IMG/VR virus record: IMGVR_UViG_3300024343_000019
Location: 1-54,109 of that record
Direction: 5' to 3' (one strand)
Source of the DNA: a virus
DNA: 54,109 nt
In this document: one piece after another, positions 1 through 54,109 of the stretch
How the letters are laid out: each line of letters opens with the position of its first letter
How positions within the stretch are numbered: the stretch's first letter is position 1
Notes under the pieces: model-generated
What the model was told of the DNA's origin: nothing
Databases searched by the model: none
What the model saw: only the letters and a program-made list of their open reading frames with translations
Translations under genes and position numbers: made by a program

Positions 1-3000
1 TTGATGTTAGTGTATTGTCTGCTGCAATACGTGCTGTTTGTTCTGCTGTGATGTTTGTTTGTAGAACACCTTCAGCCGCTGTTGCACGTGTTACTTCGTC
101 GTTGATTGCAGTTGTGTTTGAGTTAACAGTTGATAGTATACTACCATCTGCTGCTTGGAACGCTGCAACGATCTCTGTTAGAGAATCTAGTGCTTCTGCA
201 TCAACGTTTGATACGATGAAGTCGATCTGGTTTTGTAGGTTTGTATCTGCTGCCGCACGGTCGATTAGCTCTTGAGCTAGGTCGCCTGATACGAGGCTGA
301 TACTTGTTGATAGTGCTGTGTCTGCACTTGCACGTGTTGATTGCTCTGCTGTAATAGCTGCTGACAATGCTCCTTCTGCGTTTTCTGCACGAAGTACTTC
401 GTTTGAAATAGCTGTTGCATTTGCGTCATCACCTGCAATACGAGCTTCTTCTTCAGCTTTTAGAGCTGTGTCTAGTTTCTTGTCTGCATCTTTTAGTGAT
501 GTTGCTGTAGCAATGTAGTAGCCACCCGCTGTGTTTGTTTCAGCATCGAAAGCACCAATTGCTGTGTATGTGCCGTTAGCATTTAGACCTGCACCTGACT
601 GTGTTGCTGTCATCTCTGTTTCTACAACTGTTAGACGACCGTCTAGTGCTGTGTCTGCACTTGCACGTGTTGTTGCTTCAGCGTTGATAGCATTCTGTAG
701 GTTTGTATCTGCTGTTGCACGTGTTGTTGCTTCGTTAGTGATGTTTGTTTGTAGTACACCGTCTGCTGCTGTACGTAGTGATGCTTCTGCTGCTACTGAT
801 GTATCAGTATATGCTTTTGCGTCTACTTCAGCTTGGTCTGCATATGCTTCATAAGCTGCTGTAATCGCTACTTCACGTGTATCTGTGTACGCATTTGCAC
901 TTGTTAGTGTTGCTGCGTCACCGTCGATGTGGTGCTGGTGCTCTGCTGAAATAGCTGCAATACGTGCTGCTGTTTCTGTTGCAACAATACCATCTGCATA
1001 TGAGTTTGCACTTGTTAGTGTTGCTGCATCGCCTGCAATACGTGTTGTTGCTTCTGCATCAATGTTAGCTTGTAGAGTTGTATCAGCATTTGTACGTGAT
1101 GTTACTTCTGTAGCTAGGTTTGCTGTTAGTGTAGCGTCTGCTGCTTTATATGCTGTATCAACTGCTTTTAGTGCTGAGTCTAGTAGCTTGTCAGCATTTG
1201 CTAGTGATGTAGCACCACCGATGTAGTGACCACCAGTTGCGTTTGTTTCAGCATCATAAACACCAATTGCTGAGTATGCACCACTTGTACTTAGACCTGA
1301 GCCTGTTTGTGTTGCATCTAGTTCAGCTTGTAGTGATGTTACTGCTGATGCAACAATACCGTCTGCATATGTGTTAGCATCTGATTCTGCTGTGTCAGCA
1401 TATGCTTCTAGTGCTGCGGTTAGTGCGTTGTCTGCTGCAATACGTGCTGTTGTTTCGTTAGAAATAGCTGTTGTGTTTGCTGCGATTGATGTGTTTTGTG
1501 TAACTTGGCCAGCTTCGATTGTTGTTAGACGACCTTCTGCTGAATCCATTTCACCTTCTAGTGTTGTTACACGTGTACTGTTTGCAGTAATTAGATTTTG
1601 TAGACTTGAGTCTGCTGCTGCAAATGCATCACCGACCTCTTTTAGTGTGTCTAGTGCTTCGTCTGCACCGTTAACTAGGTTTGTGATAGCTGTATCAGTG
1701 TATTGTTTTGAAGCATTTAGAGTTAGCAAATCTTCTTCACTACGATCTAGTATCTCAGTTGCTAGTCCTGCTGCTACTGTGTCAATATTAGCTTGTAGTG
1801 TTGCTTCAGCGCCTGTTGCACGTGTTACTTCGTCTGAAATAGCTACTGCGTTTGCACTGTCAGCAGCAACACGAGCGCCTGACTCTGCTTTTAGTGCTAA
1901 GTCTAGTAGTTTGTCTGCATTTGCTAGTGAGGTAGCACCACCGATGTAGTGACCACCAGTTGCATTTGTATCAGCATCATAAACACCAATTGCTGAGTAT
2001 GCACCACTTGTACTTAGACCTGCGCCTGTTTGTGTTGCTGTCATCTCTGTTTCTACACTTGTTAGACGACCGTCTAGCGCACTATCACCAGCGATGCGGT
2101 TAGCAATCTCTGTTGTTAGGTTTGCAGCATTTGTAGCAATTGCTGTTGCGTTTGTTGCAACGTTTGTTGTTAGAGTAGCATCAGCATTTGTACGTGCTGT
2201 TACTTCGTTATCAATTGCTGTCTGTAGTGCTGTATCTGCTGCTGCACGTGTTGTTGCTTCAGTTGTGATGTTTGTTTGTAGAGTTGTATCTGCACTTGCA
2301 CGAGCATTTGTTTCAGTTGTTAGTGCTGAACTTAGTGCGTTGTCGCCTGCGATACGATCTGAAACTTCTTGTGCTAGGTTTACTTCTAGATCAGCAATAT
2401 CACTTTCGTTTACAGTTACACGGCCAGTTAGTGCTGTTGCTGCTAGTATGATTGTTGTGTCTGCTGCTGCACGTGCTGTTGCTTCTGCATCAATGTTAGC
2501 TTGTAGTGTGTTGTCAGCGTTTGTACGTGCTGTTACTTCAGTGTCAATAGCTGATTTTAGTGCTGAGTCTAGTAGTTTGTCAGCGTTTGCTAGTGATGTC
2601 GCGCCGCCGATGTAGTAACCACCAGTTGCGTTTGTGTCAGCATTGTAAACACCAATTGCGGTGTATGTACCTGTTACACTTAGACCTGCACCTGCTTGTG
2701 TTGCTGTCATCTCTGTTTCTACACTTGTTAGACGTCCATCTAGTGCTGTGTCTGCATTTGTACGTGCTGTTACTTCGTTATCAATTGCTGTCTGTAGTGC
2801 TGTATCTGCTGCTGCACGTGTTGTTGCTTCTGCATCAATGTTAGCTTGTAGAGTTGTATCAGCATTTGCACGTGATGTTAATTCTGTAGCTAGGTTTGAT
2901 GTTAGTGTTGCTTCAGCTGATGTTGCACGTGATACTTCGTTGTTGATAGCAGTTGTGTTAGCACCGATTAGGCCACTTAGTGAACCATCTGCTTCTTGGA

Positions 3001-4501
3001 ATGCTGCAACGATTTCAGTTAGTGAGTCTAGAGCTGCTTCATCTGTGTTTGATACGATGAAGTTGATCTGGTTTTGTAGTGCTGTATCTGCTGCTTCATA
3101 AGCTGCTGTGATTACGACTTCACGAGCGTCTGTATATGCTTTTGCATCTACTTCTGCTTGGTCTGCGTATGCTTGGAATGCAGTTGTGATTGCTGTTGTT
3201 TGAGCAATGTCTTGTGAATCACTGTATTCTTTTGCATCTACTTCTGCTTGGTCTGCGTATGCTTGTGCATCTGCTAGTGCTTTTGCAACTGAACCTGCTG
3301 TTGTAGCATCGCCTTCAATGACATCTAGACGAGCGTCTAGAGCGTTGTCGCCTTCAATACGTGCTGTTTCTTCAACTTTTAGTGCTGAGTCTAGTAGTTT
3401 GTCAGCATTTGCTAGTGATGTTGCACCACCAATGTAAAAACCACCAGTTGCATTTGTATCAGCATCATAAACACCAATTGCTGAGTATGCACCACTTGTA
3501 CTTAGACCTGAGCCTGTTTGTGTTGCATCTAGTTCAGCTTGTAGTGCTGCGTCTGCATTTGTACGTGCTGTTTGTTCAGCTGTGATGTTTGTTGCGTTTG
3601 CTGCTTCTGCTGATGTTGCACGTGTGATTTCTGTTGCTAGATCTGTTTCTAGTGTACTGATATCACCCTCTGCTGTTGTTAGGCGTGTGTTTAGGCCTGC
3701 TTCAACACCAGTTGCACGTGTTACTTCTGCTGCTAGGTTTACTGTTAGTGTAGAGTCTGCACTTGTACGAGCATTTGTTTCTGCTGTGATGTTTGATTGT
3801 AGTGTTGCATCAGCATTTGTACGTGCTGTTACTTCTGCATCAATATTAGCTTGTAGTGTGTTGTCAGCATTAACGCGGTTTGTTGTCTCTGTTGAGATAG
3901 CTGCTGCGTTTGCACTGATAGCTGCTGTAAATGCGTTGTCTGCTGCTTGGTAAGCTGCTACGATTTCTGCTAGTGAGTCTAGAGCTTCTTCATCAACGTT
4001 TGCTGTGATGAAGTCGATCTGGTTTTGCAAATTCAAGTCTGCACTTGCACGAGCTATTGCTTCAGCACTGTCTGCTGCAATACGTGCTGTTTCTTCTGCT
4101 GTGATGTTTGATTGTAGTGTTGCATCAGCATTTGTACGTGCTGTTACTTCGTTGTTGATAGCAGTTGTTAGTGTGTTGTCTGCTGCAACACGTAGTGCTG
4201 CTTCTGCTGCAACTGCGTCAGAAATGTCTGCTGCAACCGCTAACTGCGCACGTTCTGGTGTAAAGTATAGGTTTGCACTTTCGCCTGTACCTTCAACTAG
4301 GTTGTTTGTTGTGAATGAGCCGATTAGCGAACCTGCTGTAATCTTTGCAAGGCTATTTGTGTCTGTATCAAGCAGTAGGAATGTGCCTGATAGAGCGGTT
4401 GATGTCTTAGCACTGTGGCCTGAAATTGCTGAGACGTCTAGCTTTGTATTGATAACTGCCTGATTGGCTAGGGCTGGTGACTTAATCTGTCTAAAAGCCA
4501 T
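1..4501 (-). CDS. giant repeat-rich tail fibre, C-terminus beyond the window
   Basis: The minus frame is open from an ATG at 4501 down to position 2, about 1500 codons with no stop, so the C-terminal part lies outside the window. The N-terminus (MAFRQIKSPALANQ...) resembles the baseplate-anchoring end of fibres in aquatic T4-like phages. After about residue 95 the protein is a long series of heptad-like units rich in Ala, Asp, Thr and Asn (for example TRAAADTALQTAIDNEV), which is typical of trimeric coiled-coil fibre shafts. A different module of about 55 residues interrupts the shaft five times. The likely role is a long fibre or whisker in host contact; the receptor-binding tip would be in the missing part. 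A late promoter lies about 120 bp upstream. Plus-strand ORFs here are shadows of the repeats. Confidence 0.85.
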   Translation of the reverse strand, partial: MAFRQIKSPALANQAVINTKLDVSAISGHSAKTSTALSGTFLLLDTDTNSLAKITAGSLIGSFTTNNLVEGTGESANLYFTPERAQLAVAADISDAVAAEAALRVAADNTLTTAINNEVTARTNADATLQSNITAEETARIAADSAEAIARASADLNLQNQIDFITANVDEEALDSLAEIVAAYQAADNAFTAAISANAAAISTETTNRVNADNTLQANIDAEVTARTNADATLQSNITAETNARTSADSTLTVNLAAEVTRATGVEAGLNTRLTTAEGDISTLETDLATEITRATSAEAANATNITAEQTARTNADAALQAELDATQTGSGLSTSGAYSAIGVYDADTNATGGFYIGGATSLANADKLLDSALKVEETARIEGDNALDARLDVIEGDATTAGSVAKALADAQAYADQAEVDAKEYSDSQDIAQTTAITTAFQAYADQAEVDAKAYTDAREVVITAAYEAADTALQNQINFIVSNTDEAALDSLTEIVAAFQEADGSLSGLIGANTTAINNEVSRATSAEATLTSNLATELTSRANADTTLQANIDAEATTRAAADTALQTAIDNEVTARTNADTALDGRLTSVETEMTATQAGAGLSVTGTYTAIGVYNADTNATGGYYIGGATSLANADKLLDSALKSAIDTEVTARTNADNTLQANIDAEATARAAADTTIILAATALTGRVTVNESDIADLEVNLAQEVSDRIAGDNALSSALTTETNARASADTTLQTNITTEATTRAAADTALQTAIDNEVTARTNADATLTTNVATNATAIATNAANLTTEIANRIAGDSALDGRLTSVETEMTATQTGAGLSTSGAYSAIGVYDADTNATGGHYIGGATSLANADKLLDLALKAESGARVAADSANAVAISDEVTRATGAEATLQANIDTVAAGLATEILDRSEEDLLTLNASKQYTDTAITNLVNGADEALDTLKEVGDAFAAADSSLQNLITANSTRVTTLEGEMDSAEGRLTTIEAGQVTQNTSIAANTTAISNETTARIAADNALTAALEAYADTAESDANTYADGIVASAVTSLQAELDATQTGSGLSTSGAYSAIGVYDAETNATGGHYIGGATSLANADKLLDSALKAVDTAYKAADATLTANLATEVTSRTNADTTLQANIDAEATTRIAGDAATLTSANSYADGIVATETAARIAAISAEHQHHIDGDAATLTSANAYTDTREVAITAAYEAYADQAEVDAKAYTDTSVAAEASLRTAADGVLQTNITNEATTRATADTNLQNAINAEATTRASADTALDGRLTVVETEMTATQSGAGLNANGTYTAIGAFDAETNTAGGYYIATATSLKDADKKLDTALKAEEEARIAGDDANATAISNEVLRAENAEGALSAAITAEQSTRASADTALSTSISLVSGDLAQELIDRAAADTNLQNQIDFIVSNVDAEALDSLTEIVAAFQAADGSILSTVNSNTTAINDEVTRATAAEGVLQTNITAEQTARIAADNTLTS
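456..3545 (-). repeat. five copies of a ~55-residue module in the fibre
   Basis: Near-identical blocks of roughly 165 bp occur at about 3378-3543, 2553-2720, 1890-2060, 1167-1335 and 456-625. Each encodes variants of AIGVYDADTNATGGYYIGGA followed by TSLANADKLLDSALK. The start-to-start spacing is about 660-825 bp, and coiled-coil repeats fill the gaps. The copy nearest the left edge is the most diverged. I read them as globular knobs or register-setting breaks along the fibre shaft; that role is inferred. Confidence 0.85.
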
Positions 4502-4517
4502 TTATGTTTTCTCCATA

Positions 4518-4553
4518 ATAATCAATATATTGATTATCCGCTTCTTAAAGCGG
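4518..4553 (-). other. palindrome and hairpin in the fibre mRNA leader
   Basis: A perfect 20-bp AT-rich palindrome (4518-4537) adjoins a 6-bp GC-rich hairpin, CCGCTT/AAGCGG with a 4-nt loop (4538-4553). Both fall between the late promoter at 4622-4629 and the fibre ATG at 4501, so they would lie in the 5' leader of the fibre mRNA. Likely roles are mRNA stability or translational control; neither is proven. Confidence 0.6.
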
Positions 4554-4621
4554 ACTTTCATGCCCCTTCTACTATGTAGTCAGAGCAAAGTAGCTAACTG
4601 ATATCAATGGTTAGCCGTAAA

Positions 4622-4629
4622 TATTTATA
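4622..4629 (-). promoter_or_regulatory. T4-type late promoter for the giant fibre
   Basis: The minus strand reads TATAAATA, an exact match to the T4 late -10-like element recognised by the gp55 sigma factor, which is encoded in this window. It lies between the stop of the 4662-5390 gene and the fibre start. The transcript start would be near 4616. Confidence 0.75.
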
Positions 4630-4661
4630 GTGTTTTTTTACTGATTAACTGCTTATATTTG

Positions 4662-5390
4662 TTAGACTGGTAGATACCTAAAATCTACTAGTGATCCTAC
4701 CATTGGCGCAGTTTCCAAGGTAAGAGTTGTACCAACTATACTATAAGCATAGGGTGGTTGTATTAGTCCATTAATAATTACTAATACATCATGAACTGTA
4801 TGCCCAGGTTCAATTTCATATGTTGTTTCTGATCCATTATTTGTAAACTGATCACTTGTATATGTCAAGTTTAAATGTCTATTTTCAATACTACTATCTG
4901 GATTGTCCATAATAGTAGCAAATGCTGAACGATATTTGATGTAAATGTCAGCACCTACATGTGGCACTGTGGTAAATGTTACTGTGTTTCCACTTATCGT
5001 AAATACTTCTCCAGGACGCTGTAATACATCATCTACATAAAGATCTATTGCATCAGCTGATGCTGGAGTTTCAGTTAGTGTATATACTGTCGTTGCTCCA
5101 TTACCAGTAAAACTCTGTGACGCTGGCAATGTTTGTTGATCAAATGTTACTACGTTATTGAGTTGATAATCACTTATTAATGCGCTTAATTCAGCTTCTG
5201 TTACTACCTTGTTTGAATCTGCTACTGGGCTATAAACTCTGTTCTCAGTAATAATTTCAAATACTTCTTGACCTTTGCCCCAAAGCAACCCATCAATTGT
5301 ATTCATTGCTAATTCACCAGAAAGCAGATCTGCTTCAGCGGCAGTTCTTCCAGAAACATCTGTGCGTTTAAGTCTAATTTTCTGCGACAT
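4662..5390 (-). CDS. virion fibre / appendage protein (242 aa)
   Basis: The N-terminus (MSQKIRLKRTDVSGRTAAEA) has the phage fibre N-terminal pattern 'KIxLKRT...GELAxNxxDG', also seen in the neighbouring 426-aa protein. This pattern resembles the tropism-determinant-like N-terminal domain that anchors receptor-binding proteins. The rest holds two similar beta-rich segments, about residues 90-155 and 180-242. Each has a pattern like 'F.GNGATTVYTLTE...DLYVDDVLQRP...TFTTVP' ending in a 'D..YIKYRS' or 'D.RYLPV' strand, consistent with an internal duplication of a beta-sandwich. No enzymatic motif is visible. It belongs to a run of minus-strand appendage genes and is probably a minor fibre or adaptor. 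The assignment rests on style and context only. Confidence 0.65.
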   Translation of the reverse strand: MSQKIRLKRTDVSGRTAAEADLLSGELAMNTIDGLLWGKGQEVFEIITENRVYSPVADSNKVVTEAELSALISDYQLNNVVTFDQQTLPASQSFTGNGATTVYTLTETPASADAIDLYVDDVLQRPGEVFTISGNTVTFTTVPHVGADIYIKYRSAFATIMDNPDSSIENRHLNLTYTSDQFTNNGSETTYEIEPGHTVHDVLVIINGLIQPPYAYSIVGTTLTLETAPMVGSLVDFRYLPV

Positions 5391-5439
5391 GTCAACCTTC
5401 TCGTAATAATGAGTTCGTAATTCTATTTTTTAGTTTGTA

Positions 5440-5460
5440 GTCTGGGGACTTGCCCCAGAC
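5440..5460. terminator. GC-rich hairpin between fibre genes, possible terminator
   Basis: GTCTGGGG and CCCCAGAC form an 8-bp stem with a 5-nt loop. On the plus strand TTTTAACT follows; on the minus strand, the direction of the surrounding genes, no T-run follows. It may therefore work as an mRNA 3'-end stabiliser or processing site for the 5490-6770 transcript and not as a true intrinsic terminator. Confidence 0.4.
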
Positions 5461-5489
5461 TTTTAACTATATACTTAATGTTATTTAGC

Positions 5490-6770
5490 TTAGAATGTGC
5501 CGGCGTCAAGAGTGCTTGAGTTAACCCATTCACTGCCTGACCACATAATCATATCTGATGTTGCAACATTAGTAAAGTTTGTATCTGCGTGTTGACCTAG
5601 TTCTTGTGTATAAACTGCGTTGTTGATGTTAGCAAGGTCATCAGTGTCTAGGATACGTACACTTGTTGTATCTGGGCCAGATTCATCAGTTGCGTCTTTT
5701 GTAATGTACCAAGCGTCTGCTGCTTCGTTCCAGAAAATAGCAACGTTGTCAGCAGTACCGCGTTCAATTTCAATACCGCCGTTTTGTGTTGGAGCACCAG
5801 TTGCGCCACTGTTTAGTAGGATGATTGAGTCACCAATATTAACTTCAGTTGAGTTAACAGTAGTAGTTGTACCTGTTACAGTTAGGTCACCAACAATGCT
5901 TGTGTTACCATTGATTGTTGTAACGCCGTTGATTGTTGTAGTATCAGTTTCTTCGTTGCCTAGTGTTGTGTTACCATTTACTACTAGGTCACCAGTTAGT
6001 GTTAGTGTATCTGCCGCTAGGTCAACTGCTACAGTTGCGTCACCGTTAACTTGTAGTGAACCACCAATTAGAACGTCACCGCTGAAACTTGACTGTCCAT
6101 CGCCGTTAACAGTTAGTACGCCAGCAATAATAGCATCACCAGTTTCAGTGACTTCAAATAGTGCTGCGCCTTCGCTGTCTACTACTTCAAATACGTTTGT
6201 ATTTTCGTCACCGGCTGCTTTTGTAACTGTTGAGTTAACAGTTGTTACACCAGTGATACTTGTTGCACCAATGATTGTTGTTGTGTCGGTTGCTTCGTTA
6301 CCTAGGTATGAATTGCCGTTTACCTGTAGATCACCAGTTACAGTAAGTGAGTCAGCTGAAAGATCAACTGCTACAGTTGCATCGCCGTTGACGGTTAATG
6401 AACCACCAATTAGTACGTCACCTGCAAAACTTGATTGTCCGTCACCATTAACGGTTAGCTTACCGCCAATAATTGCGTCACCAGTCTGTGTAACTTCAAA
6501 AAGTGCTGAGCCTTCTGAATCTAGTACTTCAAATACGTTTACATTTTCGTCACCAGCCGCAATAGTAACTGCTGAATTCAGTGTTACTGGACCGTTCACT
6601 GAACCACCAGTACGTGTATTAAGGTAGCCAATCTCTGTACCACCTAAAACTGCACCGTCACCAAAGAAAACTTCTAGGTTGTCAGTTGTATAGATAAGCT
6701 CACCAGCGACTGGTGTAATGCTTGAACGGTTTGTTTCTAAACCGCGTTTTAATTTAATTGTTTGCGCCAT
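5490..6770 (-). CDS. virion fibre protein with a tandem 114-aa duplication (426 aa)
   Basis: It begins MAQTIKLKRGLETNRSSITP and continues with GELIYTTDNLEVFFGDG, the N-terminal fibre-anchor pattern seen in many phage receptor-binding proteins. Residues 67-166 and 181-280 are near-identical copies with a period of 114 residues (AAGDEN...FEV.DSEG.ALFEVT.TGDAII... and VNGDATVAVDL). Short 'TxxGxxTVNG' strands follow, suggesting a beta-helix or beta-prism shaft. The C-terminal region, about residues 310-426, contains 'GGIEIERGTADNVAIFWNE', a segment common in fibres of aquatic T4-like phages. No catalytic motif is seen. The gene sits in the appendage run; a weak TATAATAC element lies upstream at about 6792-6799. 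It is probably a fibre or collar appendage; the exact place in the virion is unknown. Confidence 0.7.
   Translation of the reverse strand: MAQTIKLKRGLETNRSSITPVAGELIYTTDNLEVFFGDGAVLGGTEIGYLNTRTGGSVNGPVTLNSAVTIAAGDENVNVFEVLDSEGSALFEVTQTGDAIIGGKLTVNGDGQSSFAGDVLIGGSLTVNGDATVAVDLSADSLTVTGDLQVNGNSYLGNEATDTTTIIGATSITGVTTVNSTVTKAAGDENTNVFEVVDSEGAALFEVTETGDAIIAGVLTVNGDGQSSFSGDVLIGGSLQVNGDATVAVDLAADTLTLTGDLVVNGNTTLGNEETDTTTINGVTTINGNTSIVGDLTVTGTTTTVNSTEVNIGDSIILLNSGATGAPTQNGGIEIERGTADNVAIFWNEAADAWYITKDATDESGPDTTSVRILDTDDLANINNAVYTQELGQHADTNFTNVATSDMIMWSGSEWVNSSTLDAGTF
5931..6572 (-). repeat. tandem 342-bp duplication in a fibre gene
   Basis: Two direct copies, about 6273-6572 and 5931-6230, are offset by 342 bp and encode nearly the same 100 residues with a handful of substitutions. 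This points to a fairly recent in-frame duplication and allows length change by recombination. Confidence 0.85.
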
Positions 6771-6786
6771 TTACGCTCTCCCATAA

Positions 6787-7506
6787 TTAAGTATTATAGC
6801 TACCACAGTCAATAATAAGATAATCTATGTACTTCTTAGTAGTAAGATCTCCATCCTGTGTTATCATTTCGTTTTCCATTGCAGGTGCGCTTACCACACC
6901 CGACTCGGATATCTCAAAAGCATTTCGCTTGTTTAGTTCATCGTCGCCAATGCCTACTTCAACAATTGATGTTGTTTTTGCTATATTGTATTTACCAGTA
7001 ACAAAAGAGTGTGCTACTGCGGTTTTTTCTGTTGGACCTACTGAAAAACTATTTTCAGCATATTCAACAGTGACATCAATATTTACATCATCGCCTTGCG
7101 TTACTGTAACTGTGCCAGTTGCGCCGCCAGATAGATCGTAAGTTACTGACTTAGTTGTAAAAGTATGAACGCTAGCTGATAGTTCATCAACCGCGTCTTG
7201 GATGTTGTCAGAAGTTAAAACACTGTTTGAGTTATCGTATACAATTTTACTTGCGTCTACTTTAAACTCAACCCAGCTGTCGTTAGTTAATCCATTTTCT
7301 AACTTGAATATTTTATCTTCTGATTGTACATATACAAGCATACCGTCTGAACGGCGTGCTACTGTAATAGAATCTCTGGCTGTAAGATCAATAACTTCGC
7401 GGTAACCACCCTTGCCGTATACACTGTCGTGTGTTGCATATACGTCAGTTGTGTCTGTTGGTGCTAGTGTACCTGTTACGTTTACTGCGCCGGTTATCAA
7501 TGCCAT
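6787..7506 (-). CDS. putative virion fibre protein (239 aa)
   Basis: I do not recognise a specific family. The N-terminal third (GTLAPTDTTDVYATHDSVYG then KGGYREVIDLTARDSITVAR and RSDGMLVYVQSEDKIFKLEN) is a segment I associate with fibre-like proteins of aquatic phages. Residues about 85-110 (SNSVLTSDNIQDAVDELSAS) resemble a coiled-coil trimerisation linker. The C-terminus is beta-rich and ends in ITQDGDLTTKKYIDYLI, a pattern often found near fibre C-termini. It lies 16 bp upstream of the 426-aa fibre gene and 11 bp downstream of the next appendage gene, so the three are probably co-transcribed. The role is inferred from context. Confidence 0.6.
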   Translation of the reverse strand: MALITGAVNVTGTLAPTDTTDVYATHDSVYGKGGYREVIDLTARDSITVARRSDGMLVYVQSEDKIFKLENGLTNDSWVEFKVDASKIVYDNSNSVLTSDNIQDAVDELSASVHTFTTKSVTYDLSGGATGTVTVTQGDDVNIDVTVEYAENSFSVGPTEKTAVAHSFVTGKYNIAKTTSIVEVGIGDDELNKRNAFEISESGVVSAPAMENEMITQDGDLTTKKYIDYLIIDCGSYNT

Positions 7507-7517
7507 CTACTGATACC

Positions 7518-8435
7518 TCAACTTACTGCTACTGTTAATGAACCAACAATCGGGTTAGTTGTTCTGTGAACATAATAATCTGTACTAACACCAAAACTAT
7601 TAGTTATAGTGATAGTAGTGGCTGGATTCATAGCTACTGCAAATCCACTTATTGTGTCCTGAAAATTATTTTTTAACCCAAAGGCAGTTGGGTATGCAAA
7701 GTATTTGTAATTATTTGCTGCTACTGGCTTATTACCTGTAAAGTTTGAATCAAGTGAACTTGAAACAAGTGCTTTAACTTGTGCTTCGTTCAATGATTCT
7801 TGATCACTTGTGCCATAGTATGTTCTCCAGCGCCAATTTACACTGTAATTTTTACTGATAGTTTGGCCTTTTGTATTCTGTGCTGAAAGTTTCCATGTGT
7901 TTGTCTGGGCAGATGTTTTAATAATTGCGGCACCAATGTCAATGCTCTCGGTACCATCGTTAGCATAGCTGCTGCCGTAAACAATACTATTGGTAGTGTC
8001 CTCAATTGTAACACTGTCAGTTGCTACATTTGTATTATTTGAAATGGTCCACGCAAATGTTTTACTACCGCCAGCAACACTGTCGCCCACTTCAAGTGTT
8101 GTAGCTTGTCCTGAAATTGAGAATGATGATACTGCTGGGTATTGATATGGATAAAGTAGGTTATTAAAAAGTTGCTGTAGTGTAGCGTTGGTAAACGTAT
8201 CACCAACTTCATAACCACCTACTTCTTCTGGCATTGGAATTTCGTTTGTATATGTAAATGTACCACCATCAGTATACGCTGCTAGAAAACTTTTTGTAAC
8301 TGCATCCTGTTCATCAACTGGATCTTGTAAATCAGTGATACGGTTGTTGGTTACAGAAACATTATTTGCTGCTTCAATAGTTAGCTTGTCTTCAGTTTTA
8401 ATTGTATTTCTACTGTGGTTTATGTTTATTGCCAA
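7518..8435 (-). CDS. putative virion structural protein, fibre-like (305 aa)
   Basis: Residues about 27-52 (VSVTNNRITDLQDPVDEQDA then VTKSFL) form the short 'NRI.DL.DP....DAVTK.YL' linker common in phage fibres. From about residue 80 an immunoglobulin-like beta-sandwich pattern follows (SSFSISGQATTLEVGD and KTFAWTISNNTNVATDSVTI). The C-terminal 90 residues, with NWRWRTYYGTSDQESL and a Tyr/Phe-rich stretch, are of unknown fold. There is no signal peptide or membrane segment. A late-type promoter lies about 30 bp upstream. It probably decorates the baseplate or a fibre; the function is not assigned. Confidence 0.6.
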   Translation of the reverse strand: MAININHSRNTIKTEDKLTIEAANNVSVTNNRITDLQDPVDEQDAVTKSFLAAYTDGGTFTYTNEIPMPEEVGGYEVGDTFTNATLQQLFNNLLYPYQYPAVSSFSISGQATTLEVGDSVAGGSKTFAWTISNNTNVATDSVTIEDTTNSIVYGSSYANDGTESIDIGAAIIKTSAQTNTWKLSAQNTKGQTISKNYSVNWRWRTYYGTSDQESLNEAQVKALVSSSLDSNFTGNKPVAANNYKYFAYPTAFGLKNNFQDTISGFAVAMNPATTITITNSFGVSTDYYVHRTTNPIVGSLTVAVS

Positions 8436-8461
8436 CTATCACTCCTCCTAGCACATGTAAG

Positions 8462-8469
8462 TATTTATT
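8462..8469 (-). promoter_or_regulatory. late-type promoter for 7518-8435
   Basis: The minus strand reads AATAAATAC, one mismatch from the T4 late element TATAAATA and identical to elements upstream of other structural genes here. A strong AGGAGG ribosome-binding site follows before the ATG at 8435. Confidence 0.65.
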
Positions 8470-8478
8470 GTATTCATT

Positions 8479-9126
8479 TTAATAAAGATTTGCACGGTTT
8501 GATATAATTACCCATCCCGTATAAGTATACATTAACGTCACTGTCTGACCAATAGCGTTAAAGACAAAATAATTAAATCCTAGCGGAGTATCTGGTGTAA
8601 CTTGAACAGGTGATGCTGAAATATCAGCAATTGCAACTATTACTTTTATTTGCCCATTGTATTCACCATTGCCAAGAGTGACAGTTGATGATGTTGTTAG
8701 ATCAATATACGAGACACCTTGAATTGTTGAGACGCTGGTATTAATTGTTTCTTCATCTGAATCTAATACAATATTTCTAAAAAAACCATAATTCCACTCA
8801 GCAGTTGTTGATCCAACATTATATGTATTGGTAGTTGCAGGTAAAATATCACTGTTAATGTTTGCGTTTAGCGTTAAGCTGCCGCCGCCGTTACCAAGTG
8901 TAATAACGTCACCGTTAGCAACAAGCGTACCGCCTACGTATAAGTTTCCACCAAAATATCCACCGCCCACTACATTTAGTGCGCCGTCTCCATATATTGG
9001 GGTAACTAGGTTTATGTCTGAATTATCATCTATAGATAACTTGCCAGATAATGCTAAACCATTGGCAACTGATAAGCTGCCTAAAATATTTAATTCCCCA
9101 TTGTCTGGATTAATAACTGATGACAT
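8479..9126 (-). CDS. putative virion fibre protein (215 aa)
   Basis: The protein is Gly/Asn-rich and beta-rich. Its N-terminal half has short strand-turn repeats (LNILGSLSVANGLALSGKL, GGNLYVGGTLVANGD) like a beta-helical fibre shaft. At about residues 97-118 the segment TTNTYNVGSTTAEWNYGFFR resembles the 'N.GS....W..VY' motif near the C-terminal domains of many phage fibres. The last 90 residues are a predicted beta domain ending in TGWVIISNRANLY. There is no catalytic motif. It is the first gene after the large RNA and has its own late promoter. I cannot tell which fibre it belongs to. Confidence 0.6.
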   Translation of the reverse strand: MSSVINPDNGELNILGSLSVANGLALSGKLSIDDNSDINLVTPIYGDGALNVVGGGYFGGNLYVGGTLVANGDVITLGNGGGSLTLNANINSDILPATTNTYNVGSTTAEWNYGFFRNIVLDSDEETINTSVSTIQGVSYIDLTTSSTVTLGNGEYNGQIKVIVAIADISASPVQVTPDTPLGFNYFVFNAIGQTVTLMYTYTGWVIISNRANLY

Positions 9127-9152
9127 GTTTTTCTCCGAAGTTTTTACATCTG

Positions 9153-9160
9153 TATTTATG
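9153..9160 (-). promoter_or_regulatory. late-type promoter for 8479-9126
   Basis: The minus strand reads CATAAATAC, one mismatch from TATAAATA, 27 bp upstream of the ATG at 9126 and just beyond the terminator of the large RNA. Late fibre transcription can therefore restart independently of the RNA. Confidence 0.7.
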
Positions 9161-9186
9161 CTATTTTAAAAATTAAATATGTATAT

Positions 9187-9212
9187 AAAAAAACCCGCCA
9201 CAGTGGCGGGTT
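9187..9212 (-). terminator. intrinsic terminator of the large RNA
   Basis: An 8-bp stem, AACCCGCC/GGCGGGTT with a 5-nt loop, is followed on the minus strand by seven T. It ends the transcript that starts near 10125. On the plus strand the T-run is poor, so the direction is clear. Confidence 0.85.
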
Positions 9213-9538
9213 ACTTTATGCGGGCTGAGATTACACCGTATTATGAGAGCCTTTGGTCATTACCGTTAGCCTTGCGAGCCACGTTCTACCTTTATCCACT
9301 AATATGCCTTTCAGCTATACTAGTATCTCTCAGTGCTGCCTTTTTTAGAGTCTGGCGTTTGACTCGTCGTATAATGCTATTCGTCCCTCAATCTTCCGTT
9401 TGCCTTGCGAGCAGTTCACAGTCGCTAAACCGTTACGTCTTCTTTCCGAACAACTACCTCCACCTTGCGAGTTTCAGTAGACCCAATTCACTTGCGTGTC
9501 AGGTGTTAAGCACCTTTCACATTATACCGGGACAGTCT

Positions 9539-9619
9539 TTCGCTTTTATATCAAAACAGGGATTGAACCTGTGCCGATTCCTTAGAAGGGAATTGCTCTA
9601 CCGCTGAGCTATTTGCGAA
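9539..9619 (-). ncRNA. tRNA-Arg(UCU)-like domain embedded in the large RNA
   Basis: The minus strand folds as a tRNA body. The D-stem is GCTC/GAGC with a GG-containing loop. The anticodon stem is ATTCC/GGAAT with loop CTTCTAA, giving anticodon TCT at 9586-9584. The T-arm is ACAGG-TTCAATC-CCTGT. The acceptor stem is abnormal: only AAA/TTT stacks directly, then a 9-nt bulge (GATATAAAA), then TTCGC/GCGAA. No CCA follows. The domain is enclosed by CTGGGACAG (9642-9634) pairing with CTGTCCCGG (9535-9527). It therefore looks like a structural tRNA mimic within the larger RNA and not a free tRNA gene, although processing cannot be excluded. Confidence 0.75.
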
Positions 9620-10131
9620 CCTACTAAGATGTGCTGTCCCAGTTGCACCATACCTTGTTAGATACAGTATACAACACATCTTCTGTCTTTCGTCTTGCGG
9701 ACTACTCAACCTTACTTCACGACTCCAGGTCCTACCCTTTCACCGTTTGTAATGCTACATTGCCCTTGTTTGCGGACTCGGACTCTGTAACTACCAGTTG
9801 GTTTTTACTGTTCACCGTTTTGGCTATACGCTGTAGAACCGCCAAGTTCCTTATCGCTCACCGACTGGCTCTGCGACTATCCTTTCGGACAGCATATACG
9901 GTTTACCAGTTACCGCCCACCCACAGACGGAAGTTGCTTTCGGTTTTAAGGCCGAGTCAACTTTAACCCTGGCTTGTATAGATGAACCATTGCTGGCGCA
10001 GGTTTATAGGAAGCCCTGCTTTGGGAGTGTTACCACTCTTATTCTAATGACGCTATACCGCCAATCCCTCTAGCACAATGTGCTTTTGATTACATTGTAA
10101 ACAGAAACACATTCGCTTTCGTTATGTTCTT

Positions 10132-10160
10132 AATATAGTATATGTGAGAGTGAAAGTCAA
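10132..10160 (-). promoter_or_regulatory. sigma70-type promoter of the large RNA
   Basis: The minus strand has a -35 TTGACT (10160-10155), a 17-nt spacer and a -10 TATATT (10137-10132). An A/T-rich upstream stretch with several A-tracts could act as an UP element. This is a host-polymerase promoter and not a late TATAAATA element, so expression is expected early. Confidence 0.8.
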
Positions 10161-10193
10161 TAGTTTTTTTCACTTTTTTTAAATTTTTTTCAT

Positions 10194-10220
10194 AAAAAAA
10201 GCAGGGCCGAAGCCCTGCTT
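10194..10220 (-). terminator. intrinsic terminator after the capsid gene
   Basis: A GCAGGGC/GCCCTGC stem with a TTCG loop on the minus strand is followed by a T7 run. It sits 23 bp after the stop of the major capsid gene and separates the head operon from the large RNA promoter. Confidence 0.85.
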
Positions 10221-10242
10221 AAATTGGTTGCTACCGTTCCTA

Positions 10243-11403
10243 TTATTGGAATGATAGTGCGCTGCCTAGAACACCGATCTTTGATAGGTAGTCTGCTGCG
10301 TTACCTAGTGATGATGCTTGGTTGTTTAGCTCAACATAGCCGTAACGTGTCATGAATGATACTGTTGGCTCGAATGTTGCTGGATCTAGAACTGTACCTG
10401 AGCTCATTAGAGGGATGTATGGGCAGTAGAATGCTGCTGCGTCCATTTCGCCATCGCCTTTGTAACCTACTAGGATGTCTGCATCGTCTGCTGCATACTG
10501 GTTTACAAACACTTTCATTGTGCCGTTTAGAGTACCAACGAACTTTGTATTTGTTGGTGCTTCGAATGGGCCTTCTGTTGTGCGAGCAAATGCTGATGTA
10601 GTTGCTGACTGTAGAACAGTTAGGATTGTTGGTGAAACTACTACGTAGTTACCTGCGCCACGACGTGTGCGTGATGCGATTAGGTTTGCTGAGCGGTTGA
10701 TTAGAACTGCTAGAGCTGCGTGTTGGTCACCAACGAATGTTGCTTGACCTGATACGTTACCTTGGTCGTATGTATCTGTTGCTGTGCCTGCTAGAGCTAG
10801 TAGAGAAGCGATGATTTCCTGATCGATCTCTGCTGTGATCTCTTGTGCAAGTGCTTGCATGATTTCTGCTTCTACGTCTAGGCCGTGCATTGAGTTAGCA
10901 TCTTGTGCTGCTTCGAATGTCCAACGTGCTGATAGCTTACGTGTTTTAGCTTCAACAGTTTGCTTTAGGACTTGGATTGACATACGGCGACCAGCTTCAG
11001 CTTCTAGAACTGATGTTGGTGCTGGTGCTGAACCACCAAAGCCTGAATAGCCTGCTGCGATTGCGAATGGTGATAGTGCTTCATCACCAGCGTTAACGCC
11101 TGCTGCTGTTTCTGAGTAACGTACACGTAGTGTGTGGATTTGGCCTACTGGGCCAGTCATTGGCTGAACACCAACAAGTTCGTTTGCAATAACAGTTGGC
11201 ATAACACGACGGATTACTGGAAGGATAACTTTGTTTAGTGTTGCAATGTTTCCTGCCATTGTTGTGCCTGATAGTGCGGCTTCTGAAAGGTAGCTCTTTG
11301 TGTTCTCAAGAACTGTTTCCATTACTACCTTTTTGTTGCCTTTTAAACCATCAGTTAGGGCTTCTTTTGCTGCACCCCAGTTTTCAAATAGGTTTTGTGA
11401 CAT
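10243..11403 (-). CDS. 23: major capsid protein gp23
   Basis: This is the HK97-fold capsid subunit of T4-like phages, which builds the hexamers of the head. The diagnostic gp23 blocks are IANELVGVQPMTGPVGQIHT (about residues 72-91), EAKTRKLSARWTFEAAQDA, HGLDVEAEIMQALAQEI, and the C-terminal VGYKGDGEMDAAAFYCPYIP with SFMTRYGYVE. At 386 aa it is clearly shorter than T4 gp23 (521 aa), as in the more distant T4-like phages. In T4 the precursor's N-terminal part is removed by gp21; the first 60 or so residues here are helical and polar and probably serve the same purpose. It is preceded by AAGGAG 10 nt before the ATG, lies 15 bp after gp22 and is followed by a strong terminator. No separate gp24 vertex protein is visible in the window. 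Confidence 0.97.
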   Translation of the reverse strand: MSQNLFENWGAAKEALTDGLKGNKKVVMETVLENTKSYLSEAALSGTTMAGNIATLNKVILPVIRRVMPTVIANELVGVQPMTGPVGQIHTLRVRYSETAAGVNAGDEALSPFAIAAGYSGFGGSAPAPTSVLEAEAGRRMSIQVLKQTVEAKTRKLSARWTFEAAQDANSMHGLDVEAEIMQALAQEITAEIDQEIIASLLALAGTATDTYDQGNVSGQATFVGDQHAALAVLINRSANLIASRTRRGAGNYVVVSPTILTVLQSATTSAFARTTEGPFEAPTNTKFVGTLNGTMKVFVNQYAADDADILVGYKGDGEMDAAAFYCPYIPLMSSGTVLDPATFEPTVSFMTRYGYVELNNQASSLGNAADYLSKIGVLGSALSFQ

Positions 11404-11418
11404 TTGGTATACTCCTTA

Positions 11419-12513
11419 TTAATTGATACCAGCTAGTTTTTTAAGGTTAATAATTTCGGCTTCGCTTTCAGTATCCTGTGTGCGGGCCTTGTTACCTGTG
11501 ATCTCAGTCTTCTGAGTCTCATTGATGATTTGCGCTTTTGGTGCTTTAACTGTTTCGTTAAGCACTGTTGGCAGATACTTGTTGTAAGCAGCCTGTAGTT
11601 TTACAGTAGCTACTGACTCAAGTAAGTTTGCCATCAAATCACGCTTATCTTTTGATAGAGGGCTTAGAAGTTCATCCATTTTTGCTTTACGTGCATTTGA
11701 TTCTGCAATACGTGCTGCTTTTTTATGTTCTGCTTCAATTAGTGCCTCTTTTTCAGAAATTACACTTTGTGATTCAGCAAGTGCTGATTTCACTGATAGT
11801 AGTTCCTGTGATAGCTTAGAAATTTGTGTGCCTTCGGCTAGGTGTGAACTCATAAATTCAGCTGCAAATGTTTCGAATAGTTTGCGACCAAACATATTCT
11901 CTTTTGCAGTTTGAATGTCTTCTTTAAGTGTTGATAGCTCTGATGTTAGTGTTGATTCTACAATCTTAGCTAGTTTAGCACTTGCTTTTGAGACGAACTC
12001 ACGTTTAGCTTCAGCAATCATTTCTTTACCTTCTTTCACCAGACGAACTTTTTCTGCAATAAGTTCTTTTTTGTCTTGGTGGAATTCGTTAAGTTCTGAA
12101 GTTAGTTGCTCCATTACGAAGTCTTCTAGCTTCTCGAAGTTTGATTCTTGAAGTTTACGATCTTCACGTAGTTCTGCGATTTCTCTTTTTAGAGTTTCCA
12201 TTACGAACTGATCTAGAAGTGCAGCATGTTCTTTTAGCTTACGCTGATATTCAACTTTTGCTGAAACTGCTGCCTTTTTATCTTCAGCAAATTCTACTAG
12301 TTCTGCTTTAATTGTATCTGATAGCATTGCATCTAGTGCTTCCACCATTTGCTCTTTATCTGATTCATAACGATTTGCAAACTCTTCACGTAGTTCTGCT
12401 GTGATCTCTTCACGTGCTTCAGTTAGCTTGGAATTCCAAGCCTCTGAAAGTGTTGAACGTACTTCTTCACTTAAAACTTCTGAACTTAGGAGTTGTTCGA
12501 TTGCATGAGCCAT
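11419..12513 (-). CDS. 22: prohead core scaffolding protein gp22
   Basis: It forms the internal scaffold on which the prohead assembles and is degraded by gp21 during maturation. The 364-aa protein is almost entirely charged alpha-helix with heptad patterning (many Glu/Lys/Leu, for example ELREDRKLQESNFEKLEDFV), the expected coiled-coil scaffold character. The C-terminal region (LLSPLSKDKRDLMANLLESV then AYNKYLPTVLNE) matches the conserved end of gp22 in T4-like phages. The ATG overlaps the gp21 stop by one base (TAATG), and its AGGAGA ribosome-binding site lies inside the last codons of gp21, so the two are translationally coupled. Confidence 0.92.
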   Translation of the reverse strand: MAHAIEQLLSSEVLSEEVRSTLSEAWNSKLTEAREEITAELREEFANRYESDKEQMVEALDAMLSDTIKAELVEFAEDKKAAVSAKVEYQRKLKEHAALLDQFVMETLKREIAELREDRKLQESNFEKLEDFVMEQLTSELNEFHQDKKELIAEKVRLVKEGKEMIAEAKREFVSKASAKLAKIVESTLTSELSTLKEDIQTAKENMFGRKLFETFAAEFMSSHLAEGTQISKLSQELLSVKSALAESQSVISEKEALIEAEHKKAARIAESNARKAKMDELLSPLSKDKRDLMANLLESVATVKLQAAYNKYLPTVLNETVKAPKAQIINETQKTEITGNKARTQDTESEAEIINLKKLAGIN

Positions 12514-13151
12514 TATCTTCTCCTAATGTCTAGGTTGTTTATAAATTTAAGTACCTCTTCTTGCAGGTACTTTTGTGCGGCTTTATCGTGGTTAGTTGCT
12601 TTTGCAACGTCCATTAGAATATTTCCGCGCTTGCCATTCATGATAGCTTCGTATAGTGGGTCTGGATAAGCATCAGGTGCTGATGGGTTAGCCACGATAT
12701 CAACAGTTTGAATATCAAACTCTGATACTAGACCGCTTTCATTGACGTTGCCGCTACCACGACTTGACACGCCAAGTTTTACTCCATTCTCCAATAATGT
12801 GCGACAAATGTTGCCCATTGGGGTTGGTAGTAACTTAAGGCGACCGTAACCATCTGCGCCGTTCATCCACATTTTTTCAATAACGTGACTTACACGGTCT
12901 AGGTTAACTTGTAGATCATCTGGATGATCTGCTTCGCCTAAAACTGAATAACCAGATTCGATTTTGCTTTGAACTGATTTAACTGCCTTTGCAATTTCTG
13001 ATACTGGATAAACTCGTTGGTTTTGATTGCGTTTGTCACCCTGAACAAAGATACCCTCCATGAACAAGTTTTTACCGCCGCGGCCGTCTTCACGTGCCTC
13101 GGTTACGATACTTGCTTGATCAAATGTTAGGTGTTCTCTAAGTGGACGCAT
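12513..13151 (-). CDS. 21: prohead maturation protease gp21
   Basis: This serine protease cleaves scaffold, core and capsid precursors inside the prohead. At 212 aa it has the T4 gp21 size. The conserved segments are FMEGIFVQGDKRNQNQRVYP (about residues 30-49), a His in LGEADHPDD (about residue 77) and a Ser in LGVSSRGSGNV (about residues 131-141), followed by DIQTVDIVANPSAPDA. His and Ser in these contexts are the catalytic residues of the family. It lies 3 bp after the acidic core gene and overlaps gp22 by one base. The end of the protein (LDIRRR) carries the gp22 ribosome-binding site in its codons. Confidence 0.93.
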   Translation of the reverse strand: MRPLREHLTFDQASIVTEAREDGRGGKNLFMEGIFVQGDKRNQNQRVYPVSEIAKAVKSVQSKIESGYSVLGEADHPDDLQVNLDRVSHVIEKMWMNGADGYGRLKLLPTPMGNICRTLLENGVKLGVSSRGSGNVNESGLVSEFDIQTVDIVANPSAPDAYPDPLYEAIMNGKRGNILMDVAKATNHDKAAQKYLQEEVLKFINNLDIRRR

Positions 13152-13154
13152 CTT

Positions 13155-13973
13155 TTATCTCTTTGCCTTTGGTGCTGCTGATAGACTTGCACCTTCGCCT
13201 GGGTGTTTGAAACCTGACATTGATGCTGCTTTTGGTGCTGAACGGCCTGCTTCTTTGCCGCCTGTGAAATCTACTGGGTCAGCTTTTGTATTGTTACCCT
13301 TGCCACTAAATGGATCCTCTAGGCCTTTGCTTACTGGTGATGCTTTACTGTCATCGCCAGCTGGCATGTCTACAGGGTGGATAGCTTTGTCTTTGCCAAC
13401 TTTGTGTAGTTCAGCTGATTCTTCTAGTTCTTCAGCTTCTTCTTCTAGTTCTTCTTCGTCAGCTTCAAAAGTAAATTCTTCTTCAACTTCTTCTTCGTCG
13501 TCGCCCATGTCCATGTCATCCATGTCGTCCATGTCGTCGTCCATGTCGTCGCCCATTAGCTTTGCAAATTCTGCTTTTAGGTCAGCTAGCGCATCTTCAA
13601 CACTCATCATAGCATCTTCAACACCGCCTTCGCCGCCTTCTGCGTCGAAACCGTCATCTGCTGCTAGTTCCATGTCTGCGTCTAGTTCGCCTTCATCTTC
13701 ATCTTCAGCTTCACCGAATGCTTCTTCAGCTTCGATTTCTTCGTCTGCTGTTTCAATGTCGTTTAGGAAGTCATCTGATTCTTCATCGCCAAATGCTTCT
13801 TCTAATTCTTCTTCTGCGATGTCATCTTCAACGATTTCATCTTGCTCAACAAGATCACTCCAGATCTCGCGAGCTTTTTCAACAAAAGCCTCATGTAGTA
13901 GATCTTCAGCTGATGCTGAATCACCGTTCACTAGGCTTTCAATGATCTTTGTATAACGATCTTGAGCTCTCAT
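13155..13973 (-). CDS. acidic prohead core protein (gp67/gp68-like)
   Basis: Residues about 1-40 (YTKIIESLVNGDSASAEDLL and HEAFVEKAREI) match the helical N-terminus of T4 gp67. The middle, about residues 45-180, is one of the most acidic tracts in the window, with long Glu/Asp runs including four DDMDD-type repeats. The C-terminal 80 residues are Gly/Ser/Lys-rich and basic. At 272 aa it is much longer than T4 gp67 (80 aa) and may combine the gp67 and gp68 roles, since no other core gene lies between gp20 and gp21. Like gp67 it would be packed in the prohead core and cut by gp21. It has a good AGGAG site and a perfect late promoter about 115 bp upstream. Confidence 0.8.
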   Translation of the reverse strand: MRAQDRYTKIIESLVNGDSASAEDLLHEAFVEKAREIWSDLVEQDEIVEDDIAEEELEEAFGDEESDDFLNDIETADEEIEAEEAFGEAEDEDEGELDADMELAADDGFDAEGGEGGVEDAMMSVEDALADLKAEFAKLMGDDMDDDMDDMDDMDMGDDEEEVEEEFTFEADEEELEEEAEELEESAELHKVGKDKAIHPVDMPAGDDSKASPVSKGLEDPFSGKGNNTKADPVDFTGGKEAGRSAPKAASMSGFKHPGEGASLSAAPKAKR

Positions 13974-14051
13974 TGTTAAATCTCCTTTTCTATATAGGTG
14001 TAGGTTATAACATTATTATTTAAGACACTTTGGTTCAGACCATAACGAAAT

Positions 14052-14065
14052 GCGGTTAAAACCGC
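14052..14065 (-). other. hairpin in the head-operon leader
   Basis: GCGGT/ACCGC with a TTTA loop (minus strand) lies about 25 nt downstream of the predicted late start. It resembles the leader hairpin before the giant fibre at 4538-4553. A role in mRNA stability is likely but unproven. Confidence 0.45.
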
Positions 14066-14088
14066 GATTTTGATATAGTCTTAAAATT

Positions 14089-14096
14089 TATTTATA
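14089..14096 (-). promoter_or_regulatory. T4-type late promoter of the head operon
   Basis: The minus strand reads TATAAATA exactly. It lies between the small basic gene and the acidic core gene and would drive core protein, gp21, gp22 and gp23 as one unit ending at the terminator at 10194-10220. Confidence 0.8.
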
Positions 14097-14107
14097 AAAT
14101 AAGCGTT

Positions 14108-14311
14108 TTATTCAGCGTCTCCAGGACTATACATATCCTTAAATTGCTCTACTTCTCGCTGATGTTCAGCACGTTTCATTTCACGACTATTGCGCATTTT
14201 ATTAATATGCTTTAGCGTTAAACGTGGGCGGCGAGTGTCATCAATTTTCCAAGTGCCATACTCGTCATCTTCTGCTTTACGTGTTCCGTTATCTACTTCT
14301 TTAAATCTCAT
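14108..14311 (-). CDS. small basic protein between portal and core genes (67 aa)
   Basis: I do not recognise this protein. The start chosen is the ATG at 14311, which overlaps the end of the portal gene by 11 bases; an upstream in-frame start at 14362 would lie deep inside the portal gene. The protein (MRFKEVDNGTRKAEDDEYGT...) is highly charged, with a basic middle (RRPRLTLKHINKMRNSREMK) and no membrane segment. It occupies the position of T4 gene 67 but lacks its acidic character, while the next gene down looks like gp67. A head-assembly role is plausible only from position. Confidence 0.65.
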   Translation of the reverse strand: MRFKEVDNGTRKAEDDEYGTWKIDDTRRPRLTLKHINKMRNSREMKRAEHQREVEQFKDMYSPGDAE

Positions 14312-15971
14312 TTTCTGCTCCCCCTGTGGTGCCGCCAAGTGGTGATTCACCGCCTGCTTCAATATCTAAATCTCCGCCTAGGTCCTCGCCCTCTTCGCCA
14401 GTATCAAATTCTGTTGGTTCAAACCCTTCAACATCACCGGCGCGGACACCTAGCCCACCTAGTTCACCTTTGGCATCAAACCCGTCTGATCCTTCGTGAT
14501 CTCCACTTTCTTCACGCCACATGCGCTCGTTTTCTTTAATCTCATCTTCGTTCAAGCCCAAGTACTTGCTGAATAGGAATCTACGGCTTAGATAACTTAC
14601 GCCTTCTAAGCTACCAAATACACTGGCACGTGCTGCTTCAATTTCAATCTCACGGTACTGACTAAAGCTCTGTGGCTCAGTAAAGTGTAAGTCAAAAAGA
14701 CTACTTGGAATTTCAATACCTTTGTGTTTAAGGAAACGTTTAAATTCTTTATCTAAACTTGGCTGTAGAACTAACTGTAGTCGCTCACAATATTTACTGA
14801 AACGGAATTCCTGAATAAGTGCCGTTCCTACTTTACCGTCTTGATATGTTGCCGTACCATCCTCTGGACCTGTTGGTAGATAGCTACTTGGAATACGTAA
14901 ACCACGCATTAGTTTGTTGTTGAAATACTTTAGGTCGTCAATCTCACCCAAGTTGTCGCCGCCTGGCAACACTTCAACTTTACTACCACGCCCTTCTGCG
15001 GTTTGAGCGAAGAAATAGTCTTCCATAATACTTAATGGGTTGTATGCTGCATCAATAATATTTGTGCCACCGCCTGTTTTATTTGGAATACGTGTCTGGT
15101 GTACTTCGTTCTTAACACGCTCAACAAAACCCATTGCTTTGTGTGCTGGCATGTTACCAACGTCAATGTAGAACACACGGCGCTCTGGCGCACGTTGAAC
15201 ACGATAGATAATAATACTATCTTCCAGTAGTTCCTTTTGCTTGTATACTTTAAAAATGCTGTCTAAGATACTATTGCCAAATGGCCAGTTAGCACTCATA
15301 CCATCTGTTAGTGCAATGTGTACAACGTGTGCTGCGTCAACTGCATACTCAGTATTGTTTGAACTATAGCCGCCCTGATAAACACCTGATTGTGCTGACA
15401 GTGCTGTAGTAAATGACGTTGAACCTGCACCAGCCATGTTGTTTAGCTTTTTAGTATCAGTAGTAACTAAATCTGTTAAATTTAGGTTGATATTTTTTAT
15501 CATATACTGATCAATTTCTTTGCCTTTGCTCTCGTTGACAATGGCTTTGCTCACATCAGCTGGATCAACCCAGATTAGTTTATATGTCTCTGGATCACGA
15601 ATAAACAACTGATCGCCGTATTTGATAGATGAACGGAATACCCCAAACATTCTGCGTTCCCAATCATTAATATTGCACCACTGATTCAATGCTGTAGTGA
15701 TAGCATTTACTTCGCTTTCAGTTGCATCATCCTTGTAATGTATTTCAAAAGGCAGGCGGGTGTCTGGATTTGTTTGTGTGGCAAATTCAGCGATAGTATC
15801 CAGTGCTGCGTTAATCTCACTGTCCATATCCATTTGGTCATACTGTGTATAACGCTCAACACGATTAGGCTGCCCGGAGTAAACCTCAGGCAACCAGCTT
15901 TGCCATCTATTTGCTCTAGCACGAATTCCATTGCTAGGCTCGTATTTTGTAAAATGCTTTTTCCAGCTCAT
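14301..15971 (-). CDS. 20: portal vertex protein gp20
   Basis: This is the dodecameric portal at the tail vertex through which DNA is packaged. The 556 residues carry the T4-like portal landmarks: YDQMDMDSEINAALDTIAEF (about residues 44-63), FRSSIKYGDQLFIRDPE, RAPERRVFYIDVGNMPAHKA, the region around YNPLSIMEDYFFAQTAEGRG, and LRIPSSYLPTGPEDGTATYQ. The C-terminus is acidic and Gly-rich (EGEDLGGDLDIEAGGESP), as in relatives. Length matches T4 gp20 (524 aa). The ribosome-binding site is weak. A late-like element lies about 25 bp upstream, so it probably has its own late transcript in addition to read-through from the tail genes. Confidence 0.96.
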   Translation of the reverse strand: MSWKKHFTKYEPSNGIRARANRWQSWLPEVYSGQPNRVERYTQYDQMDMDSEINAALDTIAEFATQTNPDTRLPFEIHYKDDATESEVNAITTALNQWCNINDWERRMFGVFRSSIKYGDQLFIRDPETYKLIWVDPADVSKAIVNESKGKEIDQYMIKNINLNLTDLVTTDTKKLNNMAGAGSTSFTTALSAQSGVYQGGYSSNNTEYAVDAAHVVHIALTDGMSANWPFGNSILDSIFKVYKQKELLEDSIIIYRVQRAPERRVFYIDVGNMPAHKAMGFVERVKNEVHQTRIPNKTGGGTNIIDAAYNPLSIMEDYFFAQTAEGRGSKVEVLPGGDNLGEIDDLKYFNNKLMRGLRIPSSYLPTGPEDGTATYQDGKVGTALIQEFRFSKYCERLQLVLQPSLDKEFKRFLKHKGIEIPSSLFDLHFTEPQSFSQYREIEIEAARASVFGSLEGVSYLSRRFLFSKYLGLNEDEIKENERMWREESGDHEGSDGFDAKGELGGLGVRAGDVEGFEPTEFDTGEEGEDLGGDLDIEAGGESPLGGTTGGAENEI

Positions 15972-15996
15972 CAGGGGTATACCTTTAATTATAGTG

Positions 15997-16004
15997 TATT
16001 TAGC
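15997..16004 (-). promoter_or_regulatory. late-like promoter before the portal gene
   Basis: The minus strand reads GCTAAATACA, two mismatches from TATAAATA. The same GCTAAATAC appears before the gene at 52146, which supports it as a genuine variant of the late element. Confidence 0.45.
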
Positions 16005-16014
16005 AAAAAAATAA

Positions 16015-18429
16015 TTATGATCTCAGTGGATCATTCAGTCTGCCATAATGCTTGACAACATCTTCCAATTGTCTTAATGTGTTTAAATAGTTGTTTTTAA
16101 TGGCGGCGGCTTCTTCCAATGCAGACTTTAGTCCACTGTTATTTGTGTTTCTACCAGTTGTGCTAGTTGATTCTGGATATTCAAGTCTACTAAGTGTTCT
16201 ATTAACTCTTGGAGTTACATCTACTGAATTACTAATGTTTAGAGTATTTGATTTAGTAGAATCAATATTATTTACTGGAGACATTATCTGCCCCGAATTT
16301 AACGAACCAAGTGCTGCGGTCGCTTGTCCTATTGCTGCTATCATTGGCGCCATATTGAACATGCCCATTGAATCATCGTTAGAGAAAATACGACCCGCTG
16401 TTTGTGGTACAAATAATTCACCCATGCCACCAGGACGATTTTCACCAACAATATAAGGGGTATTAGCGGAAACATTACCACCAGAGAATTGACCTTCAGG
16501 CATATACATATATTGTCCAATATCGGCTAGCTGTTCTGGAAGTCGGTAAACCTTTTGGTTTAAAATAGGATGTATTGCAACTTCAAGAATTGATGTGTCA
16601 TACCCATGATCATCAAGTAGATTTTGATCATATGGAACAGGCTGCATACTATTATATTCTGATCTTATGCCTTGTAAATCTGCGCCCAAGTTGCTGTATG
16701 CTACTACTTGCATCATATTTTCTACTCTACTTGTATAATCAGATTGTGATAAAGGAGTAGCAATAGGCACTGAATGTTCTTCTCTATCTTTAAACCAATC
16801 AACAGCATCAAGCATAACACTAGCTAATGTTTCAGAAACATTTGCAAGATCATCTAGTGGAAACGTAATACGTTCTTGTAGTTTCATAAATGATTCTGTA
16901 ATTTTGTTCATTGCCACTGTTGCTGGTCCTGAAGCTGCAAGGGCGGCTTGTGATTCTCTAATCTTTGCTTCTAGTTCAGATCCAGAAGCATCAATAAGAT
17001 TTCTAAATTGTGTGGATACTTGTAAAGAGCCTGCACTAATAGCCATTATGCTTTCCAAGTACGGGTTGCTTGCGTCTGCTGATAGACGTGCTAGATCAAC
17101 ACCGGTGTCTTGTAAATCTGCGTAAGATTTTAAAATAAAGTTTAGTATATCACCACCAGCTACTTTACCAGTTCGAACGGCTTGATTGATGCCGTCTATG
17201 AAACTACTATCCATAGAATCAAAGGCACCAAGTAAGTCTGGGTTTGTTGCCATTAATACGCCTCTAACATCAAAATCTTCTATATTTTCAGCACTTCTAA
17301 AGGCTTCTCTACTGATAGCGTCCATTAGCTGCTGCCCAGGAGCGCCCATTTCTTCTCCTGCCATGGCAAATTGTGTTACTAGAGATTCAAAGAGATCTGC
17401 TTGTTGTACACTGCCTGATTCTCGCATTATTTTTAGTGCTGCGGCGGTTTCAGGATCACTGATTGATGCCATACGTTTCTGCAGAATTTCATCTCTGCTT
17501 TGTCCAGTTAATGATGCTAACGCTGTTGTTTCTAACATTAGTGTTTTGTAACTGTTTGCTAACGGTTCTTGAGCACCTATAGTATCTCTGTTTAGTCTAC
17601 CAGTTAGACGTGCTATGTTAATATACTCAGCAAATGATCTTGCCATTTGCTCACTACTTAAACCAAAATCACCTATTACGTTACTTGAATCATTTAAATC
17701 GTTAAAGAATTGTAAGAATGTATCAGTACCACTAGAGACACCATGTCCTAGTGCTTGTATACCAGCACCATATTCAGAAACAATTTTACTCATCTGTGTA
17801 TATGAAATACCAGCTTCTATTGATCTCTGATATAAATTATGGTAGGCACGTGATCCTTCAAAGAAAATAGCACCAGAATTAATCATTGTTCGCTGTGCTT
17901 CTTCAAACTGTTCTAATTTTGCTACGTTAAAACCTAAAAGTGCCGCTACTACATCACCACCTAGGTCGGCGGCAGAACTGCTAAGTTTTCCAAATGTTGA
18001 CTTTAAAAACGCTGCGCCACGCTCAGAGCCGCCTACTAATTCACCTATTCCTTTGCCTAATCCACTTGCTGCTGACTTAGATAGATCTAGGAAAGTTGAC
18101 AATGGTTTTTCAGTGTTGTTTAATTTATCTATTAAACCAGCAGTGCTGCTAGCTAAACCTTTAACAAATCGTTCACGGCTTTTTTCTTCCGCTTTAGCAG
18201 TGTCTCTCTGGTTTTTAACAATTCTATCAACCGCGTCTTTAAATGTTTTTTCTGCCGAAGATGTATCGAGATTTATTTTATAAACTTCTTCAACTAGCTT
18301 TTTATCTAAACTATAATTTAGTCCAAGCTGTGCCGCCAGCATCTCCATAGTGCCTTCACTGGCCCATGCTGGAACGGGCACTGTTGTGCCGTCTGGTAGT
18401 GTTATATTATAAACGTCTTTACCTGCCAT
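16015..18429 (-). CDS. tape-measure-like virion protein 3, no hydrolase domain (804 aa)
   Basis: It is a paralogue of the next two genes. The shared block is about residues 175-345: 'QFEEAQRTMINSGAIFFEGS' aligns with the matching '...RTM.N.GL......Y..LR...' segments, then SSEQMARSFAEYINIARLTG and SLTGQSRDEILQKRMASISD. The N-terminus differs (DVYNITLPDGTTVPVPAWAS). Ala/Gly-rich helical stretches (residues 110-170) could insert in membranes, as tape measures do. The C-terminal part has a Gly/Pro segment (TPYIVGENRPGGMGELFVPQ), familiar from phage tape measures, and ends in a helix. Unlike its paralogues it shows no peptidoglycan-cleaving motif. The ATG overlaps the stop of the preceding gene by one base (TAATG). 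A tail-interior location is inferred. Confidence 0.65.
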   Translation of the reverse strand: MAGKDVYNITLPDGTTVPVPAWASEGTMEMLAAQLGLNYSLDKKLVEEVYKINLDTSSAEKTFKDAVDRIVKNQRDTAKAEEKSRERFVKGLASSTAGLIDKLNNTEKPLSTFLDLSKSAASGLGKGIGELVGGSERGAAFLKSTFGKLSSSAADLGGDVVAALLGFNVAKLEQFEEAQRTMINSGAIFFEGSRAYHNLYQRSIEAGISYTQMSKIVSEYGAGIQALGHGVSSGTDTFLQFFNDLNDSSNVIGDFGLSSEQMARSFAEYINIARLTGRLNRDTIGAQEPLANSYKTLMLETTALASLTGQSRDEILQKRMASISDPETAAALKIMRESGSVQQADLFESLVTQFAMAGEEMGAPGQQLMDAISREAFRSAENIEDFDVRGVLMATNPDLLGAFDSMDSSFIDGINQAVRTGKVAGGDILNFILKSYADLQDTGVDLARLSADASNPYLESIMAISAGSLQVSTQFRNLIDASGSELEAKIRESQAALAASGPATVAMNKITESFMKLQERITFPLDDLANVSETLASVMLDAVDWFKDREEHSVPIATPLSQSDYTSRVENMMQVVAYSNLGADLQGIRSEYNSMQPVPYDQNLLDDHGYDTSILEVAIHPILNQKVYRLPEQLADIGQYMYMPEGQFSGGNVSANTPYIVGENRPGGMGELFVPQTAGRIFSNDDSMGMFNMAPMIAAIGQATAALGSLNSGQIMSPVNNIDSTKSNTLNISNSVDVTPRVNRTLSRLEYPESTSTTGRNTNNSGLKSALEEAAAIKNNYLNTLRQLEDVVKHYGRLNDPLRS

Positions 18430-21083
18430 TATCTCGTTAATTCCAGAGTGCTGTTCTGTCTTCTAATTTCTTCAACAAGTTTAAGAGCTTCCTCAACTAT
18501 TGCTGGGTTGGTCACTGTTAATTCTCTTATTACATTATCGATATCTTCCTCAGTATTTATTGTATCAGAATCACCAGTATTTTTTGGAGTACCGTCTGTA
18601 TTGTGTGTAGCACCATATTGTCTATCCCACGTGCTTTGTGCGCTGCGAGGACTACTCCAAGGGCGAGATGGAACAGTTTCTGTTGGAGTTAAAGTAGGAG
18701 TAGTGTTAGATGGAGTAATTGTTTCCGCTGTTACTAGACTTCTACTCGCTGCATAATCTGCACGTGCTGCCTGTAACGCTGTAGCAACTTCTTGAACACT
18801 GTGACTAGCACGGTTTCCGCTGCCGTAGTAACTCATACCTGTTCTTGGATCTGGAGCACTGGCCCATTCCATAGCAAAGTCCAGCATCGCTGCTTCTAGA
18901 TTGTCACTCTCACCTCTGATATATGCTGAAAGATTCCTACGTTTGGTATAGCCATCTTCTGCACCCACTAGAAGAAGTGTGCCAAGTTTGTCTTGATTTT
19001 CAGGAGTAAACTTATCTGTAAGTTTTAATCCACTGTGTGGCCAGATTTCTTGCATTGTTTCAGGTATGATCTGATAACGTCCTACTGCGAATAATCTATT
19101 TGGATTAGCAGCGTCACCAATGCTTTGCAGCATGAATATTTCGGCAAACGTCATATCAGTCAATGATTTGCCATTTCTTATAGTATTCATAGTGCTTCCA
19201 ACAATAGTATTGTTTATTGTTCCGCGGTTAGAAGCCGCGTAACTTCCTTCACCTTTACCAATAAATGCTAGAATACCACCTTCACGCTGTAGCGCCTGTA
19301 TTTCTTCAGCAGTTGAATCGTGTATTTCTAATGGTACAAAACCAGTACCAGTGTAACTATATCCAGATCTACGTGCATAGTCTTCCATAAATGCCTGTGC
19401 TTCAGCAGGAGTCATTCCTTCTATCTGTTCCATAACAGAACGTCTTCTTATACTTTCTTGTGTGGCTGCGCTTCTACTTGTTTCATTTCTCTGTTCAACT
19501 ACTCTTGATATATCAGTTATTTCTTCATCACTCATGCCGGCTAGATAACCAAATAGAGACGTTAGTTTAGAGAAGGCAGTGTTAATATTACCAATACTAG
19601 GCGTCATTGAGTCATGGATCTCCAACAACGCAGTTCTCATGTTATCCATTGCTATAACGGCATCATCAGCGCCGCCTGTTATAGTTTCAGCAATTGTTTC
19701 AATTCCAGCAGTTAGTTCAGCCCCGCTTGCTTTTATGAATGCATCTGGTACCACTTGTGCCATTGCTTGAATTTGCACAGCCCCTTCGTTTTCTGGGGTA
19801 TAAGTTTCCAGTGGCGGAACATTTTGTATTGCAATTATAAGTTTTTGCCAGTCTGTTGTTAACTGGTCAGGGCTTGTATAAGAACCAGTAATACTGGTTG
19901 TAAATATTTCTGAAACCATGTTAGCAATTTCAGGACCAAGAATTTGGAATTGCCTAAATATTTCTGATGAGATATTATCTATAGCAGATTCATTAATATT
20001 AACGTCCATTTGCGCACGAGTTAAACCATCAAGTAGGCCTTTACTGACATCTTCACCTAGCATAGGTAAAAGCATAGATAATTGTCCAAACGAAGTTCTT
20101 GCTCGTTCAGTTGCACCTTCTCCATATGTTTCTGACATATATTGTGCATTTTTATTAAAAGCAATAATGGCATCTGAATCAGACAATGCTGTTCTTCTCA
20201 TATCCAACAAATTGTCTCTCTGTTGTCCAGTTAATTCAGCATAGCGGGTTGCTAACGCCGCGCTTGTCTGAAAGCCTTTGCTTATTCTTAGCTTGGCAGT
20301 CTCATTTAATTCTGTTATCTCATTTAAACTGTTAAGTAATGTTGCTTCTTCAGCAAGTCTAACCATCAACTCCTTGCCGCGATATCCAAAACGTCCTAGA
20401 CTATCATTCTTACTGTAAGATTCTACAAAGTCAGAAAAATTAGTGAATCCACTTACTGAATCATTAGCTAAACTTGATATAGTTTTTCCATAATTTCCCA
20501 ACAATGTCATTGCTTCAGCTTGGCCTAAGCCTATGCCGGCAAAATTATCACGCAGTGTTCTGTATATTGATTGATCAGTGGCAATTAACCCATAGTCAAT
20601 CATTATTCTAGCAGTTTTTTCTTGATCTTTGGCAAAATTTAGCATAATTTTAAGAAGCGTAGCTGACCCCGCAAGACCTAATGCAGCTAAATCTATGCCA
20701 CGTAATGCCCCGCCTAAACCTCTTATTTTTCTTGTGCCATCAGCAGCGGCATCAGTTACATCACGTGCTGACCATGCTATTTCCTCAATTGCACCAGCAA
20801 ATCCTCCAATTGGATCTGCACTGCTTACTAGTTTATCTAAAAGACTGTTGGTTCTGGCTGATAGTTTTTTTGCAGCTATTAAACTTTTATTTTCCTTAAA
20901 TGCTGCTAATACTTCATTTGCAAGTTTATCCGGATTCAGATCTTCTCCTGTTTTTAATTTGGATATAGCTTGTGTTATAAGAATATTACTAGCGCCTTGA
21001 ATTTTAACTGCTTCAATTAAAACAGCGTCCAATGCCCAGGGATATATTTTAAAAATAGTATTAATTTGATTTTCTAAACTCAT
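18429..21083 (-). CDS. tape-measure-like protein 2 with lambda-R-type muramidase domain (884 aa)
   Basis: The N-terminal 330 residues match its two neighbours (helical; KDQEKTARIMIDYGLIATDQ, ELTGQQRDNLLDMRRTALSD). A lysozyme-like domain at about residues 604-775 has the features of the lambda endolysin (lytic transglycosylase) fold: a candidate catalytic Glu612 in GKGEGSY, VGRYQIIPETM (667-677), TPENQDKL, and AMEWASAPDPRTGMSYYG. The C-terminus is Thr/Ser/Pro-rich and then helical. This suggests a virion protein that cuts glycan strands as the tail enters the envelope. Its ATG overlaps the previous stop (ATGA), so all three are coupled. The hydrolase is supported by several motif positions; the tape-measure role is inferred. 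Confidence 0.75.
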   Translation of the reverse strand: MSLENQINTIFKIYPWALDAVLIEAVKIQGASNILITQAISKLKTGEDLNPDKLANEVLAAFKENKSLIAAKKLSARTNSLLDKLVSSADPIGGFAGAIEEIAWSARDVTDAAADGTRKIRGLGGALRGIDLAALGLAGSATLLKIMLNFAKDQEKTARIMIDYGLIATDQSIYRTLRDNFAGIGLGQAEAMTLLGNYGKTISSLANDSVSGFTNFSDFVESYSKNDSLGRFGYRGKELMVRLAEEATLLNSLNEITELNETAKLRISKGFQTSAALATRYAELTGQQRDNLLDMRRTALSDSDAIIAFNKNAQYMSETYGEGATERARTSFGQLSMLLPMLGEDVSKGLLDGLTRAQMDVNINESAIDNISSEIFRQFQILGPEIANMVSEIFTTSITGSYTSPDQLTTDWQKLIIAIQNVPPLETYTPENEGAVQIQAMAQVVPDAFIKASGAELTAGIETIAETITGGADDAVIAMDNMRTALLEIHDSMTPSIGNINTAFSKLTSLFGYLAGMSDEEITDISRVVEQRNETSRSAATQESIRRRSVMEQIEGMTPAEAQAFMEDYARRSGYSYTGTGFVPLEIHDSTAEEIQALQREGGILAFIGKGEGSYAASNRGTINNTIVGSTMNTIRNGKSLTDMTFAEIFMLQSIGDAANPNRLFAVGRYQIIPETMQEIWPHSGLKLTDKFTPENQDKLGTLLLVGAEDGYTKRRNLSAYIRGESDNLEAAMLDFAMEWASAPDPRTGMSYYGSGNRASHSVQEVATALQAARADYAASRSLVTAETITPSNTTPTLTPTETVPSRPWSSPRSAQSTWDRQYGATHNTDGTPKNTGDSDTINTEEDIDNVIRELTVTNPAIVEEALKLVEEIRRQNSTLELTR

Positions 21084-23836
21084 GATACTGCCCCCGCTGT
21101 TATATCATAATTTTGGACAATCATTGCAATAGCAAGCATTCTTGCCGCAGTTATTTCACTGTTATCTAATTCAGCTTGCATGAGCTCGCGTAGTTCAGGT
21201 GTCAAGCTGATATGATCTTCGTCATCCGTTGTGTCTACTTCACTATCATCAATATTTCCTGCGGGACGGTCTATAATATTTGCTCCAAAGCCCAGCGGGG
21301 TAATATCAATTCCAGCATCACTAAATGTTTTTAAAAGATTGTTATCTAGTCCCTGTATTCTATTAAATTCTGACAGTCGGGCGCCAGTCAGTGTTCTAAT
21401 ATTTCCCTGCTCGTCAAAAAATAATTCATCAAGTTGTGTAGAATATTCCATGTGCTGACGGAACGCTGCCATAATCTGATCATCAGTATAAGTTGGTTCT
21501 TCGCCAATTTGATTTATTCTCAGTGTTGTATCATCTAAGGATCGTGTACCTACTTGTGTATTAGCATAAACGTCTGCTAGGAAGCCACCTGTGCCTTCGG
21601 CACCCCACGTTGCCTCAGCACCAAAGCCAACGTGCATAGTTTGTGTTCCCATATATCCTTCACCAGCACCAATACCAGTTGCTCCCAATTGTCTAGCAAT
21701 AGCTGCAAAATTTGAGAATACTGCGTGGCCCTCAGATGTACTAAAATCATAGTTTTGATTTGTCTGGGGATTTACTAAATTCAAATCAGCGGCGCCGCCG
21801 GCGTCATGTCGTGTAGAACCTTTGCGTACAGCGACTCCGTTTAGATAATATGTAGGACTGTCACCACTTGTGTTTGTTTTAGTTCCTGTTGCCGCTTGAT
21901 AGTCAGCCATTGACATTTGCCCGCCACTGGTAACTCTAACATCAACACCTACTTCTGCGGCCGCGGCCTGTAATATATTCATTAGATCTTGGTTAATAGG
22001 ACCTTTTCTTACAGTTGTACCACTTTGTGCTTCAATAACATTACCACCCATACCTTCTGGTGTTGCACGGCGCATTGCTGGTATTTGTCCGGTTGTATAT
22101 GCTCCGCCACTTCCTCCTTGCGCACCAGAAGTTGATAAATCACTTGCTTCTACTGGAGGCACTAGTGCGCCAGTTTCAGCTGATCCGCCTCTACTTAATC
22201 CACGCGGACCATTCCTGCGTGACGGTCCTGATGTAGTTGAAATATAACTGTCTCCGCCAGGTTCGCCAAATCCAAATGTTCCGCTGAATATGTTAGTAAG
22301 CCACTCTGCTATATTTGAAAAATAAGTTATGGCACGTGCAGAGTTTTCATAATTTGGTTCCATCACGTCAATTAATTCTCTGAATGCAATCCTTAGATTG
22401 TCCATTGCGTCAATTGAGGAGTCTGCTGCTTCAGAATAAAAACTAGATGCACGTTGTAATGATTCAAATTCTGTTCTAGTGGCTGTTAAATAATTTTCTG
22501 GTGCAATTTGCGCTCTGGCTTGTAGATCTCTAGCTAATTTCAGTTCAGGCGTGTCTATTTGTGTATCTATTACTGGTGTTTCTTTAACAGTGAATGTAAA
22601 GTCTCTCAGTCTAGCAAATAGTTCACCGCCCTTTAGTGATCCTGTTATACCATCCTGCATCATTGATATAAATTGTGTTCGTGCATCATCACCCAATAGA
22701 ATTAGAGCATTACTTAACTCTCCAGACATATTGTTTAAAAAGTTTGTATCAAAAGGGAAATCATATAACGCACGATTCATTGTATCAGAAACAAGATTGG
22801 CAAAATCATTTCCAAACAGAGATGTTAGCTGTGTTTTTAATTCTTCATTAAATTGGTATACATTATCTTTTGCATTTTCGCCAAAACGTTCTGTCAGCAT
22901 TGCTGACGCTTTGCCCATAGCTAAACGAAAGTCTATATCGTCATTGGCTTCTTTTCTTATATTGTTAACTGAACTACGCTGTACACCCATTAATTCAGCT
23001 ATAGCATATGTGTATTCAGAACTTCTTTTAAATCTTGCCAATAATTTAGACGATGACGACAAATTAACCATGTCTATAGATCCAGCACGAAACATCATTT
23101 CTGCTTCTTCACTCAGTCGTCTCATCAATTCACTATTTGAATATCCGTAATCATTAATAATGCTATCGTTATTGTGTATAGTTCCTGTTAATGCTACTAG
23201 ACTTGATATTGAATCATAAGTGCCAGATCTCATATTTGCATAGAGCGGCATAAACTCCTTGTACAATGTCGTTGTTTCTTCTAAACTTAATCCAATATCA
23301 GCAACCGTGTCTCTCAGCTGAGTATACAATTTTAAATCGCCAACCACCAATCCGTAGTTTATCATACTTCTGACAGTTTGTTCCTGTGCGGTTAAAATTT
23401 TACCGTAGATACCCATAACGCCTGCTACTGTCGCTATGCTACTAGTTGCTGCGTCACCAACCCAACCTAGAGCTTTCCAACCACCTGGCAGGCGTTTTGC
23501 TGCATCCATGACGGGATCAACTGCTTTATCAAGAAAACCCGCCCCCATTTCTATTAAATCTGAAACGCCGCCCAGCGGATCATTATCACGTGATAAAGAT
23601 TCAATAACGGATAATGAAGTTTCTTTAGCCGTCTTTATTCCTTTAAGGTTATCAGTTGTCTTTTTAACCTTTGACAACTCTTTATTTCGTTTGGTGTGGT
23701 TTTTGTTGAGTGTATCTATGGCACGTTTAATTAAATTATTATCTGCTCTGACATGTGAAAGTGCTTGGGACAGAGTTTTTTCTGTGACCCATGGATATTT
23801 TGAGTTAATTTTGCTTAATTCATGTCCAATATCCAC
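21080..23836 (-). CDS. tape-measure-like protein 1 with M15-type peptidase domain (918 aa)
   Basis: It starts at a GTG (23836) with AAGGG about 10 bases upstream; no in-frame ATG lies nearby. Residues 1-330 are the shared helical module (ELSKINSKYPWVTEK, EQTVRSMINYGLVVGDL, ELMGVQRSSVNNIRKEANDD). A Gly/Ser/Arg-rich linker runs from about 520 to 600. Residues about 611-750 form a D-Ala-D-Ala peptidase-like domain with zinc ligands His677 (STRHDAGG), Asp684 (GAADL) and His735 (TMHVGFG), the M15 / hedgehog-type arrangement. It would cleave peptidoglycan peptides during infection. It is the first gene of the coupled trio and is divergent from gp26, with which it shares an intergenic region of about 75 bp. 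Confidence 0.75.
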   Translation of the reverse strand: MDIGHELSKINSKYPWVTEKTLSQALSHVRADNNLIKRAIDTLNKNHTKRNKELSKVKKTTDNLKGIKTAKETSLSVIESLSRDNDPLGGVSDLIEMGAGFLDKAVDPVMDAAKRLPGGWKALGWVGDAATSSIATVAGVMGIYGKILTAQEQTVRSMINYGLVVGDLKLYTQLRDTVADIGLSLEETTTLYKEFMPLYANMRSGTYDSISSLVALTGTIHNNDSIINDYGYSNSELMRRLSEEAEMMFRAGSIDMVNLSSSSKLLARFKRSSEYTYAIAELMGVQRSSVNNIRKEANDDIDFRLAMGKASAMLTERFGENAKDNVYQFNEELKTQLTSLFGNDFANLVSDTMNRALYDFPFDTNFLNNMSGELSNALILLGDDARTQFISMMQDGITGSLKGGELFARLRDFTFTVKETPVIDTQIDTPELKLARDLQARAQIAPENYLTATRTEFESLQRASSFYSEAADSSIDAMDNLRIAFRELIDVMEPNYENSARAITYFSNIAEWLTNIFSGTFGFGEPGGDSYISTTSGPSRRNGPRGLSRGGSAETGALVPPVEASDLSTSGAQGGSGGAYTTGQIPAMRRATPEGMGGNVIEAQSGTTVRKGPINQDLMNILQAAAAEVGVDVRVTSGGQMSMADYQAATGTKTNTSGDSPTYYLNGVAVRKGSTRHDAGGAADLNLVNPQTNQNYDFSTSEGHAVFSNFAAIARQLGATGIGAGEGYMGTQTMHVGFGAEATWGAEGTGGFLADVYANTQVGTRSLDDTTLRINQIGEEPTYTDDQIMAAFRQHMEYSTQLDELFFDEQGNIRTLTGARLSEFNRIQGLDNNLLKTFSDAGIDITPLGFGANIIDRPAGNIDDSEVDTTDDEDHISLTPELRELMQAELDNSEITAARMLAIAMIVQNYDITAGAVS

Positions 23837-23858
23837 AATTAACAGCCCTTTTAACTAG

Positions 23859-23875
23859 CATAAATACATTATAAT
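23859..23875 (+). promoter_or_regulatory. late-type promoter for gp26, overlapping TATAAT
   Basis: CATAAATAC (23859-23867) is one mismatch from TATAAATA. Just downstream, ATTATAAT is palindromic and gives a TATAAT on both strands, so this 75-bp divergent region could also serve the leftward tail genes. No good -35 was seen for either TATAAT. Confidence 0.55.
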
Positions 23876-23911
23876 GCAAATACTCATAGTATTTATTTGG
23901 AGAAAACCCCT

Positions 23912-24742
23912 ATGACAAACCCCTTAGTACAGGCTTATAGAAAGCCTTCGCTATATGTCACACTGCCAAGTGGTGGAAAATATTACGATCCTAAACCAAA
24001 ACTAAGTGTTGATGGAGACTTAGCAATCTACCCAATGACTGCTAGAGATGAACTTATCACAAAAACACCTGACGCACTGTTTAATGGTGAGGCAACTGTT
24101 TCTATTATTCGCAGTTGTTGTCCAGATATCCCAAATCCAGCACAGACACCAGTTAATGATCTTTTGGTTATTTTACTAGGTATTAGACAGGCAACATATG
24201 GAAAAGAAATCAGTGTTGATATCAATTGCCCAGCGTGTAATGAAATGAATATGATGATGGCTGATGCAAACCGTATTTTGGCTTCAGCAAAATCAACAAC
24301 ACTAAGTGATAAGATTAATATGGATAATGGTTTTGTTATTCATGTTAAACCTTATAACTTGGAAGATCGTACCATCTTACAAATCCAACAAATCAAACAG
24401 AAAAAAATGATTGAAGGTTTGGTTCGCGAAGGCGTAAGCGACGAAGATCGTACCAAAATTTTTGGACAAACTTTTGTTGAATTAGCTGAACTAACAGTTG
24501 ACCTTATTGCTAACTCAATATATGCAGTAAAGGCTCCTGAATCTGAAGAGATTACTGATCGTGAAATAATCAAGGAATGGTTGCAGAGTATTACTAAAAA
24601 GGATTACGATCAGATTAAAGATTTGGTTGAGAAACTTTCTGATCCCTCACTTGATACTTCTTTTAATGCATCTTGTCAGCACTGTGGACATAACTGGAAA
24701 ACAGACATTGATCTTGATATAGCAAATTTTTTCGTAGGCTGA
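23912..24742 (+). CDS. 26: gp26-like baseplate hub / tail assembly protein
   Basis: The start is the ATG at 23912 with GGAG nine bases upstream; an in-frame TTG 15 bases earlier is less likely. The 276-aa protein has the gp26-family pattern: LYVTLPSGGKYYDP near the N-terminus, PMTARDELITKTPDALFNGE (about residues 42-61) and IIRSCCPDIPNP. Two CxxC pairs, CPAC (about 106-109) and CQHC (about 255-258), could form a zinc ribbon. In T4 gp26 is needed for hub assembly. Here the gene precedes a gp51-like ORF in the -1 frame and ends on a slippery T-TTT-TTC directly before the stop. By position beside tape-measure-like genes it may act as a tail assembly chaperone of the lambda G/GT kind; that is inferred. 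Confidence 0.85.
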   Translation: MTNPLVQAYRKPSLYVTLPSGGKYYDPKPKLSVDGDLAIYPMTARDELITKTPDALFNGEATVSIIRSCCPDIPNPAQTPVNDLLVILLGIRQATYGKEISVDINCPACNEMNMMMADANRILASAKSTTLSDKINMDNGFVIHVKPYNLEDRTILQIQQIKQKKMIEGLVREGVSDEDRTKIFGQTFVELAELTVDLIANSIYAVKAPESEEITDREIIKEWLQSITKKDYDQIKDLVEKLSDPSLDTSFNASCQHCGHNWKTDIDLDIANFFVG

Positions 24743-24761
24743 TATCCACTAGTCAGCCTAC
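24727..24761 (+). promoter_or_regulatory. probable -1 ribosomal frameshift site at the gp26/gp51 junction
   Basis: In the gp26 frame the sequence is T TTT TTC (24727-24733), a canonical X-XXY-YYZ slippery heptamer two codons before the TGA. It is followed at once by a perfect 9-bp hairpin, GTAGGCTGA (24734-24742) with TCAGCCTAC (24753-24761) and a 10-nt loop, which holds the gp26 stop codon. A -1 slip puts ribosomes exactly into the downstream ORF. The spacing between heptamer and stem is unusually short. Confidence 0.7.
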
Positions 24762-24972
24762 ACAAATCGAAAAAATATTAGAGCGCTACAATAAAGATCA
24801 TGATAATACAGAAAAAAGTTATATAGATCTAATCTTACATAGTGGTGGCGCAATCAGCTATCAGGATGTCATGACTATGCCAGTTCCTGCTATACAGCGA
24901 ATGTTTGAAAGCATTAATAAACGTATAGAAGATCAGAATCAGGCAGTGCAGAAAGCACGTAAGTCAAGATGA
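24733..24972 (+). CDS. 51: gp51-like tail/baseplate assembly ORF, read by frameshift from gp26
   Basis: This ORF is open in the -1 frame relative to gp26 and runs about 80 codons to a TGA at 24970. The translated segment includes TQIEKILERYNKDHDNTEKS and LILHSGGAISYQDVMTMPVP, which matches the small gp51 hub-assembly proteins that sit next to gp26 in aquatic T4-like phages. It has no ATG before its middle (first at about 24859), no GTG/TTG start near its beginning and no ribosome-binding site. This favours synthesis as a gp26-gp51 fusion through the slippery site. The last 9 bases overlap the convergent gene at 24964. The start given is the first codon after the slip. The gp51 assignment is from memory of the family. 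Confidence 0.65.
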   Translation, partial: RRLISTSQPTQIEKILERYNKDHDNTEKSYIDLILHSGGAISYQDVMTMPVPAIQRMFESINKRIEDQNQAVQKARKSR

Positions 24973-25443
24973 TTTATCTTGACCAGTAATAGCTTTATAA
25001 TATTCAGCTGGCCAACTCTCATAATATTTTGTATTATGCAGTTGTGACCTTTTCTCCATTATATCACCTTTAAGCTGAATAAAAACACAGTTGGTGAAAT
25101 TTTTAGCAAAGTATCCACTTAGTGGGGTGCTTGTAAAATACAACAAGTCACTATTTAATTCTGAAAGATATTCACAATAACGTTCGGCAGTACTAACTGC
25201 ATCAGTATTATCGCCTAACCAAGCAATGCCTATTTCATATTTTTCTTTATTAAATTTGGTTAGATCTGAAATATTATCACGCACATCAATAAATTGTATT
25301 GCGTTATTAAGTCTAGCATGTCTTGCATACGGGCATATAGGGAAACCATCGAATTTTTTTGCTTCGATAATTTCTTCAGACCATTTTAGAAAGGCCTGAC
25401 AGAACTCTTCAAATGTCATTGGGATTATCTTTCTATCAGTCAT
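24964..25443 (-). CDS. hypothetical protein (159 aa)
   Basis: I do not recognise this protein. The start is the ATG at 25443; an in-frame TTG/GTG pair lies 9-12 bases upstream. It is soluble-looking, with no signal peptide or membrane helix. It contains MTFEEFCQAFLKWSEEIIEA near the N-terminus, a PICPYARHARL segment at about residues 38-48, GIAWLGDNTDAVSTAERYCE in the middle and AEYYKAITGQD at the end. The Cys/Pro/Tyr cluster could be redox- or metal-related, but nothing confirms this. It has its own late-like promoter (25476-25483) and converges on the gp26/gp51 pair, overlapping it by 9 bases. Confidence 0.7.
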   Translation of the reverse strand: MTDRKIIPMTFEEFCQAFLKWSEEIIEAKKFDGFPICPYARHARLNNAIQFIDVRDNISDLTKFNKEKYEIGIAWLGDNTDAVSTAERYCEYLSELNSDLLYFTSTPLSGYFAKNFTNCVFIQLKGDIMEKRSQLHNTKYYESWPAEYYKAITGQDKSS

Positions 25444-25475
25444 AATTATCACCAAAAGTAATATTATGCTAAAGA

Positions 25476-25483
25476 TATTTATT
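25476..25483 (-). promoter_or_regulatory. late-type promoter for 24964-25443
   Basis: The minus strand reads AATAAATA, one mismatch from the late element, about 33 bp upstream of the ATG. Confidence 0.55.
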
Positions 25484-25492
25484 AATCATATC

Positions 25493-25544
25493 AATTGCTC
25501 TTCGAGCAATTTCAACTTCATTAATCTTCGATTAATTTGTTGAA
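25493..25544. other. two adjacent hairpins with TTC/GAA loops
   Basis: AATTGCTC-TTC-GAGCAATT (25493-25511) is an 8-bp stem. Directly next to it, TTCAAC + ATTAATC-TTC-GATTAAT + GTTGAA (25511-25544) is a 13-bp stem with one small internal loop. No T-run follows on either strand, so simple terminators are unlikely; RNA-processing or stability elements are possible. Confidence 0.55.
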
Positions 25545-25624
25545 TGTTTATAAATCTTTAATACTGATCACATATCATATCTAACGTTATAATACTTTAA
25601 TCTTATATTATATTCTTCCCGCTG

Positions 25625-26045
25625 AGTATTCATTCACACTAAGCCCGATACAGGCCAAAGTGTGAATGAAATTTGTAAGTTAGGAAAATTTCCCATGCCT
25701 CGCAAACGCCCACATTACCATAACATAACCTTACTACAGGGAGAGGCGGTTGAGCTGTACCTCCTATTACGATGCGTCTAAACAGCGCAGGACCACCGGA
25801 TGCCATGGTATCAGCATATCCAGTTACCCTCAAGATATTAGTGTCAATAGAGCTTGATCTTTTAAAAACCATTACGACAACAGAAGCAGTGTGCTTAAGG
25901 CGTCCCTGACGTCACCAGGGATAGTCTGTTGAAGCGGTTAACTAGATAAACCATTTGCATACCGTCTCACATCAGAACGGATTCGCGGCACTGATTACTG
26001 GCGTGCCAACCTTATGTCTAGTTTGTAGTAGCCTTTAATAGTATT
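25625..26045. ncRNA. hairpin-rich non-coding stretch, possible second structured RNA
   Basis: This is a gene-free stretch of about 420 bp, visibly more GC-rich than its flanks and dense in inverted repeats. A 12-bp stem TTCATTCACACT/AGTGTGAATGAA closes an inner GCC/GGC pair (about 25629-25671). Others are GCTGT/ACAGC (about 25754-25787), AAGCA-GTG-TGCTT (about 25884-25896), TCCCTG/CAGGGA (25902-25920), and GGCAC/GTGCC (about 25987-26007). I found no convincing promoter or terminator, so the strand is open. A TATAAT-rich segment lies just left (25588-25615). One minus-strand ORF of 77 codons runs through it without resembling any family. It matches no tRNA, group I/II intron core or riboswitch I can recognise. 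Confidence 0.45.
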
Positions 26046-26076
26046 GTGTGGGGGATTGTGTTGGCAGATATTAGCC

Positions 26077-26610
26077 TTAGTCAGTGCCTTTGGTGGCCAT
26101 AGTTTCTATGGCATCTGTATTGATTTTTGTAGCCTTAAAGTCTTCCCAGAATGTAATTGTCCAGTGGCCATGATTTTCGCTTTGATATGTAATGTGCCTG
26201 TCTAAGAAAAATTTTGTTTTGTGCCGTTTAGGAAATGCCAAATATATGCCTTTGCGATCAAACTTCATAAAAAGTAGATCAATATCTCTGTTGTCATGTG
26301 CGTCTAGTGTTTGTTCGAGCCAGGATTCAAGTAATGGAATTGCTTTGTTTTGTAGTAGATGATGGAAGGGGAAATCCTTATAATTTTTACACTCACAGTT
26401 GAAGTGCTTCCAGTGATCAGGTGGAATGATGTCCCCTTTAAATGCCTTGATTTGATTTTCCGTAAGTGTACTCTTACGTGCAGCATTGACGCCGCCGACA
26501 AACGCTCCACTATGTGGAACACGTTCAAAATTGTCACCGTATATTTTGCCTAGGATTTTGCAAACATCACGTTCAAATCCTTTGCCTTTGTTTTTACTTT
26601 TAGATGTCAT
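26077..26610 (-). CDS. PD-(D/E)XK nuclease, Hjc-type resolvase-like (177 aa)
   Basis: The sequence fits the archaeal-type Holliday-junction resolvase fold: Glu13 in GFERDVCKIL, a Ser/Gly in VPHSGAFVGG (about 31-40), Asp60 in KGDI, and Glu73-x-Lys75 in ECKNYKDFPF. These are the metal-binding and catalytic positions of the PD-(D/E)XK superfamily. The C-terminal half (DIDLLFMKFDRKGIYLAFPK) provides the remaining strands. T4 itself uses the unrelated gp49 endonuclease VII, so this enzyme may replace or add to it in resolving recombination intermediates before packaging. It lies 1 bp after the 169-aa gene and is probably co-transcribed with it. Confidence 0.75.
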   Translation of the reverse strand: MTSKSKNKGKGFERDVCKILGKIYGDNFERVPHSGAFVGGVNAARKSTLTENQIKAFKGDIIPPDHWKHFNCECKNYKDFPFHHLLQNKAIPLLESWLEQTLDAHDNRDIDLLFMKFDRKGIYLAFPKRHKTKFFLDRHITYQSENHGHWTITFWEDFKATKINTDAIETMATKGTD

Positions 26611-26611
26611 A

Positions 26612-27121
26612 TTACCATTTCTTATTATAGTTCTCTGTATAATTTCCTGGTATGTCTAAAGTAATACTGTATCTTATACTATCAGAAGTATTAATTGGAC
26701 CATGTGGTACGTCAACCTTTGTTAACGTAGGCCCAGTATATGTGTGTCTGTATTCAATATCATTAGCGGGTTTGAATATTATCTCGCCTTTATTACGCCC
26801 TATAGGTATAATTATAGCAGAAGTTCTGCCCTTGTCAATATGTAATGTTGATATATATCCAGGATTACACTTAGTTATATAACTCTTTTCCAAATTAAAT
26901 TCAATATTTTGATTCTGTATCTCTAGTAATGTCTTGGGAAATCTATGTAACTTTCCCACAAAAAAATTAGAATTGCTTTTATCACGTATAAATTCAAAAC
27001 CATCGTTTTCTGTTGCTACTGTGCTTATCCAGACAGAGTTTGCTGCGTTAGATATTTCATCATAGCACAACTCTTCATCAATTTTAAAATTTAATTCTTT
27101 AATAAATGATTCTTTAGTCAT
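26612..27121 (-). CDS. 2-oxoglutarate/Fe(II) oxygenase-like protein A (169 aa)
   Basis: The core shows the double-stranded beta-helix signature of 2OG-Fe(II) dioxygenases: H94-x-D96 in STLHIDKGRT, a distal His140 in DVPHGPINTS, and Arg150 in SIRYSITLDI ten residues later, the usual co-substrate contact. The intervening segment RTSAIIIPIGRNKGEIIFKP is beta-rich, as expected. The N-terminal 80 residues are not recognised. The substrate is unknown; virion, nucleic-acid or host-protein hydroxylation are all possible. It overlaps the next oxygenase-like gene by 4 bases (ATGA) and precedes the resolvase by 1 bp, so the three form a tight unit. Confidence 0.6.
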   Translation of the reverse strand: MTKESFIKELNFKIDEELCYDEISNAANSVWISTVATENDGFEFIRDKSNSNFFVGKLHRFPKTLLEIQNQNIEFNLEKSYITKCNPGYISTLHIDKGRTSAIIIPIGRNKGEIIFKPANDIEYRHTYTGPTLTKVDVPHGPINTSDSIRYSITLDIPGNYTENYNKKW

Positions 27122-27867
27122 AGTTCTAGATTCCTAGCTAATGTTTCGGGATCAGATAAAATTCCTGATAAGTTTACATTTATTGTAATTCTATCTTCTG
27201 GACCTTCATTCCATACACTATGATATTTTCCAGTGTCAATGAAATACCAATTACCATCTGCAGGTATCTGGAATTTTTCACCAGCTATTTCATAGTATGC
27301 GTTCTCTCCTCCTGATATTGTAGCATGAAGTCTTATGCCTTTATAATAAGGAAAGTCAACGTGGCTGGCTAAAAATCCTTTATTTTTTAATTCTAGTATA
27401 CTTGCTTTTGATATACTACTTCTAAATTTAGAAAAAATAGTATTAAAATAATCATTGTATATAGAAGTCTTTTCAGTAAAATCGTTTTCATACAGATTTG
27501 GAAGCCTGTCATTCATATACAAATTATCAGAATATACTTCTCCTAGATCCGTGTCTCTTCTTATAAAATGATCCTCCAACGGGCTTTTACTTTCTTTACG
27601 AGAAAAGAATCCAAGTCCTTTGTATCTACCATATCTTCTTCCATCGTTATCTCTTTTGACAGAAAGTGTTGATGTGTTAGACATTATGTTATTAATTTGG
27701 TCACGCATCTCATGAATATCAAAACTATAATTTTCTGGTAGTTTGAATACGTTATAAGGTAGAATAGGAAAATCATTATACCAAGAATCTAATGACTTAC
27801 TGTATTTTACGGTGTCTATAACATCACGCCATGGCGTTATATTGTTAATACTCATTTTATTATTCAT
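27118..27867 (-). CDS. 2-oxoglutarate/Fe(II) oxygenase-like protein B, Asp/Asn-hydroxylase type (249 aa)
   Basis: The C-terminal domain has H169-x-D171 in LASHVDFPYYKG, His181, His216 in DTGKYHSVWNEGPEDR and Arg226 ten residues after it. The block IAGEKFQIPADGNWYFIDTG is typical of aspartyl/asparaginyl beta-hydroxylase-like proteins. The N-terminal 150 residues are unassigned and may bind the substrate. It partners oxygenase A by a 4-base overlap. Its ATG overlaps the previous gene by 8 bases; an internal ATG at residue 5 is an alternative start. The substrate is unknown. Confidence 0.65.
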   Translation of the reverse strand: MNNKMSINNITPWRDVIDTVKYSKSLDSWYNDFPILPYNVFKLPENYSFDIHEMRDQINNIMSNTSTLSVKRDNDGRRYGRYKGLGFFSRKESKSPLEDHFIRRDTDLGEVYSDNLYMNDRLPNLYENDFTEKTSIYNDYFNTIFSKFRSSISKASILELKNKGFLASHVDFPYYKGIRLHATISGGENAYYEIAGEKFQIPADGNWYFIDTGKYHSVWNEGPEDRITINVNLSGILSDPETLARNLEL

Positions 27868-28168
27868 AAATTAATTTTTTAAGCTGTTGTAGTATATCTA
27901 CAGACAACAGCGTTCTAACTTTCGTTGAGTACAAGTCCACTGGTATGTCCCATAATTCTTTGTCATCCTTAAAGACAGATATGCTTCCATCTTTGTTGAA
28001 AGTTATAGGGCCAGAAGAATATCCTACATTTATCAGTATGGCATCGTTAATGTCAATGTCAGCATCATTCATCAATTCTCTTATATTGCTTCCAAAAAGA
28101 CGACGAGTGACGGTCTTGCCACCATCAGGTGATTCGTAAATGTATTTATCATTGTTAGCTTGTGTCAT
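27860..28168 (-). CDS. hypothetical protein with YIYESPDGGKTV N-terminus (102 aa)
   Basis: The opening DKYIYESPDGGKTVTRRLFG is a phrase I associate with small uncharacterised proteins of aquatic T4-like phages, but no function is known to me. The rest is a mix of helix and strand (IRELMNDADIDINDAILINV, SISVFKDDKELWDIPVD), with a C-terminal helix LLSVDILQQLKKLIYE. It has no membrane segment or motif. It overlaps the start of oxygenase B by 8 bases. A gap of about 70 bp without a clear promoter separates it from the membrane-protein gene upstream. Confidence 0.65.
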   Translation of the reverse strand: MTQANNDKYIYESPDGGKTVTRRLFGSNIRELMNDADIDINDAILINVGYSSGPITFNKDGSISVFKDDKELWDIPVDLYSTKVRTLLSVDILQQLKKLIYE

Positions 28169-28236
28169 TTTATGTAGTTATCTGTTGTTAAATATACTTA
28201 TGATATTAGAACCGTTCGTCCAAAATAGAATAGATC

Positions 28237-28464
28237 TTATATAGCTATCATCCCCAGTAAGTAAATCACTGTCAAACCTACGTTAAACCAAAGAATTGAA
28301 TTCTCTCGCCACAGTAATCCTACAATGATCCATAAAGTATTTCCAGCCACAAAAAAGTAATGGTGCAAATGCATTCCAGGAACAAAACTAGCAAGAATTG
28401 CAGCGGCTAATACTATGCATGTTGCTAGCCATGATAGCCACTGGTATGGTTTTTCATTACGCAT
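28237..28464 (-). CDS. small membrane protein (75 aa)
   Basis: The start chosen is the ATG at 28464, which overlaps the end of gp46 by 8 bases; a longer in-frame reading would run through gp46. The protein has three likely membrane helices: about residues 8-30 (WLSWLATCIVLAAAILASFV), about 35-49 (FFVAGNTLWIIVGLL) and about 53-73 (ILWFNVGLTVIYLLGMIA). A short basic N-terminus (MRNEKPYQ) precedes them. The family is not recognised. A holin or inner-membrane modifier is conceivable from size and topology, but its place next to recombination genes gives no support. Confidence 0.65.
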   Translation of the reverse strand: MRNEKPYQWLSWLATCIVLAAAILASFVPGMHLHHYFFVAGNTLWIIVGLLWRENSILWFNVGLTVIYLLGMIAI

Positions 28465-30232
28465 CGATAACCTCGATTTCAGTGTTAAAAGTAGTGAAAC
28501 CATTTTCCTTTGTAACTTGTAGTACGTTGTTAACACGCCCAACAAGTTCGTCACGGTGGCTGATAAGCAGGACGCTCTTGCTGCGGTCACGTTCCATTTT
28601 CTTGAGAACACTCAGCGCACTTTCAACACCTACAGTGTCCATTCCACTGTCAACAAGTTCGTCAATACACATTAAGTTAACAGGGTGGTTCATACTCTCA
28701 AACACATCACGGAACGCCCAGCTAAGTCCTAGAATTAGACGGTTGCGTTCACCACGTGAAAGGTTATCAAAGTCAAGATCTTGGCCAAGCTGTGTAATAC
28801 TTACGCTCAGATCGCTCTGGAATTGAACTTCATGCGGAAGTCCAAGTTTAGTGATATAGTATTCCAGACGATTGTTTAGGAAACTCAAGTTCTGTTCAAT
28901 AATCTTTTTACGGATAAAACTGTCTTTGCTAGTAAGCAGTTTAAGCAAGAATTCCTGATGCTCTTTTAAATCGTCCAACCGGTTTACTTCGTTCCAGTCA
29001 ACTTCTTGTAATCCAGTTTCACGCATAAGTTGAATTTGTTCCTCGTAAGGATCAGTTTCTGATTCTTTGCGTTCAATATCTGTTTTAATTTTACTTAGTT
29101 TGTTCTGATGCTCGTATGCTTCTTGTAAAGTGTTGTAGTGTAGCCGCGGAGCAGGCCCAACTTCACCAATAAGTTCAAGACCGCTTTTATAATCGTGCAA
29201 TGATTTTTCTATGTCTGCAACAATACCCTTGCTTTCTGCAACGAGTTCAGTTTTTGTTGCAACGATTTTATCATGAGCATCGTCATGTAGTTCTTGTCCA
29301 CACGCATAACATTTGTGTTCAAGTGCCGCCGCCAAATCTTCCTCAGCCTTAACCAGACGTTTTGTTTCACGTTCTTTGGCAGTAGTAAGTTTTGCAACTT
29401 CACTTGTAAGTGTATCAAACTGTGTTTTACGATCCTGCCAAGCATCATAAGCTGTGTGTGCTTTTAGTTCAGCATCAACATCAATGTGTTCTAGTGCTAG
29501 TAGTTCAACACCCAAGTCAACAATAGCTTTTTCTTTGTTAGCGATCCAAACACGCTGACGGCGTTCCAAATCTTTGATAGTACCGCCAATACGTTCATTA
29601 GCTTCTTCAATAGCACGAATCTTGTATGTTTCTTCCTGTACTGCATCCTTAGTAGCTTTAACTAGTTCTTTTAGAATGTCAGCTTTTTCACTGAGCTGTG
29701 TAATGCCAAGTAGCTGCTCAATAAGTTCGCGTTGCTCGTTAGCCCGCATACTCAAGAATGGCTCAGTGTATGTGTTTAGTGCTAAAATGTGCTTGAACAT
29801 GGTGTGACTCATACCCAGCACACGTTCAATAGCTTCCTGACTTAGCCTACCCTCGCCCTGCATTTCATCAGTGCCATCGGCTGTATTATCAATATCATCA
29901 ACAATAAACTTGAACACGTTGGGCTTGCGTCCACGTTCAATACGATAGTTGACGCCATCCTTTTGAAACTCACAAGTTACAAGCATTTGCTTGTTGTTTG
30001 TCTTGTTTACAAGGTTATCTTTTTTAATGTTGTATAGTGCGTTACCGTAAAGTGCGAAGCTCAATGCGTTAATGATAGTTGTTTTACCAGTACCATTACG
30101 TGAACCATCGCCACCCAAGTCCATGTTGTTGCCCAACACCAGTGTAAGCCCAGCATTATCAAACTGTACGGCTTGTGTGACGTTACCAACACTCATGAAA
30201 TTCTTCACAGTAATATTTTTAACTTTAAGCAT
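28457..30232 (-). CDS. 46: recombination nuclease ATPase subunit gp46 (Rad50/SbcC-like)
   Basis: With gp47 it forms the Mre11-Rad50-type complex that processes DNA ends for recombination-dependent replication. The Walker A is GDGSRNGTGKTT (about residues 41-52). Two long coiled-coil arms flank a zinc hook, CYACGQEL (about residue 308). The ABC signature is NLSRGERNRLILGLSWAF, and the Walker B is NLMCIDELVDSGMD. At 591 aa it is close to T4 gp46 (560 aa). Its ATG overlaps the gp47 stop by one base (TAATG), giving a coupled 55-47-46 gene order like that of related phages. Confidence 0.96.
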   Translation of the reverse strand: MLKVKNITVKNFMSVGNVTQAVQFDNAGLTLVLGNNMDLGGDGSRNGTGKTTIINALSFALYGNALYNIKKDNLVNKTNNKQMLVTCEFQKDGVNYRIERGRKPNVFKFIVDDIDNTADGTDEMQGEGRLSQEAIERVLGMSHTMFKHILALNTYTEPFLSMRANEQRELIEQLLGITQLSEKADILKELVKATKDAVQEETYKIRAIEEANERIGGTIKDLERRQRVWIANKEKAIVDLGVELLALEHIDVDAELKAHTAYDAWQDRKTQFDTLTSEVAKLTTAKERETKRLVKAEEDLAAALEHKCYACGQELHDDAHDKIVATKTELVAESKGIVADIEKSLHDYKSGLELIGEVGPAPRLHYNTLQEAYEHQNKLSKIKTDIERKESETDPYEEQIQLMRETGLQEVDWNEVNRLDDLKEHQEFLLKLLTSKDSFIRKKIIEQNLSFLNNRLEYYITKLGLPHEVQFQSDLSVSITQLGQDLDFDNLSRGERNRLILGLSWAFRDVFESMNHPVNLMCIDELVDSGMDTVGVESALSVLKKMERDRSKSVLLISHRDELVGRVNNVLQVTKENGFTTFNTEIEVIDA

Positions 30233-31257
30233 TATTTGTTTAGTCCATTATAGATATCAATTAGTAAACTGTTGCGAATAGTTGTGCTTTCAATAGCTTT
30301 AAGTTGCGTTAGCACAATACTGTCAACGTTCTCAATCTCAATATCTCCACTGCCTTGCCATTCTTGTGACAAGTCATCTTTCTTGCTAGGCATTAGTGCA
30401 ATCTCACGAAGATTGTACTGCTTTGCAAATGTTTCCTTGATAAAGTTAGCTTCTTCATAGCTGATAGGAACATCTAAACTAATGCGGCAATAAGTGTTAT
30501 TAGACAATATTTCGTCAGGATTGTCAATAAGTTTGCTGAGTGCAATGCTGCGATATTTTGGGGCACCTGGCCAAGTTTTATACTCTACAGTGCCGTCCCA
30601 CTTTAGGAACACTAGCCCACGAGCATCATCCCACGCATCACTGAAGTTGTGTGGGAAGGCATTACCCATGTAGATGACGTTGCCGCGTTCCTGTCGCTTG
30701 TGGAAGTGTCCTGAAAACACTTTTTCCGCTTTAGCCATGTCTTCAGCCTTTAAACCATGTCCATGATCTGGCATCTGAACCATAGCGTTCATATAAAAAT
30801 TAGGAAGTTCAAAATGGCCGAAAATAAACTTCGATTTTAGCTCTTTGAGCCGTTTCCATTCATCTTCAACAAGCCAGGGAACGAAAGCAACGCCATCTTC
30901 TTCGTAGATCCCATCATTGATCATACGAATATTCTTGTAACGATCCACCATTGGAATACTGTGAATCTCACGTTTCTCTCTGTAATATAAGTCGTGGTTG
31001 CCAGTAATCATAATGACTTCATCAAACGCATCGTTCAATCGTTGCAGATTACTGGTAGTGTAGTTAAGTGTACTGACGTTAATGCTAGCACGATTATGGT
31101 GCCAGTCACCCAGGAAGAAACACTTGCGAATACCTCGCTGGTGTGCTTCGTCAATCATCCAATATATAAATTGTTCACAATCGTCGTTATGTTGACGACT
31201 ATTATTTTTCATACCAAAGTGGATATCGGTGAACAACACCGCTTCATCAAACATCAT
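30232..31257 (-). CDS. 47: recombination nuclease subunit gp47 (Mre11/SbcD-like)
   Basis: This is the metallophosphoesterase partner of gp46. The phosphodiesterase motifs are in order: LFTDIHFGMK (residues 8-17), FFLGDWHHNR (about 47-56), ITGNHDLYYR (about 83-92), IFGHFELP and FSGHFHKRQE. Together these supply the Asp, His and Asn ligands for two metal ions. Length is 341 aa, equal to the family norm. The gene lies 12 bp after gp55 and overlaps gp46 by one base. The gp55 promoter may drive the whole 55-47-46 unit early in infection. Confidence 0.96.
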   Translation of the reverse strand: MMFDEAVLFTDIHFGMKNNSRQHNDDCEQFIYWMIDEAHQRGIRKCFFLGDWHHNRASINVSTLNYTTSNLQRLNDAFDEVIMITGNHDLYYREKREIHSIPMVDRYKNIRMINDGIYEEDGVAFVPWLVEDEWKRLKELKSKFIFGHFELPNFYMNAMVQMPDHGHGLKAEDMAKAEKVFSGHFHKRQERGNVIYMGNAFPHNFSDAWDDARGLVFLKWDGTVEYKTWPGAPKYRSIALSKLIDNPDEILSNNTYCRISLDVPISYEEANFIKETFAKQYNLREIALMPSKKDDLSQEWQGSGDIEIENVDSIVLTQLKAIESTTIRNSLLIDIYNGLNK

Positions 31258-31269
31258 GTATTACTGCTC

Positions 31270-32109
31270 TTACTCTAGATTATCTCGTTGCATTGCTTCC
31301 CATTCTGCACTAAACAGTCTGGTTGAACTTGGGTCTAAACCTGCTTGTTCTAACAGGTCGTCTCTAATGTTTTGTCCACGCTTCTCTAAGTTGAGAACAC
31401 GTGTAAAGCTGTTGTTGATTGCTGCGGTGTAATACGCAAAAGGGTTCTGACTCTTAGCTTCATTAAACTGCAATCCAATTTGTGTTAGCTGTAGTAGTGC
31501 TTGTCCACGCATTTCATCTACGTAAGTATAGCCACGCCAGTTGCCACGCATACTATAACGCTCACATAGCTTGATATACATACTAGCTAAACGATTGTTT
31601 GTTTTACCATGTTCAACGCTAAAGTGACCGTTGTCTATTCCGCCTTGCCAGTGACTACGTGCAACTTCAGTTAGATCACCGTCTACTAGTGAAATATGCT
31701 TGTATGGTGGGAAGTTACATTTGGAATAGTTATCAGCTTCAGTTTTTGGATTAGTTTTGCGCTTTTCTTCTGGTACGTGTCCAAATGTCATAAGCCTAAA
31801 AACAACATCTGTGTCAGCAATAGACTCCAAGTCTACTGAAAAGTCAGCAGCACGTGGTTTTGTCTTTTTACCAGTTAAGCCATTTTCCCAGGCTTTAACT
31901 TCAGCATCATAGGCATTTTTTTGCAAACGTGCTGCGCGACTTTCTTTTGCTAGTTGTATTGTTTCTGGAGTAATTTCGTTTAGTGAATTTACAATGTAAT
32001 CGTAGTAAAAGTATTTTTCATCCTTTACCCAGCAGTAGCTCATCTTGCTGTTGTGGATTTCTTTTAATAATTCTTTGTTAGAAAGGTAATGTGTTGTTGA
32101 TCGTGCCAT
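31270..32109 (-). CDS. 55: late-transcription sigma factor gp55
   Basis: It directs host RNA polymerase to TATAAATA late promoters. The conserved region is NWRGYTYVDEMRGQALLQLT followed by FNEAKSQNPFAYYTAAINNS, FTRVLNLEKRGQNIRDDLLE, the sigma region-2-like helix of gp55. The 279-aa length exceeds T4 gp55 (185 aa) because of an N-terminal extension with a Lys-rich stretch around residue 75 (KKTKPRAADFS). The same window contains about ten late-type elements that it would recognise. Its own promoter is of the sigma70 type (32136-32163), which fits its need to be made before late genes switch on. Confidence 0.93.
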   Translation of the reverse strand: MARSTTHYLSNKELLKEIHNSKMSYCWVKDEKYFYYDYIVNSLNEITPETIQLAKESRAARLQKNAYDAEVKAWENGLTGKKTKPRAADFSVDLESIADTDVVFRLMTFGHVPEEKRKTNPKTEADNYSKCNFPPYKHISLVDGDLTEVARSHWQGGIDNGHFSVEHGKTNNRLASMYIKLCERYSMRGNWRGYTYVDEMRGQALLQLTQIGLQFNEAKSQNPFAYYTAAINNSFTRVLNLEKRGQNIRDDLLEQAGLDPSSTRLFSAEWEAMQRDNLE

Positions 32110-32135
32110 TCAAAATGGTTCTCCTATTAACTTTC

Positions 32136-32163
32136 AGTATAACATTTACAACATCGTTGTCAA
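32136..32163 (-). promoter_or_regulatory. sigma70 promoter for gp55
   Basis: The minus strand has TTGACA (32163-32158), a 16-nt spacer and TATACT (32141-32136), close to the full consensus. An AGGAGA ribosome-binding site follows before the ATG at 32109. Confidence 0.85.
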
Positions 32164-32178
32164 CCGGTATTCTGTGGT

Positions 32179-32186
32179 AATAAATA
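32179..32186 (+). promoter_or_regulatory. late-type promoter of the right-hand structural operon
   Basis: AATAAATAC is one mismatch from the late element. AGGAGA (32195-32200) and the ATG at 32207 follow. It is divergent from, and lies just upstream of, the gp55 promoter. Confidence 0.65.
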
Positions 32187-32206
32187 CAATATACAGGAGA
32201 ACTCAG

Positions 32207-32815
32207 ATGCGCTATCATGACCTTATAACTGAAAGTATGACTAACAACGTCACCGTGTTTTACGGCGGGCGTTTCCAGCCTATGCACCAAGGACACTTTG
32301 CATTGTATAAAAAGCTAGTGTCACGCTTTGGCGCAGACAATGTATTTATTGCTACAACCTTTAGTAAGGATGCGCAAAAACAACACTCGAACGGCGATTA
32401 CACCAAAAATCCATTCAGCTTTGAAGAGAAGGCGGGTATTATTAGCAAGATGTTTGGTATTCCAAGTAACCACATACTAAACACAAGTCCTTATCGTCCA
32501 AACGTAGAGCTAGCGGGCCGCAAGCCAAATGAAACTGCGGTTGTACTGGCGTTTAGTGAGAAAGATGATGACCGTTTGATGAGCGGTGGCGCACTTGCAC
32601 CACTACCAGACTCAAATGATGAACTACAAGCTGCTGATGAGAATCGTGCATACTTTGTAAAAATGCCAGTAGAGCAAGGTGGTATGAGCGCAACAGACTT
32701 CCGTAATACTATGGCAAGCGATGCAGCGCCTGAAGAAAAGAAGCGAGTTTTCCAACAATTTTTTGGTAAGTTTGACCAAGAAGTATTCAACTTTATTGAA
32801 GAGAGATTGAAATAA
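32207..32815 (+). CDS. cytidylyltransferase-like nucleotidyltransferase (202 aa)
   Basis: It is an alpha/beta-phosphodiesterase-fold nucleotidyltransferase: the nucleotide-binding motif is FYGGRFQPMHQGHFALYKKL with the HxGH signature (His27-Gln-Gly-His30), and the second signature MSATDFRN (about residues 160-167) corresponds to the ISSTxxR motif. The family includes NMN adenylyltransferases and cytidylyltransferases; NAD metabolism is the commonest role of phage members, but the substrate is not determined here. The start is the ATG at 32207; an earlier in-frame start lies before the ribosome-binding site. It overlaps the next, baseplate, gene by one base, so it is expressed with structural genes, an unusual setting for a metabolic enzyme. 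Confidence 0.8.
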   Translation: MRYHDLITESMTNNVTVFYGGRFQPMHQGHFALYKKLVSRFGADNVFIATTFSKDAQKQHSNGDYTKNPFSFEEKAGIISKMFGIPSNHILNTSPYRPNVELAGRKPNETAVVLAFSEKDDDRLMSGGALAPLPDSNDELQAADENRAYFVKMPVEQGGMSATDFRNTMASDAAPEEKKRVFQQFFGKFDQEVFNFIEERLK

Positions 32816-33417
32816 TGGTAAGCGGCGTAAGCAGTAGCCAAAAAGTACGTTTAACTTGTCCTAGTTTTGGATTCAGTGGATTATTGGCTCCGCTTCGCCA
32901 AACAAACGGAGTTACATTCCCTTATACTCCAACTATACAATTAGGTCATGCCGCTAACTATGGAACATATGATATCACGCACAGCGTATATCAACAACAA
33001 TACTTTATTAACACACCTAATCCCAGTATAAGTGTAACAGCAACATTCACTGCTCAAACAACTGGAGAAGCGGCATACAGCGCCGCTGCACTGCACTTTT
33101 TTAAAGCTGCAACTAAACCAGAATTTGGCGGAACATTTTCATCACGTGCGGGGGTCCCACCACACGTAATGAATTTTAGTGCATATGGCGCCCTACATGT
33201 GCAAAATGTTCCAGTAGTAGTAAAATCATTTACCTACACATTAACTGAAGAATCTGACTATGTTACTTTCAATTCAGCAGTTGGTGAAGTATCACTGCCT
33301 ACTATCTTTATCGTAAGTTTAGATTTAGGGGTACAGTATCCACCAAGCACAGTCAAACGTTCTTATAGTTTAACTAACTATAAAAGTGGCAACGGACTAA
33401 AGAGAGGATTTATTTAA
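32815..33417 (+). CDS. baseplate tail-tube cap protein (gp48/gp54-like)
   Basis: The 200-aa protein has the core of the T4 tube-cap proteins that start tail-tube growth on the baseplate: VTFPYTPTIQLGHAANYGTY (about residues 33-52), SISVTATFTAQTTGEAAYSA then LHFFKAATKPEFG, GVPPHVMNFSAYGA, and VPVVVKSFTYTLTEESDYV. It is shorter than T4 gp48 (364 aa) or gp54 (320 aa), and only one such gene is present in the window, so I cannot say which it corresponds to. It overlaps both neighbours by one base and is followed by gp53. Confidence 0.82.
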   Translation: MVSGVSSSQKVRLTCPSFGFSGLLAPLRQTNGVTFPYTPTIQLGHAANYGTYDITHSVYQQQYFINTPNPSISVTATFTAQTTGEAAYSAAALHFFKAATKPEFGGTFSSRAGVPPHVMNFSAYGALHVQNVPVVVKSFTYTLTEESDYVTFNSAVGEVSLPTIFIVSLDLGVQYPPSTVKRSYSLTNYKSGNGLKRGFI

Positions 33418-33707
33418 TGGCAACCAAGTACGATCCAGGAAGTAATTATAGAAATACTTCTATAGTTGATAACAAATATTTGGATATATATGTATCTCCT
33501 ATCGTAGGAGACATTAATGATTATGAGTTGCAGGATATTGTTGTTGAAAACAAATATAATCAGCGTCCAGACTTATTAGCATACCATCTTTATGGTAATG
33601 CAAAACTATGGTGGGTTTTCGCAGAATATAATCCTGATATACTAGTTGATCCAATTATTGATTTCGTAGGCGGAATGAAGATAACAGTACCGACAAGGTT
33701 TGGATAA
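33417..33707 (+). CDS. 53: baseplate wedge protein gp53
   Basis: At 96 aa it is half the size of T4 gp53 (196 aa) and corresponds to its core: YLDIYVSPIVG, then YNQRPDLLAYHLYGNAKLWW VFAEYNPD (about residues 46-73) and a C-terminal GMKITVPTRF. This LysM-like domain clamps wedges together in the baseplate. It overlaps its upstream and downstream neighbours by one base each, in a tightly coupled baseplate operon. Confidence 0.82.
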   Translation: MATKYDPGSNYRNTSIVDNKYLDIYVSPIVGDINDYELQDIVVENKYNQRPDLLAYHLYGNAKLWWVFAEYNPDILVDPIIDFVGGMKITVPTRFG

Positions 33708-35515
33708 TGACTATATCAGAAAATTGGCTATCAACAGTTAACAGCCCAACTTACAATTTTACATTATATCTTGTAAAAGCAGAAGTTGCAAATGCTCCAG
33801 AGCAGTTATCAAATGATTCATCATTTCTTAACACTGGTAGAGCTTACATAATTGCGAAGTCAGGTTCTGAAACAACATATAATATAGACAACGTTGTCTT
33901 TACTTCAACACTTGTTCCAGGAGAACGAAGTGGAAACGTACAGATTTCTAATATAAACTTTGATATAACAGAGGTATTAGGATTTGACTTATTGGACCGC
34001 GTGTTATCTGTTAGTAGTGATTTTGGATTTAACAACATAACAGACGCGGCGTTTGTTTTAAAATTAGAATTCAAAGGCAGGAACCCTGTTACAGGATCAT
34101 TTGCATTTTACCCTGGTATATTTTTCTATCCAATACGTTTAAACGCAATAAGTGCATCTGTTGGCCCTGATGGCGCCAGATATAACATTACCGCTGTAAT
34201 GAATCCATCCATAGCACTAACGCAAGCCCGTGTAGAGACAGACATTAGTTTTACTGGTGTAAGAACAGTAAGTGACTACCTAAATAATTTACAATCTAGA
34301 TTAAACCAATACGAATCAGACATCAGAAAAAGCGACCAGAATGATATAACTGAACCTGGACGTAAACATTCAATAAGAATGGGATCAAGATTTGCAAGTG
34401 CTTTAGCTAATGCTGAATTTGCTGGCCTAGCATCAAGCAGTGATGGTACTGCAACTGCGTTAGAGAAAGCTGAAACTCTCTCCTTTTCAGTCAATGTCAA
34501 TAGCAGTGTACCTACTGTTATATCAGACACATTGACTAAAGAAATACCAGCATATCAAGAAATGTTAAGAATCGCAACGCAGACTAGGTTATCAGGTGCG
34601 GCTCGATCAGAGGGATTCTCGCAGAACGCATATCCATATATTGTTGTTAACATGGATATAGAATATGGGACAACGACAGATATAGATCCGCACACACTAC
34701 AGCGTATAGATACAATAGTATATACAGTTGAGTTATTTTATTCAATGACCAGGCCCGATTCTGAAGTACCATCTGATGAAGTTAGCTATAGGACAGATCC
34801 ATACCGTCAAGCTCGTTTATTTCAACAAATGCGTCAGTTTATGGCTAAGAGGTATAGTTATTTGTTTAGCGGTGATAATACTGAAATTTTAAATCTAGAT
34901 TTAAACTATGACATGCTTTATTTTTCTGCCAAAGCACCATCTAGCGGATTGAATTATACAAATCCTGCACAGGATTTTCAACCACAGGTGGCAGAACCAG
35001 CAATCAGGTCAGCTGGTGGATTTTTATCTGGCAGGACAGTTGTTCCGCGGATTAGAGGGTTAATAACACCTGTCTATGATTATACAAATGCTAGTGCATA
35101 TAGACAACGTGTTTCAGAAACAACAGGATCAGTTGATCCTGTTGTTACTACTGAAGCAAAAGAATATTTTGGACAATTTAATAAGGTAATTAATTTACAG
35201 ATAACCATTAAGGGTGATCCGTTCTGGATGGGACTGCCTGGAACAGACACGTCTGGTGGAACACTGTCAAATGCACAAGATGTTCTTAAAAATGATTCAC
35301 TAATAGGACTAGTAAACTTCCTACCGCACGAATCTGTAACTTATACTACCAATAGACATCGAGGACGTATGGATCCATTTACTACTGGGGTATATAGAGT
35401 TACGCAAATATCAAGTAGATTCCAGATGGGAAAATTTACACAAACTTTATCAACTACAAAGCACACTGAATTAACAACGGCGTTAGTAGAAAACGCATTT
35501 ATGGGGCTATTATAA
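33707..35515 (+). CDS. baseplate hub protein (gp27-like position)
   Basis: The 602-aa protein has beta-rich tube-like segments at the N-terminus (PTYNFTLYLVKAEVANAPEQ, GRAYIIAKSGSETTYNIDNV) and a hub-type C-terminal domain with NLQITIKGDPFWMGLPG, YTTNRHRGRMDPFTTGVYRV and TQISSRFQMGKFTQTLST. The 'I.GDP.W' and 'Y.V..I...F..G.FTQ.L' patterns are typical of the hub proteins that hold the central spike. It sits directly upstream of the gp5-like spike and overlaps it by one base, as gp27 partners gp5. It is much longer than T4 gp27 (391 aa), with a helical, Ser-rich insertion at about residues 190-290. The name is by function and position, not close similarity. Confidence 0.7.
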   Translation: MTISENWLSTVNSPTYNFTLYLVKAEVANAPEQLSNDSSFLNTGRAYIIAKSGSETTYNIDNVVFTSTLVPGERSGNVQISNINFDITEVLGFDLLDRVLSVSSDFGFNNITDAAFVLKLEFKGRNPVTGSFAFYPGIFFYPIRLNAISASVGPDGARYNITAVMNPSIALTQARVETDISFTGVRTVSDYLNNLQSRLNQYESDIRKSDQNDITEPGRKHSIRMGSRFASALANAEFAGLASSSDGTATALEKAETLSFSVNVNSSVPTVISDTLTKEIPAYQEMLRIATQTRLSGAARSEGFSQNAYPYIVVNMDIEYGTTTDIDPHTLQRIDTIVYTVELFYSMTRPDSEVPSDEVSYRTDPYRQARLFQQMRQFMAKRYSYLFSGDNTEILNLDLNYDMLYFSAKAPSSGLNYTNPAQDFQPQVAEPAIRSAGGFLSGRTVVPRIRGLITPVYDYTNASAYRQRVSETTGSVDPVVTTEAKEYFGQFNKVINLQITIKGDPFWMGLPGTDTSGGTLSNAQDVLKNDSLIGLVNFLPHESVTYTTNRHRGRMDPFTTGVYRVTQISSRFQMGKFTQTLSTTKHTELTTALVENAFMGLL

Positions 35516-36717
35516 TGGGCGGAGATGTAAAAACAACAGGTATAAACATTCCAGAACGTGGTAGGCGCGGTGATACACGCAATGTAAACTTGCCAAATGG
35601 AACATACACTGCTACTGTAGTATCAAACGAAGATGTAAATCGTACAGGACGCATTACGGTTAGAATTGGTGAACACGGATCTCCAGAAGACAATCCTGCT
35701 GAACACGTTGTACTACTCATGTCACCTATGGGCGGCTCTAATGGACACAAGGCATCGTCAGCGGATGTAGAAGATTCAAATACTACCGCACAGTCTTTTG
35801 GTATGTGGCCGCAGCCACCGGCGCCTGGTACAAACGTAGTAGTACAGTTTAGTCCAGGTATGCAGCAGGGCATATTAATGGGGTCATTACTTACTGCACA
35901 AACCAACCATAATATGGGAGGCAATGCCAGTTCTGAAGATAAGGATGGAAACATTGGACCAGTTGGCGAACAGAACCCATATGACACTGATCCACAAACA
36001 CGCCCAACTGACACCGCACGTGGTGAACAACTAGCTGAACAAGGTTTGGAAGATGATTACGTTCGTGGACACAGTATGAGTAGTGCTAGACGTGAAAGTC
36101 CAAGCAAAGTTTTTGGTATTACAACTGCCGGCGGCGCTGTATTAACTATGGATGATGGCGCCGCTGATGGTAGCGGCAGTCAGAACATACGCATACGTAC
36201 ACCGGGCGGCGGACAAATACTTATTGACGACAGCACGGGCATAGTATTCATTACTAACCAGAGCGGTAGCACACATATTGAAATGAACGCTGCCGGCTGT
36301 ATTGACATTTTTAGTGAGAATAGTTTTAGCGTTGCATCAGCACAGGACATCAATTTCCACGCACAAGGCAATATTAACATGCAAGCTGATCAAGGTATCA
36401 ATATTCAAGCAGGCGGCGATGGTATAAGAGCTGCAACTGATGGACCACTGCATATGAAATCAACAGGTGTTGCCAACGTTCAAAGTGATGCTTCACTAAG
36501 TTTGAAATCCTCTGCTGCTATTAAAATGACAGCACCCAAGGTTAATTCAAACAGCGGAGCAAGTGCTGACGCTGCTGAAAAGCCAACCCCAAATGGCCTA
36601 GTAGAAAACAGTGGCGTGTCACAAAGCGCAGCTAGCCGTGTTCCAGAGCGTCATCCATGGAACGGTGTGCCTGGAGTTCAAGAATCATTTACAACAGGGC
36701 AAGGGAAACCAGTATAA
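35515..36717 (+). CDS. 5: central spike protein (gp5-like, without lysozyme domain)
   Basis: This is the trimeric spike at the tip of the tube. Residues about 25-130 are an OB-fold (TYTATVVSNEDVNRTGRITV, WPQPPAPGTNVVVQFSPG, GILMGSLL), as in gp5/VgrG. Residues about 190-330 form a beta-helix needle with repeating strands (GGGQILIDDSTGIVFITNQS, DINFHAQGNINMQADQGINI). T4 gp5 has a lysozyme domain between these two parts; here the linker holds only a short polar stretch, so the enzyme is absent. A separate lysozyme-like gene follows directly. The Gly/Pro-rich C-terminus lacks an obvious metal-binding tip, so a separate tip protein may be needed. Confidence 0.85.
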   Translation: MGGDVKTTGINIPERGRRGDTRNVNLPNGTYTATVVSNEDVNRTGRITVRIGEHGSPEDNPAEHVVLLMSPMGGSNGHKASSADVEDSNTTAQSFGMWPQPPAPGTNVVVQFSPGMQQGILMGSLLTAQTNHNMGGNASSEDKDGNIGPVGEQNPYDTDPQTRPTDTARGEQLAEQGLEDDYVRGHSMSSARRESPSKVFGITTAGGAVLTMDDGAADGSGSQNIRIRTPGGGQILIDDSTGIVFITNQSGSTHIEMNAAGCIDIFSENSFSVASAQDINFHAQGNINMQADQGINIQAGGDGIRAATDGPLHMKSTGVANVQSDASLSLKSSAAIKMTAPKVNSNSGASADAAEKPTPNGLVENSGVSQSAASRVPERHPWNGVPGVQESFTTGQGKPV

Positions 36718-37451
36718 TGCCTAATTATGTAGTACGCCCAACAACTGTAACAAGTGAAATGCTAAAAGACTTTAGCATATATCCCATCACTGATGAAACA
36801 GCCGTTACTGAACTAAAAGAATTCCGTACACTAGAAGCAAGCCCACTACTACTTAACTTTGCGTTGCGACAGTACAAATGGACACCCTATCAGTATGCTG
36901 ATGCTGAAGGAGTCAAACGCATTGGCTACAATACAACAAAAGGTAATGATGGTGTAGGACTAACGGAAACCCAGTCATACAGCTATTGGTTGGAAGATTT
37001 TAAAAATAAAGAAAGACGTTTTAAGAGCTTGTTTCCACTTGACAGTATGACGCAATCACAGTATGATGCTATGGTAAGCCTTCATTACTTTACGGGAAGA
37101 TTTGAATATGTAGGAACAGACATCTGTAGATATGATCTCAGAGACTACATTAGAGAGCGCAAGTGGGATCATATTGGAACAGTATTCATTTACAATGGTG
37201 CTGATCGTATGAGAACACAAGCAGAAGCAAAGATAATGATGCTTGGAAATTATGGAAGATACACAGACAGAAGTTTGTTAAAGGAACGTGGACTACAGTT
37301 AATCAGAGGGAATTATCCAAACAGAATCAAAGACGCACTCGCACGGCAACAGGCTGAATACATATATTACGTAGAGACGCGGCGATTCTTACCCGGATTA
37401 ACACAGGCTAGAAAACGGCAGATAGTAGATCAAGAACAGCGGTTAAGTTAA
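36717..37451 (+). CDS. lysozyme-like protein lacking the usual catalytic Glu (244 aa)
   Basis: The start is the ATG at 36717, overlapping the gp5 stop by one base. Residues about 40-145 follow the T4-lysozyme/GH24 layout: RQYKWTPYQYADAEGVKRIG YNTTKG, LTETQSYSYWLEDF, and SMTQSQYDAMVSLHYFTGRF. However, the conserved Glu that normally precedes the first strand (as in 'E-G/L-x-L-x-x-Y') is replaced in LLNFALRQYK. It may therefore be an inactive structural or binding form, or use another residue. The C-terminal 90 residues are helical and basic. Placement right after a gp5 that has lost its lysozyme suggests the domain was split off or replaced. The fold assignment is moderate; inactivity is inferred. 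Confidence 0.6.
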   Translation: MPNYVVRPTTVTSEMLKDFSIYPITDETAVTELKEFRTLEASPLLLNFALRQYKWTPYQYADAEGVKRIGYNTTKGNDGVGLTETQSYSYWLEDFKNKERRFKSLFPLDSMTQSQYDAMVSLHYFTGRFEYVGTDICRYDLRDYIRERKWDHIGTVFIYNGADRMRTQAEAKIMMLGNYGRYTDRSLLKERGLQLIRGNYPNRIKDALARQQAEYIYYVETRRFLPGLTQARKRQIVDQEQRLS

Positions 37452-37461
37452 GGATTACAAA

Positions 37462-38019
37462 ATGGCTAGGGTGTTAATACTAAACGCAGATGCACAACCG
37501 CTAAGTTTACTACCACTTAGTACCATTAGCTGGCAAAACGCTGTTAAAGCATACTTTCAAGATAAAGTAAAAATACTCCACAGTTATGACCGCGTATTAC
37601 ATGCTGCAAACTTCCAAATGCAGATGCCCAGCATTGTTATGCTAAATGAGTATCAAAAGTCTCCAGCAACCGCAAAATTCACACGTAAGAACTTATATCT
37701 GCGTGACAGTAATCAGTGCCAATACTGTGGCAAAAGATTTAGTTCAGGTGACCTAACCATTGACCACGTGATTCCACGTGCGATGGGCGGACGTACTACT
37801 TGGATGAATACTGTTAGTGCTTGTATGCCCTGTAATAGTCGCAAAGGTAAACAACTTCTGCGACCATTGCGTGATCCATTCCGTCCAAGCTGGCACGAAA
37901 TGAACAGCAATGCTAAGAAATTTGACGTTATTATACCAGATCCCGCCTGGCAATACTACATACAATGGCCAGAAGAACATTTAATAGTAGACGAACGTCA
38001 TAACGGAATGTCAAACTAA
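37462..38019 (+). CDS. HNH endonuclease (185 aa)
   Basis: It has a zinc-stabilised HNH motif: CQYCGKRF (first zinc pair), DHVIPRAMGGRTTW (catalytic His in DHV), MNTVSACMPCNSRKGK (second zinc pair and Asn). The N-terminal 65 residues (VLILNADAQPLSLLPLSTIS WQNAVKAYFQD) form the small domain usual for stand-alone phage and bacterial HNH proteins of this type. It interrupts a baseplate operon and has a strong hairpin directly downstream, which fits a free-standing homing endonuclease that inserts between structural genes. A packaging or repair role is the alternative. Confidence 0.88.
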   Translation: MARVLILNADAQPLSLLPLSTISWQNAVKAYFQDKVKILHSYDRVLHAANFQMQMPSIVMLNEYQKSPATAKFTRKNLYLRDSNQCQYCGKRFSSGDLTIDHVIPRAMGGRTTWMNTVSACMPCNSRKGKQLLRPLRDPFRPSWHEMNSNAKKFDVIIPDPAWQYYIQWPEEHLIVDERHNGMSN

Positions 38020-38022
38020 AAA

Positions 38023-38048
38023 AATACCCAGTGGAGACACTGGGTATT
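38023..38048. terminator. strong hairpin after the HNH gene, probable terminator
   Basis: AATACCCAGTG/CACTGGGTATT is an 11-bp stem with a GAGA loop. An A7 run precedes it (T7 on the minus strand) and TATTATCTT follows on the plus strand. It separates the operon 32207-38019 from the late promoter at 38069. Its best T-run is on the minus strand, so it may work in both directions. Confidence 0.55.
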
Positions 38049-38068
38049 ATCTTAGCAGTTAATTTCTG

Positions 38069-38076
38069 CATAAATA
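38069..38076 (+). promoter_or_regulatory. late-type promoter directly abutting gp25
   Basis: CATAAATA is one mismatch from the late element and ends only 5 bases before the gp25 ATG. With T4-like spacing, transcription would begin at or within one base of the start codon. Confidence 0.6.
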
Positions 38077-38081
38077 TTATT

Positions 38082-38450
38082 ATGGCGGAAATTATAGGCA
38101 TATCAAACTCAGGAACTACTTGTACAAGCGTGACGCTTACAGACTTAGATCTGGCTTTATCAGATCTGAGAAATCATTTTTCTATTGTACCAGGTGAAAA
38201 ATGGACACTGCCTGATTTTGGTAGCTATATATCGCATTATATTTTCGAACCACTTGACGAAGGTACTATTGAATTAATTCAACAAGATGTTGAACGTGTA
38301 GTTGCTTATGATCCAAGATTCGTTTTGGATAGTAGTAGTATAGATGTTATAGAACGCGAGCACAAGGTAACAGTTAATATGAGTTTAACTTATATTCCAC
38401 TGAGCCAAGTTACACAACTATCAATTGATTTTGATCGCGAAGTATTATAA
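38082..38450 (+). CDS. 25: baseplate wedge protein gp25
   Basis: This is the small wedge subunit that links the baseplate to the sheath. The signature 'GEKWTLPDFGSYISHYIFEP' at about residues 37-56 is the gp25-family 'P.FG.....+FEP' block. YDPRFVLDSSSIDVI and VTVNMSLTYIPL follow, as in other gp25/phage lysozyme-fold wedge proteins. At 122 aa it is near T4 gp25 (132 aa). The start is the ATG at 38082: an in-frame GTG at 38031 would lie inside a hairpin. No ribosome-binding site precedes 38082, and a late promoter ends 5 bases upstream, so the mRNA may be leaderless. gp6 follows after 11 bp. Confidence 0.9.
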   Translation: MAEIIGISNSGTTCTSVTLTDLDLALSDLRNHFSIVPGEKWTLPDFGSYISHYIFEPLDEGTIELIQQDVERVVAYDPRFVLDSSSIDVIEREHKVTVNMSLTYIPLSQVTQLSIDFDREVL

Positions 38451-38461
38451 GAGACAAAAAG

Positions 38462-41400
38462 ATGGCACAACGAGTAAGACAAACAAGATTATTTGCAGCA
38501 GAAGATTATATGGCTGTTTATGATTCTTATCTAAACGCAAACTTTAAGGCATTTGATTTCGACACCATTAGAGAATCAATGGTAGAATACATTAAATCAA
38601 ATTATCCCGAAAGTTTTAATGACTGGATTGAATCCAGTGAATTTGTAGCATTGCTTGATGTTGTAGCTCAATTTGGACATAACTTGGCATTTAGACTTGA
38701 TTTGAATGCACGTGATAACTTTTTAAGTACTGCTAAAAGACAAGATTCAGTTTTTAAACTAGCTGAATTTTTAGGTTATCACCCGCGCCGCAATATGCCA
38801 GCCAGTGGCGAGTTAAAAATTGTTAGCGTAAAAACAAATGAAGATGTATTTGGTGGTAGTGGAACAACACTGGCAGGCAAGGAAATTCGTTACGAAAATT
38901 CAAAAAATAATAACATTGATGACTTTATTACTGTACTAAACGTGGCACTAGCACAAAATAATCAATTTGGAAATCCAAGATCACAGGTAGGAATCAATGG
39001 TGTTACTACCGAAATTTATAGTTTTAACAATACCTCAAATCAAATTGTTTTTGAATTATCAGGTGCAGTATCAGGCAGCAAACGGCCATTCAACGCTGTA
39101 GGTGTAGATTATAACTTTTTGAATAGAACATTAGAAGAATCAGATCCTGATCCTGCTAAAGCATTTAATATTGTTTTTAGAAATGATGGTACAGGAATTA
39201 ATAGTGACAGTAGTGGTTTTTTTGTAAACTTTAAGCAAGGCTCGCTTGCTTTTAAAGATTTTAGTATTGACTCACCTATAGGAAATTTATCTCTTGACGT
39301 TAACGTCAACAATGTGAATAATAAAGACGTCTGGGTACAATCAATTAACGACAATGGAAATGTTATTAAGAATTGGAAAAAGGTTGATAACGTTTGGGGA
39401 TTGAACGAAATATACAGTGTGTCATCTAAGGAAGATGAAAACACTACGAGTAGAGATATTTTTGCTGTAAAAACTCGTGAAAATAATCAAATAAGTATTT
39501 TGTTTGCAGACGGACATTTCGGAAATTTACCTAAAAATCTTATTCGTGTATGGTATAGAGTTAGTGAAAACTCAACATATGTATTGCGTCCTGATGACAT
39601 TGGATCAAAGAAAATAAATCTCCAGTATACTGGAATCGATGGAAATATATACACTCTAACACTTACAGTTCAACTTAAGAAAAGTGTATCAAACGCTAGT
39701 GTGTCAGAGTCACTTGACGATATAAGAGAAAACGCACCAAAAATATATTCTGCGCAGGATAGAATGATCACTGCTGATGATTATAATAATTATATATCAT
39801 CACTGAGTACAGGTATAATTAAATCAAAAAGCATAAACAGAACACACAGTGGCCATACTCGTCATCTTGATCTTAAAGATCCAACAGGTGAATATGGTAA
39901 AGTTAGACTATTTGCTACAGATGGCTTATTAAAAAAAGCCGACAATACAAAGACTGATGTTGCGAATAGCCTGACAAGTTATTCAATATTTGAGAATTAT
40001 GTCAAGCCACTTTTGTCTGATCATGAATTGCTATCACTGTATTATGATAAACATATAAATTATTTCTTAAGCACTAGGGATGCCTTCCCTGGAGTTTTCT
40101 ATTGGAATACATACGACGGCATGACAGGATATATTACGGACGCAACATCCAATGTGGTGGGAAATAATAATGAAAGCATTTATACATATTTCCTACAACC
40201 TGGGGCAATGGTAAAATTTGTTAATGGTAACAATGTTTACTGGGCAAGTGTTTCTAAAATGTTTGCTAACGGGTTGGGTGTTGACAATAATCTTGGAAAC
40301 CCAAGCGGTTTGACAACCACTGGGCAGGGCGCAATCACTCTTGATGTTGAAGTGCCTACTGGATCAACGATTGAAATTATATATATGGCATTTTCTAGAC
40401 AGTTCACTACAGATGAAAAAACAGAAATCCTGACCGAAATAGAAAACAAAAGAAATTTTGTCATCAAATACAAACCATTTAATGGTACATGGCAAACAGC
40501 GATCAATCCAACTATTTCGTCTGCTCCTTCGCAATATAATTTTAATGGTAACGAACCTAATGACTGGATGATCCTTTTTGAATACACTGGTAACACAAAT
40601 GCCGAGACAAGTAGATTTAGCTATAGTATTACAGTGCGTGGGGTAAGATATGTATTGGAATCATCTCAAATAAGATTTAGTAATACCAGTAATGAATACA
40701 GACTTGATGGATATACTAAGAAAAAAGTAAGAGACACCATATTGTGTTTTAGAGAAGGAAATGAATTTGAGAAATTTTATGTATACGGATACGATGTTGA
40801 CGAAAATGGATATTTCACCCCAAACCGTGTTAATTTGTCATTAATAGATGATGATGAAAACTCACGACCTGACAATCCAGAATCATTTACTGATATTGTT
40901 GGCGGAGAAAATACTCAAATAGCTGATCAAAGATTTGAATGGACACACATTCCTGCTGTAAATGAATTAATAGATCCTAGTTTTAGTAATATAATAGATG
41001 TGTTTGTATTAACTAATTCGTATGATACAATTTATAGAAATTGGCTATTTAATGACTCAAATTTTACAGGTGAGCCACTTTCACCAACAATAGATGAATT
41101 AAATCAACAATTTTCCGATGTTGCATATAAAAAATCAATCAGTGATTCCGTAATTTATAGACCGGTTAAGTATAAGGTATTGTTTGGTAATAAAGCATCA
41201 TATGATTTACGGGCAAAATTTAAAGTTATAAAGGTAGCCGGAACAAAGTATACTGACAGTGATATTAAATCAATGATACTAAAATTAGTATACGATTTTT
41301 TTGATACACGAAATTGGGATTTTGGAGAAACATTTTATTTTACTGAATTAGCATCATACATCCATAAGAATATGACCAATATTGTAAGTAGTTTTGTTAT

Positions 41401-41545
41401 TGTGCCAGACGATCAAAACAGTGTGTTTGGAACATTGTTCCAGATCACACCAATGAGTGATGAGCTGTTTATACCAGACGTATCACTAAGTGATATAGAA
41501 ATTATAAGTTCAATCACAAAAGAAAATATTAGAGCAATAGGATAA
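38462..41545 (+). CDS. 6: baseplate wedge protein gp6
   Basis: This large wedge subunit forms the ring that holds the baseplate together. The N-terminal block RLFAAEDYMAVYDSYLNANF and the following helices (SFNDWIESSEFVALLDVVAQ, FRLDLNARDNFLSTAKRQDS, LAEFLGYHPRR) are diagnostic of gp6 in T4-like phages. A gpJ-like segment RENAPKIYSAQDRMITADDY (about residues 420-440) is shared with baseplate J proteins. At 1027 aa it is longer than T4 gp6 (660 aa). It lies 11 bp after gp25 and 4 bp before the giant gene. Codon and base use match its neighbours. Confidence 0.93.
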   Translation: MAQRVRQTRLFAAEDYMAVYDSYLNANFKAFDFDTIRESMVEYIKSNYPESFNDWIESSEFVALLDVVAQFGHNLAFRLDLNARDNFLSTAKRQDSVFKLAEFLGYHPRRNMPASGELKIVSVKTNEDVFGGSGTTLAGKEIRYENSKNNNIDDFITVLNVALAQNNQFGNPRSQVGINGVTTEIYSFNNTSNQIVFELSGAVSGSKRPFNAVGVDYNFLNRTLEESDPDPAKAFNIVFRNDGTGINSDSSGFFVNFKQGSLAFKDFSIDSPIGNLSLDVNVNNVNNKDVWVQSINDNGNVIKNWKKVDNVWGLNEIYSVSSKEDENTTSRDIFAVKTRENNQISILFADGHFGNLPKNLIRVWYRVSENSTYVLRPDDIGSKKINLQYTGIDGNIYTLTLTVQLKKSVSNASVSESLDDIRENAPKIYSAQDRMITADDYNNYISSLSTGIIKSKSINRTHSGHTRHLDLKDPTGEYGKVRLFATDGLLKKADNTKTDVANSLTSYSIFENYVKPLLSDHELLSLYYDKHINYFLSTRDAFPGVFYWNTYDGMTGYITDATSNVVGNNNESIYTYFLQPGAMVKFVNGNNVYWASVSKMFANGLGVDNNLGNPSGLTTTGQGAITLDVEVPTGSTIEIIYMAFSRQFTTDEKTEILTEIENKRNFVIKYKPFNGTWQTAINPTISSAPSQYNFNGNEPNDWMILFEYTGNTNAETSRFSYSITVRGVRYVLESSQIRFSNTSNEYRLDGYTKKKVRDTILCFREGNEFEKFYVYGYDVDENGYFTPNRVNLSLIDDDENSRPDNPESFTDIVGGENTQIADQRFEWTHIPAVNELIDPSFSNIIDVFVLTNSYDTIYRNWLFNDSNFTGEPLSPTIDELNQQFSDVAYKKSISDSVIYRPVKYKVLFGNKASYDLRAKFKVIKVAGTKYTDSDIKSMILKLVYDFFDTRNWDFGETFYFTELASYIHKNMTNIVSSFVIVPDDQNSVFGTLFQITPMSDELFIPDVSLSDIEIISSITKENIRAIG

Positions 41546-41549
41546 GAAT

Positions 41550-44500
41550 ATGTCAGATTTTAAATCAGATAATAACGAAAAAGCGGTAAACAAAACTAGA
41601 GCAGGTCGACGACCAGTAGTAAACATTGATACATCTGAATTCTTACCTAAGACTTTTAGAACTCCGCTAAATCGTAAATGGTTAGACGCTACACTAAATC
41701 GGATGGTTTCAAAAGGAGATCTTGAAGATATTCATGGCTTTGTAGGAAAATATACTGGAGAAGTACTGGACAAATACGACGATGTATATATTAACACTGG
41801 ATACGAAAATCAACTAAGCGCAGCAATTGTCTCTGAATTTAATGACGTTGTGGTAGACCATATATCAGGCAATGATATCCTTAATAATATCAATTACAAT
41901 TTTGAAAACTATTCTCTCAATGGCGCATATAATAGTCAAGCATATGTTTTTGCTCCACCCATCAATATTGATAAGTTCTTAAATTACAGTCAGTATTTCT
42001 GGGCTCCTATATTGCCAATAATTGAAATAATTGATAATAGTGCTCCAGAAATTCTGGATCCTACTGTTGTATACGCTGGCAGACCATTCGCATCATTTAC
42101 AACAACTGACGGTCCAATAACATTACATAATGGTATGATCGTAAAATTTGTTGGTAGCAGATGGCCAGTAGACATTATTAATAATGTATATCTGGTAACC
42201 GGTGTTGGAAAAAATATACGTTTTAAAATTTTAACAACGACAATTTCAGTTACTGATATTTCAGAGACATACGATCTGGAGTTAGAAGTCTATACTAGCG
42301 TAGTACCACATACAGACAAAATATCTGGAGAGTTTTCTGTTAATAATAAAAAGGATTATATAGTTATTAATAATTCTGACGAAATTTCGTCTGCATGGTC
42401 ACGTGCAAACTATTGGGTTCATAGAGAGACATTATCATACATTCTAGAATTGAATAGCTCATTTGATATCAAGTCAGTCTTAAAGACAGAAAACCAAGCT
42501 AAACGCCCAATCATTGAATTTAATCCATTTATAGTTATGATGGACAACGCATATGTTTCTTCTGTAACAAGAGATGAGCCAAAATTAACCCATTACAAGG
42601 GCAAGGTTAATTATCTTCTAGGAGTCAATCATTTGCCAGACTCTGGTTCTCTTGGAGGTGGTAATGCGCAGTATACTACTGTCATTGGAGACACAGTTGA
42701 AATTAATGGTGAATACGTTAAGGTAGACAGTTTAGTCGCATATCAATTGGATTCATATTCAGGTGAATTTGGAATATTCTTAATTAAAAGATCCGGCCAA
42801 GTAGAACTTTATGAAAATCTATCCCCTAACAATACATTTACAGTAATAAACGATTATGCATCTGGTGGCACGTATAACCAGCGAGATCTTTATGTAGATC
42901 AGGATTATCGTTTCCAGATATCTCAAGTAAAACTAGCACCAAATACTGCGCCAATGTTTAAGCTAGCGGACAAAAATAACGTATGGCTAGACGATTTCGA
43001 CAGTTCAACTTTTACAGGCAGTAAGATCTTTTCTTATAAATCCAGTAACAGTTCAATAATTGACAGCGAATTGGGTTTTCCGCTCGCGTATAAAGATGCT
43101 GGTCTAAAAAGTGAAATATTATATGAAAACAATATAATAAACGAGAGACACACTTATCAAGAGGCATCAAGCAACGTTGAAAAAGAAATCAAAGGATACT
43201 ATTTCTTTAAAATAGGAAACAATTTTTATTCATCATATTTCCCTTCAGCATTTTCTTTAGGTGCTAAAGAGCATGTTCAGGTAATTGCAGATTCAGGTTC
43301 AGATGTTGTTATTCCTTACGGTACTGATAATTGGAGCGTTAATAAAGAATACCTTGTTTTTAATTTAAATGGAAAAATTTCAACCAGCGAAATTTTAACA
43401 GAGGGCAGTTATAATAGATCTAGAACTAATCAAACAAACATCACTTTGGGCGGCGGTAAGACATATACATTCCATAATTTACTGCCAGATGAAGAACTAA
43501 AGTTTTGGGATGTAGACACTGGTAATGATATTGAAACAATACCTGGCTACGAAGTTACAGTAGTAAGAGATGGTCCGTACATATATCTCCAGGTACCTGA
43601 ATCATTTATCAGTCTGAACATCCTTTATGGAACTGTAGATATTAACAACAGAGGCATTATAACAGTTGTTCCTAATACTGAAGATTTCTATCACCACCTT
43701 TACGTCAATGGTGTACATTTAGATGTAAGTGCGTATTCAATTAGTTCTAATTCAATAGTTATACCGTCTGCTCAATTAGTCGATGGTAAAAATATTATTG
43801 ATTTAGAATACTATAGTAACAGCAATACAAATACTGGCAATACTGAGCTTCCAGAAATTCATAACCATAATAGTAATAATCTTCCACTCAGAGAATTTAC
43901 TATTAGCGATACGCATGAACACTGGGAAAGTTTAATACGTTTTACACCTGGTTTTACGGGCCAGACATATGGAGAAAACAATTATCATCTATCACTACAA
44001 AATAACGCATATGGTGGTGAAATATTCATGCATGAAGATATTAGTATTATGCATGACTATGCCTTTTCAAGTAATGAATTAAACATTTCAACTGCTATAG
44101 AAAATCAAGCAGCTGATTGGTATTCCTTTAAGAAACGTTTTATAAATCAGGTTAAACGAATTGCTATTAAAAATAACATAGAGTCAGTAAGTAAACTAGT
44201 TGACGATGTGTGCAATAATATTATCAAAGTATCAGATAATAATAATCTTCACGCAGACTCCAATATGTATTTCCCACACAAGAGTCATTATAGAGAATAC
44301 GTATATGTTCCTGGAGATACGTATAGATCCGCAAACGTACACTTCAATATTGACGAACACAAACAAGATCATATTTACATCTATGTTGTCCACAATCGCG
44401 ATTCTGATAATATACCTGTTGAAGAAATGCTTCAATATAATATTGATTATGAGATTAACGGATCAGTAATAAACATTAGTAGTGAGCTGGTATTGAATCC

Positions 44501-47500
44501 TTTCACCAATGGTGAAGATATTAAAATAAAGATATATTATCATGACATGGATGAGAAAAGCTATATTCCAGCCAGCATGACAAAACTAGGACTTTCATAC
44601 CTATATAGACCACGTCTGATGGGAAATAAAATTATCTGTCACGACGGTGAGGAAATAGAAGTGCCTGGGGGTACTGAAATATTTAAAGTTTCTGCAGAGG
44701 AGTTCAATCCTCTATTAGCTGCACTTTATGATTTAGAAACAAAGATATACACTGGTATCAAGAAAACAAGTTATAGAGCCACATATAGCCCATTAAAATA
44801 CTTCTCATCACAACACAGAGGACAATGGTATTCTCGTAATGATGTTGACGGTTATATTAAACGTTATTTTGATCTTTGGTTTAATAAATCAAATTACACT
44901 GATTTAAATGATGCTATTCATGTTTACAGAGATGAAAACGATGCATGGACCTGGAATTATTCAAGCATTGCTCTTGATGAACAAGGGCATCTAAATTCAT
45001 CACTACCTGGGAATTGGCGCGGTGCATATGTGACATTGTTTGGTACATCCACTCCACATTTAACACCATGGCATATGCTTGGATTTAGAAACCAACCTTC
45101 ATGGTGGGGTGAATTCTATAGCTGGACAGATCCAATCAAAAGAGACAGGCTAATCAAGTCACTGAAATATGGCATTGTGAGCCGTCCAGACGAACAAATA
45201 GTACAGGATCTTTATTATGCAAGATATTACTGGGATTTTGATACAAAATGCCCAGTAGACACAAACAGAGATTTAGTAAGTCCTGATTTAATTTTAGGAG
45301 AGCCTGGCGATAGTAAGCTAGATGAATTTGTATTTGGTGATTGGTCGCCAATTGAATTTATCTGGAGAAGTTCTGTTCTTGGACAAGCTGCTCACCTGGA
45401 TGCCGTTATTAAATTGTTACCTGCAAAAGCCTGGACTGATTTCTTTAAAGTTGGCCAGTATATTAGAATGCCAAATTCTGATATGATAATTGACAAAGAA
45501 TCTGGACTCTTTATATCAAATCTTGACATGAGATATCACGACGATTCCGATGGTAAAATGGTGGGAACCGTTATTATTAATAGATCAGACAGCGGATTTC
45601 CATCCGGAACAGAAATATTGTTTGTTGGCGGGACCCCAGACACTTCTGCAACTGCTACGTTAGACATAGACACAGATGGAAAAATAGTAGCCGTTAACTT
45701 AACAGGACGTGGCTATGGATACGATTCTAATCCTGCATATCAGTTTTTGTTTCCTGAAGGATATGTTCCATCCGGCGGCATGTCGCCAACAGCAGAATTA
45801 GAATTTAATATGGTCACATCTTCTAATTGGACTATGGGAATTAACCACCTACAGCAGAATTCGATTAAAAGAGAAAAACTCAGTAACCCAATCCAACTTG
45901 GTAATATTTACCGTGGTTTAGATACAAGACTATTACAGGATATTGCAGGTTTTACAAGAAGTGACCTAATTAAGGTAGAAACAGAGTCTGGCGCAGCTGG
46001 TAAACATGTTCTGTCTAACTCCGATTTTAACATTGTTATGAATGAAAGTTCTCCTAAAGATTTATATATTGCTAGCGAGATTTATATTACTAAAACTGAT
46101 AGTGGTTATAATATTTCTGGTATAAGCCCGACCAAACAACAATTCAAGTTTTTTGAACCAGCACCAATCAGTTCAAATGATTTTGTTCCTGTTACTGTAA
46201 ACAATAGCTTTGTTGTTAAAAAGTACAAAACATTTAGTAGCAGTGTCTCGATAATCGAGTTCAATTCAAAACTTGCCAGAATTCAGGATGTTTATAATTT
46301 TATTAGAGGATATTATTCATATTTGGAAAGTGTTGGGTATGTCTTTGTAGATTCATATGAGGCAAAAGCGATTGACTTTGCAACATGGGCATCAACGACA
46401 GATATAAATGAAAAATATACAGTAGCCATTGGAACCAGCGTTTCTTTTGTGGCAACAGGCGGCGTTGCCGCGGAATATGGAAGTATGCCAGGCGGAGTTA
46501 ATAGTATACTCGCTTATAACGAAAATGGCGAATTAGTAGAAATTAACTACAGTGATTTATGTATCACAAGAACAGACAATTCTATACAGATACACCCAAG
46601 AGGTTATCCTGTAGATCTAAGTGAACCAAGCGAATCAATTGTCACATATACGTACCAGTCATCTACAAGTACACAATACAGTGATATTCAAGACATTAGA
46701 TCAGTTTCAAGTAAAAATGCGGACAAAATTGCATGTGTTGCAACCGCTGTGATTGAATATGATCATGCAATAATCTTTAAAAATACCACACAGTTTAATG
46801 AAATAATTTACGATGATGTAGTAAATCACAGACAACAGCGTTTAAAAATTTCTGGGCAGCGTACCAGAGATTGGGCTGGCGTAAAATCAGCGCCAGGATA
46901 TTTAATTAAAAACAATACTATTATACAAAACTATGACACTGCGGTTTCTGACATTAGTGACATTTATAATCTTAACGTCACAAAATTTAATAAAGATTAT
47001 GAGGCAGCTGAATTATTAACAGTGGGAAATACACTTAAAGACTGGATTAATAATTTAAACTTGGCATCAAATACATCTTCAAAACTATATCAAGGATTGA
47101 TTAGAAGAAAAGGTTCTAATGGTGTCCTAGGTATTATGAATATATCAGACTTAATCCACGGCGGCAGAGGGCGTATAAACGTCAATGAAGAATGGATGTT
47201 TAAACACAGTAGTTATGGAGATACAGTACGTGAAAATGCTACTGAGATAGAATTAAACACAGGTATGTTTGTTAATGATCCAGTGGTTATTAATTTCGAG
47301 GATCCTAGTATTGTCTTTATAAACAGACAATCAGATCAGGAATTCAGAGTACGATCACAGGATGAAGTAAAACTATCCTTGCCAGTAGCAGGAAATCTTC
47401 AGAAAGGCGATGCTGACTATACAGCATTTAAAGTTGAAGAATTACCAAACCTATACAATAGTGATTCAGTTTATGCCAATATTCCTACATGGAGCCCAAG

Positions 47501-50500
47501 AAAATCTTATAGACTGGGCGATACTGTACGTTATAAAGGAAACTTATGGGAAGCCAGTGAAAATATTTCATACATAGACCAGTTATCACCACTGGTGTTT
47601 ACTGGAACAGAAGTTGTTACTAATACACAATTCACACACAGAAATGAAATTGATGATCCCAACACACCTTCAGCTGAAATAGACGGTGTAAAAATTTGGT
47701 TTGATAAAACAGGTATTACTTGGCCAGCTATAACAGTAGAAGGCGATCCTAACCCAACCATTACATCGCCAACAACGTTGTATGTTGCAACAGGACCAGC
47801 ATCAAACGATACTATAGAAATACCATTGGAAAAATATATAAACGTAACAGTTGTAGATGATACTGCCATTTACGACGGTAATCCATATGTAACTACAGTT
47901 TCAAATCCGTCTAGCTCTGATGTAACTGGTGAGACAATCATTATTAATGGTGAAACAATTAACCTTCAAGACTTTGGTACAGCAGCATACACTAATTCAT
48001 CTGAAAATCTTACAGGTGTAGCAGCGCAACAAGTTTATACACTTACAACCAATTTAACGACACATAATATAACCGCTATAGAAGTAGACTCTGTAACATA
48101 CAATACTCCTGCTGACTGGACAGTGGTTGGACAGGATATAACGTTTACTAATCCAACGTTTGTGGGCGGCGAAGCAATTGTAGTTAGCTTATTAACAATA
48201 AATCCAACCAGCTATAGTATGAATAAGGCACAGTTAAAAGACGCAATAAACAGCAATACGTTGGGAAATGTTTTCTGTCAAAACCATGTTAGTGATGCTA
48301 CAAAACTAGCAATAGTTAAAGACGTTGCGGGTGATATCAATAGTAATCTTGTTTTAAGTGGCACTGGACTAACACAGTTCGGATTAAGTGCAGGGTCAAC
48401 TCCGCCAACTACACGAATAGATTCAATAAACACTACAACGATGGACATTGACGACATACTTGCTGCTATAGACCAAGTTAACACCACTGGTTATGCATTT
48501 AGTAAAACAGTTGATAATAGGCTTGAAATAATAAAGTTTTCTAATACCAATTGGACTGTTAACACTACACTAGAGATAAGCGGTCCAGCACAATCGCCAC
48601 TTGGATTGCCAACGTCTACAATTGTTGGTGCTTATTCTGAAACGGGTATTACGTCTAGCATCAATGACGTAATTCAATATATTAATGATGCCAGTATACC
48701 TGGAGTAACAGCATCTGCGATATCCGGAAGAATACAGATAAGCAGCACAAATGAAGTTCTGGATTTAGGAAACAGAGAATTCAATTCACAAGCCACACTT
48801 CCAACAGGAGTTTACTATGCTGATATTGGCTTTGTTGATAATGAATTTGTAACTTCTCAGTGGGGAGGATCTCCAGTAAACGTTGATGATGCAGCAAGAT
48901 TTAGTGTCTGGCTAGCAAATGATGCGGGCTTAGAGAAAACATCAACAAACGGCGTTACTTCTAAATTCTTTGGATGGAATGTATTACAACCGCAAGTATT
49001 CCGCATGTGGGCTACAATTGATGCAGCAAACGAAACAGACGACGGTAACGATGCAGCACTAACACTGTACACTGATGATGATCAAATAAGAAATATAGAC
49101 TCGATGAGAGTTGGTGACTATGTGCTGGTTTTAAATTCAAATACACAGCCAAATATTGATGGTATACATCGTGTAACACGTGTGAGCGCAACTGACAAAG
49201 CTACATTCTATATAGATAAATTTATCGAAACTTCGGGTAACTGCCAGAGTGTAATGGTATTGAGATCACTTCGCTTTAATACATTCACAGGTCTACAATC
49301 TACACTAAGTATGCCATCCTTCTACAACTGGCAAGTTGGTGACAAAGCATGGGTTACTGAGAATAATACAACCAATAAAGTATATGAATATAACGGATCT
49401 ACATTTGAATTAGTATTTGAAAATTCTGACAGAATAGATAGTGATCAAATCGAATCTGTTCTTATCTACAATGGAGACATTCAAGAGATAGGAATAGAGT
49501 TAGAATTGTTTGATCCGATTAAGGGATACGTACCAGGGGTTGCTGATAGAGAAATAAACAAGAAATCAACTGTAGACCTAGCAACATATAATATGTCAAA
49601 TGACGCAGATTATGTAACAACACAGCGCGGTGCGTGGGGCGATGATGAGGTAGGAAAAACTTGGTGGGATACAAGTAAGGTAAGATACTACGACTATGAA
49701 CAGGGTGATATAGATTATAAAGTAGATATGTGGGGGGAACAATTCCCAGGATCATCTATAGATATTTACGAATGGACAAAGAGTAGTGTTCCACCAGATG
49801 AGTGGGAAAACGTAGTAAAATCTCAATCAGAACAATACGGTGTAGAAGCATCTGGGGTAGCTTATAGTGTGTTCAATGCAGCAAGCGACGAATACTATTA
49901 TTACTATTCATTAATTCAAGAATGGAATGAGAAATATGCTAGATATGATGACGTATATTATTTCTGGGTAAAAGATAAAACTACAGTATCAGGAAATAAT
50001 AGAAAGTTGTCAACAAGTCAGATGGCAAGTATAATAAGCAATCCAACAGCCAATGGAATATCATGGTTTGCACCAATTGGATCATCACAACTCATATTGG
50101 CAAATATAAAAAACAGTGTCAATGATATAAACAGTATATTGCAAATATCATTTAAATCATCCAAGCCATCACACCAGAGTTGGATTACACTAACAGAAGG
50201 ATCAGACTTGATTCCTGATTATTGGTATATTGGTCTGAACGATAACCTGCAGGGAACACAGCGTGTAACTGGATATCCTCTACCAGATCTTGACATTCAC
50301 AGATTTAATCGTTACGGAGATAACAGAAAGATAACATCAAATGGCGATACGTTTGCGCAAGGTTGGTTTAAAGATCCATGGCATGCAAGACGAGAAGCAA
50401 TAAAAGTTATTAACCGTCTATTAAAGAATGAAAATCTTCTGGATGATCTGTCTGGGAAATGGCATAGAAATATAACAAAAACTTTATATTTCTTTAATGA

Positions 50501-52088
50501 TGATACTGTTTATGGGACATCAATTGACGATGTGGGGATAATTGACTGGCCGTATATAGGTGCGACATTCTATAATACTGACACAGATACCTTCTATACA
50601 TGCACAAGTTTTGATGAATCTACCAACAATGCAGAATGGAATATAAATCCAGGCTTCCAGATGGTTAACACTTGGAATTGGACAAGCTATATTTCAAAAC
50701 AAAGATCAGATGATGCGCAACCAAGTATTGAAATTACTAGCCCAGCTAGTCTGGATAGCATAGATCCAGCAAATCATAGAGTTGTTCTACTACGTGTTCC
50801 TTACGATAGTACAGGATTGGAACGAGATGAAATTTACGAATACCTATTTGGTAATTGGGTTCTGGTTGAAAAGAAAAACGCAACGGTTGAATTTAATGAT
50901 CTAGTACATAACAAGAATAATGTTTATTCATGGGACATATTTACTTGGGAAGGAGTCTGGGACTTTGATCCTGGATTTATGATGGGTTATATTCTCAAAG
51001 CATGTCGTGAAGATTTGTTTATTGAACGATATATAGACAATTTTAATGAGTTATTCTTTGCAATGATAAAATACACAGCAAGTCTGCATAATCAAATTGA
51101 TTGGTTCTATAAAACAACATATGTAAGACTTGATATTGAATCAAGACTTTCAAGCGATGTTAAGAAATATACAAAGTCACATGTTTCTGAAATAGAAGGA
51201 TTTGTTAATAGTGTTAAACCTTTCCATACAAAGATTAGAACTATATTTGATAAACACACTGCAACAGAAGAAGTGTCACTAACTATTGAAGAACTAAATT
51301 CAGGTAACAAGAGTATAGATATAAAATTTGATCTATTGGATGGTGTATATCAGACTAAAGGGACTACATATCTGGGTGGCATATTTACTGAAGAACCAGA
51401 TGAAGGTCTATTCAATGAAAACGATCATTTATTTACAGTAGAGCCGGATGACACTTTCATTGAAGATGTGACAGCATTAGAAATGAATTTTGGAGAGGCA
51501 TTCGACGCAGCATATAACTGGAATGACACATTAGGAATTGAAAGACGTAATCTAGTAGAATTAGTTCTGACAGAAAACTTAGCTATTAACGTTGTAACCA
51601 ATGTATCAGGATCAACCGATGACAACGATACTAGAACATACGTTTACATTAAGAATAATTTAGCCAGCACCGCAAGTTATAGTTTGACAGAATCCAATGC
51701 TACTACTATAGTGGGTGATGTCACACAGGATGACGATGTTATTGTTTTAAGTAACGGCGCCGCATTTAACGCACTTGGCGGATACGCATATATCAATGGT
51801 GAAGTTATACAGTATATGCAAAACGACAGCGGCACCCTATATGGTGTAAAGCGCGGCATTGGAAATACATTAGCTAGATCACATGTTGGCGGAACACAAA
51901 TTATAGATATCACTGATATGCAAATAAGCAGCAATGCGGCATTCCAATCAGACTGGTTCTACGATGATGGATACTATAAAACATATCCTGGTTACGATGT
52001 ATTCTCAGAAGAGAGTATACTAAGTAATAACGCAGTAAACCTTGAATCAATTAGACTTAAAAACACATCTAAAGGGGTACTGGTATGA
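41550..52088 (+). CDS. giant baseplate-region structural protein (3512 aa)
   Basis: A single uninterrupted frame of 10.5 kb starts 4 bp after gp6, the position of gp7 in T4 (1032 aa), so it may be an enlarged gp7-type wedge or a separate giant virion protein. Aquatic T4-like phages often carry such a giant here; I recall VrlC-type annotations, not verified. The N-terminal about 700 residues (FLPKTFRTPLNRKWLDATLN, KFLNYSQYFWAPILP) look like a conserved head. The middle has carbohydrate-binding-like units, for example YRLGDTVRYKGNLWEAS (residues about 1988-2004). A beta-rich, Ser/Thr/Asn-rich region covers about 2000-2500. The C-terminal third again looks like conserved globular structure (FMMGYILKACREDLFIERYI). 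No enzyme motif was found. It takes up a fifth of the window. Confidence 0.8.
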   Translation: MSDFKSDNNEKAVNKTRAGRRPVVNIDTSEFLPKTFRTPLNRKWLDATLNRMVSKGDLEDIHGFVGKYTGEVLDKYDDVYINTGYENQLSAAIVSEFNDVVVDHISGNDILNNINYNFENYSLNGAYNSQAYVFAPPINIDKFLNYSQYFWAPILPIIEIIDNSAPEILDPTVVYAGRPFASFTTTDGPITLHNGMIVKFVGSRWPVDIINNVYLVTGVGKNIRFKILTTTISVTDISETYDLELEVYTSVVPHTDKISGEFSVNNKKDYIVINNSDEISSAWSRANYWVHRETLSYILELNSSFDIKSVLKTENQAKRPIIEFNPFIVMMDNAYVSSVTRDEPKLTHYKGKVNYLLGVNHLPDSGSLGGGNAQYTTVIGDTVEINGEYVKVDSLVAYQLDSYSGEFGIFLIKRSGQVELYENLSPNNTFTVINDYASGGTYNQRDLYVDQDYRFQISQVKLAPNTAPMFKLADKNNVWLDDFDSSTFTGSKIFSYKSSNSSIIDSELGFPLAYKDAGLKSEILYENNIINERHTYQEASSNVEKEIKGYYFFKIGNNFYSSYFPSAFSLGAKEHVQVIADSGSDVVIPYGTDNWSVNKEYLVFNLNGKISTSEILTEGSYNRSRTNQTNITLGGGKTYTFHNLLPDEELKFWDVDTGNDIETIPGYEVTVVRDGPYIYLQVPESFISLNILYGTVDINNRGIITVVPNTEDFYHHLYVNGVHLDVSAYSISSNSIVIPSAQLVDGKNIIDLEYYSNSNTNTGNTELPEIHNHNSNNLPLREFTISDTHEHWESLIRFTPGFTGQTYGENNYHLSLQNNAYGGEIFMHEDISIMHDYAFSSNELNISTAIENQAADWYSFKKRFINQVKRIAIKNNIESVSKLVDDVCNNIIKVSDNNNLHADSNMYFPHKSHYREYVYVPGDTYRSANVHFNIDEHKQDHIYIYVVHNRDSDNIPVEEMLQYNIDYEINGSVINISSELVLNPFTNGEDIKIKIYYHDMDEKSYIPASMTKLGLSYLYRPRLMGNKIICHDGEEIEVPGGTEIFKVSAEEFNPLLAALYDLETKIYTGIKKTSYRATYSPLKYFSSQHRGQWYSRNDVDGYIKRYFDLWFNKSNYTDLNDAIHVYRDENDAWTWNYSSIALDEQGHLNSSLPGNWRGAYVTLFGTSTPHLTPWHMLGFRNQPSWWGEFYSWTDPIKRDRLIKSLKYGIVSRPDEQIVQDLYYARYYWDFDTKCPVDTNRDLVSPDLILGEPGDSKLDEFVFGDWSPIEFIWRSSVLGQAAHLDAVIKLLPAKAWTDFFKVGQYIRMPNSDMIIDKESGLFISNLDMRYHDDSDGKMVGTVIINRSDSGFPSGTEILFVGGTPDTSATATLDIDTDGKIVAVNLTGRGYGYDSNPAYQFLFPEGYVPSGGMSPTAELEFNMVTSSNWTMGINHLQQNSIKREKLSNPIQLGNIYRGLDTRLLQDIAGFTRSDLIKVETESGAAGKHVLSNSDFNIVMNESSPKDLYIASEIYITKTDSGYNISGISPTKQQFKFFEPAPISSNDFVPVTVNNSFVVKKYKTFSSSVSIIEFNSKLARIQDVYNFIRGYYSYLESVGYVFVDSYEAKAIDFATWASTTDINEKYTVAIGTSVSFVATGGVAAEYGSMPGGVNSILAYNENGELVEINYSDLCITRTDNSIQIHPRGYPVDLSEPSESIVTYTYQSSTSTQYSDIQDIRSVSSKNADKIACVATAVIEYDHAIIFKNTTQFNEIIYDDVVNHRQQRLKISGQRTRDWAGVKSAPGYLIKNNTIIQNYDTAVSDISDIYNLNVTKFNKDYEAAELLTVGNTLKDWINNLNLASNTSSKLYQGLIRRKGSNGVLGIMNISDLIHGGRGRINVNEEWMFKHSSYGDTVRENATEIELNTGMFVNDPVVINFEDPSIVFINRQSDQEFRVRSQDEVKLSLPVAGNLQKGDADYTAFKVEELPNLYNSDSVYANIPTWSPRKSYRLGDTVRYKGNLWEASENISYIDQLSPLVFTGTEVVTNTQFTHRNEIDDPNTPSAEIDGVKIWFDKTGITWPAITVEGDPNPTITSPTTLYVATGPASNDTIEIPLEKYINVTVVDDTAIYDGNPYVTTVSNPSSSDVTGETIIINGETINLQDFGTAAYTNSSENLTGVAAQQVYTLTTNLTTHNITAIEVDSVTYNTPADWTVVGQDITFTNPTFVGGEAIVVSLLTINPTSYSMNKAQLKDAINSNTLGNVFCQNHVSDATKLAIVKDVAGDINSNLVLSGTGLTQFGLSAGSTPPTTRIDSINTTTMDIDDILAAIDQVNTTGYAFSKTVDNRLEIIKFSNTNWTVNTTLEISGPAQSPLGLPTSTIVGAYSETGITSSINDVIQYINDASIPGVTASAISGRIQISSTNEVLDLGNREFNSQATLPTGVYYADIGFVDNEFVTSQWGGSPVNVDDAARFSVWLANDAGLEKTSTNGVTSKFFGWNVLQPQVFRMWATIDAANETDDGNDAALTLYTDDDQIRNIDSMRVGDYVLVLNSNTQPNIDGIHRVTRVSATDKATFYIDKFIETSGNCQSVMVLRSLRFNTFTGLQSTLSMPSFYNWQVGDKAWVTENNTTNKVYEYNGSTFELVFENSDRIDSDQIESVLIYNGDIQEIGIELELFDPIKGYVPGVADREINKKSTVDLATYNMSNDADYVTTQRGAWGDDEVGKTWWDTSKVRYYDYEQGDIDYKVDMWGEQFPGSSIDIYEWTKSSVPPDEWENVVKSQSEQYGVEASGVAYSVFNAASDEYYYYYSLIQEWNEKYARYDDVYYFWVKDKTTVSGNNRKLSTSQMASIISNPTANGISWFAPIGSSQLILANIKNSVNDINSILQISFKSSKPSHQSWITLTEGSDLIPDYWYIGLNDNLQGTQRVTGYPLPDLDIHRFNRYGDNRKITSNGDTFAQGWFKDPWHARREAIKVINRLLKNENLLDDLSGKWHRNITKTLYFFNDDTVYGTSIDDVGIIDWPYIGATFYNTDTDTFYTCTSFDESTNNAEWNINPGFQMVNTWNWTSYISKQRSDDAQPSIEITSPASLDSIDPANHRVVLLRVPYDSTGLERDEIYEYLFGNWVLVEKKNATVEFNDLVHNKNNVYSWDIFTWEGVWDFDPGFMMGYILKACREDLFIERYIDNFNELFFAMIKYTASLHNQIDWFYKTTYVRLDIESRLSSDVKKYTKSHVSEIEGFVNSVKPFHTKIRTIFDKHTATEEVSLTIEELNSGNKSIDIKFDLLDGVYQTKGTTYLGGIFTEEPDEGLFNENDHLFTVEPDDTFIEDVTALEMNFGEAFDAAYNWNDTLGIERRNLVELVLTENLAINVVTNVSGSTDDNDTRTYVYIKNNLASTASYSLTESNATTIVGDVTQDDDVIVLSNGAAFNALGGYAYINGEVIQYMQNDSGTLYGVKRGIGNTLARSHVGGTQIIDITDMQISSNAAFQSDWFYDDGYYKTYPGYDVFSEESILSNNAVNLESIRLKNTSKGVLV

Positions 52089-52117
52089 TGCGGGCATTAA
52101 CTAGTATTTTAAAAATA

Positions 52118-52125
52118 GCTAAATA
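52118..52125 (+). promoter_or_regulatory. late-like promoter before 52146
   Basis: GCTAAATACA, the same variant as before the portal gene, is followed by GGAG (52133-52136) and the ATG at 52146. A tiny ATG-AAA-TGA at 52141 lies between; its spacing to GGAG is too short to be the main start. Confidence 0.5.
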
Positions 52126-52145
52126 CATTAGCGGAGATTTATGAA

Positions 52146-52730
52146 ATGAAAAACACTTTTAACGATAATTCATTACTTAGTATTGATGGACATGTAATTA
52201 TCAAAGACCCAGATTCTGGTGAAGTATTGCTTGATAAGCATAATGCTATCAACTTTGAAAACATGACTGTTGCAATTGCACATTTGTTGGCAAATCAATA
52301 CGATGGTAGTAATGCTTACTTTATAACACGACTTGATTACGGAAATGGTGGCACATTTATTGACGGTGTCGGACTTGTGTCATATAGATCTCCGTTAGTT
52401 AGTGGTGAGTCGGGTGGAATGTATAATAAAACATACGAAAAATCTGTTAATACTGTTGATCCTGAAAATAGTATAACAGTTGTACCATATGCATCAAATA
52501 ACTATACAGACATTGTATTAACAGCAACACTAGATTGGAATGAACCAGCTGGTCAAGCACTAACTGATACATCATCTGGTGATGGCGTTACAGACTTCAT
52601 ATTTGATGAGATTGCTATAGCTACAGAGGCAGGCCTGTATTTAACACATCTAATCTTCCATCCTATCGAGAAGAGCGCTAACCGTAGAATACAAATTGTT
52701 TATACAATAAGAATAAGGGCAGGAAACTAA
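52146..52730 (+). CDS. putative virion structural protein (194 aa)
   Basis: I do not recognise a named family, although similar proteins follow the giant gene in relatives. It is beta-rich: LLSIDGHVIIKDPDSGEVLL, then NAINFENMTVAIAHLLANQY (helix), YFITRLDYGNGG, and a C-terminal pair of strands, LTATLDWNEPAG and RIQIVYTIRIRAG. The opening 'G.V...D...GEVL.....NAI' is common in phage minor structural proteins that attach at the baseplate periphery. It is one base upstream of the next gene and probably co-transcribed from the late-like promoter at 52118. Confidence 0.6.
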   Translation: MKNTFNDNSLLSIDGHVIIKDPDSGEVLLDKHNAINFENMTVAIAHLLANQYDGSNAYFITRLDYGNGGTFIDGVGLVSYRSPLVSGESGGMYNKTYEKSVNTVDPENSITVVPYASNNYTDIVLTATLDWNEPAGQALTDTSSGDGVTDFIFDEIAIATEAGLYLTHLIFHPIEKSANRRIQIVYTIRIRAGN

Positions 52731-52731
52731 T

Positions 52732-53670
52732 ATGGCGTACAGAGTAAACAGTTTTAATCAAGACACCGCACTGCTAGTTCAAGATGCTACCCTAAACAAA
52801 GAAAGTCATCTGACACTGGTTGGTAAAAACTGGTATGGCTATGGTGAAATCATGGCTGAAAATTTGTATCATATAACAGAGAACTTCGCAAAAGAATCAA
52901 ATCCAGATTCAGCTAAATCTATCCGTGGACAAATTTACTATAATACCGCAGAAGAAAAATTTTATTATTTTGATAAAAAACCAACAGATGGCGGCCAGTG
53001 GCGAGATATGAGACTCGGATCAGTTATTCCTCTAACTATTAAAGACACTGGTAATAACGACCACTATGTAACAATTATTGCTGACGACAATAATAATATT
53101 ATTTCTCTTGCATCTAACGACTCTTTTGATATTAGAAGTGATCAGGACAGTTTACCATACGATGTCTATACTACATTTTTTAATGTGTCATCATCTACGT
53201 CTCCAATCGGTCGCGGAATTAATTTAAATCCTACCGCAGATTATAAATTCCATGGTACTGCAACAAGCGCACAGTATGCTGACCTTGCAGAATATTATAG
53301 CAGCGATGCAGAGTATGAGCCAGGCACAGTACTAAAGATTGGTGGCGAAGCAGAAGTAACACAGACAACAACAGCATTTTGCCCAGATGTATTTGGCGTA
53401 GTATCAACAGATCCTGCATATTTGATGAACAGTAATTTAGGCGGAACACGTGTAGCAGTTGCACTGGAAGGCCGCGTCCCTGTAAAAGTTATAGGGCAAG
53501 TAAAGAAAGGTCAACGTTTATTGTCAAGCGAAGAGCCTGGTGTAGCCAGAGCTCCAACAGATTATGAAATGCAAGAGTATATGGATTGGTATCGCATTGT
53601 TGGCCGCGCTCTAGAAGACAAAACAACAGAAGGTATCGGTTTGGTAGAAGCAGCAGTTGGGGTAAAGTAA
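52732..53670 (+). CDS. tail fibre-like protein with conserved C-terminal domain (312 aa)
   Basis: The C-terminal 120 residues (SAQYADLAEYYSSDAEYEPG, TVLKIGGEAEV, DVFGVVSTDPAYLMN, GGTRVAVALEGRVPVKVIGQ, VKKGQRLLSS) form the domain found at the end of many fibre and appendage proteins of aquatic T4-like phages. It is related in pattern to phage fibre assembly or self-cleaving peptidase domains. The N-terminal half (HLTLVGKNWYGYGEIMAENL, SIRGQIYYNTAEEKFYYFD) is a fibre-attachment region. Whether it cleaves itself is not visible from sequence. The start ATG lies 1 bp after the previous stop. Confidence 0.75.
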   Translation: MAYRVNSFNQDTALLVQDATLNKESHLTLVGKNWYGYGEIMAENLYHITENFAKESNPDSAKSIRGQIYYNTAEEKFYYFDKKPTDGGQWRDMRLGSVIPLTIKDTGNNDHYVTIIADDNNNIISLASNDSFDIRSDQDSLPYDVYTTFFNVSSSTSPIGRGINLNPTADYKFHGTATSAQYADLAEYYSSDAEYEPGTVLKIGGEAEVTQTTTAFCPDVFGVVSTDPAYLMNSNLGGTRVAVALEGRVPVKVIGQVKKGQRLLSSEEPGVARAPTDYEMQEYMDWYRIVGRALEDKTTEGIGLVEAAVGVK

Positions 53671-53673
53671 CCA

Positions 53674-54109
53674 ATGGCGAGTCCACCAATTTTAAGAGGT
53701 AACAAGATAACAGCCGCACAGTTCAATGAACTAGTTGCGCTTTATCACACCTATTGGTCGGATGATAATCCAGAATTAACTTTTGCCGCTTTGTTGGCAG
53801 ATCAGTCTGAAGATAATATAGATTCACACGCAACTGGTTGGGGACAACAGGCGGTTGAACCTACTGTATCAATAACACAGACAATTACATCAACACATAC
53901 AAACAGACTTATTAACCAAATCAACGCCGGGTTGTTCCACATTCACAGTGGTACAGATTTTGATCTAACCAGTCTAACAAAATATGCTCAAGGATCTGTT
54001 ATATATTATGAAGCATATAGAAGAATTACTGAAGCAACTGATTATATAGAAACACAGAAATTAAATATTGATACAAATGGGTATGGTAGTGAGCTTGTAA
54101 ATGATCTAG
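53674..54109 (+). CDS. putative structural protein, truncated by the window edge
   Basis: It is open from the ATG at 53674 to the last base (145 codons), 3 bp after the previous stop. The N-terminus GNKITAAQFNELVALYHTYW is helical and is followed by a Thr/Gln-rich stretch (SITQTITSTHTNRLINQINA) and a GLFHIHSGTDF segment. I do not recognise a family; the setting suggests another baseplate or fibre component. The end, and hence the length, is unknown. Confidence 0.6.
   Translation, partial: MASPPILRGNKITAAQFNELVALYHTYWSDDNPELTFAALLADQSEDNIDSHATGWGQQAVEPTVSITQTITSTHTNRLINQINAGLFHIHSGTDFDLTSLTKYAQGSVIYYEAYRRITEATDYIETQKLNIDTNGYGSELVNDL

What the first reader, a model, noticed from the sequence alone, without database searches (positions are those of the whole stretch)
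9187..10125. Large (~940 nt) structured RNA with its own promoter and terminator inside the late gene cluster
Seen: a sigma70 promoter (TTGACT-17-TATATT), a terminator with T7, no credible protein gene, higher GC than the flanks, and many short helices with GNRA-type loops. Established: only a few bacterial and phage RNAs of this size are neither rRNA nor mRNA (GOLLD, ROOL, OLE and similar), and GOLLD is often phage-borne and tRNA-linked. Inference: this is a GOLLD-class RNA or an unknown giant RNA of a T4-like phage, lying beside the capsid terminator. Its sigma70 promoter suggests a role before virion assembly, or accumulation through the whole infection.
Basis: partly seen in the sequence, partly recalled or inferred. 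Interest (0 to 1): 0.9.

Follow-up and report, generated by a model that had tools for sequence, protein, structure and literature searches.

The report
Phage GOLLD RNA with tRNA-like insert
A phage related to T4 carries, just behind its capsid gene, a known kind of giant RNA (GOLLD, whose relatives build hollow RNA cages), and the piece of it expected to face the inside of the cage is a conserved tRNA look-alike that lacks the end needed to carry an amino acid.

Summary
The minus strand at 10125-9187 encodes a roughly 940-nt non-coding RNA with a sigma70-type promoter and a strong terminator, directly behind the gp23 capsid gene. Rfam identifies it as GOLLD (RF02032, 192.8 bits, cut-off 150). 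An alignment of 66 relatives supports both domains: 120 of 208 pairs show compensatory changes, against 2-6 in slid controls. The known GOLLD inter-chain bridge also covaries. So it is a GOLLD member, not an unknown giant RNA.

Across relatives it keeps the tRNA core, including the 13-22-46 triple (47 of 48 sequences). Its acceptor stem is cut to four pairs: positions 1-3 pair at chance level, and CCA is encoded in 1 of 48 linkers against 625 of 666 free tRNAs. It is therefore probably not a working tRNA but a tRNA mimic. I propose that the cage displays it inside to capture a tRNA-binding factor; that step is inference. The same genomic slot holds manA RNA in about a third of relatives.

The parts
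10243..11403 (-). major capsid protein gp23 gene, upstream neighbour (context)
   Evidence: Pfam Gp23 E 1e-100; PHROG major head protein
10199..10220 (-). intrinsic terminator of the capsid gene
10132..10160 (-). sigma70-type promoter TTGACT-17-TATATT of the RNA
   Evidence: unchanged in L472, where a second copy lies downstream; same layout in relatives
9683..10125 (-). GOLLD 5' domain (outside the Rfam model)
   Evidence: full-length homologues; covarying helices, e.g. 9791-9776/9769-9754 with 10 compensatory pairs
9222..9682 (-). GOLLD conserved 3' region, Rfam RF02032 positions 1-416
   Evidence: 192.8 bits, gathering score 150
9528..9641 (-). linker, with its closing helix GGGACAG/CTGTCCC (9641-9634 / 9535-9528)
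   Evidence: helix 98% paired with compensatory changes; position matches the interior-facing linker of PMC12286853
9548..9618 (-). tRNA-Arg(TCT)-like element; 4-bp acceptor stem (9615-9612 / 9555-9552), D arm 9609-9595, anticodon arm 9593-9577, T arm 9572-9556; no CCA
   Evidence: ARAGORN, RF00005 56.8 bits, acceptor analysis, core triple
9509..9513 (-). 5' half of long-range pairing with 9337-9333; by position the GOLLD kissing bridge B7 (L20-J13/15)
   Evidence: five stacked pairs, 95-100% canonical, among the strongest covariation outside the nested structure; bridge described in PMC12286853
9333..9337 (-). 3' half of the same pairing
9192..9212 (-). intrinsic terminator of the RNA
   Evidence: hairpin kept despite divergence in L472

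Best explanation
The locus is a GOLLD RNA gene with its own promoter and terminator, standing alone behind gp23 in a T4-like (probably jumbo) phage. The RNA folds into a 5' domain and a 3' domain, and by analogy with the solved GOLLD it most likely self-assembles into a 14-chain hollow cage. The linker that faces the cage interior is not an ordinary tRNA gene. It is a tRNA mimic: an L-shaped core with D, anticodon and T arms on a stub acceptor stem of four pairs, tethered at both ends and lacking CCA. I propose that the cage displays these mimics inside to capture or sequester a host (or phage) factor that recognises the tRNA elbow and/or anticodon loop, such as a tRNA-modifying enzyme, an anticodon nuclease or the ribosome, during lytic growth. 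Shown: GOLLD identity, conserved fold, the acceptor stub, the conserved tRNA core. Inferred: cage assembly of this member, display inside, and capture as the function. Separate estimates: GOLLD membership 0.98; element not a working tRNA 0.85; cage assembly 0.7; capture or decoy role 0.35.
For: GOLLD: 192.8 bits, whole model; 120 compensatory pairs against 2-6 in slid controls; B7-like bridge 95-100% paired. Two close relatives differ at 56 of 314 positions in the 3' domain, yet 15 base pairs changed on both sides and stayed paired and only 4 broke. tRNA mimic: in 48 non-redundant linkers, acceptor positions 1-3 pair in 0.52/0.29/0.56 against 0.49/0.33/0.51 when partners are shuffled, while positions 4-7 pair in 0.96-1.0. 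Pairing that allows bulges is also at chance. All three outer pairs form in 2/48 against 598/666 free tRNAs scanned with the same core criteria. CCA is encoded in 1/48 against 625/666. The tRNA fold is nevertheless selected: triple 13-22-46 as CG-G, TA-A or TG-A in 47/48, mutual information 0.97 against a shuffled maximum of 0.33. U33 is kept in 45/48. Position 34 changed about 25 times on the tree, position 36 only about 6. U36-A37-A38 occurs in 42/48 against 209/666 controls; these are the t6A determinants named in PMC7102964. Literature: GOLLD cage with the linker inside, and ribosome pull-down noted (PMC12286853). A mycobacterial GOLLD holds a pseudo-tRNA with no separate product on a northern blot (PMC6582537).
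Against: No expression, assembly or binding data exist for this RNA. The linkers share ancestry, so the anticodon-loop bias may partly reflect a Lys/Asn-like founder tRNA. About two thirds of the Rfam-confirmed GOLLD loci found through the 3' motif have no detectable tRNA in the linker, so the mimic cannot be essential to every GOLLD. Two members (L392, L611) carry a permuted tRNA with a complete acceptor stem and CCA, which hints that in some phages the tRNA end matters. GOLLD was dispensable for production of one Lactobacillus prophage (cited in PMC7567579).
Confidence: 0.4

Rival explanations
1. The linker holds an ordinary phage tRNA gene; GOLLD is its carrier or storage cage and the tRNA is released or works in translation (tRNA supply).
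For: RF00005 and ARAGORN both call it a tRNA; D, anticodon and T arms and U33 are intact; PMC12286853 proposes encapsulated, covalently linked phage tRNAs.
Against: Acceptor positions 1-3 unpaired at chance level and no CCA; several members have G33 or C33 or 8-nt anticodon loops (inspection of the sequences); the anticodon changes often while the rest stays; no separate product on a mycobacterial northern blot (PMC6582537).
Confidence: 0.12
2. The mimic is a decoy for host anticodon nucleases or other tRNA-targeting defences; the cage protects or concentrates bait tRNAs.
For: The anticodon stem-loop is kept without the amino-acid end; anticodon positions 34-35 evolve fast; 34 of 48 linkers bear Asn or Lys anticodons. 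Phage tRNAs are reported to evade tRNA-targeting defences (PMC10264068 and PMC11555353, titles and abstracts).
Against: No defence gene or nuclease is linked to the locus; conservation of U36-A37-A38 fits a modification enzyme equally well; shared ancestry can explain the anticodon skew.
Confidence: 0.2
3. The tRNA-like insert is only a compact, nuclease-resistant spacer that fills the linker; its protein-binding surface is irrelevant.
For: Linker length is tightly held at 94-108 nt in nearly all cases; a few linkers hold short degenerate hairpins instead (L269, L359, L377); many GOLLD lack a tRNA.
Against: Selection on tertiary triples and on unpaired loop bases U33, U36, A37 and A38 is more than a spacer needs.
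Confidence: 0.2
4. The RNA is an unknown class of giant phage RNA, or a packaging-type RNA tied to the capsid because it lies behind gp23.
For: Position behind gp23 inside the head and structural gene cluster.
Against: Full RF02032 match; 0 of 79 records with the most similar capsid genes other than L472 carry GOLLD; most relatives place GOLLD in tRNA arrays.
Confidence: 0.02

Closest known systems
GOLLD RNA (Rfam RF02032; Weinberg 2009 as cited; structure in Kretsch et al. 2025, PMC12286853)
   Same: Same conserved 3' region, 5' domain, linker position, B7-type long-range pairing, phage location, about 900 nt.
   Different: The structure was solved for env-38, whose disordered linker is 42 nt (nucleotides 497-538); here the linker holds a tRNA-like element. 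The gene stands behind gp23 with no tRNA array nearby.
Pseudo-tRNA inside the mycobacterial GOLLD (PMC6582537)
   Same: A tRNA-like element within GOLLD judged not to be a working tRNA.
   Different: One case in a bacterial tRNA cluster; here the acceptor defect is shown to be systematic, with a defined four-pair stub, in phages.
manA RNA (RF01745)
   Same: Occupies the same slot behind the capsid gene in relatives, with a promoter of the same layout.
   Different: About 200 nt and unrelated sequence and structure; not a GOLLD.
ROOL RNA
   Same: Another phage RNA cage with a disordered internal linker (PMC12286853).
   Different: Different family; no ROOL match here.
Bacterial Y RNA (YrlA) tRNA-like module
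   Same: Works-like comparison from general knowledge: a tRNA mimic inside a larger non-coding RNA.
   Different: Not compared here by sequence or structure; a lead only.

Membership tests
GOLLD RNA (RF02032) | Match to the curated covariance model above its gathering score | tested here: met
   192.8 bits against 150, positions 1-416 of 416
GOLLD RNA (RF02032) | Base-paired 5' and 3' regions supported by covariation | tested here: met
   166 of 208 pairs at least 85% canonical, 120 compensatory; slid controls 2-6
GOLLD RNA (RF02032) | Long-range L20-J13/15 bridge (B7) | tested here: met
   9513-9509 with 9337-9333, 95-100% canonical, strong covariation; identity with B7 inferred from position in the Rfam alignment
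GOLLD RNA (RF02032) | Symmetric kissing loops L21a/L21b (B8, B9) | not tested
   stem numbering of the structure was not mapped onto this sequence
GOLLD RNA (RF02032) | Assembly into a 14-chain RNA cage | not testable with these tools
   needs purified RNA (cryo-EM, mass photometry)
GOLLD RNA (RF02032) | Usual neighbourhood: near tRNA genes (associated, not defining) | tested here: not met
   only the internal element in 54 kb, whereas 132 of 139 related GOLLD loci have a free tRNA within 3.5 kb
Functional tRNA (linker element) | Seven-pair acceptor stem | tested here: not met
   window: 5 of 7, TCGCAAA/TTTGATA; family: positions 1-3 at chance
Functional tRNA (linker element) | Encoded 3' CCA (not universal in bacteria, but usual in these phages' free tRNAs) | tested here: not met
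   absent in the window; 1 of 48 linkers against 625 of 666 free tRNAs
Functional tRNA (linker element) | D, anticodon and T arms, U33, core tertiary contacts | tested here: met
ROOL RNA | Match to the Rfam ROOL model | tested here: not met
   no ROOL match at gathering score or at E up to 10

The most novel reading that the evidence does not exclude
GOLLD RNAs of this type are RNA cages whose cargo-binding site is a tRNA mimic with a four-pair acceptor stub and conserved U33/U36-A37-A38; they capture a tRNA-recognising factor (a t6A-type modification enzyme, an anticodon nuclease or ribosomes) inside the cage during infection. This would give GOLLD its first defined molecular function.
Probability: 0.25. 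Interest if true: 0.88.

Novelty: new member of a known kind. Interest (0 to 1): 0.5.

Why it matters
GOLLD has a solved cage structure but no known function. Showing that the interior linker is a conserved tRNA mimic which probably cannot be charged, rather than a passenger tRNA gene, points to what the cage may hold or bind and makes the question testable with a small deletion. The switch between manA RNA and GOLLD in one slot behind the capsid gene also suggests that these unrelated phage RNAs may serve related needs.

Tried and rejected
Unknown giant RNA: rejected by the Rfam match. Overlapping coding gene: rejected, no frame conserved. Capsid-linked packaging RNA: rejected as a general explanation because relatives with the most similar capsid genes mostly lack GOLLD and other GOLLD sit in tRNA arrays.

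Acceptor stem completed by bulged pairs: tested, at chance. Anticodon loop docking elsewhere in GOLLD: no strong covariation with loop positions 9588-9582. Promoter score alone: not above chance; only the comparative evidence supports it.

The single scan of bacterial genomes with the 5' flank pattern gave 94 matches; none of those loci showed the GOLLD linker signature (the three hits are viral loci), so bacterial carriers were not studied. The Weinberg 2009, Morgado 2020 and Harris & Breaker 2018 papers were not held or not consulted; whether they already describe the acceptor stub is unknown to me.

A search for permuted tRNAs mostly returned permuted tRNA-like genes outside GOLLD and was not pursued.

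Full report
Observation. The minus strand 10125-9187 lies between the terminator of the gp23 capsid gene and a short structural gene, and has no credible reading frame. A promoter TTGACT-17-TATATT (10160-10132) and a terminator (9212-9192, T7) bound it. The promoter is not above chance as a pattern match, but the relative L472 retains it and carries a second copy downstream, each ending in the same TATACTATATTAAGAACATAA block.

Identity. cmscan gives RF02032 GOLLD over all 416 model positions at 192.8 bits, gathering score 150. The Rfam model covers only 9682-9222. The 5' domain 10125-9683 is homologous in many phage contigs. In an alignment of 66 diverse full-length relatives (mean identity 62%), 208 pairs are predicted, 166 are at least 85% canonical and 120 show two-sided changes; sliding the 3' partner by 1-3 columns leaves 2-6. 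The structure was predicted from the same alignment, which favours it, but the contrast with the slid controls is very large. Outside the nested structure the strongest run of covariation is 9513-9509 with 9337-9333, which by position in the Rfam alignment is the L20-J13/15 bridge that the cryo-EM study found to be an inter-chain contact (PMC12286853).

Close relative. L472 has a capsid protein 96% identical to the window's and GOLLD in the same place. From the promoter through the linker the two RNAs differ at 3 positions of about 590. From about 9528 on they differ at 56 of 314 positions in the 3' domain, which looks like a recombination breakpoint at the boundary between the linker helix and the 3' domain (inference). 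Fifteen pairs changed on both sides and remained paired; four were broken. L046 is 99.8% identical over 7.5 kb and is probably the same virus.

The tRNA-like element. ARAGORN and RF00005 both find tRNA-Arg(TCT) at 9618-9548, inside the linker closed by GGGACAG/CTGTCCC. In the solved GOLLD the linker lies inside the cage (PMC12286853), whose authors note that phage tRNAs are sometimes found there. Here the acceptor stem is TCGCAAA/TTTGATA, with positions 2 and 3 mismatched and no CCA.

I collected 120 distinct linkers through patterns outside the tRNA core. The pattern includes the conserved flank AGTAGGTT, which touches the outer acceptor bases in some linkers; the others do not. Of these, 89 have a strict tRNA core. 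In 48 non-redundant cases acceptor positions 1-3 pair no more often than when partners are shuffled, positions 4-7 pair in 96-100%, and bulged extensions are also at chance. The same core scan found 666 free tRNAs on the same viral loci; 598 have all three outer pairs and 625 encode CCA, against 2 and 1 of 48 linkers.

The tRNA fold itself is under selection. The base triple 13-22-46 is kept by covariation in 47 of 48, and U33, U36, A37 and A38 are conserved, while anticodon positions 34 and 35 changed about 25 and 16 times on the GOLLD tree, against 6 at position 36. U8, A14 and the D-loop GG were required by the scan and are not evidence. U36-A37-A38 are the known determinants for the t6A modification (PMC7102964). 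Whether this means modification, or descent from Lys/Asn tRNAs, is open.

Mechanism. Shown: a GOLLD RNA with conserved fold and a tRNA-like module that lacks the amino-acid end and is tethered on both sides. Inferred: cage assembly, display of the module inside, and capture of a tRNA-recognising factor. Released-tRNA and storage models are disfavoured by the acceptor stub and, in a mycobacterial relative, by the absence of a separate product on a northern blot (PMC6582537). A decoy for tRNA-targeting defence and a passive spacer remain open.

Genomic slot. None of the 79 records with the most similar capsid genes other than L472 holds GOLLD. In 19 of 60 loci with enough downstream sequence the slot behind the capsid gene holds the manA RNA signature within 1300 nt. 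RF01745 matches 14 of 50 such records, 4 of them above its cut-off, and several have a promoter of the same layout. In contrast, 132 of 139 GOLLD-with-linker loci with enough flank lie within 3.5 kb of free tRNAs; this phage has none in 54 kb. The capsid protein is nearest to those of jumbo T4-like phages such as Vibrio phage 2.275.O, Sinorhizobium phage Phosso and Pseudomonas phage PA5oct, and Phosso carries a GOLLD too.

Verdict. An ordinary member of GOLLD by class, in an unusual place. I could not establish whether this stub has been described before in papers that are not held here.

Noticed in passing
L392 4745-4871; L611 linker: Two GOLLD linkers hold a circularly permuted tRNA-like element (T arm, acceptor with CCA, loop, acceptor 5' strand, D arm, then an anticodon-like hairpin), with a complete seven-pair acceptor stem (L611 read by eye).
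   Followed up: partly
L312 near 4941, L313 near 3956, L357, L366, L614, L618, L627, L676, L698 near 7539, L709: Apparent permuted tRNA genes in phage tRNA arrays: T arm, acceptor stem closed by a short loop, D arm, and in most cases a conserved CCTGTT downstream. No Rfam family was reported at the positions checked.
   Followed up: partly
slot behind the capsid gene: L127, L130, L135, L139, L144, L152, L168, L174 and others: manA RNA (RF01745) or its 5' signature occupies the position that GOLLD holds in the window.
   Followed up: yes
L130 2935-2984: A glutamine riboswitch aptamer (RF01739) lies directly behind the capsid gene and ahead of manA RNA in a relative.
   Followed up: no
L472 about 1990-2170; window 10180-10110: In the relative the RNA promoter is duplicated about 100 nt apart; the window looks like a collapse between the two repeats, joining the first -35 to the shared -10 block.
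   Followed up: partly
window about 9528: Abrupt drop from near identity to 82% between window and L472 at the end of the linker helix suggests recombination between the GOLLD 5' and 3' domains.
   Followed up: partly
L392 8196-8535; L698 4343-4640: Phage-borne permuted tmRNA genes (RF04321), with alpha-tmRNA overlapping in L392.
   Followed up: no
L259/L260 linker (Caulobacter phages Karma and phiCbK): Nearly identical GOLLD linker elements differ mainly in the anticodon loop (CTCTTAA against CGTCCTA, annotated tRNA-Lys and tRNA-Gly), so these database tRNA annotations are probably wrong.
   Followed up: partly

Follow-up and report, generated by a model that had tools for sequence, protein, structure and literature searches.

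A tape measure is usually regarded as one protein encoded by one gene. The tail channel of JBD30 holds three identical tape measure chains (PMC11445458), and tape measure proteins with wall hydrolases have been described in T5 (pb2), TM4 and phiIPLA35 (PMC6116005). Among the T4-like phages, gp29 is reported to become unrecognisable by Blast in the schizo- and exo-T4 phages (PMC2147016). The closest described relatives of the locus reported here are jumbo phages with one homologous gene, encoding 709-1074 aa, directly before the portal gene: PA5oct, GAP32, CBB, 121Q, Munch, XaC1, Kaldavass, SNUABM_47, Atu_ph07, Phosso and SCTP-2, in most of which this gene also adjoins a divergent gp26. It is annotated as 'putative tape measure protein' in SNUABM_47, and its product is a virion component of PA5oct as detected by ESI-MS/MS. 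The proteome table of CBB likewise has CBB_251 as a virion protein, together with 29 and 50.14; this phage also encodes a T4-type lysozyme in a gene of its own next to gp5 (PMC5259590). The literature searched, most subscription journals lying outside its coverage, contained no description of paralogous tape measures. Here we describe a jumbo phage fragment in which the same slot is occupied by three paralogues, two of them carrying different putative wall-cutting domains.

Results

Three overlapping paralogues between gp26 and the portal

The window, by which we mean the whole 54,109-nucleotide stretch of IMG/VR virus record IMGVR_UViG_3300024343_000019, is part of a T4-like jumbo phage known here from its genes alone. 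T4-type genes for the portal, head protease, major head protein, gp26, gp46/47, late sigma factor, gp5, gp25 and gp6 were recognised; the portal shares 54% identity with its counterparts in Sinorhizobium phage Phosso and PA5oct, and the best matches of the gp6-like baseplate wedge protein come from the RaK2/121Q/PA5oct/Atu_ph07 jumbo group. The gp6 gene is followed by a gene for a 3512-aa virion structural protein (41550-52088, plus strand; phrog_10938, 4.5e-182), and a lone tRNA-Arg (tct) gene lies at 9548-9618 on the minus strand. The slot of interest is bordered on its conserved left side by a divergent gp26-like baseplate hub protein (23897..24742, plus strand; PF12322 3.6e-20, phrog_150 1.3e-23) and on its conserved right side by the portal, gp20 (14301..15971, minus strand; PF07230 2.7e-109). 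In one relative (L041:7995-9707) the portal gene is seemingly split into two ORFs of 304 and 253 aa, for which a frameshift, an insertion or an assembly error is possible.

Between these borders lie three genes, all on the minus strand, in the order gp26, P3, P2, P1, portal. P3, next to gp26, encodes 918 aa from a GTG start (21080..23836); P2, in the middle, encodes 884 aa (18429..21083); and P1, next to the portal, encodes 804 aa (16015..18429). The three ORFs are thus present at the originally claimed sizes and with the claimed overlaps, which amount to 4 nt for P3/P2 and 1 nt for P2/P1. They share an N-terminal helical module of about 500 aa, as had been proposed from short motifs that we found in register (LTGQSRD at P1:307, LTGQQRD at P2:284 and MGVQRSSV at P3:283), and their paralogy is borne out by BLASTP (1e-46 for P2/P3, 5e-14 for P1/P2 and 7e-9 for P1/P3) and by Smith-Waterman Z scores against 200 shuffles (70, 22 and 17 for the same pairs). 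HHalign, the comparison suggested with the original prediction, likewise found similarity among the N-terminal modules (P2/P3 99.7%, P1 vs P2+P3 96.6%), the profile of an unrelated gp27-like control being flat. Searching the PDB with the sequences of P1, P2 and P3 gave no useful match.

Relationship to tape measure proteins

P1–P3 share with the gp26-portal structural family of jumbo phages (including phrog_14121) both a homologous core and the slot between gp26 and gp20. Aligned together against the single-gene family of the cultured relatives they scored 98% (E 1.4e-13) by HHalign, and with larger sets the P1-type and P2/3-type proteins scored 98.3% and 97.9%, respectively. The AlphaFold models of P2 and P3 are confident in the core only, which spans residues ~150-510 of P2 (19554..20636) and ~148-500 of P3 (22337..23395; pLDDT mostly 70-97). 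In unsupervised Foldseek searches both models matched Atu_ph07 gp197 best (1.7e-8 for P2 and 7.1e-8 for P3), followed by many tape measure and minor tail proteins; in BFVD these included the ChaoS9 tape measure (6.9e-5) and many others, with low TM-scores, mostly 0.15-0.35. VIA-align of the P3 model returned short helical matches only and was uninformative. A C-terminal GExGPE motif was considered as a tape hallmark and dropped, as it is present in few members only and absent from lambda gpH.

With a helix rise of 1.5 Å per residue as reference, the rise calculated for four single-copy relatives lies near it, at 1.61-1.77 Å over a narrow range of lengths. The underlying tail and protein lengths are 136 nm and 845 aa for Atu_ph07, 136 nm and 798 aa for PA5oct, ~123 nm and 722 aa for CBB, and 126.7 nm and 716 aa for SNUABM_47 (tail lengths from PMC6102473, PMC3936114, PMC5259590 and PMC7760394). 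HHalign detected no homology of P1–P3 to T4 gp29, gp27 or gp28, or to the KVP40 candidate at the equivalent position; T4 gp29 and the KVP40 candidate did not match each other either. Taken together, the claim of a tape-measure-like family is supported, and we hold it very probable that P1–P3 are paralogous tape-measure-type proteins with hydrolase domains. In Atu_ph07 the label 'tail length tape measure protein' is attached to gp701 (L106:20510-21127), which has only some 205 aa beside a 136-nm tail; gp701 is likely misannotated, gp197 being the better tape candidate.

Stepwise duplication and length matching

We fetched loci from IMG/VR by portal-based and family-based scans and removed near-identical ones. 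Loci with one, two or three copies were found, and the distinct multi-copy lineages numbered 32 (28 with two copies and four with three), in 31 of which the genes overlap or directly adjoin at their ends. In the tree, the portal-proximal copies all grouped into one clade (support 100) and the single genes of the relatives into another (96), P1 being the orthologue of that single gene. The first and second distal copies of three-copy phages, to which P3 and P2 belong, respectively, each made up a clade of their own (95 and 99), with weak support for where the second of these is placed (61, 65). Since each copy position forms its own clade, the tree is read as at least two successive duplications, from one to two to three copies. 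The proposed gene triplication thus holds as duplication, not as a single event: one- and two-copy intermediates exist.

Over the 32 lineages, in which the copies range from 627 to 1257 aa, the lengths of proximal and distal copies were strongly correlated (r=0.93), and the mean relative length difference was 5% within a lineage vs 19% for permuted pairs. The correlation persisted in independent contrasts on the family tree (r=0.85, 31 contrasts; 0 of 20,000 permutations as high), and in control comparisons the length of the proximal copy showed r~0 with the lengths of portal and gp26. No hydrolase was recognised in any copy of 21 of the 32 multi-copy lineages, part of which were scanned with Pfam; in these the correlation was again r=0.85 (n=21), dropping to r=0.70 in the hydrolase-bearing lineages alone. 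Mean copy lengths were 670 and 688 aa without a recognised hydrolase vs 971 and 916 aa with hydrolases. This matching points to selection for equal length, as is expected for copies in one tail, from which we infer their co-assembly, a conclusion that we consider reasonably likely to be right; shared selection on domain content could instead have produced it.

Different hydrolase domains on P2 and P3

The lambda-R-like muramidase proposed for P2 was confirmed. The domain covers residues ~601-788 (18720..19283, minus strand), matches phrog_30077 (3.5e-21) and phrog_1200 'endolysin' (1.8e-12), and is 43-47% identical to cyanophage homologues, one of which is annotated 'lambda lysozyme'. HHalign against lambda R (73%, 3e-5) aligned GRYQ..QD..WASLP, and the conserved Glu of lambda-R-type lysozymes is present as E612, invariant in five sequences. 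The M15-type peptidase proposed for P3 stood in part: H677, D684 and H735 are exactly where they had been quoted, in a zinc motif HxxxxxxD...H (HDAGGAAD...MHVGF) within residues ~591-760 (21557..22066, minus strand), and homologous stretches occur in relative L022 and in Agrobacterium phage OLIVR1, whose virion protein has the same residues, but support from family profiles was lacking, with no Pfam match at E<=1 and no PDB match. Because no profile of either database recognises the domain, which is also poorly modelled (pLDDT mostly under 50), we name it M15-like by motif only and do not file it as M15; it is probably a peptide cutter. P1 has no recognised enzyme, as was predicted for one of the three. 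The gain of two different wall hydrolases by this family is accordingly supported.

Relatives of both domains were also found in other virion proteins. The P3 peptidase domain has kin in OLIVR1 gp022 (L103:4999-7467), and the sole PDB match of the muramidase profile was a '66 kDa protein' (PDB 11mn, 4.5e-4), which at the level of domain similarity suggests exchange between tape proteins and ejection-type proteins.

The window carries, in the copy order P3/P2/P1, an M15-like domain, a lambda-R-like domain and none. Among the other three-copy lineages the corresponding series is VanY (8.6e-22), SLT (1.2e-8) and bare in L124; VanY (2.1e-22), SLT (1.7e-8) and bare in L125; and none recognised, lambda-R-like and bare in L140. 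The order of peptidase, glycan cutter and bare copy therefore recurs in all three of the three-copy lineages with two recognised enzymes, though the enzyme families differ: the glycan-cutting family is not the same, and any relationship between the peptidases is at best distant. Among two-copy phages, lambda-R-like, M15-like or GH19 domains occur on the distal copy, and a VanY-type domain is on the proximal copy in L027, L141 and L164. Judged from these domain assignments, lineages have exchanged enzyme domains and did not acquire them in one event; the predicted duplication 'followed by domain gain' thus keeps its acquired hydrolases and loses its single gain.

A separate lysozyme gene beside gp5

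The gp5-like hub protein (35515..36717, plus strand) gave weak matches to OB and beta-helix models, and no lysozyme domain was found in it. The original prediction that gp5 has lost its lysozyme does not hold as stated: this ORF lacks the domain, but the next one, overlapping its end by about 60 nt (36657..37451, plus strand), encodes a separate lysozyme (PF00959 Phage_lysozyme 6.9e-7, above its cut-off; phrog_7 8.6e-10). Wall cutting at the hub is therefore not absent, and the idea that tape hydrolases make good the loss from gp5 is not needed. Between the lysozyme gene and gp25, among the baseplate genes, lies an HNH endonuclease gene (37462-38019, plus strand; phrog_16726 7.6e-32).

Discussion

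We propose, as the probable explanation of these observations, a duplicated, length-matched, heteromeric tape measure with divided wall-cutting labour, descended from the single tape gene of the gp26-portal slot. P1, P2 and P3 would be made together by coupled translation and would run alongside one another, as a heteromeric ruler, inside the lumen of a single contractile tail, an arrangement that would force equal lengths on them. Upon contraction they would enter the envelope, where at the entry site the C-terminal domain of P3 would cut peptide cross-links and the domain of P2 would cut glycan, P1 as the bare copy keeping the ancestral length-setting and probably channel-forming role. Delivery of both glycan- and peptide-cutting activities by the tail, as originally predicted, is on this domain content plausible. 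More tentatively, the tape may be an obligate heteromer of a peptidase-bearing, a glycosidase-bearing and a bare subunit in the lumen, for example a 1:1:1 trimer in three-copy phages, reached with different enzymes in several lineages and, in cyanophages, in parallel or from very old ancestry.

The orthology of P1 alone to the single gene, together with the presence of hydrolases mainly on distal copies, would also suit an arrangement in which P1 alone is the tape, while P2 and P3 serve, in few copies, as hub or ejected lysins anchored by a tape-derived core that they have kept. We regard this as unlikely, since the 21 of 32 multi-copy lineages without a recognised hydrolase still have copies of equal length (r=0.85) and the proximal copy also bears a peptidase in L027 and L141. 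The whole family might instead consist of ejection proteins located inside the head or at the portal vertex, seeing that the gene adjoins the portal, that the enterobacterial members are classed by PHROG as 'head and packaging, virion structural protein', and that related muramidase and peptidase domains are found in the PDB '66 kDa protein' and in an N4-like virion protein, respectively; the gp26 neighbour, Foldseek matches mostly to tape measure and minor tail proteins, and a protein length that fits tail length make this very improbable, and no stronger candidate for the tape came to light (Atu_ph07 gp701 has about 205 aa). That each tail is built on one paralogue, giving a mixed virion population with different wall cutters, is just as improbable: matched lengths would keep all tails equal and the paralogues do diverge in enzyme content, but joint use is a better fit to adjacent, coupled genes whose activities keep one order across lineages, and no precedent was found in the literature searched.

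If the heteromeric tape is real, a tail can have a mixed ruler, with copies that stay equal in length while swapping enzymes. Such phages would then be a natural experiment for asking by what means the ruler determines length and what number of chains it requires, and the delivery of glycan as well as peptide cutting to the site of entry by some phages would be explained. The large 'hypothetical' or 'endolysin' genes beside gp26 in jumbo phages and cyanophages also acquire a probable function in this way.

Among known systems, T4 gp29 resembles P1–P3 in its tail-length role and its gp26/hub neighbourhood, and differs in being a single copy without a hydrolase and without detectable sequence similarity. 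In Kyanoviridae, two adjacent paralogues (98.8% to each other by HHalign) follow gp26/gp51 (S-SZBM1 66-67, P-RSM6 204-205 and ACG-2014d gp009-gp010; L100-L102). ACG-2014d has VanY (7.4e-10) on the first and a lambda-R-like muramidase on the second, followed by a third, unrelated tail gene. The Kyanoviridae muramidase is 43-46% identical to the P2 domain and is the only part that matches, no homology between their cores and P1–P3 being detected by sequence; they differ further from the window in that the third gene is not a paralogue and gp5 is annotated as tail lysozyme. The pair would thus be either a parallel or a very old relative of the window layout. It is annotated only as hypothetical or endolysin, and its members are candidate cyanophage tape measures. 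The RaK2-like and PA5oct-like single gp26-portal proteins (phrog_14121; PA5oct gp335, CBB_251 and Atu_ph07 gp197) share the core, the slot and a similar length with P1–P3, but are present in one copy, and those members that were scanned with Pfam showed no significant match to a hydrolase, Atu_ph07 gp197 having weak lysin-family matches at 570-754, whereas the window carries three copies, with hydrolases on two of them. T5 pb2, TM4 and phiIPLA35 likewise combine a long helical tail protein with a muralytic domain; there the activity resides on one protein, whereas in the window it is divided, with the peptidase on one paralogue and the muramidase on another.

Follow-up and report, generated by a model that had tools for sequence, protein, structure and literature searches.

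Tail assembly chaperones are characteristically produced as a short and a long protein with a common N-terminal part, the long one arising through a -1 shift of the reading frame. In phage lambda, gpG is the partner of the tape measure protein, and gpGT contacts the tail tube protein through its T part (PMC5009743). A 2010 review lists the T4 proteins gp26 and gp51 as chaperones of hub assembly, and the membership of gp26 in the hub itself has been both argued and disputed (PMC3004832). Tail assembly chaperone (TAC) genes of T4-like phages were identified by Vladimirov et al. 2022 (Virology 566:9-15) according to PMC10885494, where some T4-like phages are said to possess one short and one long TAC gene and no frameshift; a further citing paper credits the same study with poly-T slippery sites in the TAC-N genes of T4-like phages (PMC12846349). 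Our literature search found no direct description of a gp26/gp51 frameshift, and Vladimirov et al. 2022 is known to us through the papers that cite it. The interpretation of T4 gp26 and gp51 as tail chaperones is already published for T4-like phages in that 2022 work; what is added here is that the arrangement extends to jumbo phages, that the slippery heptamer has been lost where the two forms have been split into separate genes, and that the candidate stimulators are lineage-specific.

The DNA analysed here (the window) is a stretch of 54,109 nucleotides, positions 1 to 54,109 of the IMG/VR virus record IMGVR_UViG_3300024343_000019. It contains a single gene that, judging from its sequence and that of its relatives, very probably gives rise to two tail assembly chaperones through -1 ribosomal frameshifting. 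The elements of this locus are as follows:

23912-24742, + strand: gp26-like gene (putative TAC-N, the short form, 276 aa; PF12322, phrog_150)
24727-24733, + strand: slippery heptamer T-TTT-TTC, in frame with gp26 and conserved in phase in every single-copy relative examined
24740-24742, + strand: zero-frame stop codon TGA of the gp26-like gene
24727-24972, + strand: -1-frame extension (putative TAC-C, homologue of the T4 gp51 C-terminus)
24734-24761, + strand: hairpin directly 3' of the heptamer (9 bp and a G-U pair, 8-nt loop), a presumed stimulator

The gp26-like gene begins at 23912 with an ATG that has GGAG some 10 nt ahead of it, and its 276-aa product, which has CxxC pairs, belongs to the T4 gp26/gp51 family. 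It matches PF12322 ('T4_baseplate') with an E-value of 3.3e-20 and 73.2 bits (curated cut-off 24.5) and phrog_150 ('baseplate hub') with an E-value of 2.3e-23, and its relatives reach 63.7-257.9 bits against PF12322, above the same cut-off. The 3' end of the gene reads GCA AAT TTT TTC GTA GGC TGA, which places the heptamer two codons ahead of the stop in a phase that fits tandem -1 slippage. No stop interrupts the -1 frame between the heptamer and a TGA at 24970-24972 (81 codons, counting from the FF), and the predicted fusion protein has 353 aa, with ...ANFF joined to RRLISTSQP.... There is no ATG, GTG or TTG among the first 25 codons of this -1 ORF, its first ATG being codon 49, and most members of the window's clade likewise have no start codon in that interval. 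Substitutions past the gp26 stop fall mostly at third positions of the -1 frame (e.g. 7/10/22 and 12/13/30), and the ORF is therefore read as protein. An earlier note on this DNA, made from the letters alone, had described the in-frame heptamer, an immediate 9-bp hairpin containing the gp26 stop and a -1 ORF devoid of a start codon, and had assigned the two pieces to gp26 and gp51; each of these points was recovered in our analysis, the assignment by the profile matches above and by the alignment to the gp51 C-terminus given below. Searches with the -1 ORF of the window also returned matches that we set aside: tblastn gave solely hits with E-values of 0.3-0.8 in T5-like phages, judged to be due to chance, and weak matches to DUF7179 and phrog_3880 (E-values about 4e-4 to 5e-4) lie under the Pfam cut-off. 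The gp51 family phrog_634 was not listed among the matches of this ORF at E<=1.

The 5' arm of the hairpin, GTAGGCTGA (24734-24742), which holds the gp26 stop, pairs with TCAGCCTAC (24753-24761) through 9 Watson-Crick pairs and one G-U. Folding of a 71-nt stretch gave -19.3 kcal/mol (z -5.8), an energy equalled by none of 200 shuffles. The hairpin follows the heptamer with a spacer of 0 nt, which is shorter than usual, so that the stem would be partly melted while the heptamer is being decoded. Across the window's clade (6 distinct sequences) a core of seven pairs is kept, six of them invariant and one compensated by a change from C-G to U-A that is silent in either arm when read in the -1 frame. 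Slid controls gave no doubly changed pairs, and as 17 of 500 shuffles match the observed count of such pairs, the support from covariation is moderate. This hairpin is not shared by more distant relatives, the other clades having different hairpins or none. The spacing is odd; the hairpin would probably raise the slip rate in the window's clade. A reading of the hairpin as a transcription terminator was rejected because the T-run lies 5' of the stem and not 3' of it.

The junction was aligned in relatives, a check that the earlier note had proposed, and both the heptamer and the -1 ORF recur in them. The jumbo-phage-like group comprises 47 loci, namely the window, IMG/VR contigs and named jumbo phages, with identities down to about 24%. 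The named phages are Pseudomonas Cassandra, Agrobacterium Atu_ph07, Sinorhizobium Phosso, Pectobacterium CBB, Klebsiella RaK2, Vibrio 2.275, Salicola SCTP-2, Xanthomonas XaC1 and XacN1, Erwinia Hallingskeid, Salmonella Munch, E. coli 121Q and Stenotrophomonas CM1; queries with Vibrio, Atu_ph07 and PA5oct-like proteins gained few further loci. An in-phase X-XXY-YYZ heptamer is present in 47/47 (TTTTTTC in 45, TTTTTTT in 2), and it is followed in every case by a -1 reading of 71-82 residues, counted from the FF. The distance from the heptamer to the zero-frame stop varies from 1 to 11 codons, and hence the element that has been kept is the heptamer and not the stop. Further, the codon ahead of the Phe-Phe may encode N, S, D, H, Y, A or R, yet its third base is invariably T; the chance product of this, computed from the codon usage of each locus, is about 10^-9.6 over 19 lineages treated as independent, which is only roughly true at such divergence.

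The wider family was surveyed by whole-record searches with phrog_150 and phrog_634, followed by inspection of the junctions. The Kyanoviridae-type (cyanophage) loci from IMG/VR have TTTTTTC in 80/80, and the same gene with the same -1 join is seen in P-SSM2, S-PM2, HTVC008M, phiM12, KVP40 and Delftia phiW-14, as T-TTT-TTT in HTVC008M and phiM12 and as T-TTT-TTC in the other four. In these six phages phrog_634 ('baseplate hub assembly catalyst', gp51) corresponds to the -1 piece itself. The heptamer, found in every single-gene-copy relative examined, is not due to chance. Together, the conserved in-phase heptamer ahead of the zero-frame stop and the overlapping -1 ORF make up the pattern by which -1 frameshifting is recognized from sequence. 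In 47 of 50 distinct junctions, the Kyanoviridae set (loci L063-L142) in addition has a Shine-Dalgarno (SD)-like (A/G/T)GAGG upstream of the heptamer at a distance of exactly 10 nt; the Glu codon at this point is GAG in 47/50 as against 24% GAG in the same contigs, although the 50 junctions are related and do not amount to 50 independent events. As a separate observation on annotation, many public jumbo-phage genomes (L025, L026, L028, L029, L167-L171 and similar) have the -1 extension annotated as an independent hypothetical protein or leave it unannotated.

The T4 proteins indicate how this gene relates to the classical hub factors. Both T4 gp26 (208 aa; E-value 8.8e-64) and T4 gp51 (249 aa; 3.9e-52) match PF12322, and they recognize each other in blastp with an E-value of 3e-6; by these comparisons they are paralogues of one family. 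The C-terminal end of T4 gp26, ...GLKEFFELL, falls at the expected place of the heptamer, while T4 gp51 continues for about 50 residues beyond it, a stretch that can be aligned with the -1 pieces of other phages. Profile alignment of the jumbo-group -1 ORFs to the gp51 C-termini of T4 and RB43 together with the cyanophage -1 pieces gave an hhalign probability of 88% (p 2.8e-6) at an identical position, on which basis the -1 ORF of the window is homologous to the C-terminus of T4 gp51. From the paralogy and the alignment of the gp51 extension it follows that T4 apparently holds fixed short and long copies of a gene that is frameshifted elsewhere. Where T4-type phages have genes 26 and 51 as separate units, gp51 is an in-frame fusion, and most of the T4-type gp26 genes keep the Phe-Phe as GA(A/G) TTC TTT and have lost the slippery site. 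The retention of the residues alongside the loss of the heptamer in the split-gene types serves as a natural control and argues that it is the heptamer, and not the Phe-Phe, that is selected in single-gene phages. KVP40, which like T4 belongs to the Straboviridae, has retained the single frameshift gene, and RB43 has two genes.

A mechanism can be proposed from these features. Most ribosomes would terminate at the TGA at 24740-24742 and release the short gp26-like form (TAC-N). A minority would slip back by one base on T-TTT-TTC, both tRNA-Phe re-pairing on U-UUU-UUU, and would read through the -1 ORF to yield the 353-aa TAC-NC, the equivalent of T4 gp51. If lambda gpG and gpGT are taken as a model, the shared N-terminal part may coat or hold the tape measure protein, and the helical C-terminal part of the rarer long form may recruit the tail tube or the hub.

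The same junction might instead be explained by a separate small gene downstream, started on its own or by termination-reinitiation at the gp26 stop, with the T-run reflecting merely a conserved Phe-Phe. In this respect the expectation of the earlier note that the downstream ORF lacks a start of its own holds within the initial 25 codons for the window and for most members of its clade, and does not extend to all relatives: a -1-frame ATG lies just past the heptamer in Kyanoviridae (5 codons into the -1 piece and beside the stop, in 80/80), phiM12, KVP40, phiW-14 and some jumbo phages, with TAATG or TGATG overlaps in KVP40, phiM12 and phiW-14, and therefore the C-terminal part could be initiated independently in those phages. 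The frequent annotation of the -1 piece as a separate hypothetical protein in GenBank points in the same direction. We nevertheless regard this explanation as improbable, given the window clade without starts, the T at the third base of a variable preceding codon, which a conserved Phe-Phe leaves unexplained, and the T4-type phages that keep the FF and lose the slippery codons. The change of frame might also be brought about by RNA polymerase, as a single extra U inserted at the run of six T would lead into the same frame. A run of six U is short for efficient transcriptional slippage in bacteria, and the run has not lengthened in most lineages; moreover, its codon phase is fixed, and the nearby SD-like and hairpin elements suit slippage by the ribosome, all of which makes a polymerase origin very improbable. 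Frameshifting by the ribosome remains the strongly favoured explanation.

The nature of the two proteins was examined separately. The AlphaFold2 model of the window gp26 is good, with a mean pLDDT of 85.7, and the HK97 tail assembly chaperone 2ob9 ranks first among the chains re-aligned to it with VIA-align (Z 6.6, less than one Z unit from unrelated chains), with 101 of 107 residues aligned at 4.9 A and 10% identity. Although 2ob9 is the chain that would have been named beforehand, the match is not decisive by itself. Foldseek against the PDB gave no match for either the gp26 or the gp51 model, no credible hit came from profile searches of the PDB sequences with the alignments of gp26 and of gp51, and no tail chaperone was listed among the structural matches of the gp51 model, which does not argue against a TAC fold. 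It may be that the frameshift is real and that its products belong to the hub or assist its assembly and have no relation to tail chaperones, a view that agrees with the missing sequence match to solved chaperones and with the argued, if disputed, place of T4 gp26 in the hub (PMC3004832). We consider it unlikely, since a short and a long predicted protein that share their N-terminal part and are linked through a -1 shift typify the chaperones, the published TAC assignment for T4-like phages (as cited in PMC10885494 and PMC12846349) points the same way, and 2ob9 is the top-ranked structural match. The chaperone analogy drawn by the earlier note is supported by this layout, and by analogy we infer that the window pair represents TAC-N and TAC-NC.

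The adjacent structural genes of the window are as follows:

21080-23836, - strand: divergent neighbour, 910-918 aa, tape-measure candidate, paralogue of 18429-21083
18429-21083, - strand: second tape-measure candidate, 884 aa, with a C-terminal transglycosylase-like region (phrog_1200, SLT)
16015-18429, - strand: third paralogue, 804 aa (blastp to the 884-aa ORF, E-value 7.5e-13)
14301-15971: portal (phrog_213)

These three tandem paralogues (800-920 aa, 16015-23836) sit between the portal gene and gp26. The products of 21080-23836 and 18429-21083 are 27% identical over 515 aa (E-value 1.6e-45), and the 884-aa ORF matches the endolysin family phrog_1200 (E-value 1.8e-12) and, weakly, SLT. In most jumbo relatives this place is occupied by one long structural gene, encoded on the opposite strand, as is the case in RaK2 and Phosso; no significant similarity was seen between the window's 910-aa neighbour and the long genes beside gp26 in these two phages. 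T4 genes 26 and 51 are likewise not directly upstream of gene 29. The earlier note placed the junction next to tape-measure genes: the large structural genes on the opposite strand are indeed there, and their identity as tape-measure genes is unproven because none of the three matches a tape-measure family. That they are tape-measure genes, possibly multiplied, is plausible, and they are good candidates. Elsewhere, the window has a GOLLD RNA (RF02032) at 9222-9682 on the - strand (192.8 bits against a gathering score of 150) with a tRNA-Arg(tct) nested in it at 9548-9618, a strong hairpin with an 11-bp arm (TCATTCACACT/AGTGTGAATGA) at 25625-25675 in a gene-poor stretch (fold z -3.7 for 25600-25700), and an unusually long ORF of 3512 codons at 41550-52088 on the + strand.

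On balance we lean towards a scenario in which the genes of T4-like and jumbo contractile phages go back to a single ancient -1 frameshift gene, its stimulators being acquired in a lineage-specific manner, with Tevenvirinae and RB43 having later exchanged the shift for duplicated genes 26 (short) and 51 (long), both copies of which lost the slippery site. If true, this would amount to a natural experiment in the escape from recoding. The comparison shows that proteins long described as T4 baseplate hub factors correspond to a single, very probably frameshifted gene in cyanophages, pelagiphages and many jumbo phages; in these genomes the long form tends to be overlooked or to carry the label of a stray hypothetical protein, and corrected gene calls are suggested for dozens of public jumbo-phage records. 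The split pair of T4 beside the unsplit gene of KVP40 makes the ratio of short to long form, and the need to fix it, directly testable.

Among known systems, E. coli dnaX resembles the family in combining a slippery heptamer with an SD stimulator at the same spacing of about 10 nt, as in Kyanoviridae, and/or a downstream hairpin, as in the window's clade; it differs in its heptamer, and the candidate gp26 stimulators sit in separate lineages. HK97 2ob9 is the top VIA-align match, whereas the window gp26 is more than twice as long and the Z-score is tied with those of unrelated chains. Lambda gpG/gpGT and P2 gpE/E+E' are tail chaperones made by -1 frameshifting; we know of no sequence similarity between them and the window gp26, which is a 276-aa protein with CxxC pairs whose large structural neighbours are divergent and not downstream. 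T4-like gp26/gp51 is a close counterpart, of the same family (PF12322, phrog_150), with the same pairing of a short and a long protein and a homologous C-terminal extension; T4 has two paralogous genes without the heptamer, whereas the window has one gene with a predicted -1 frameshift and a clade-specific hairpin.
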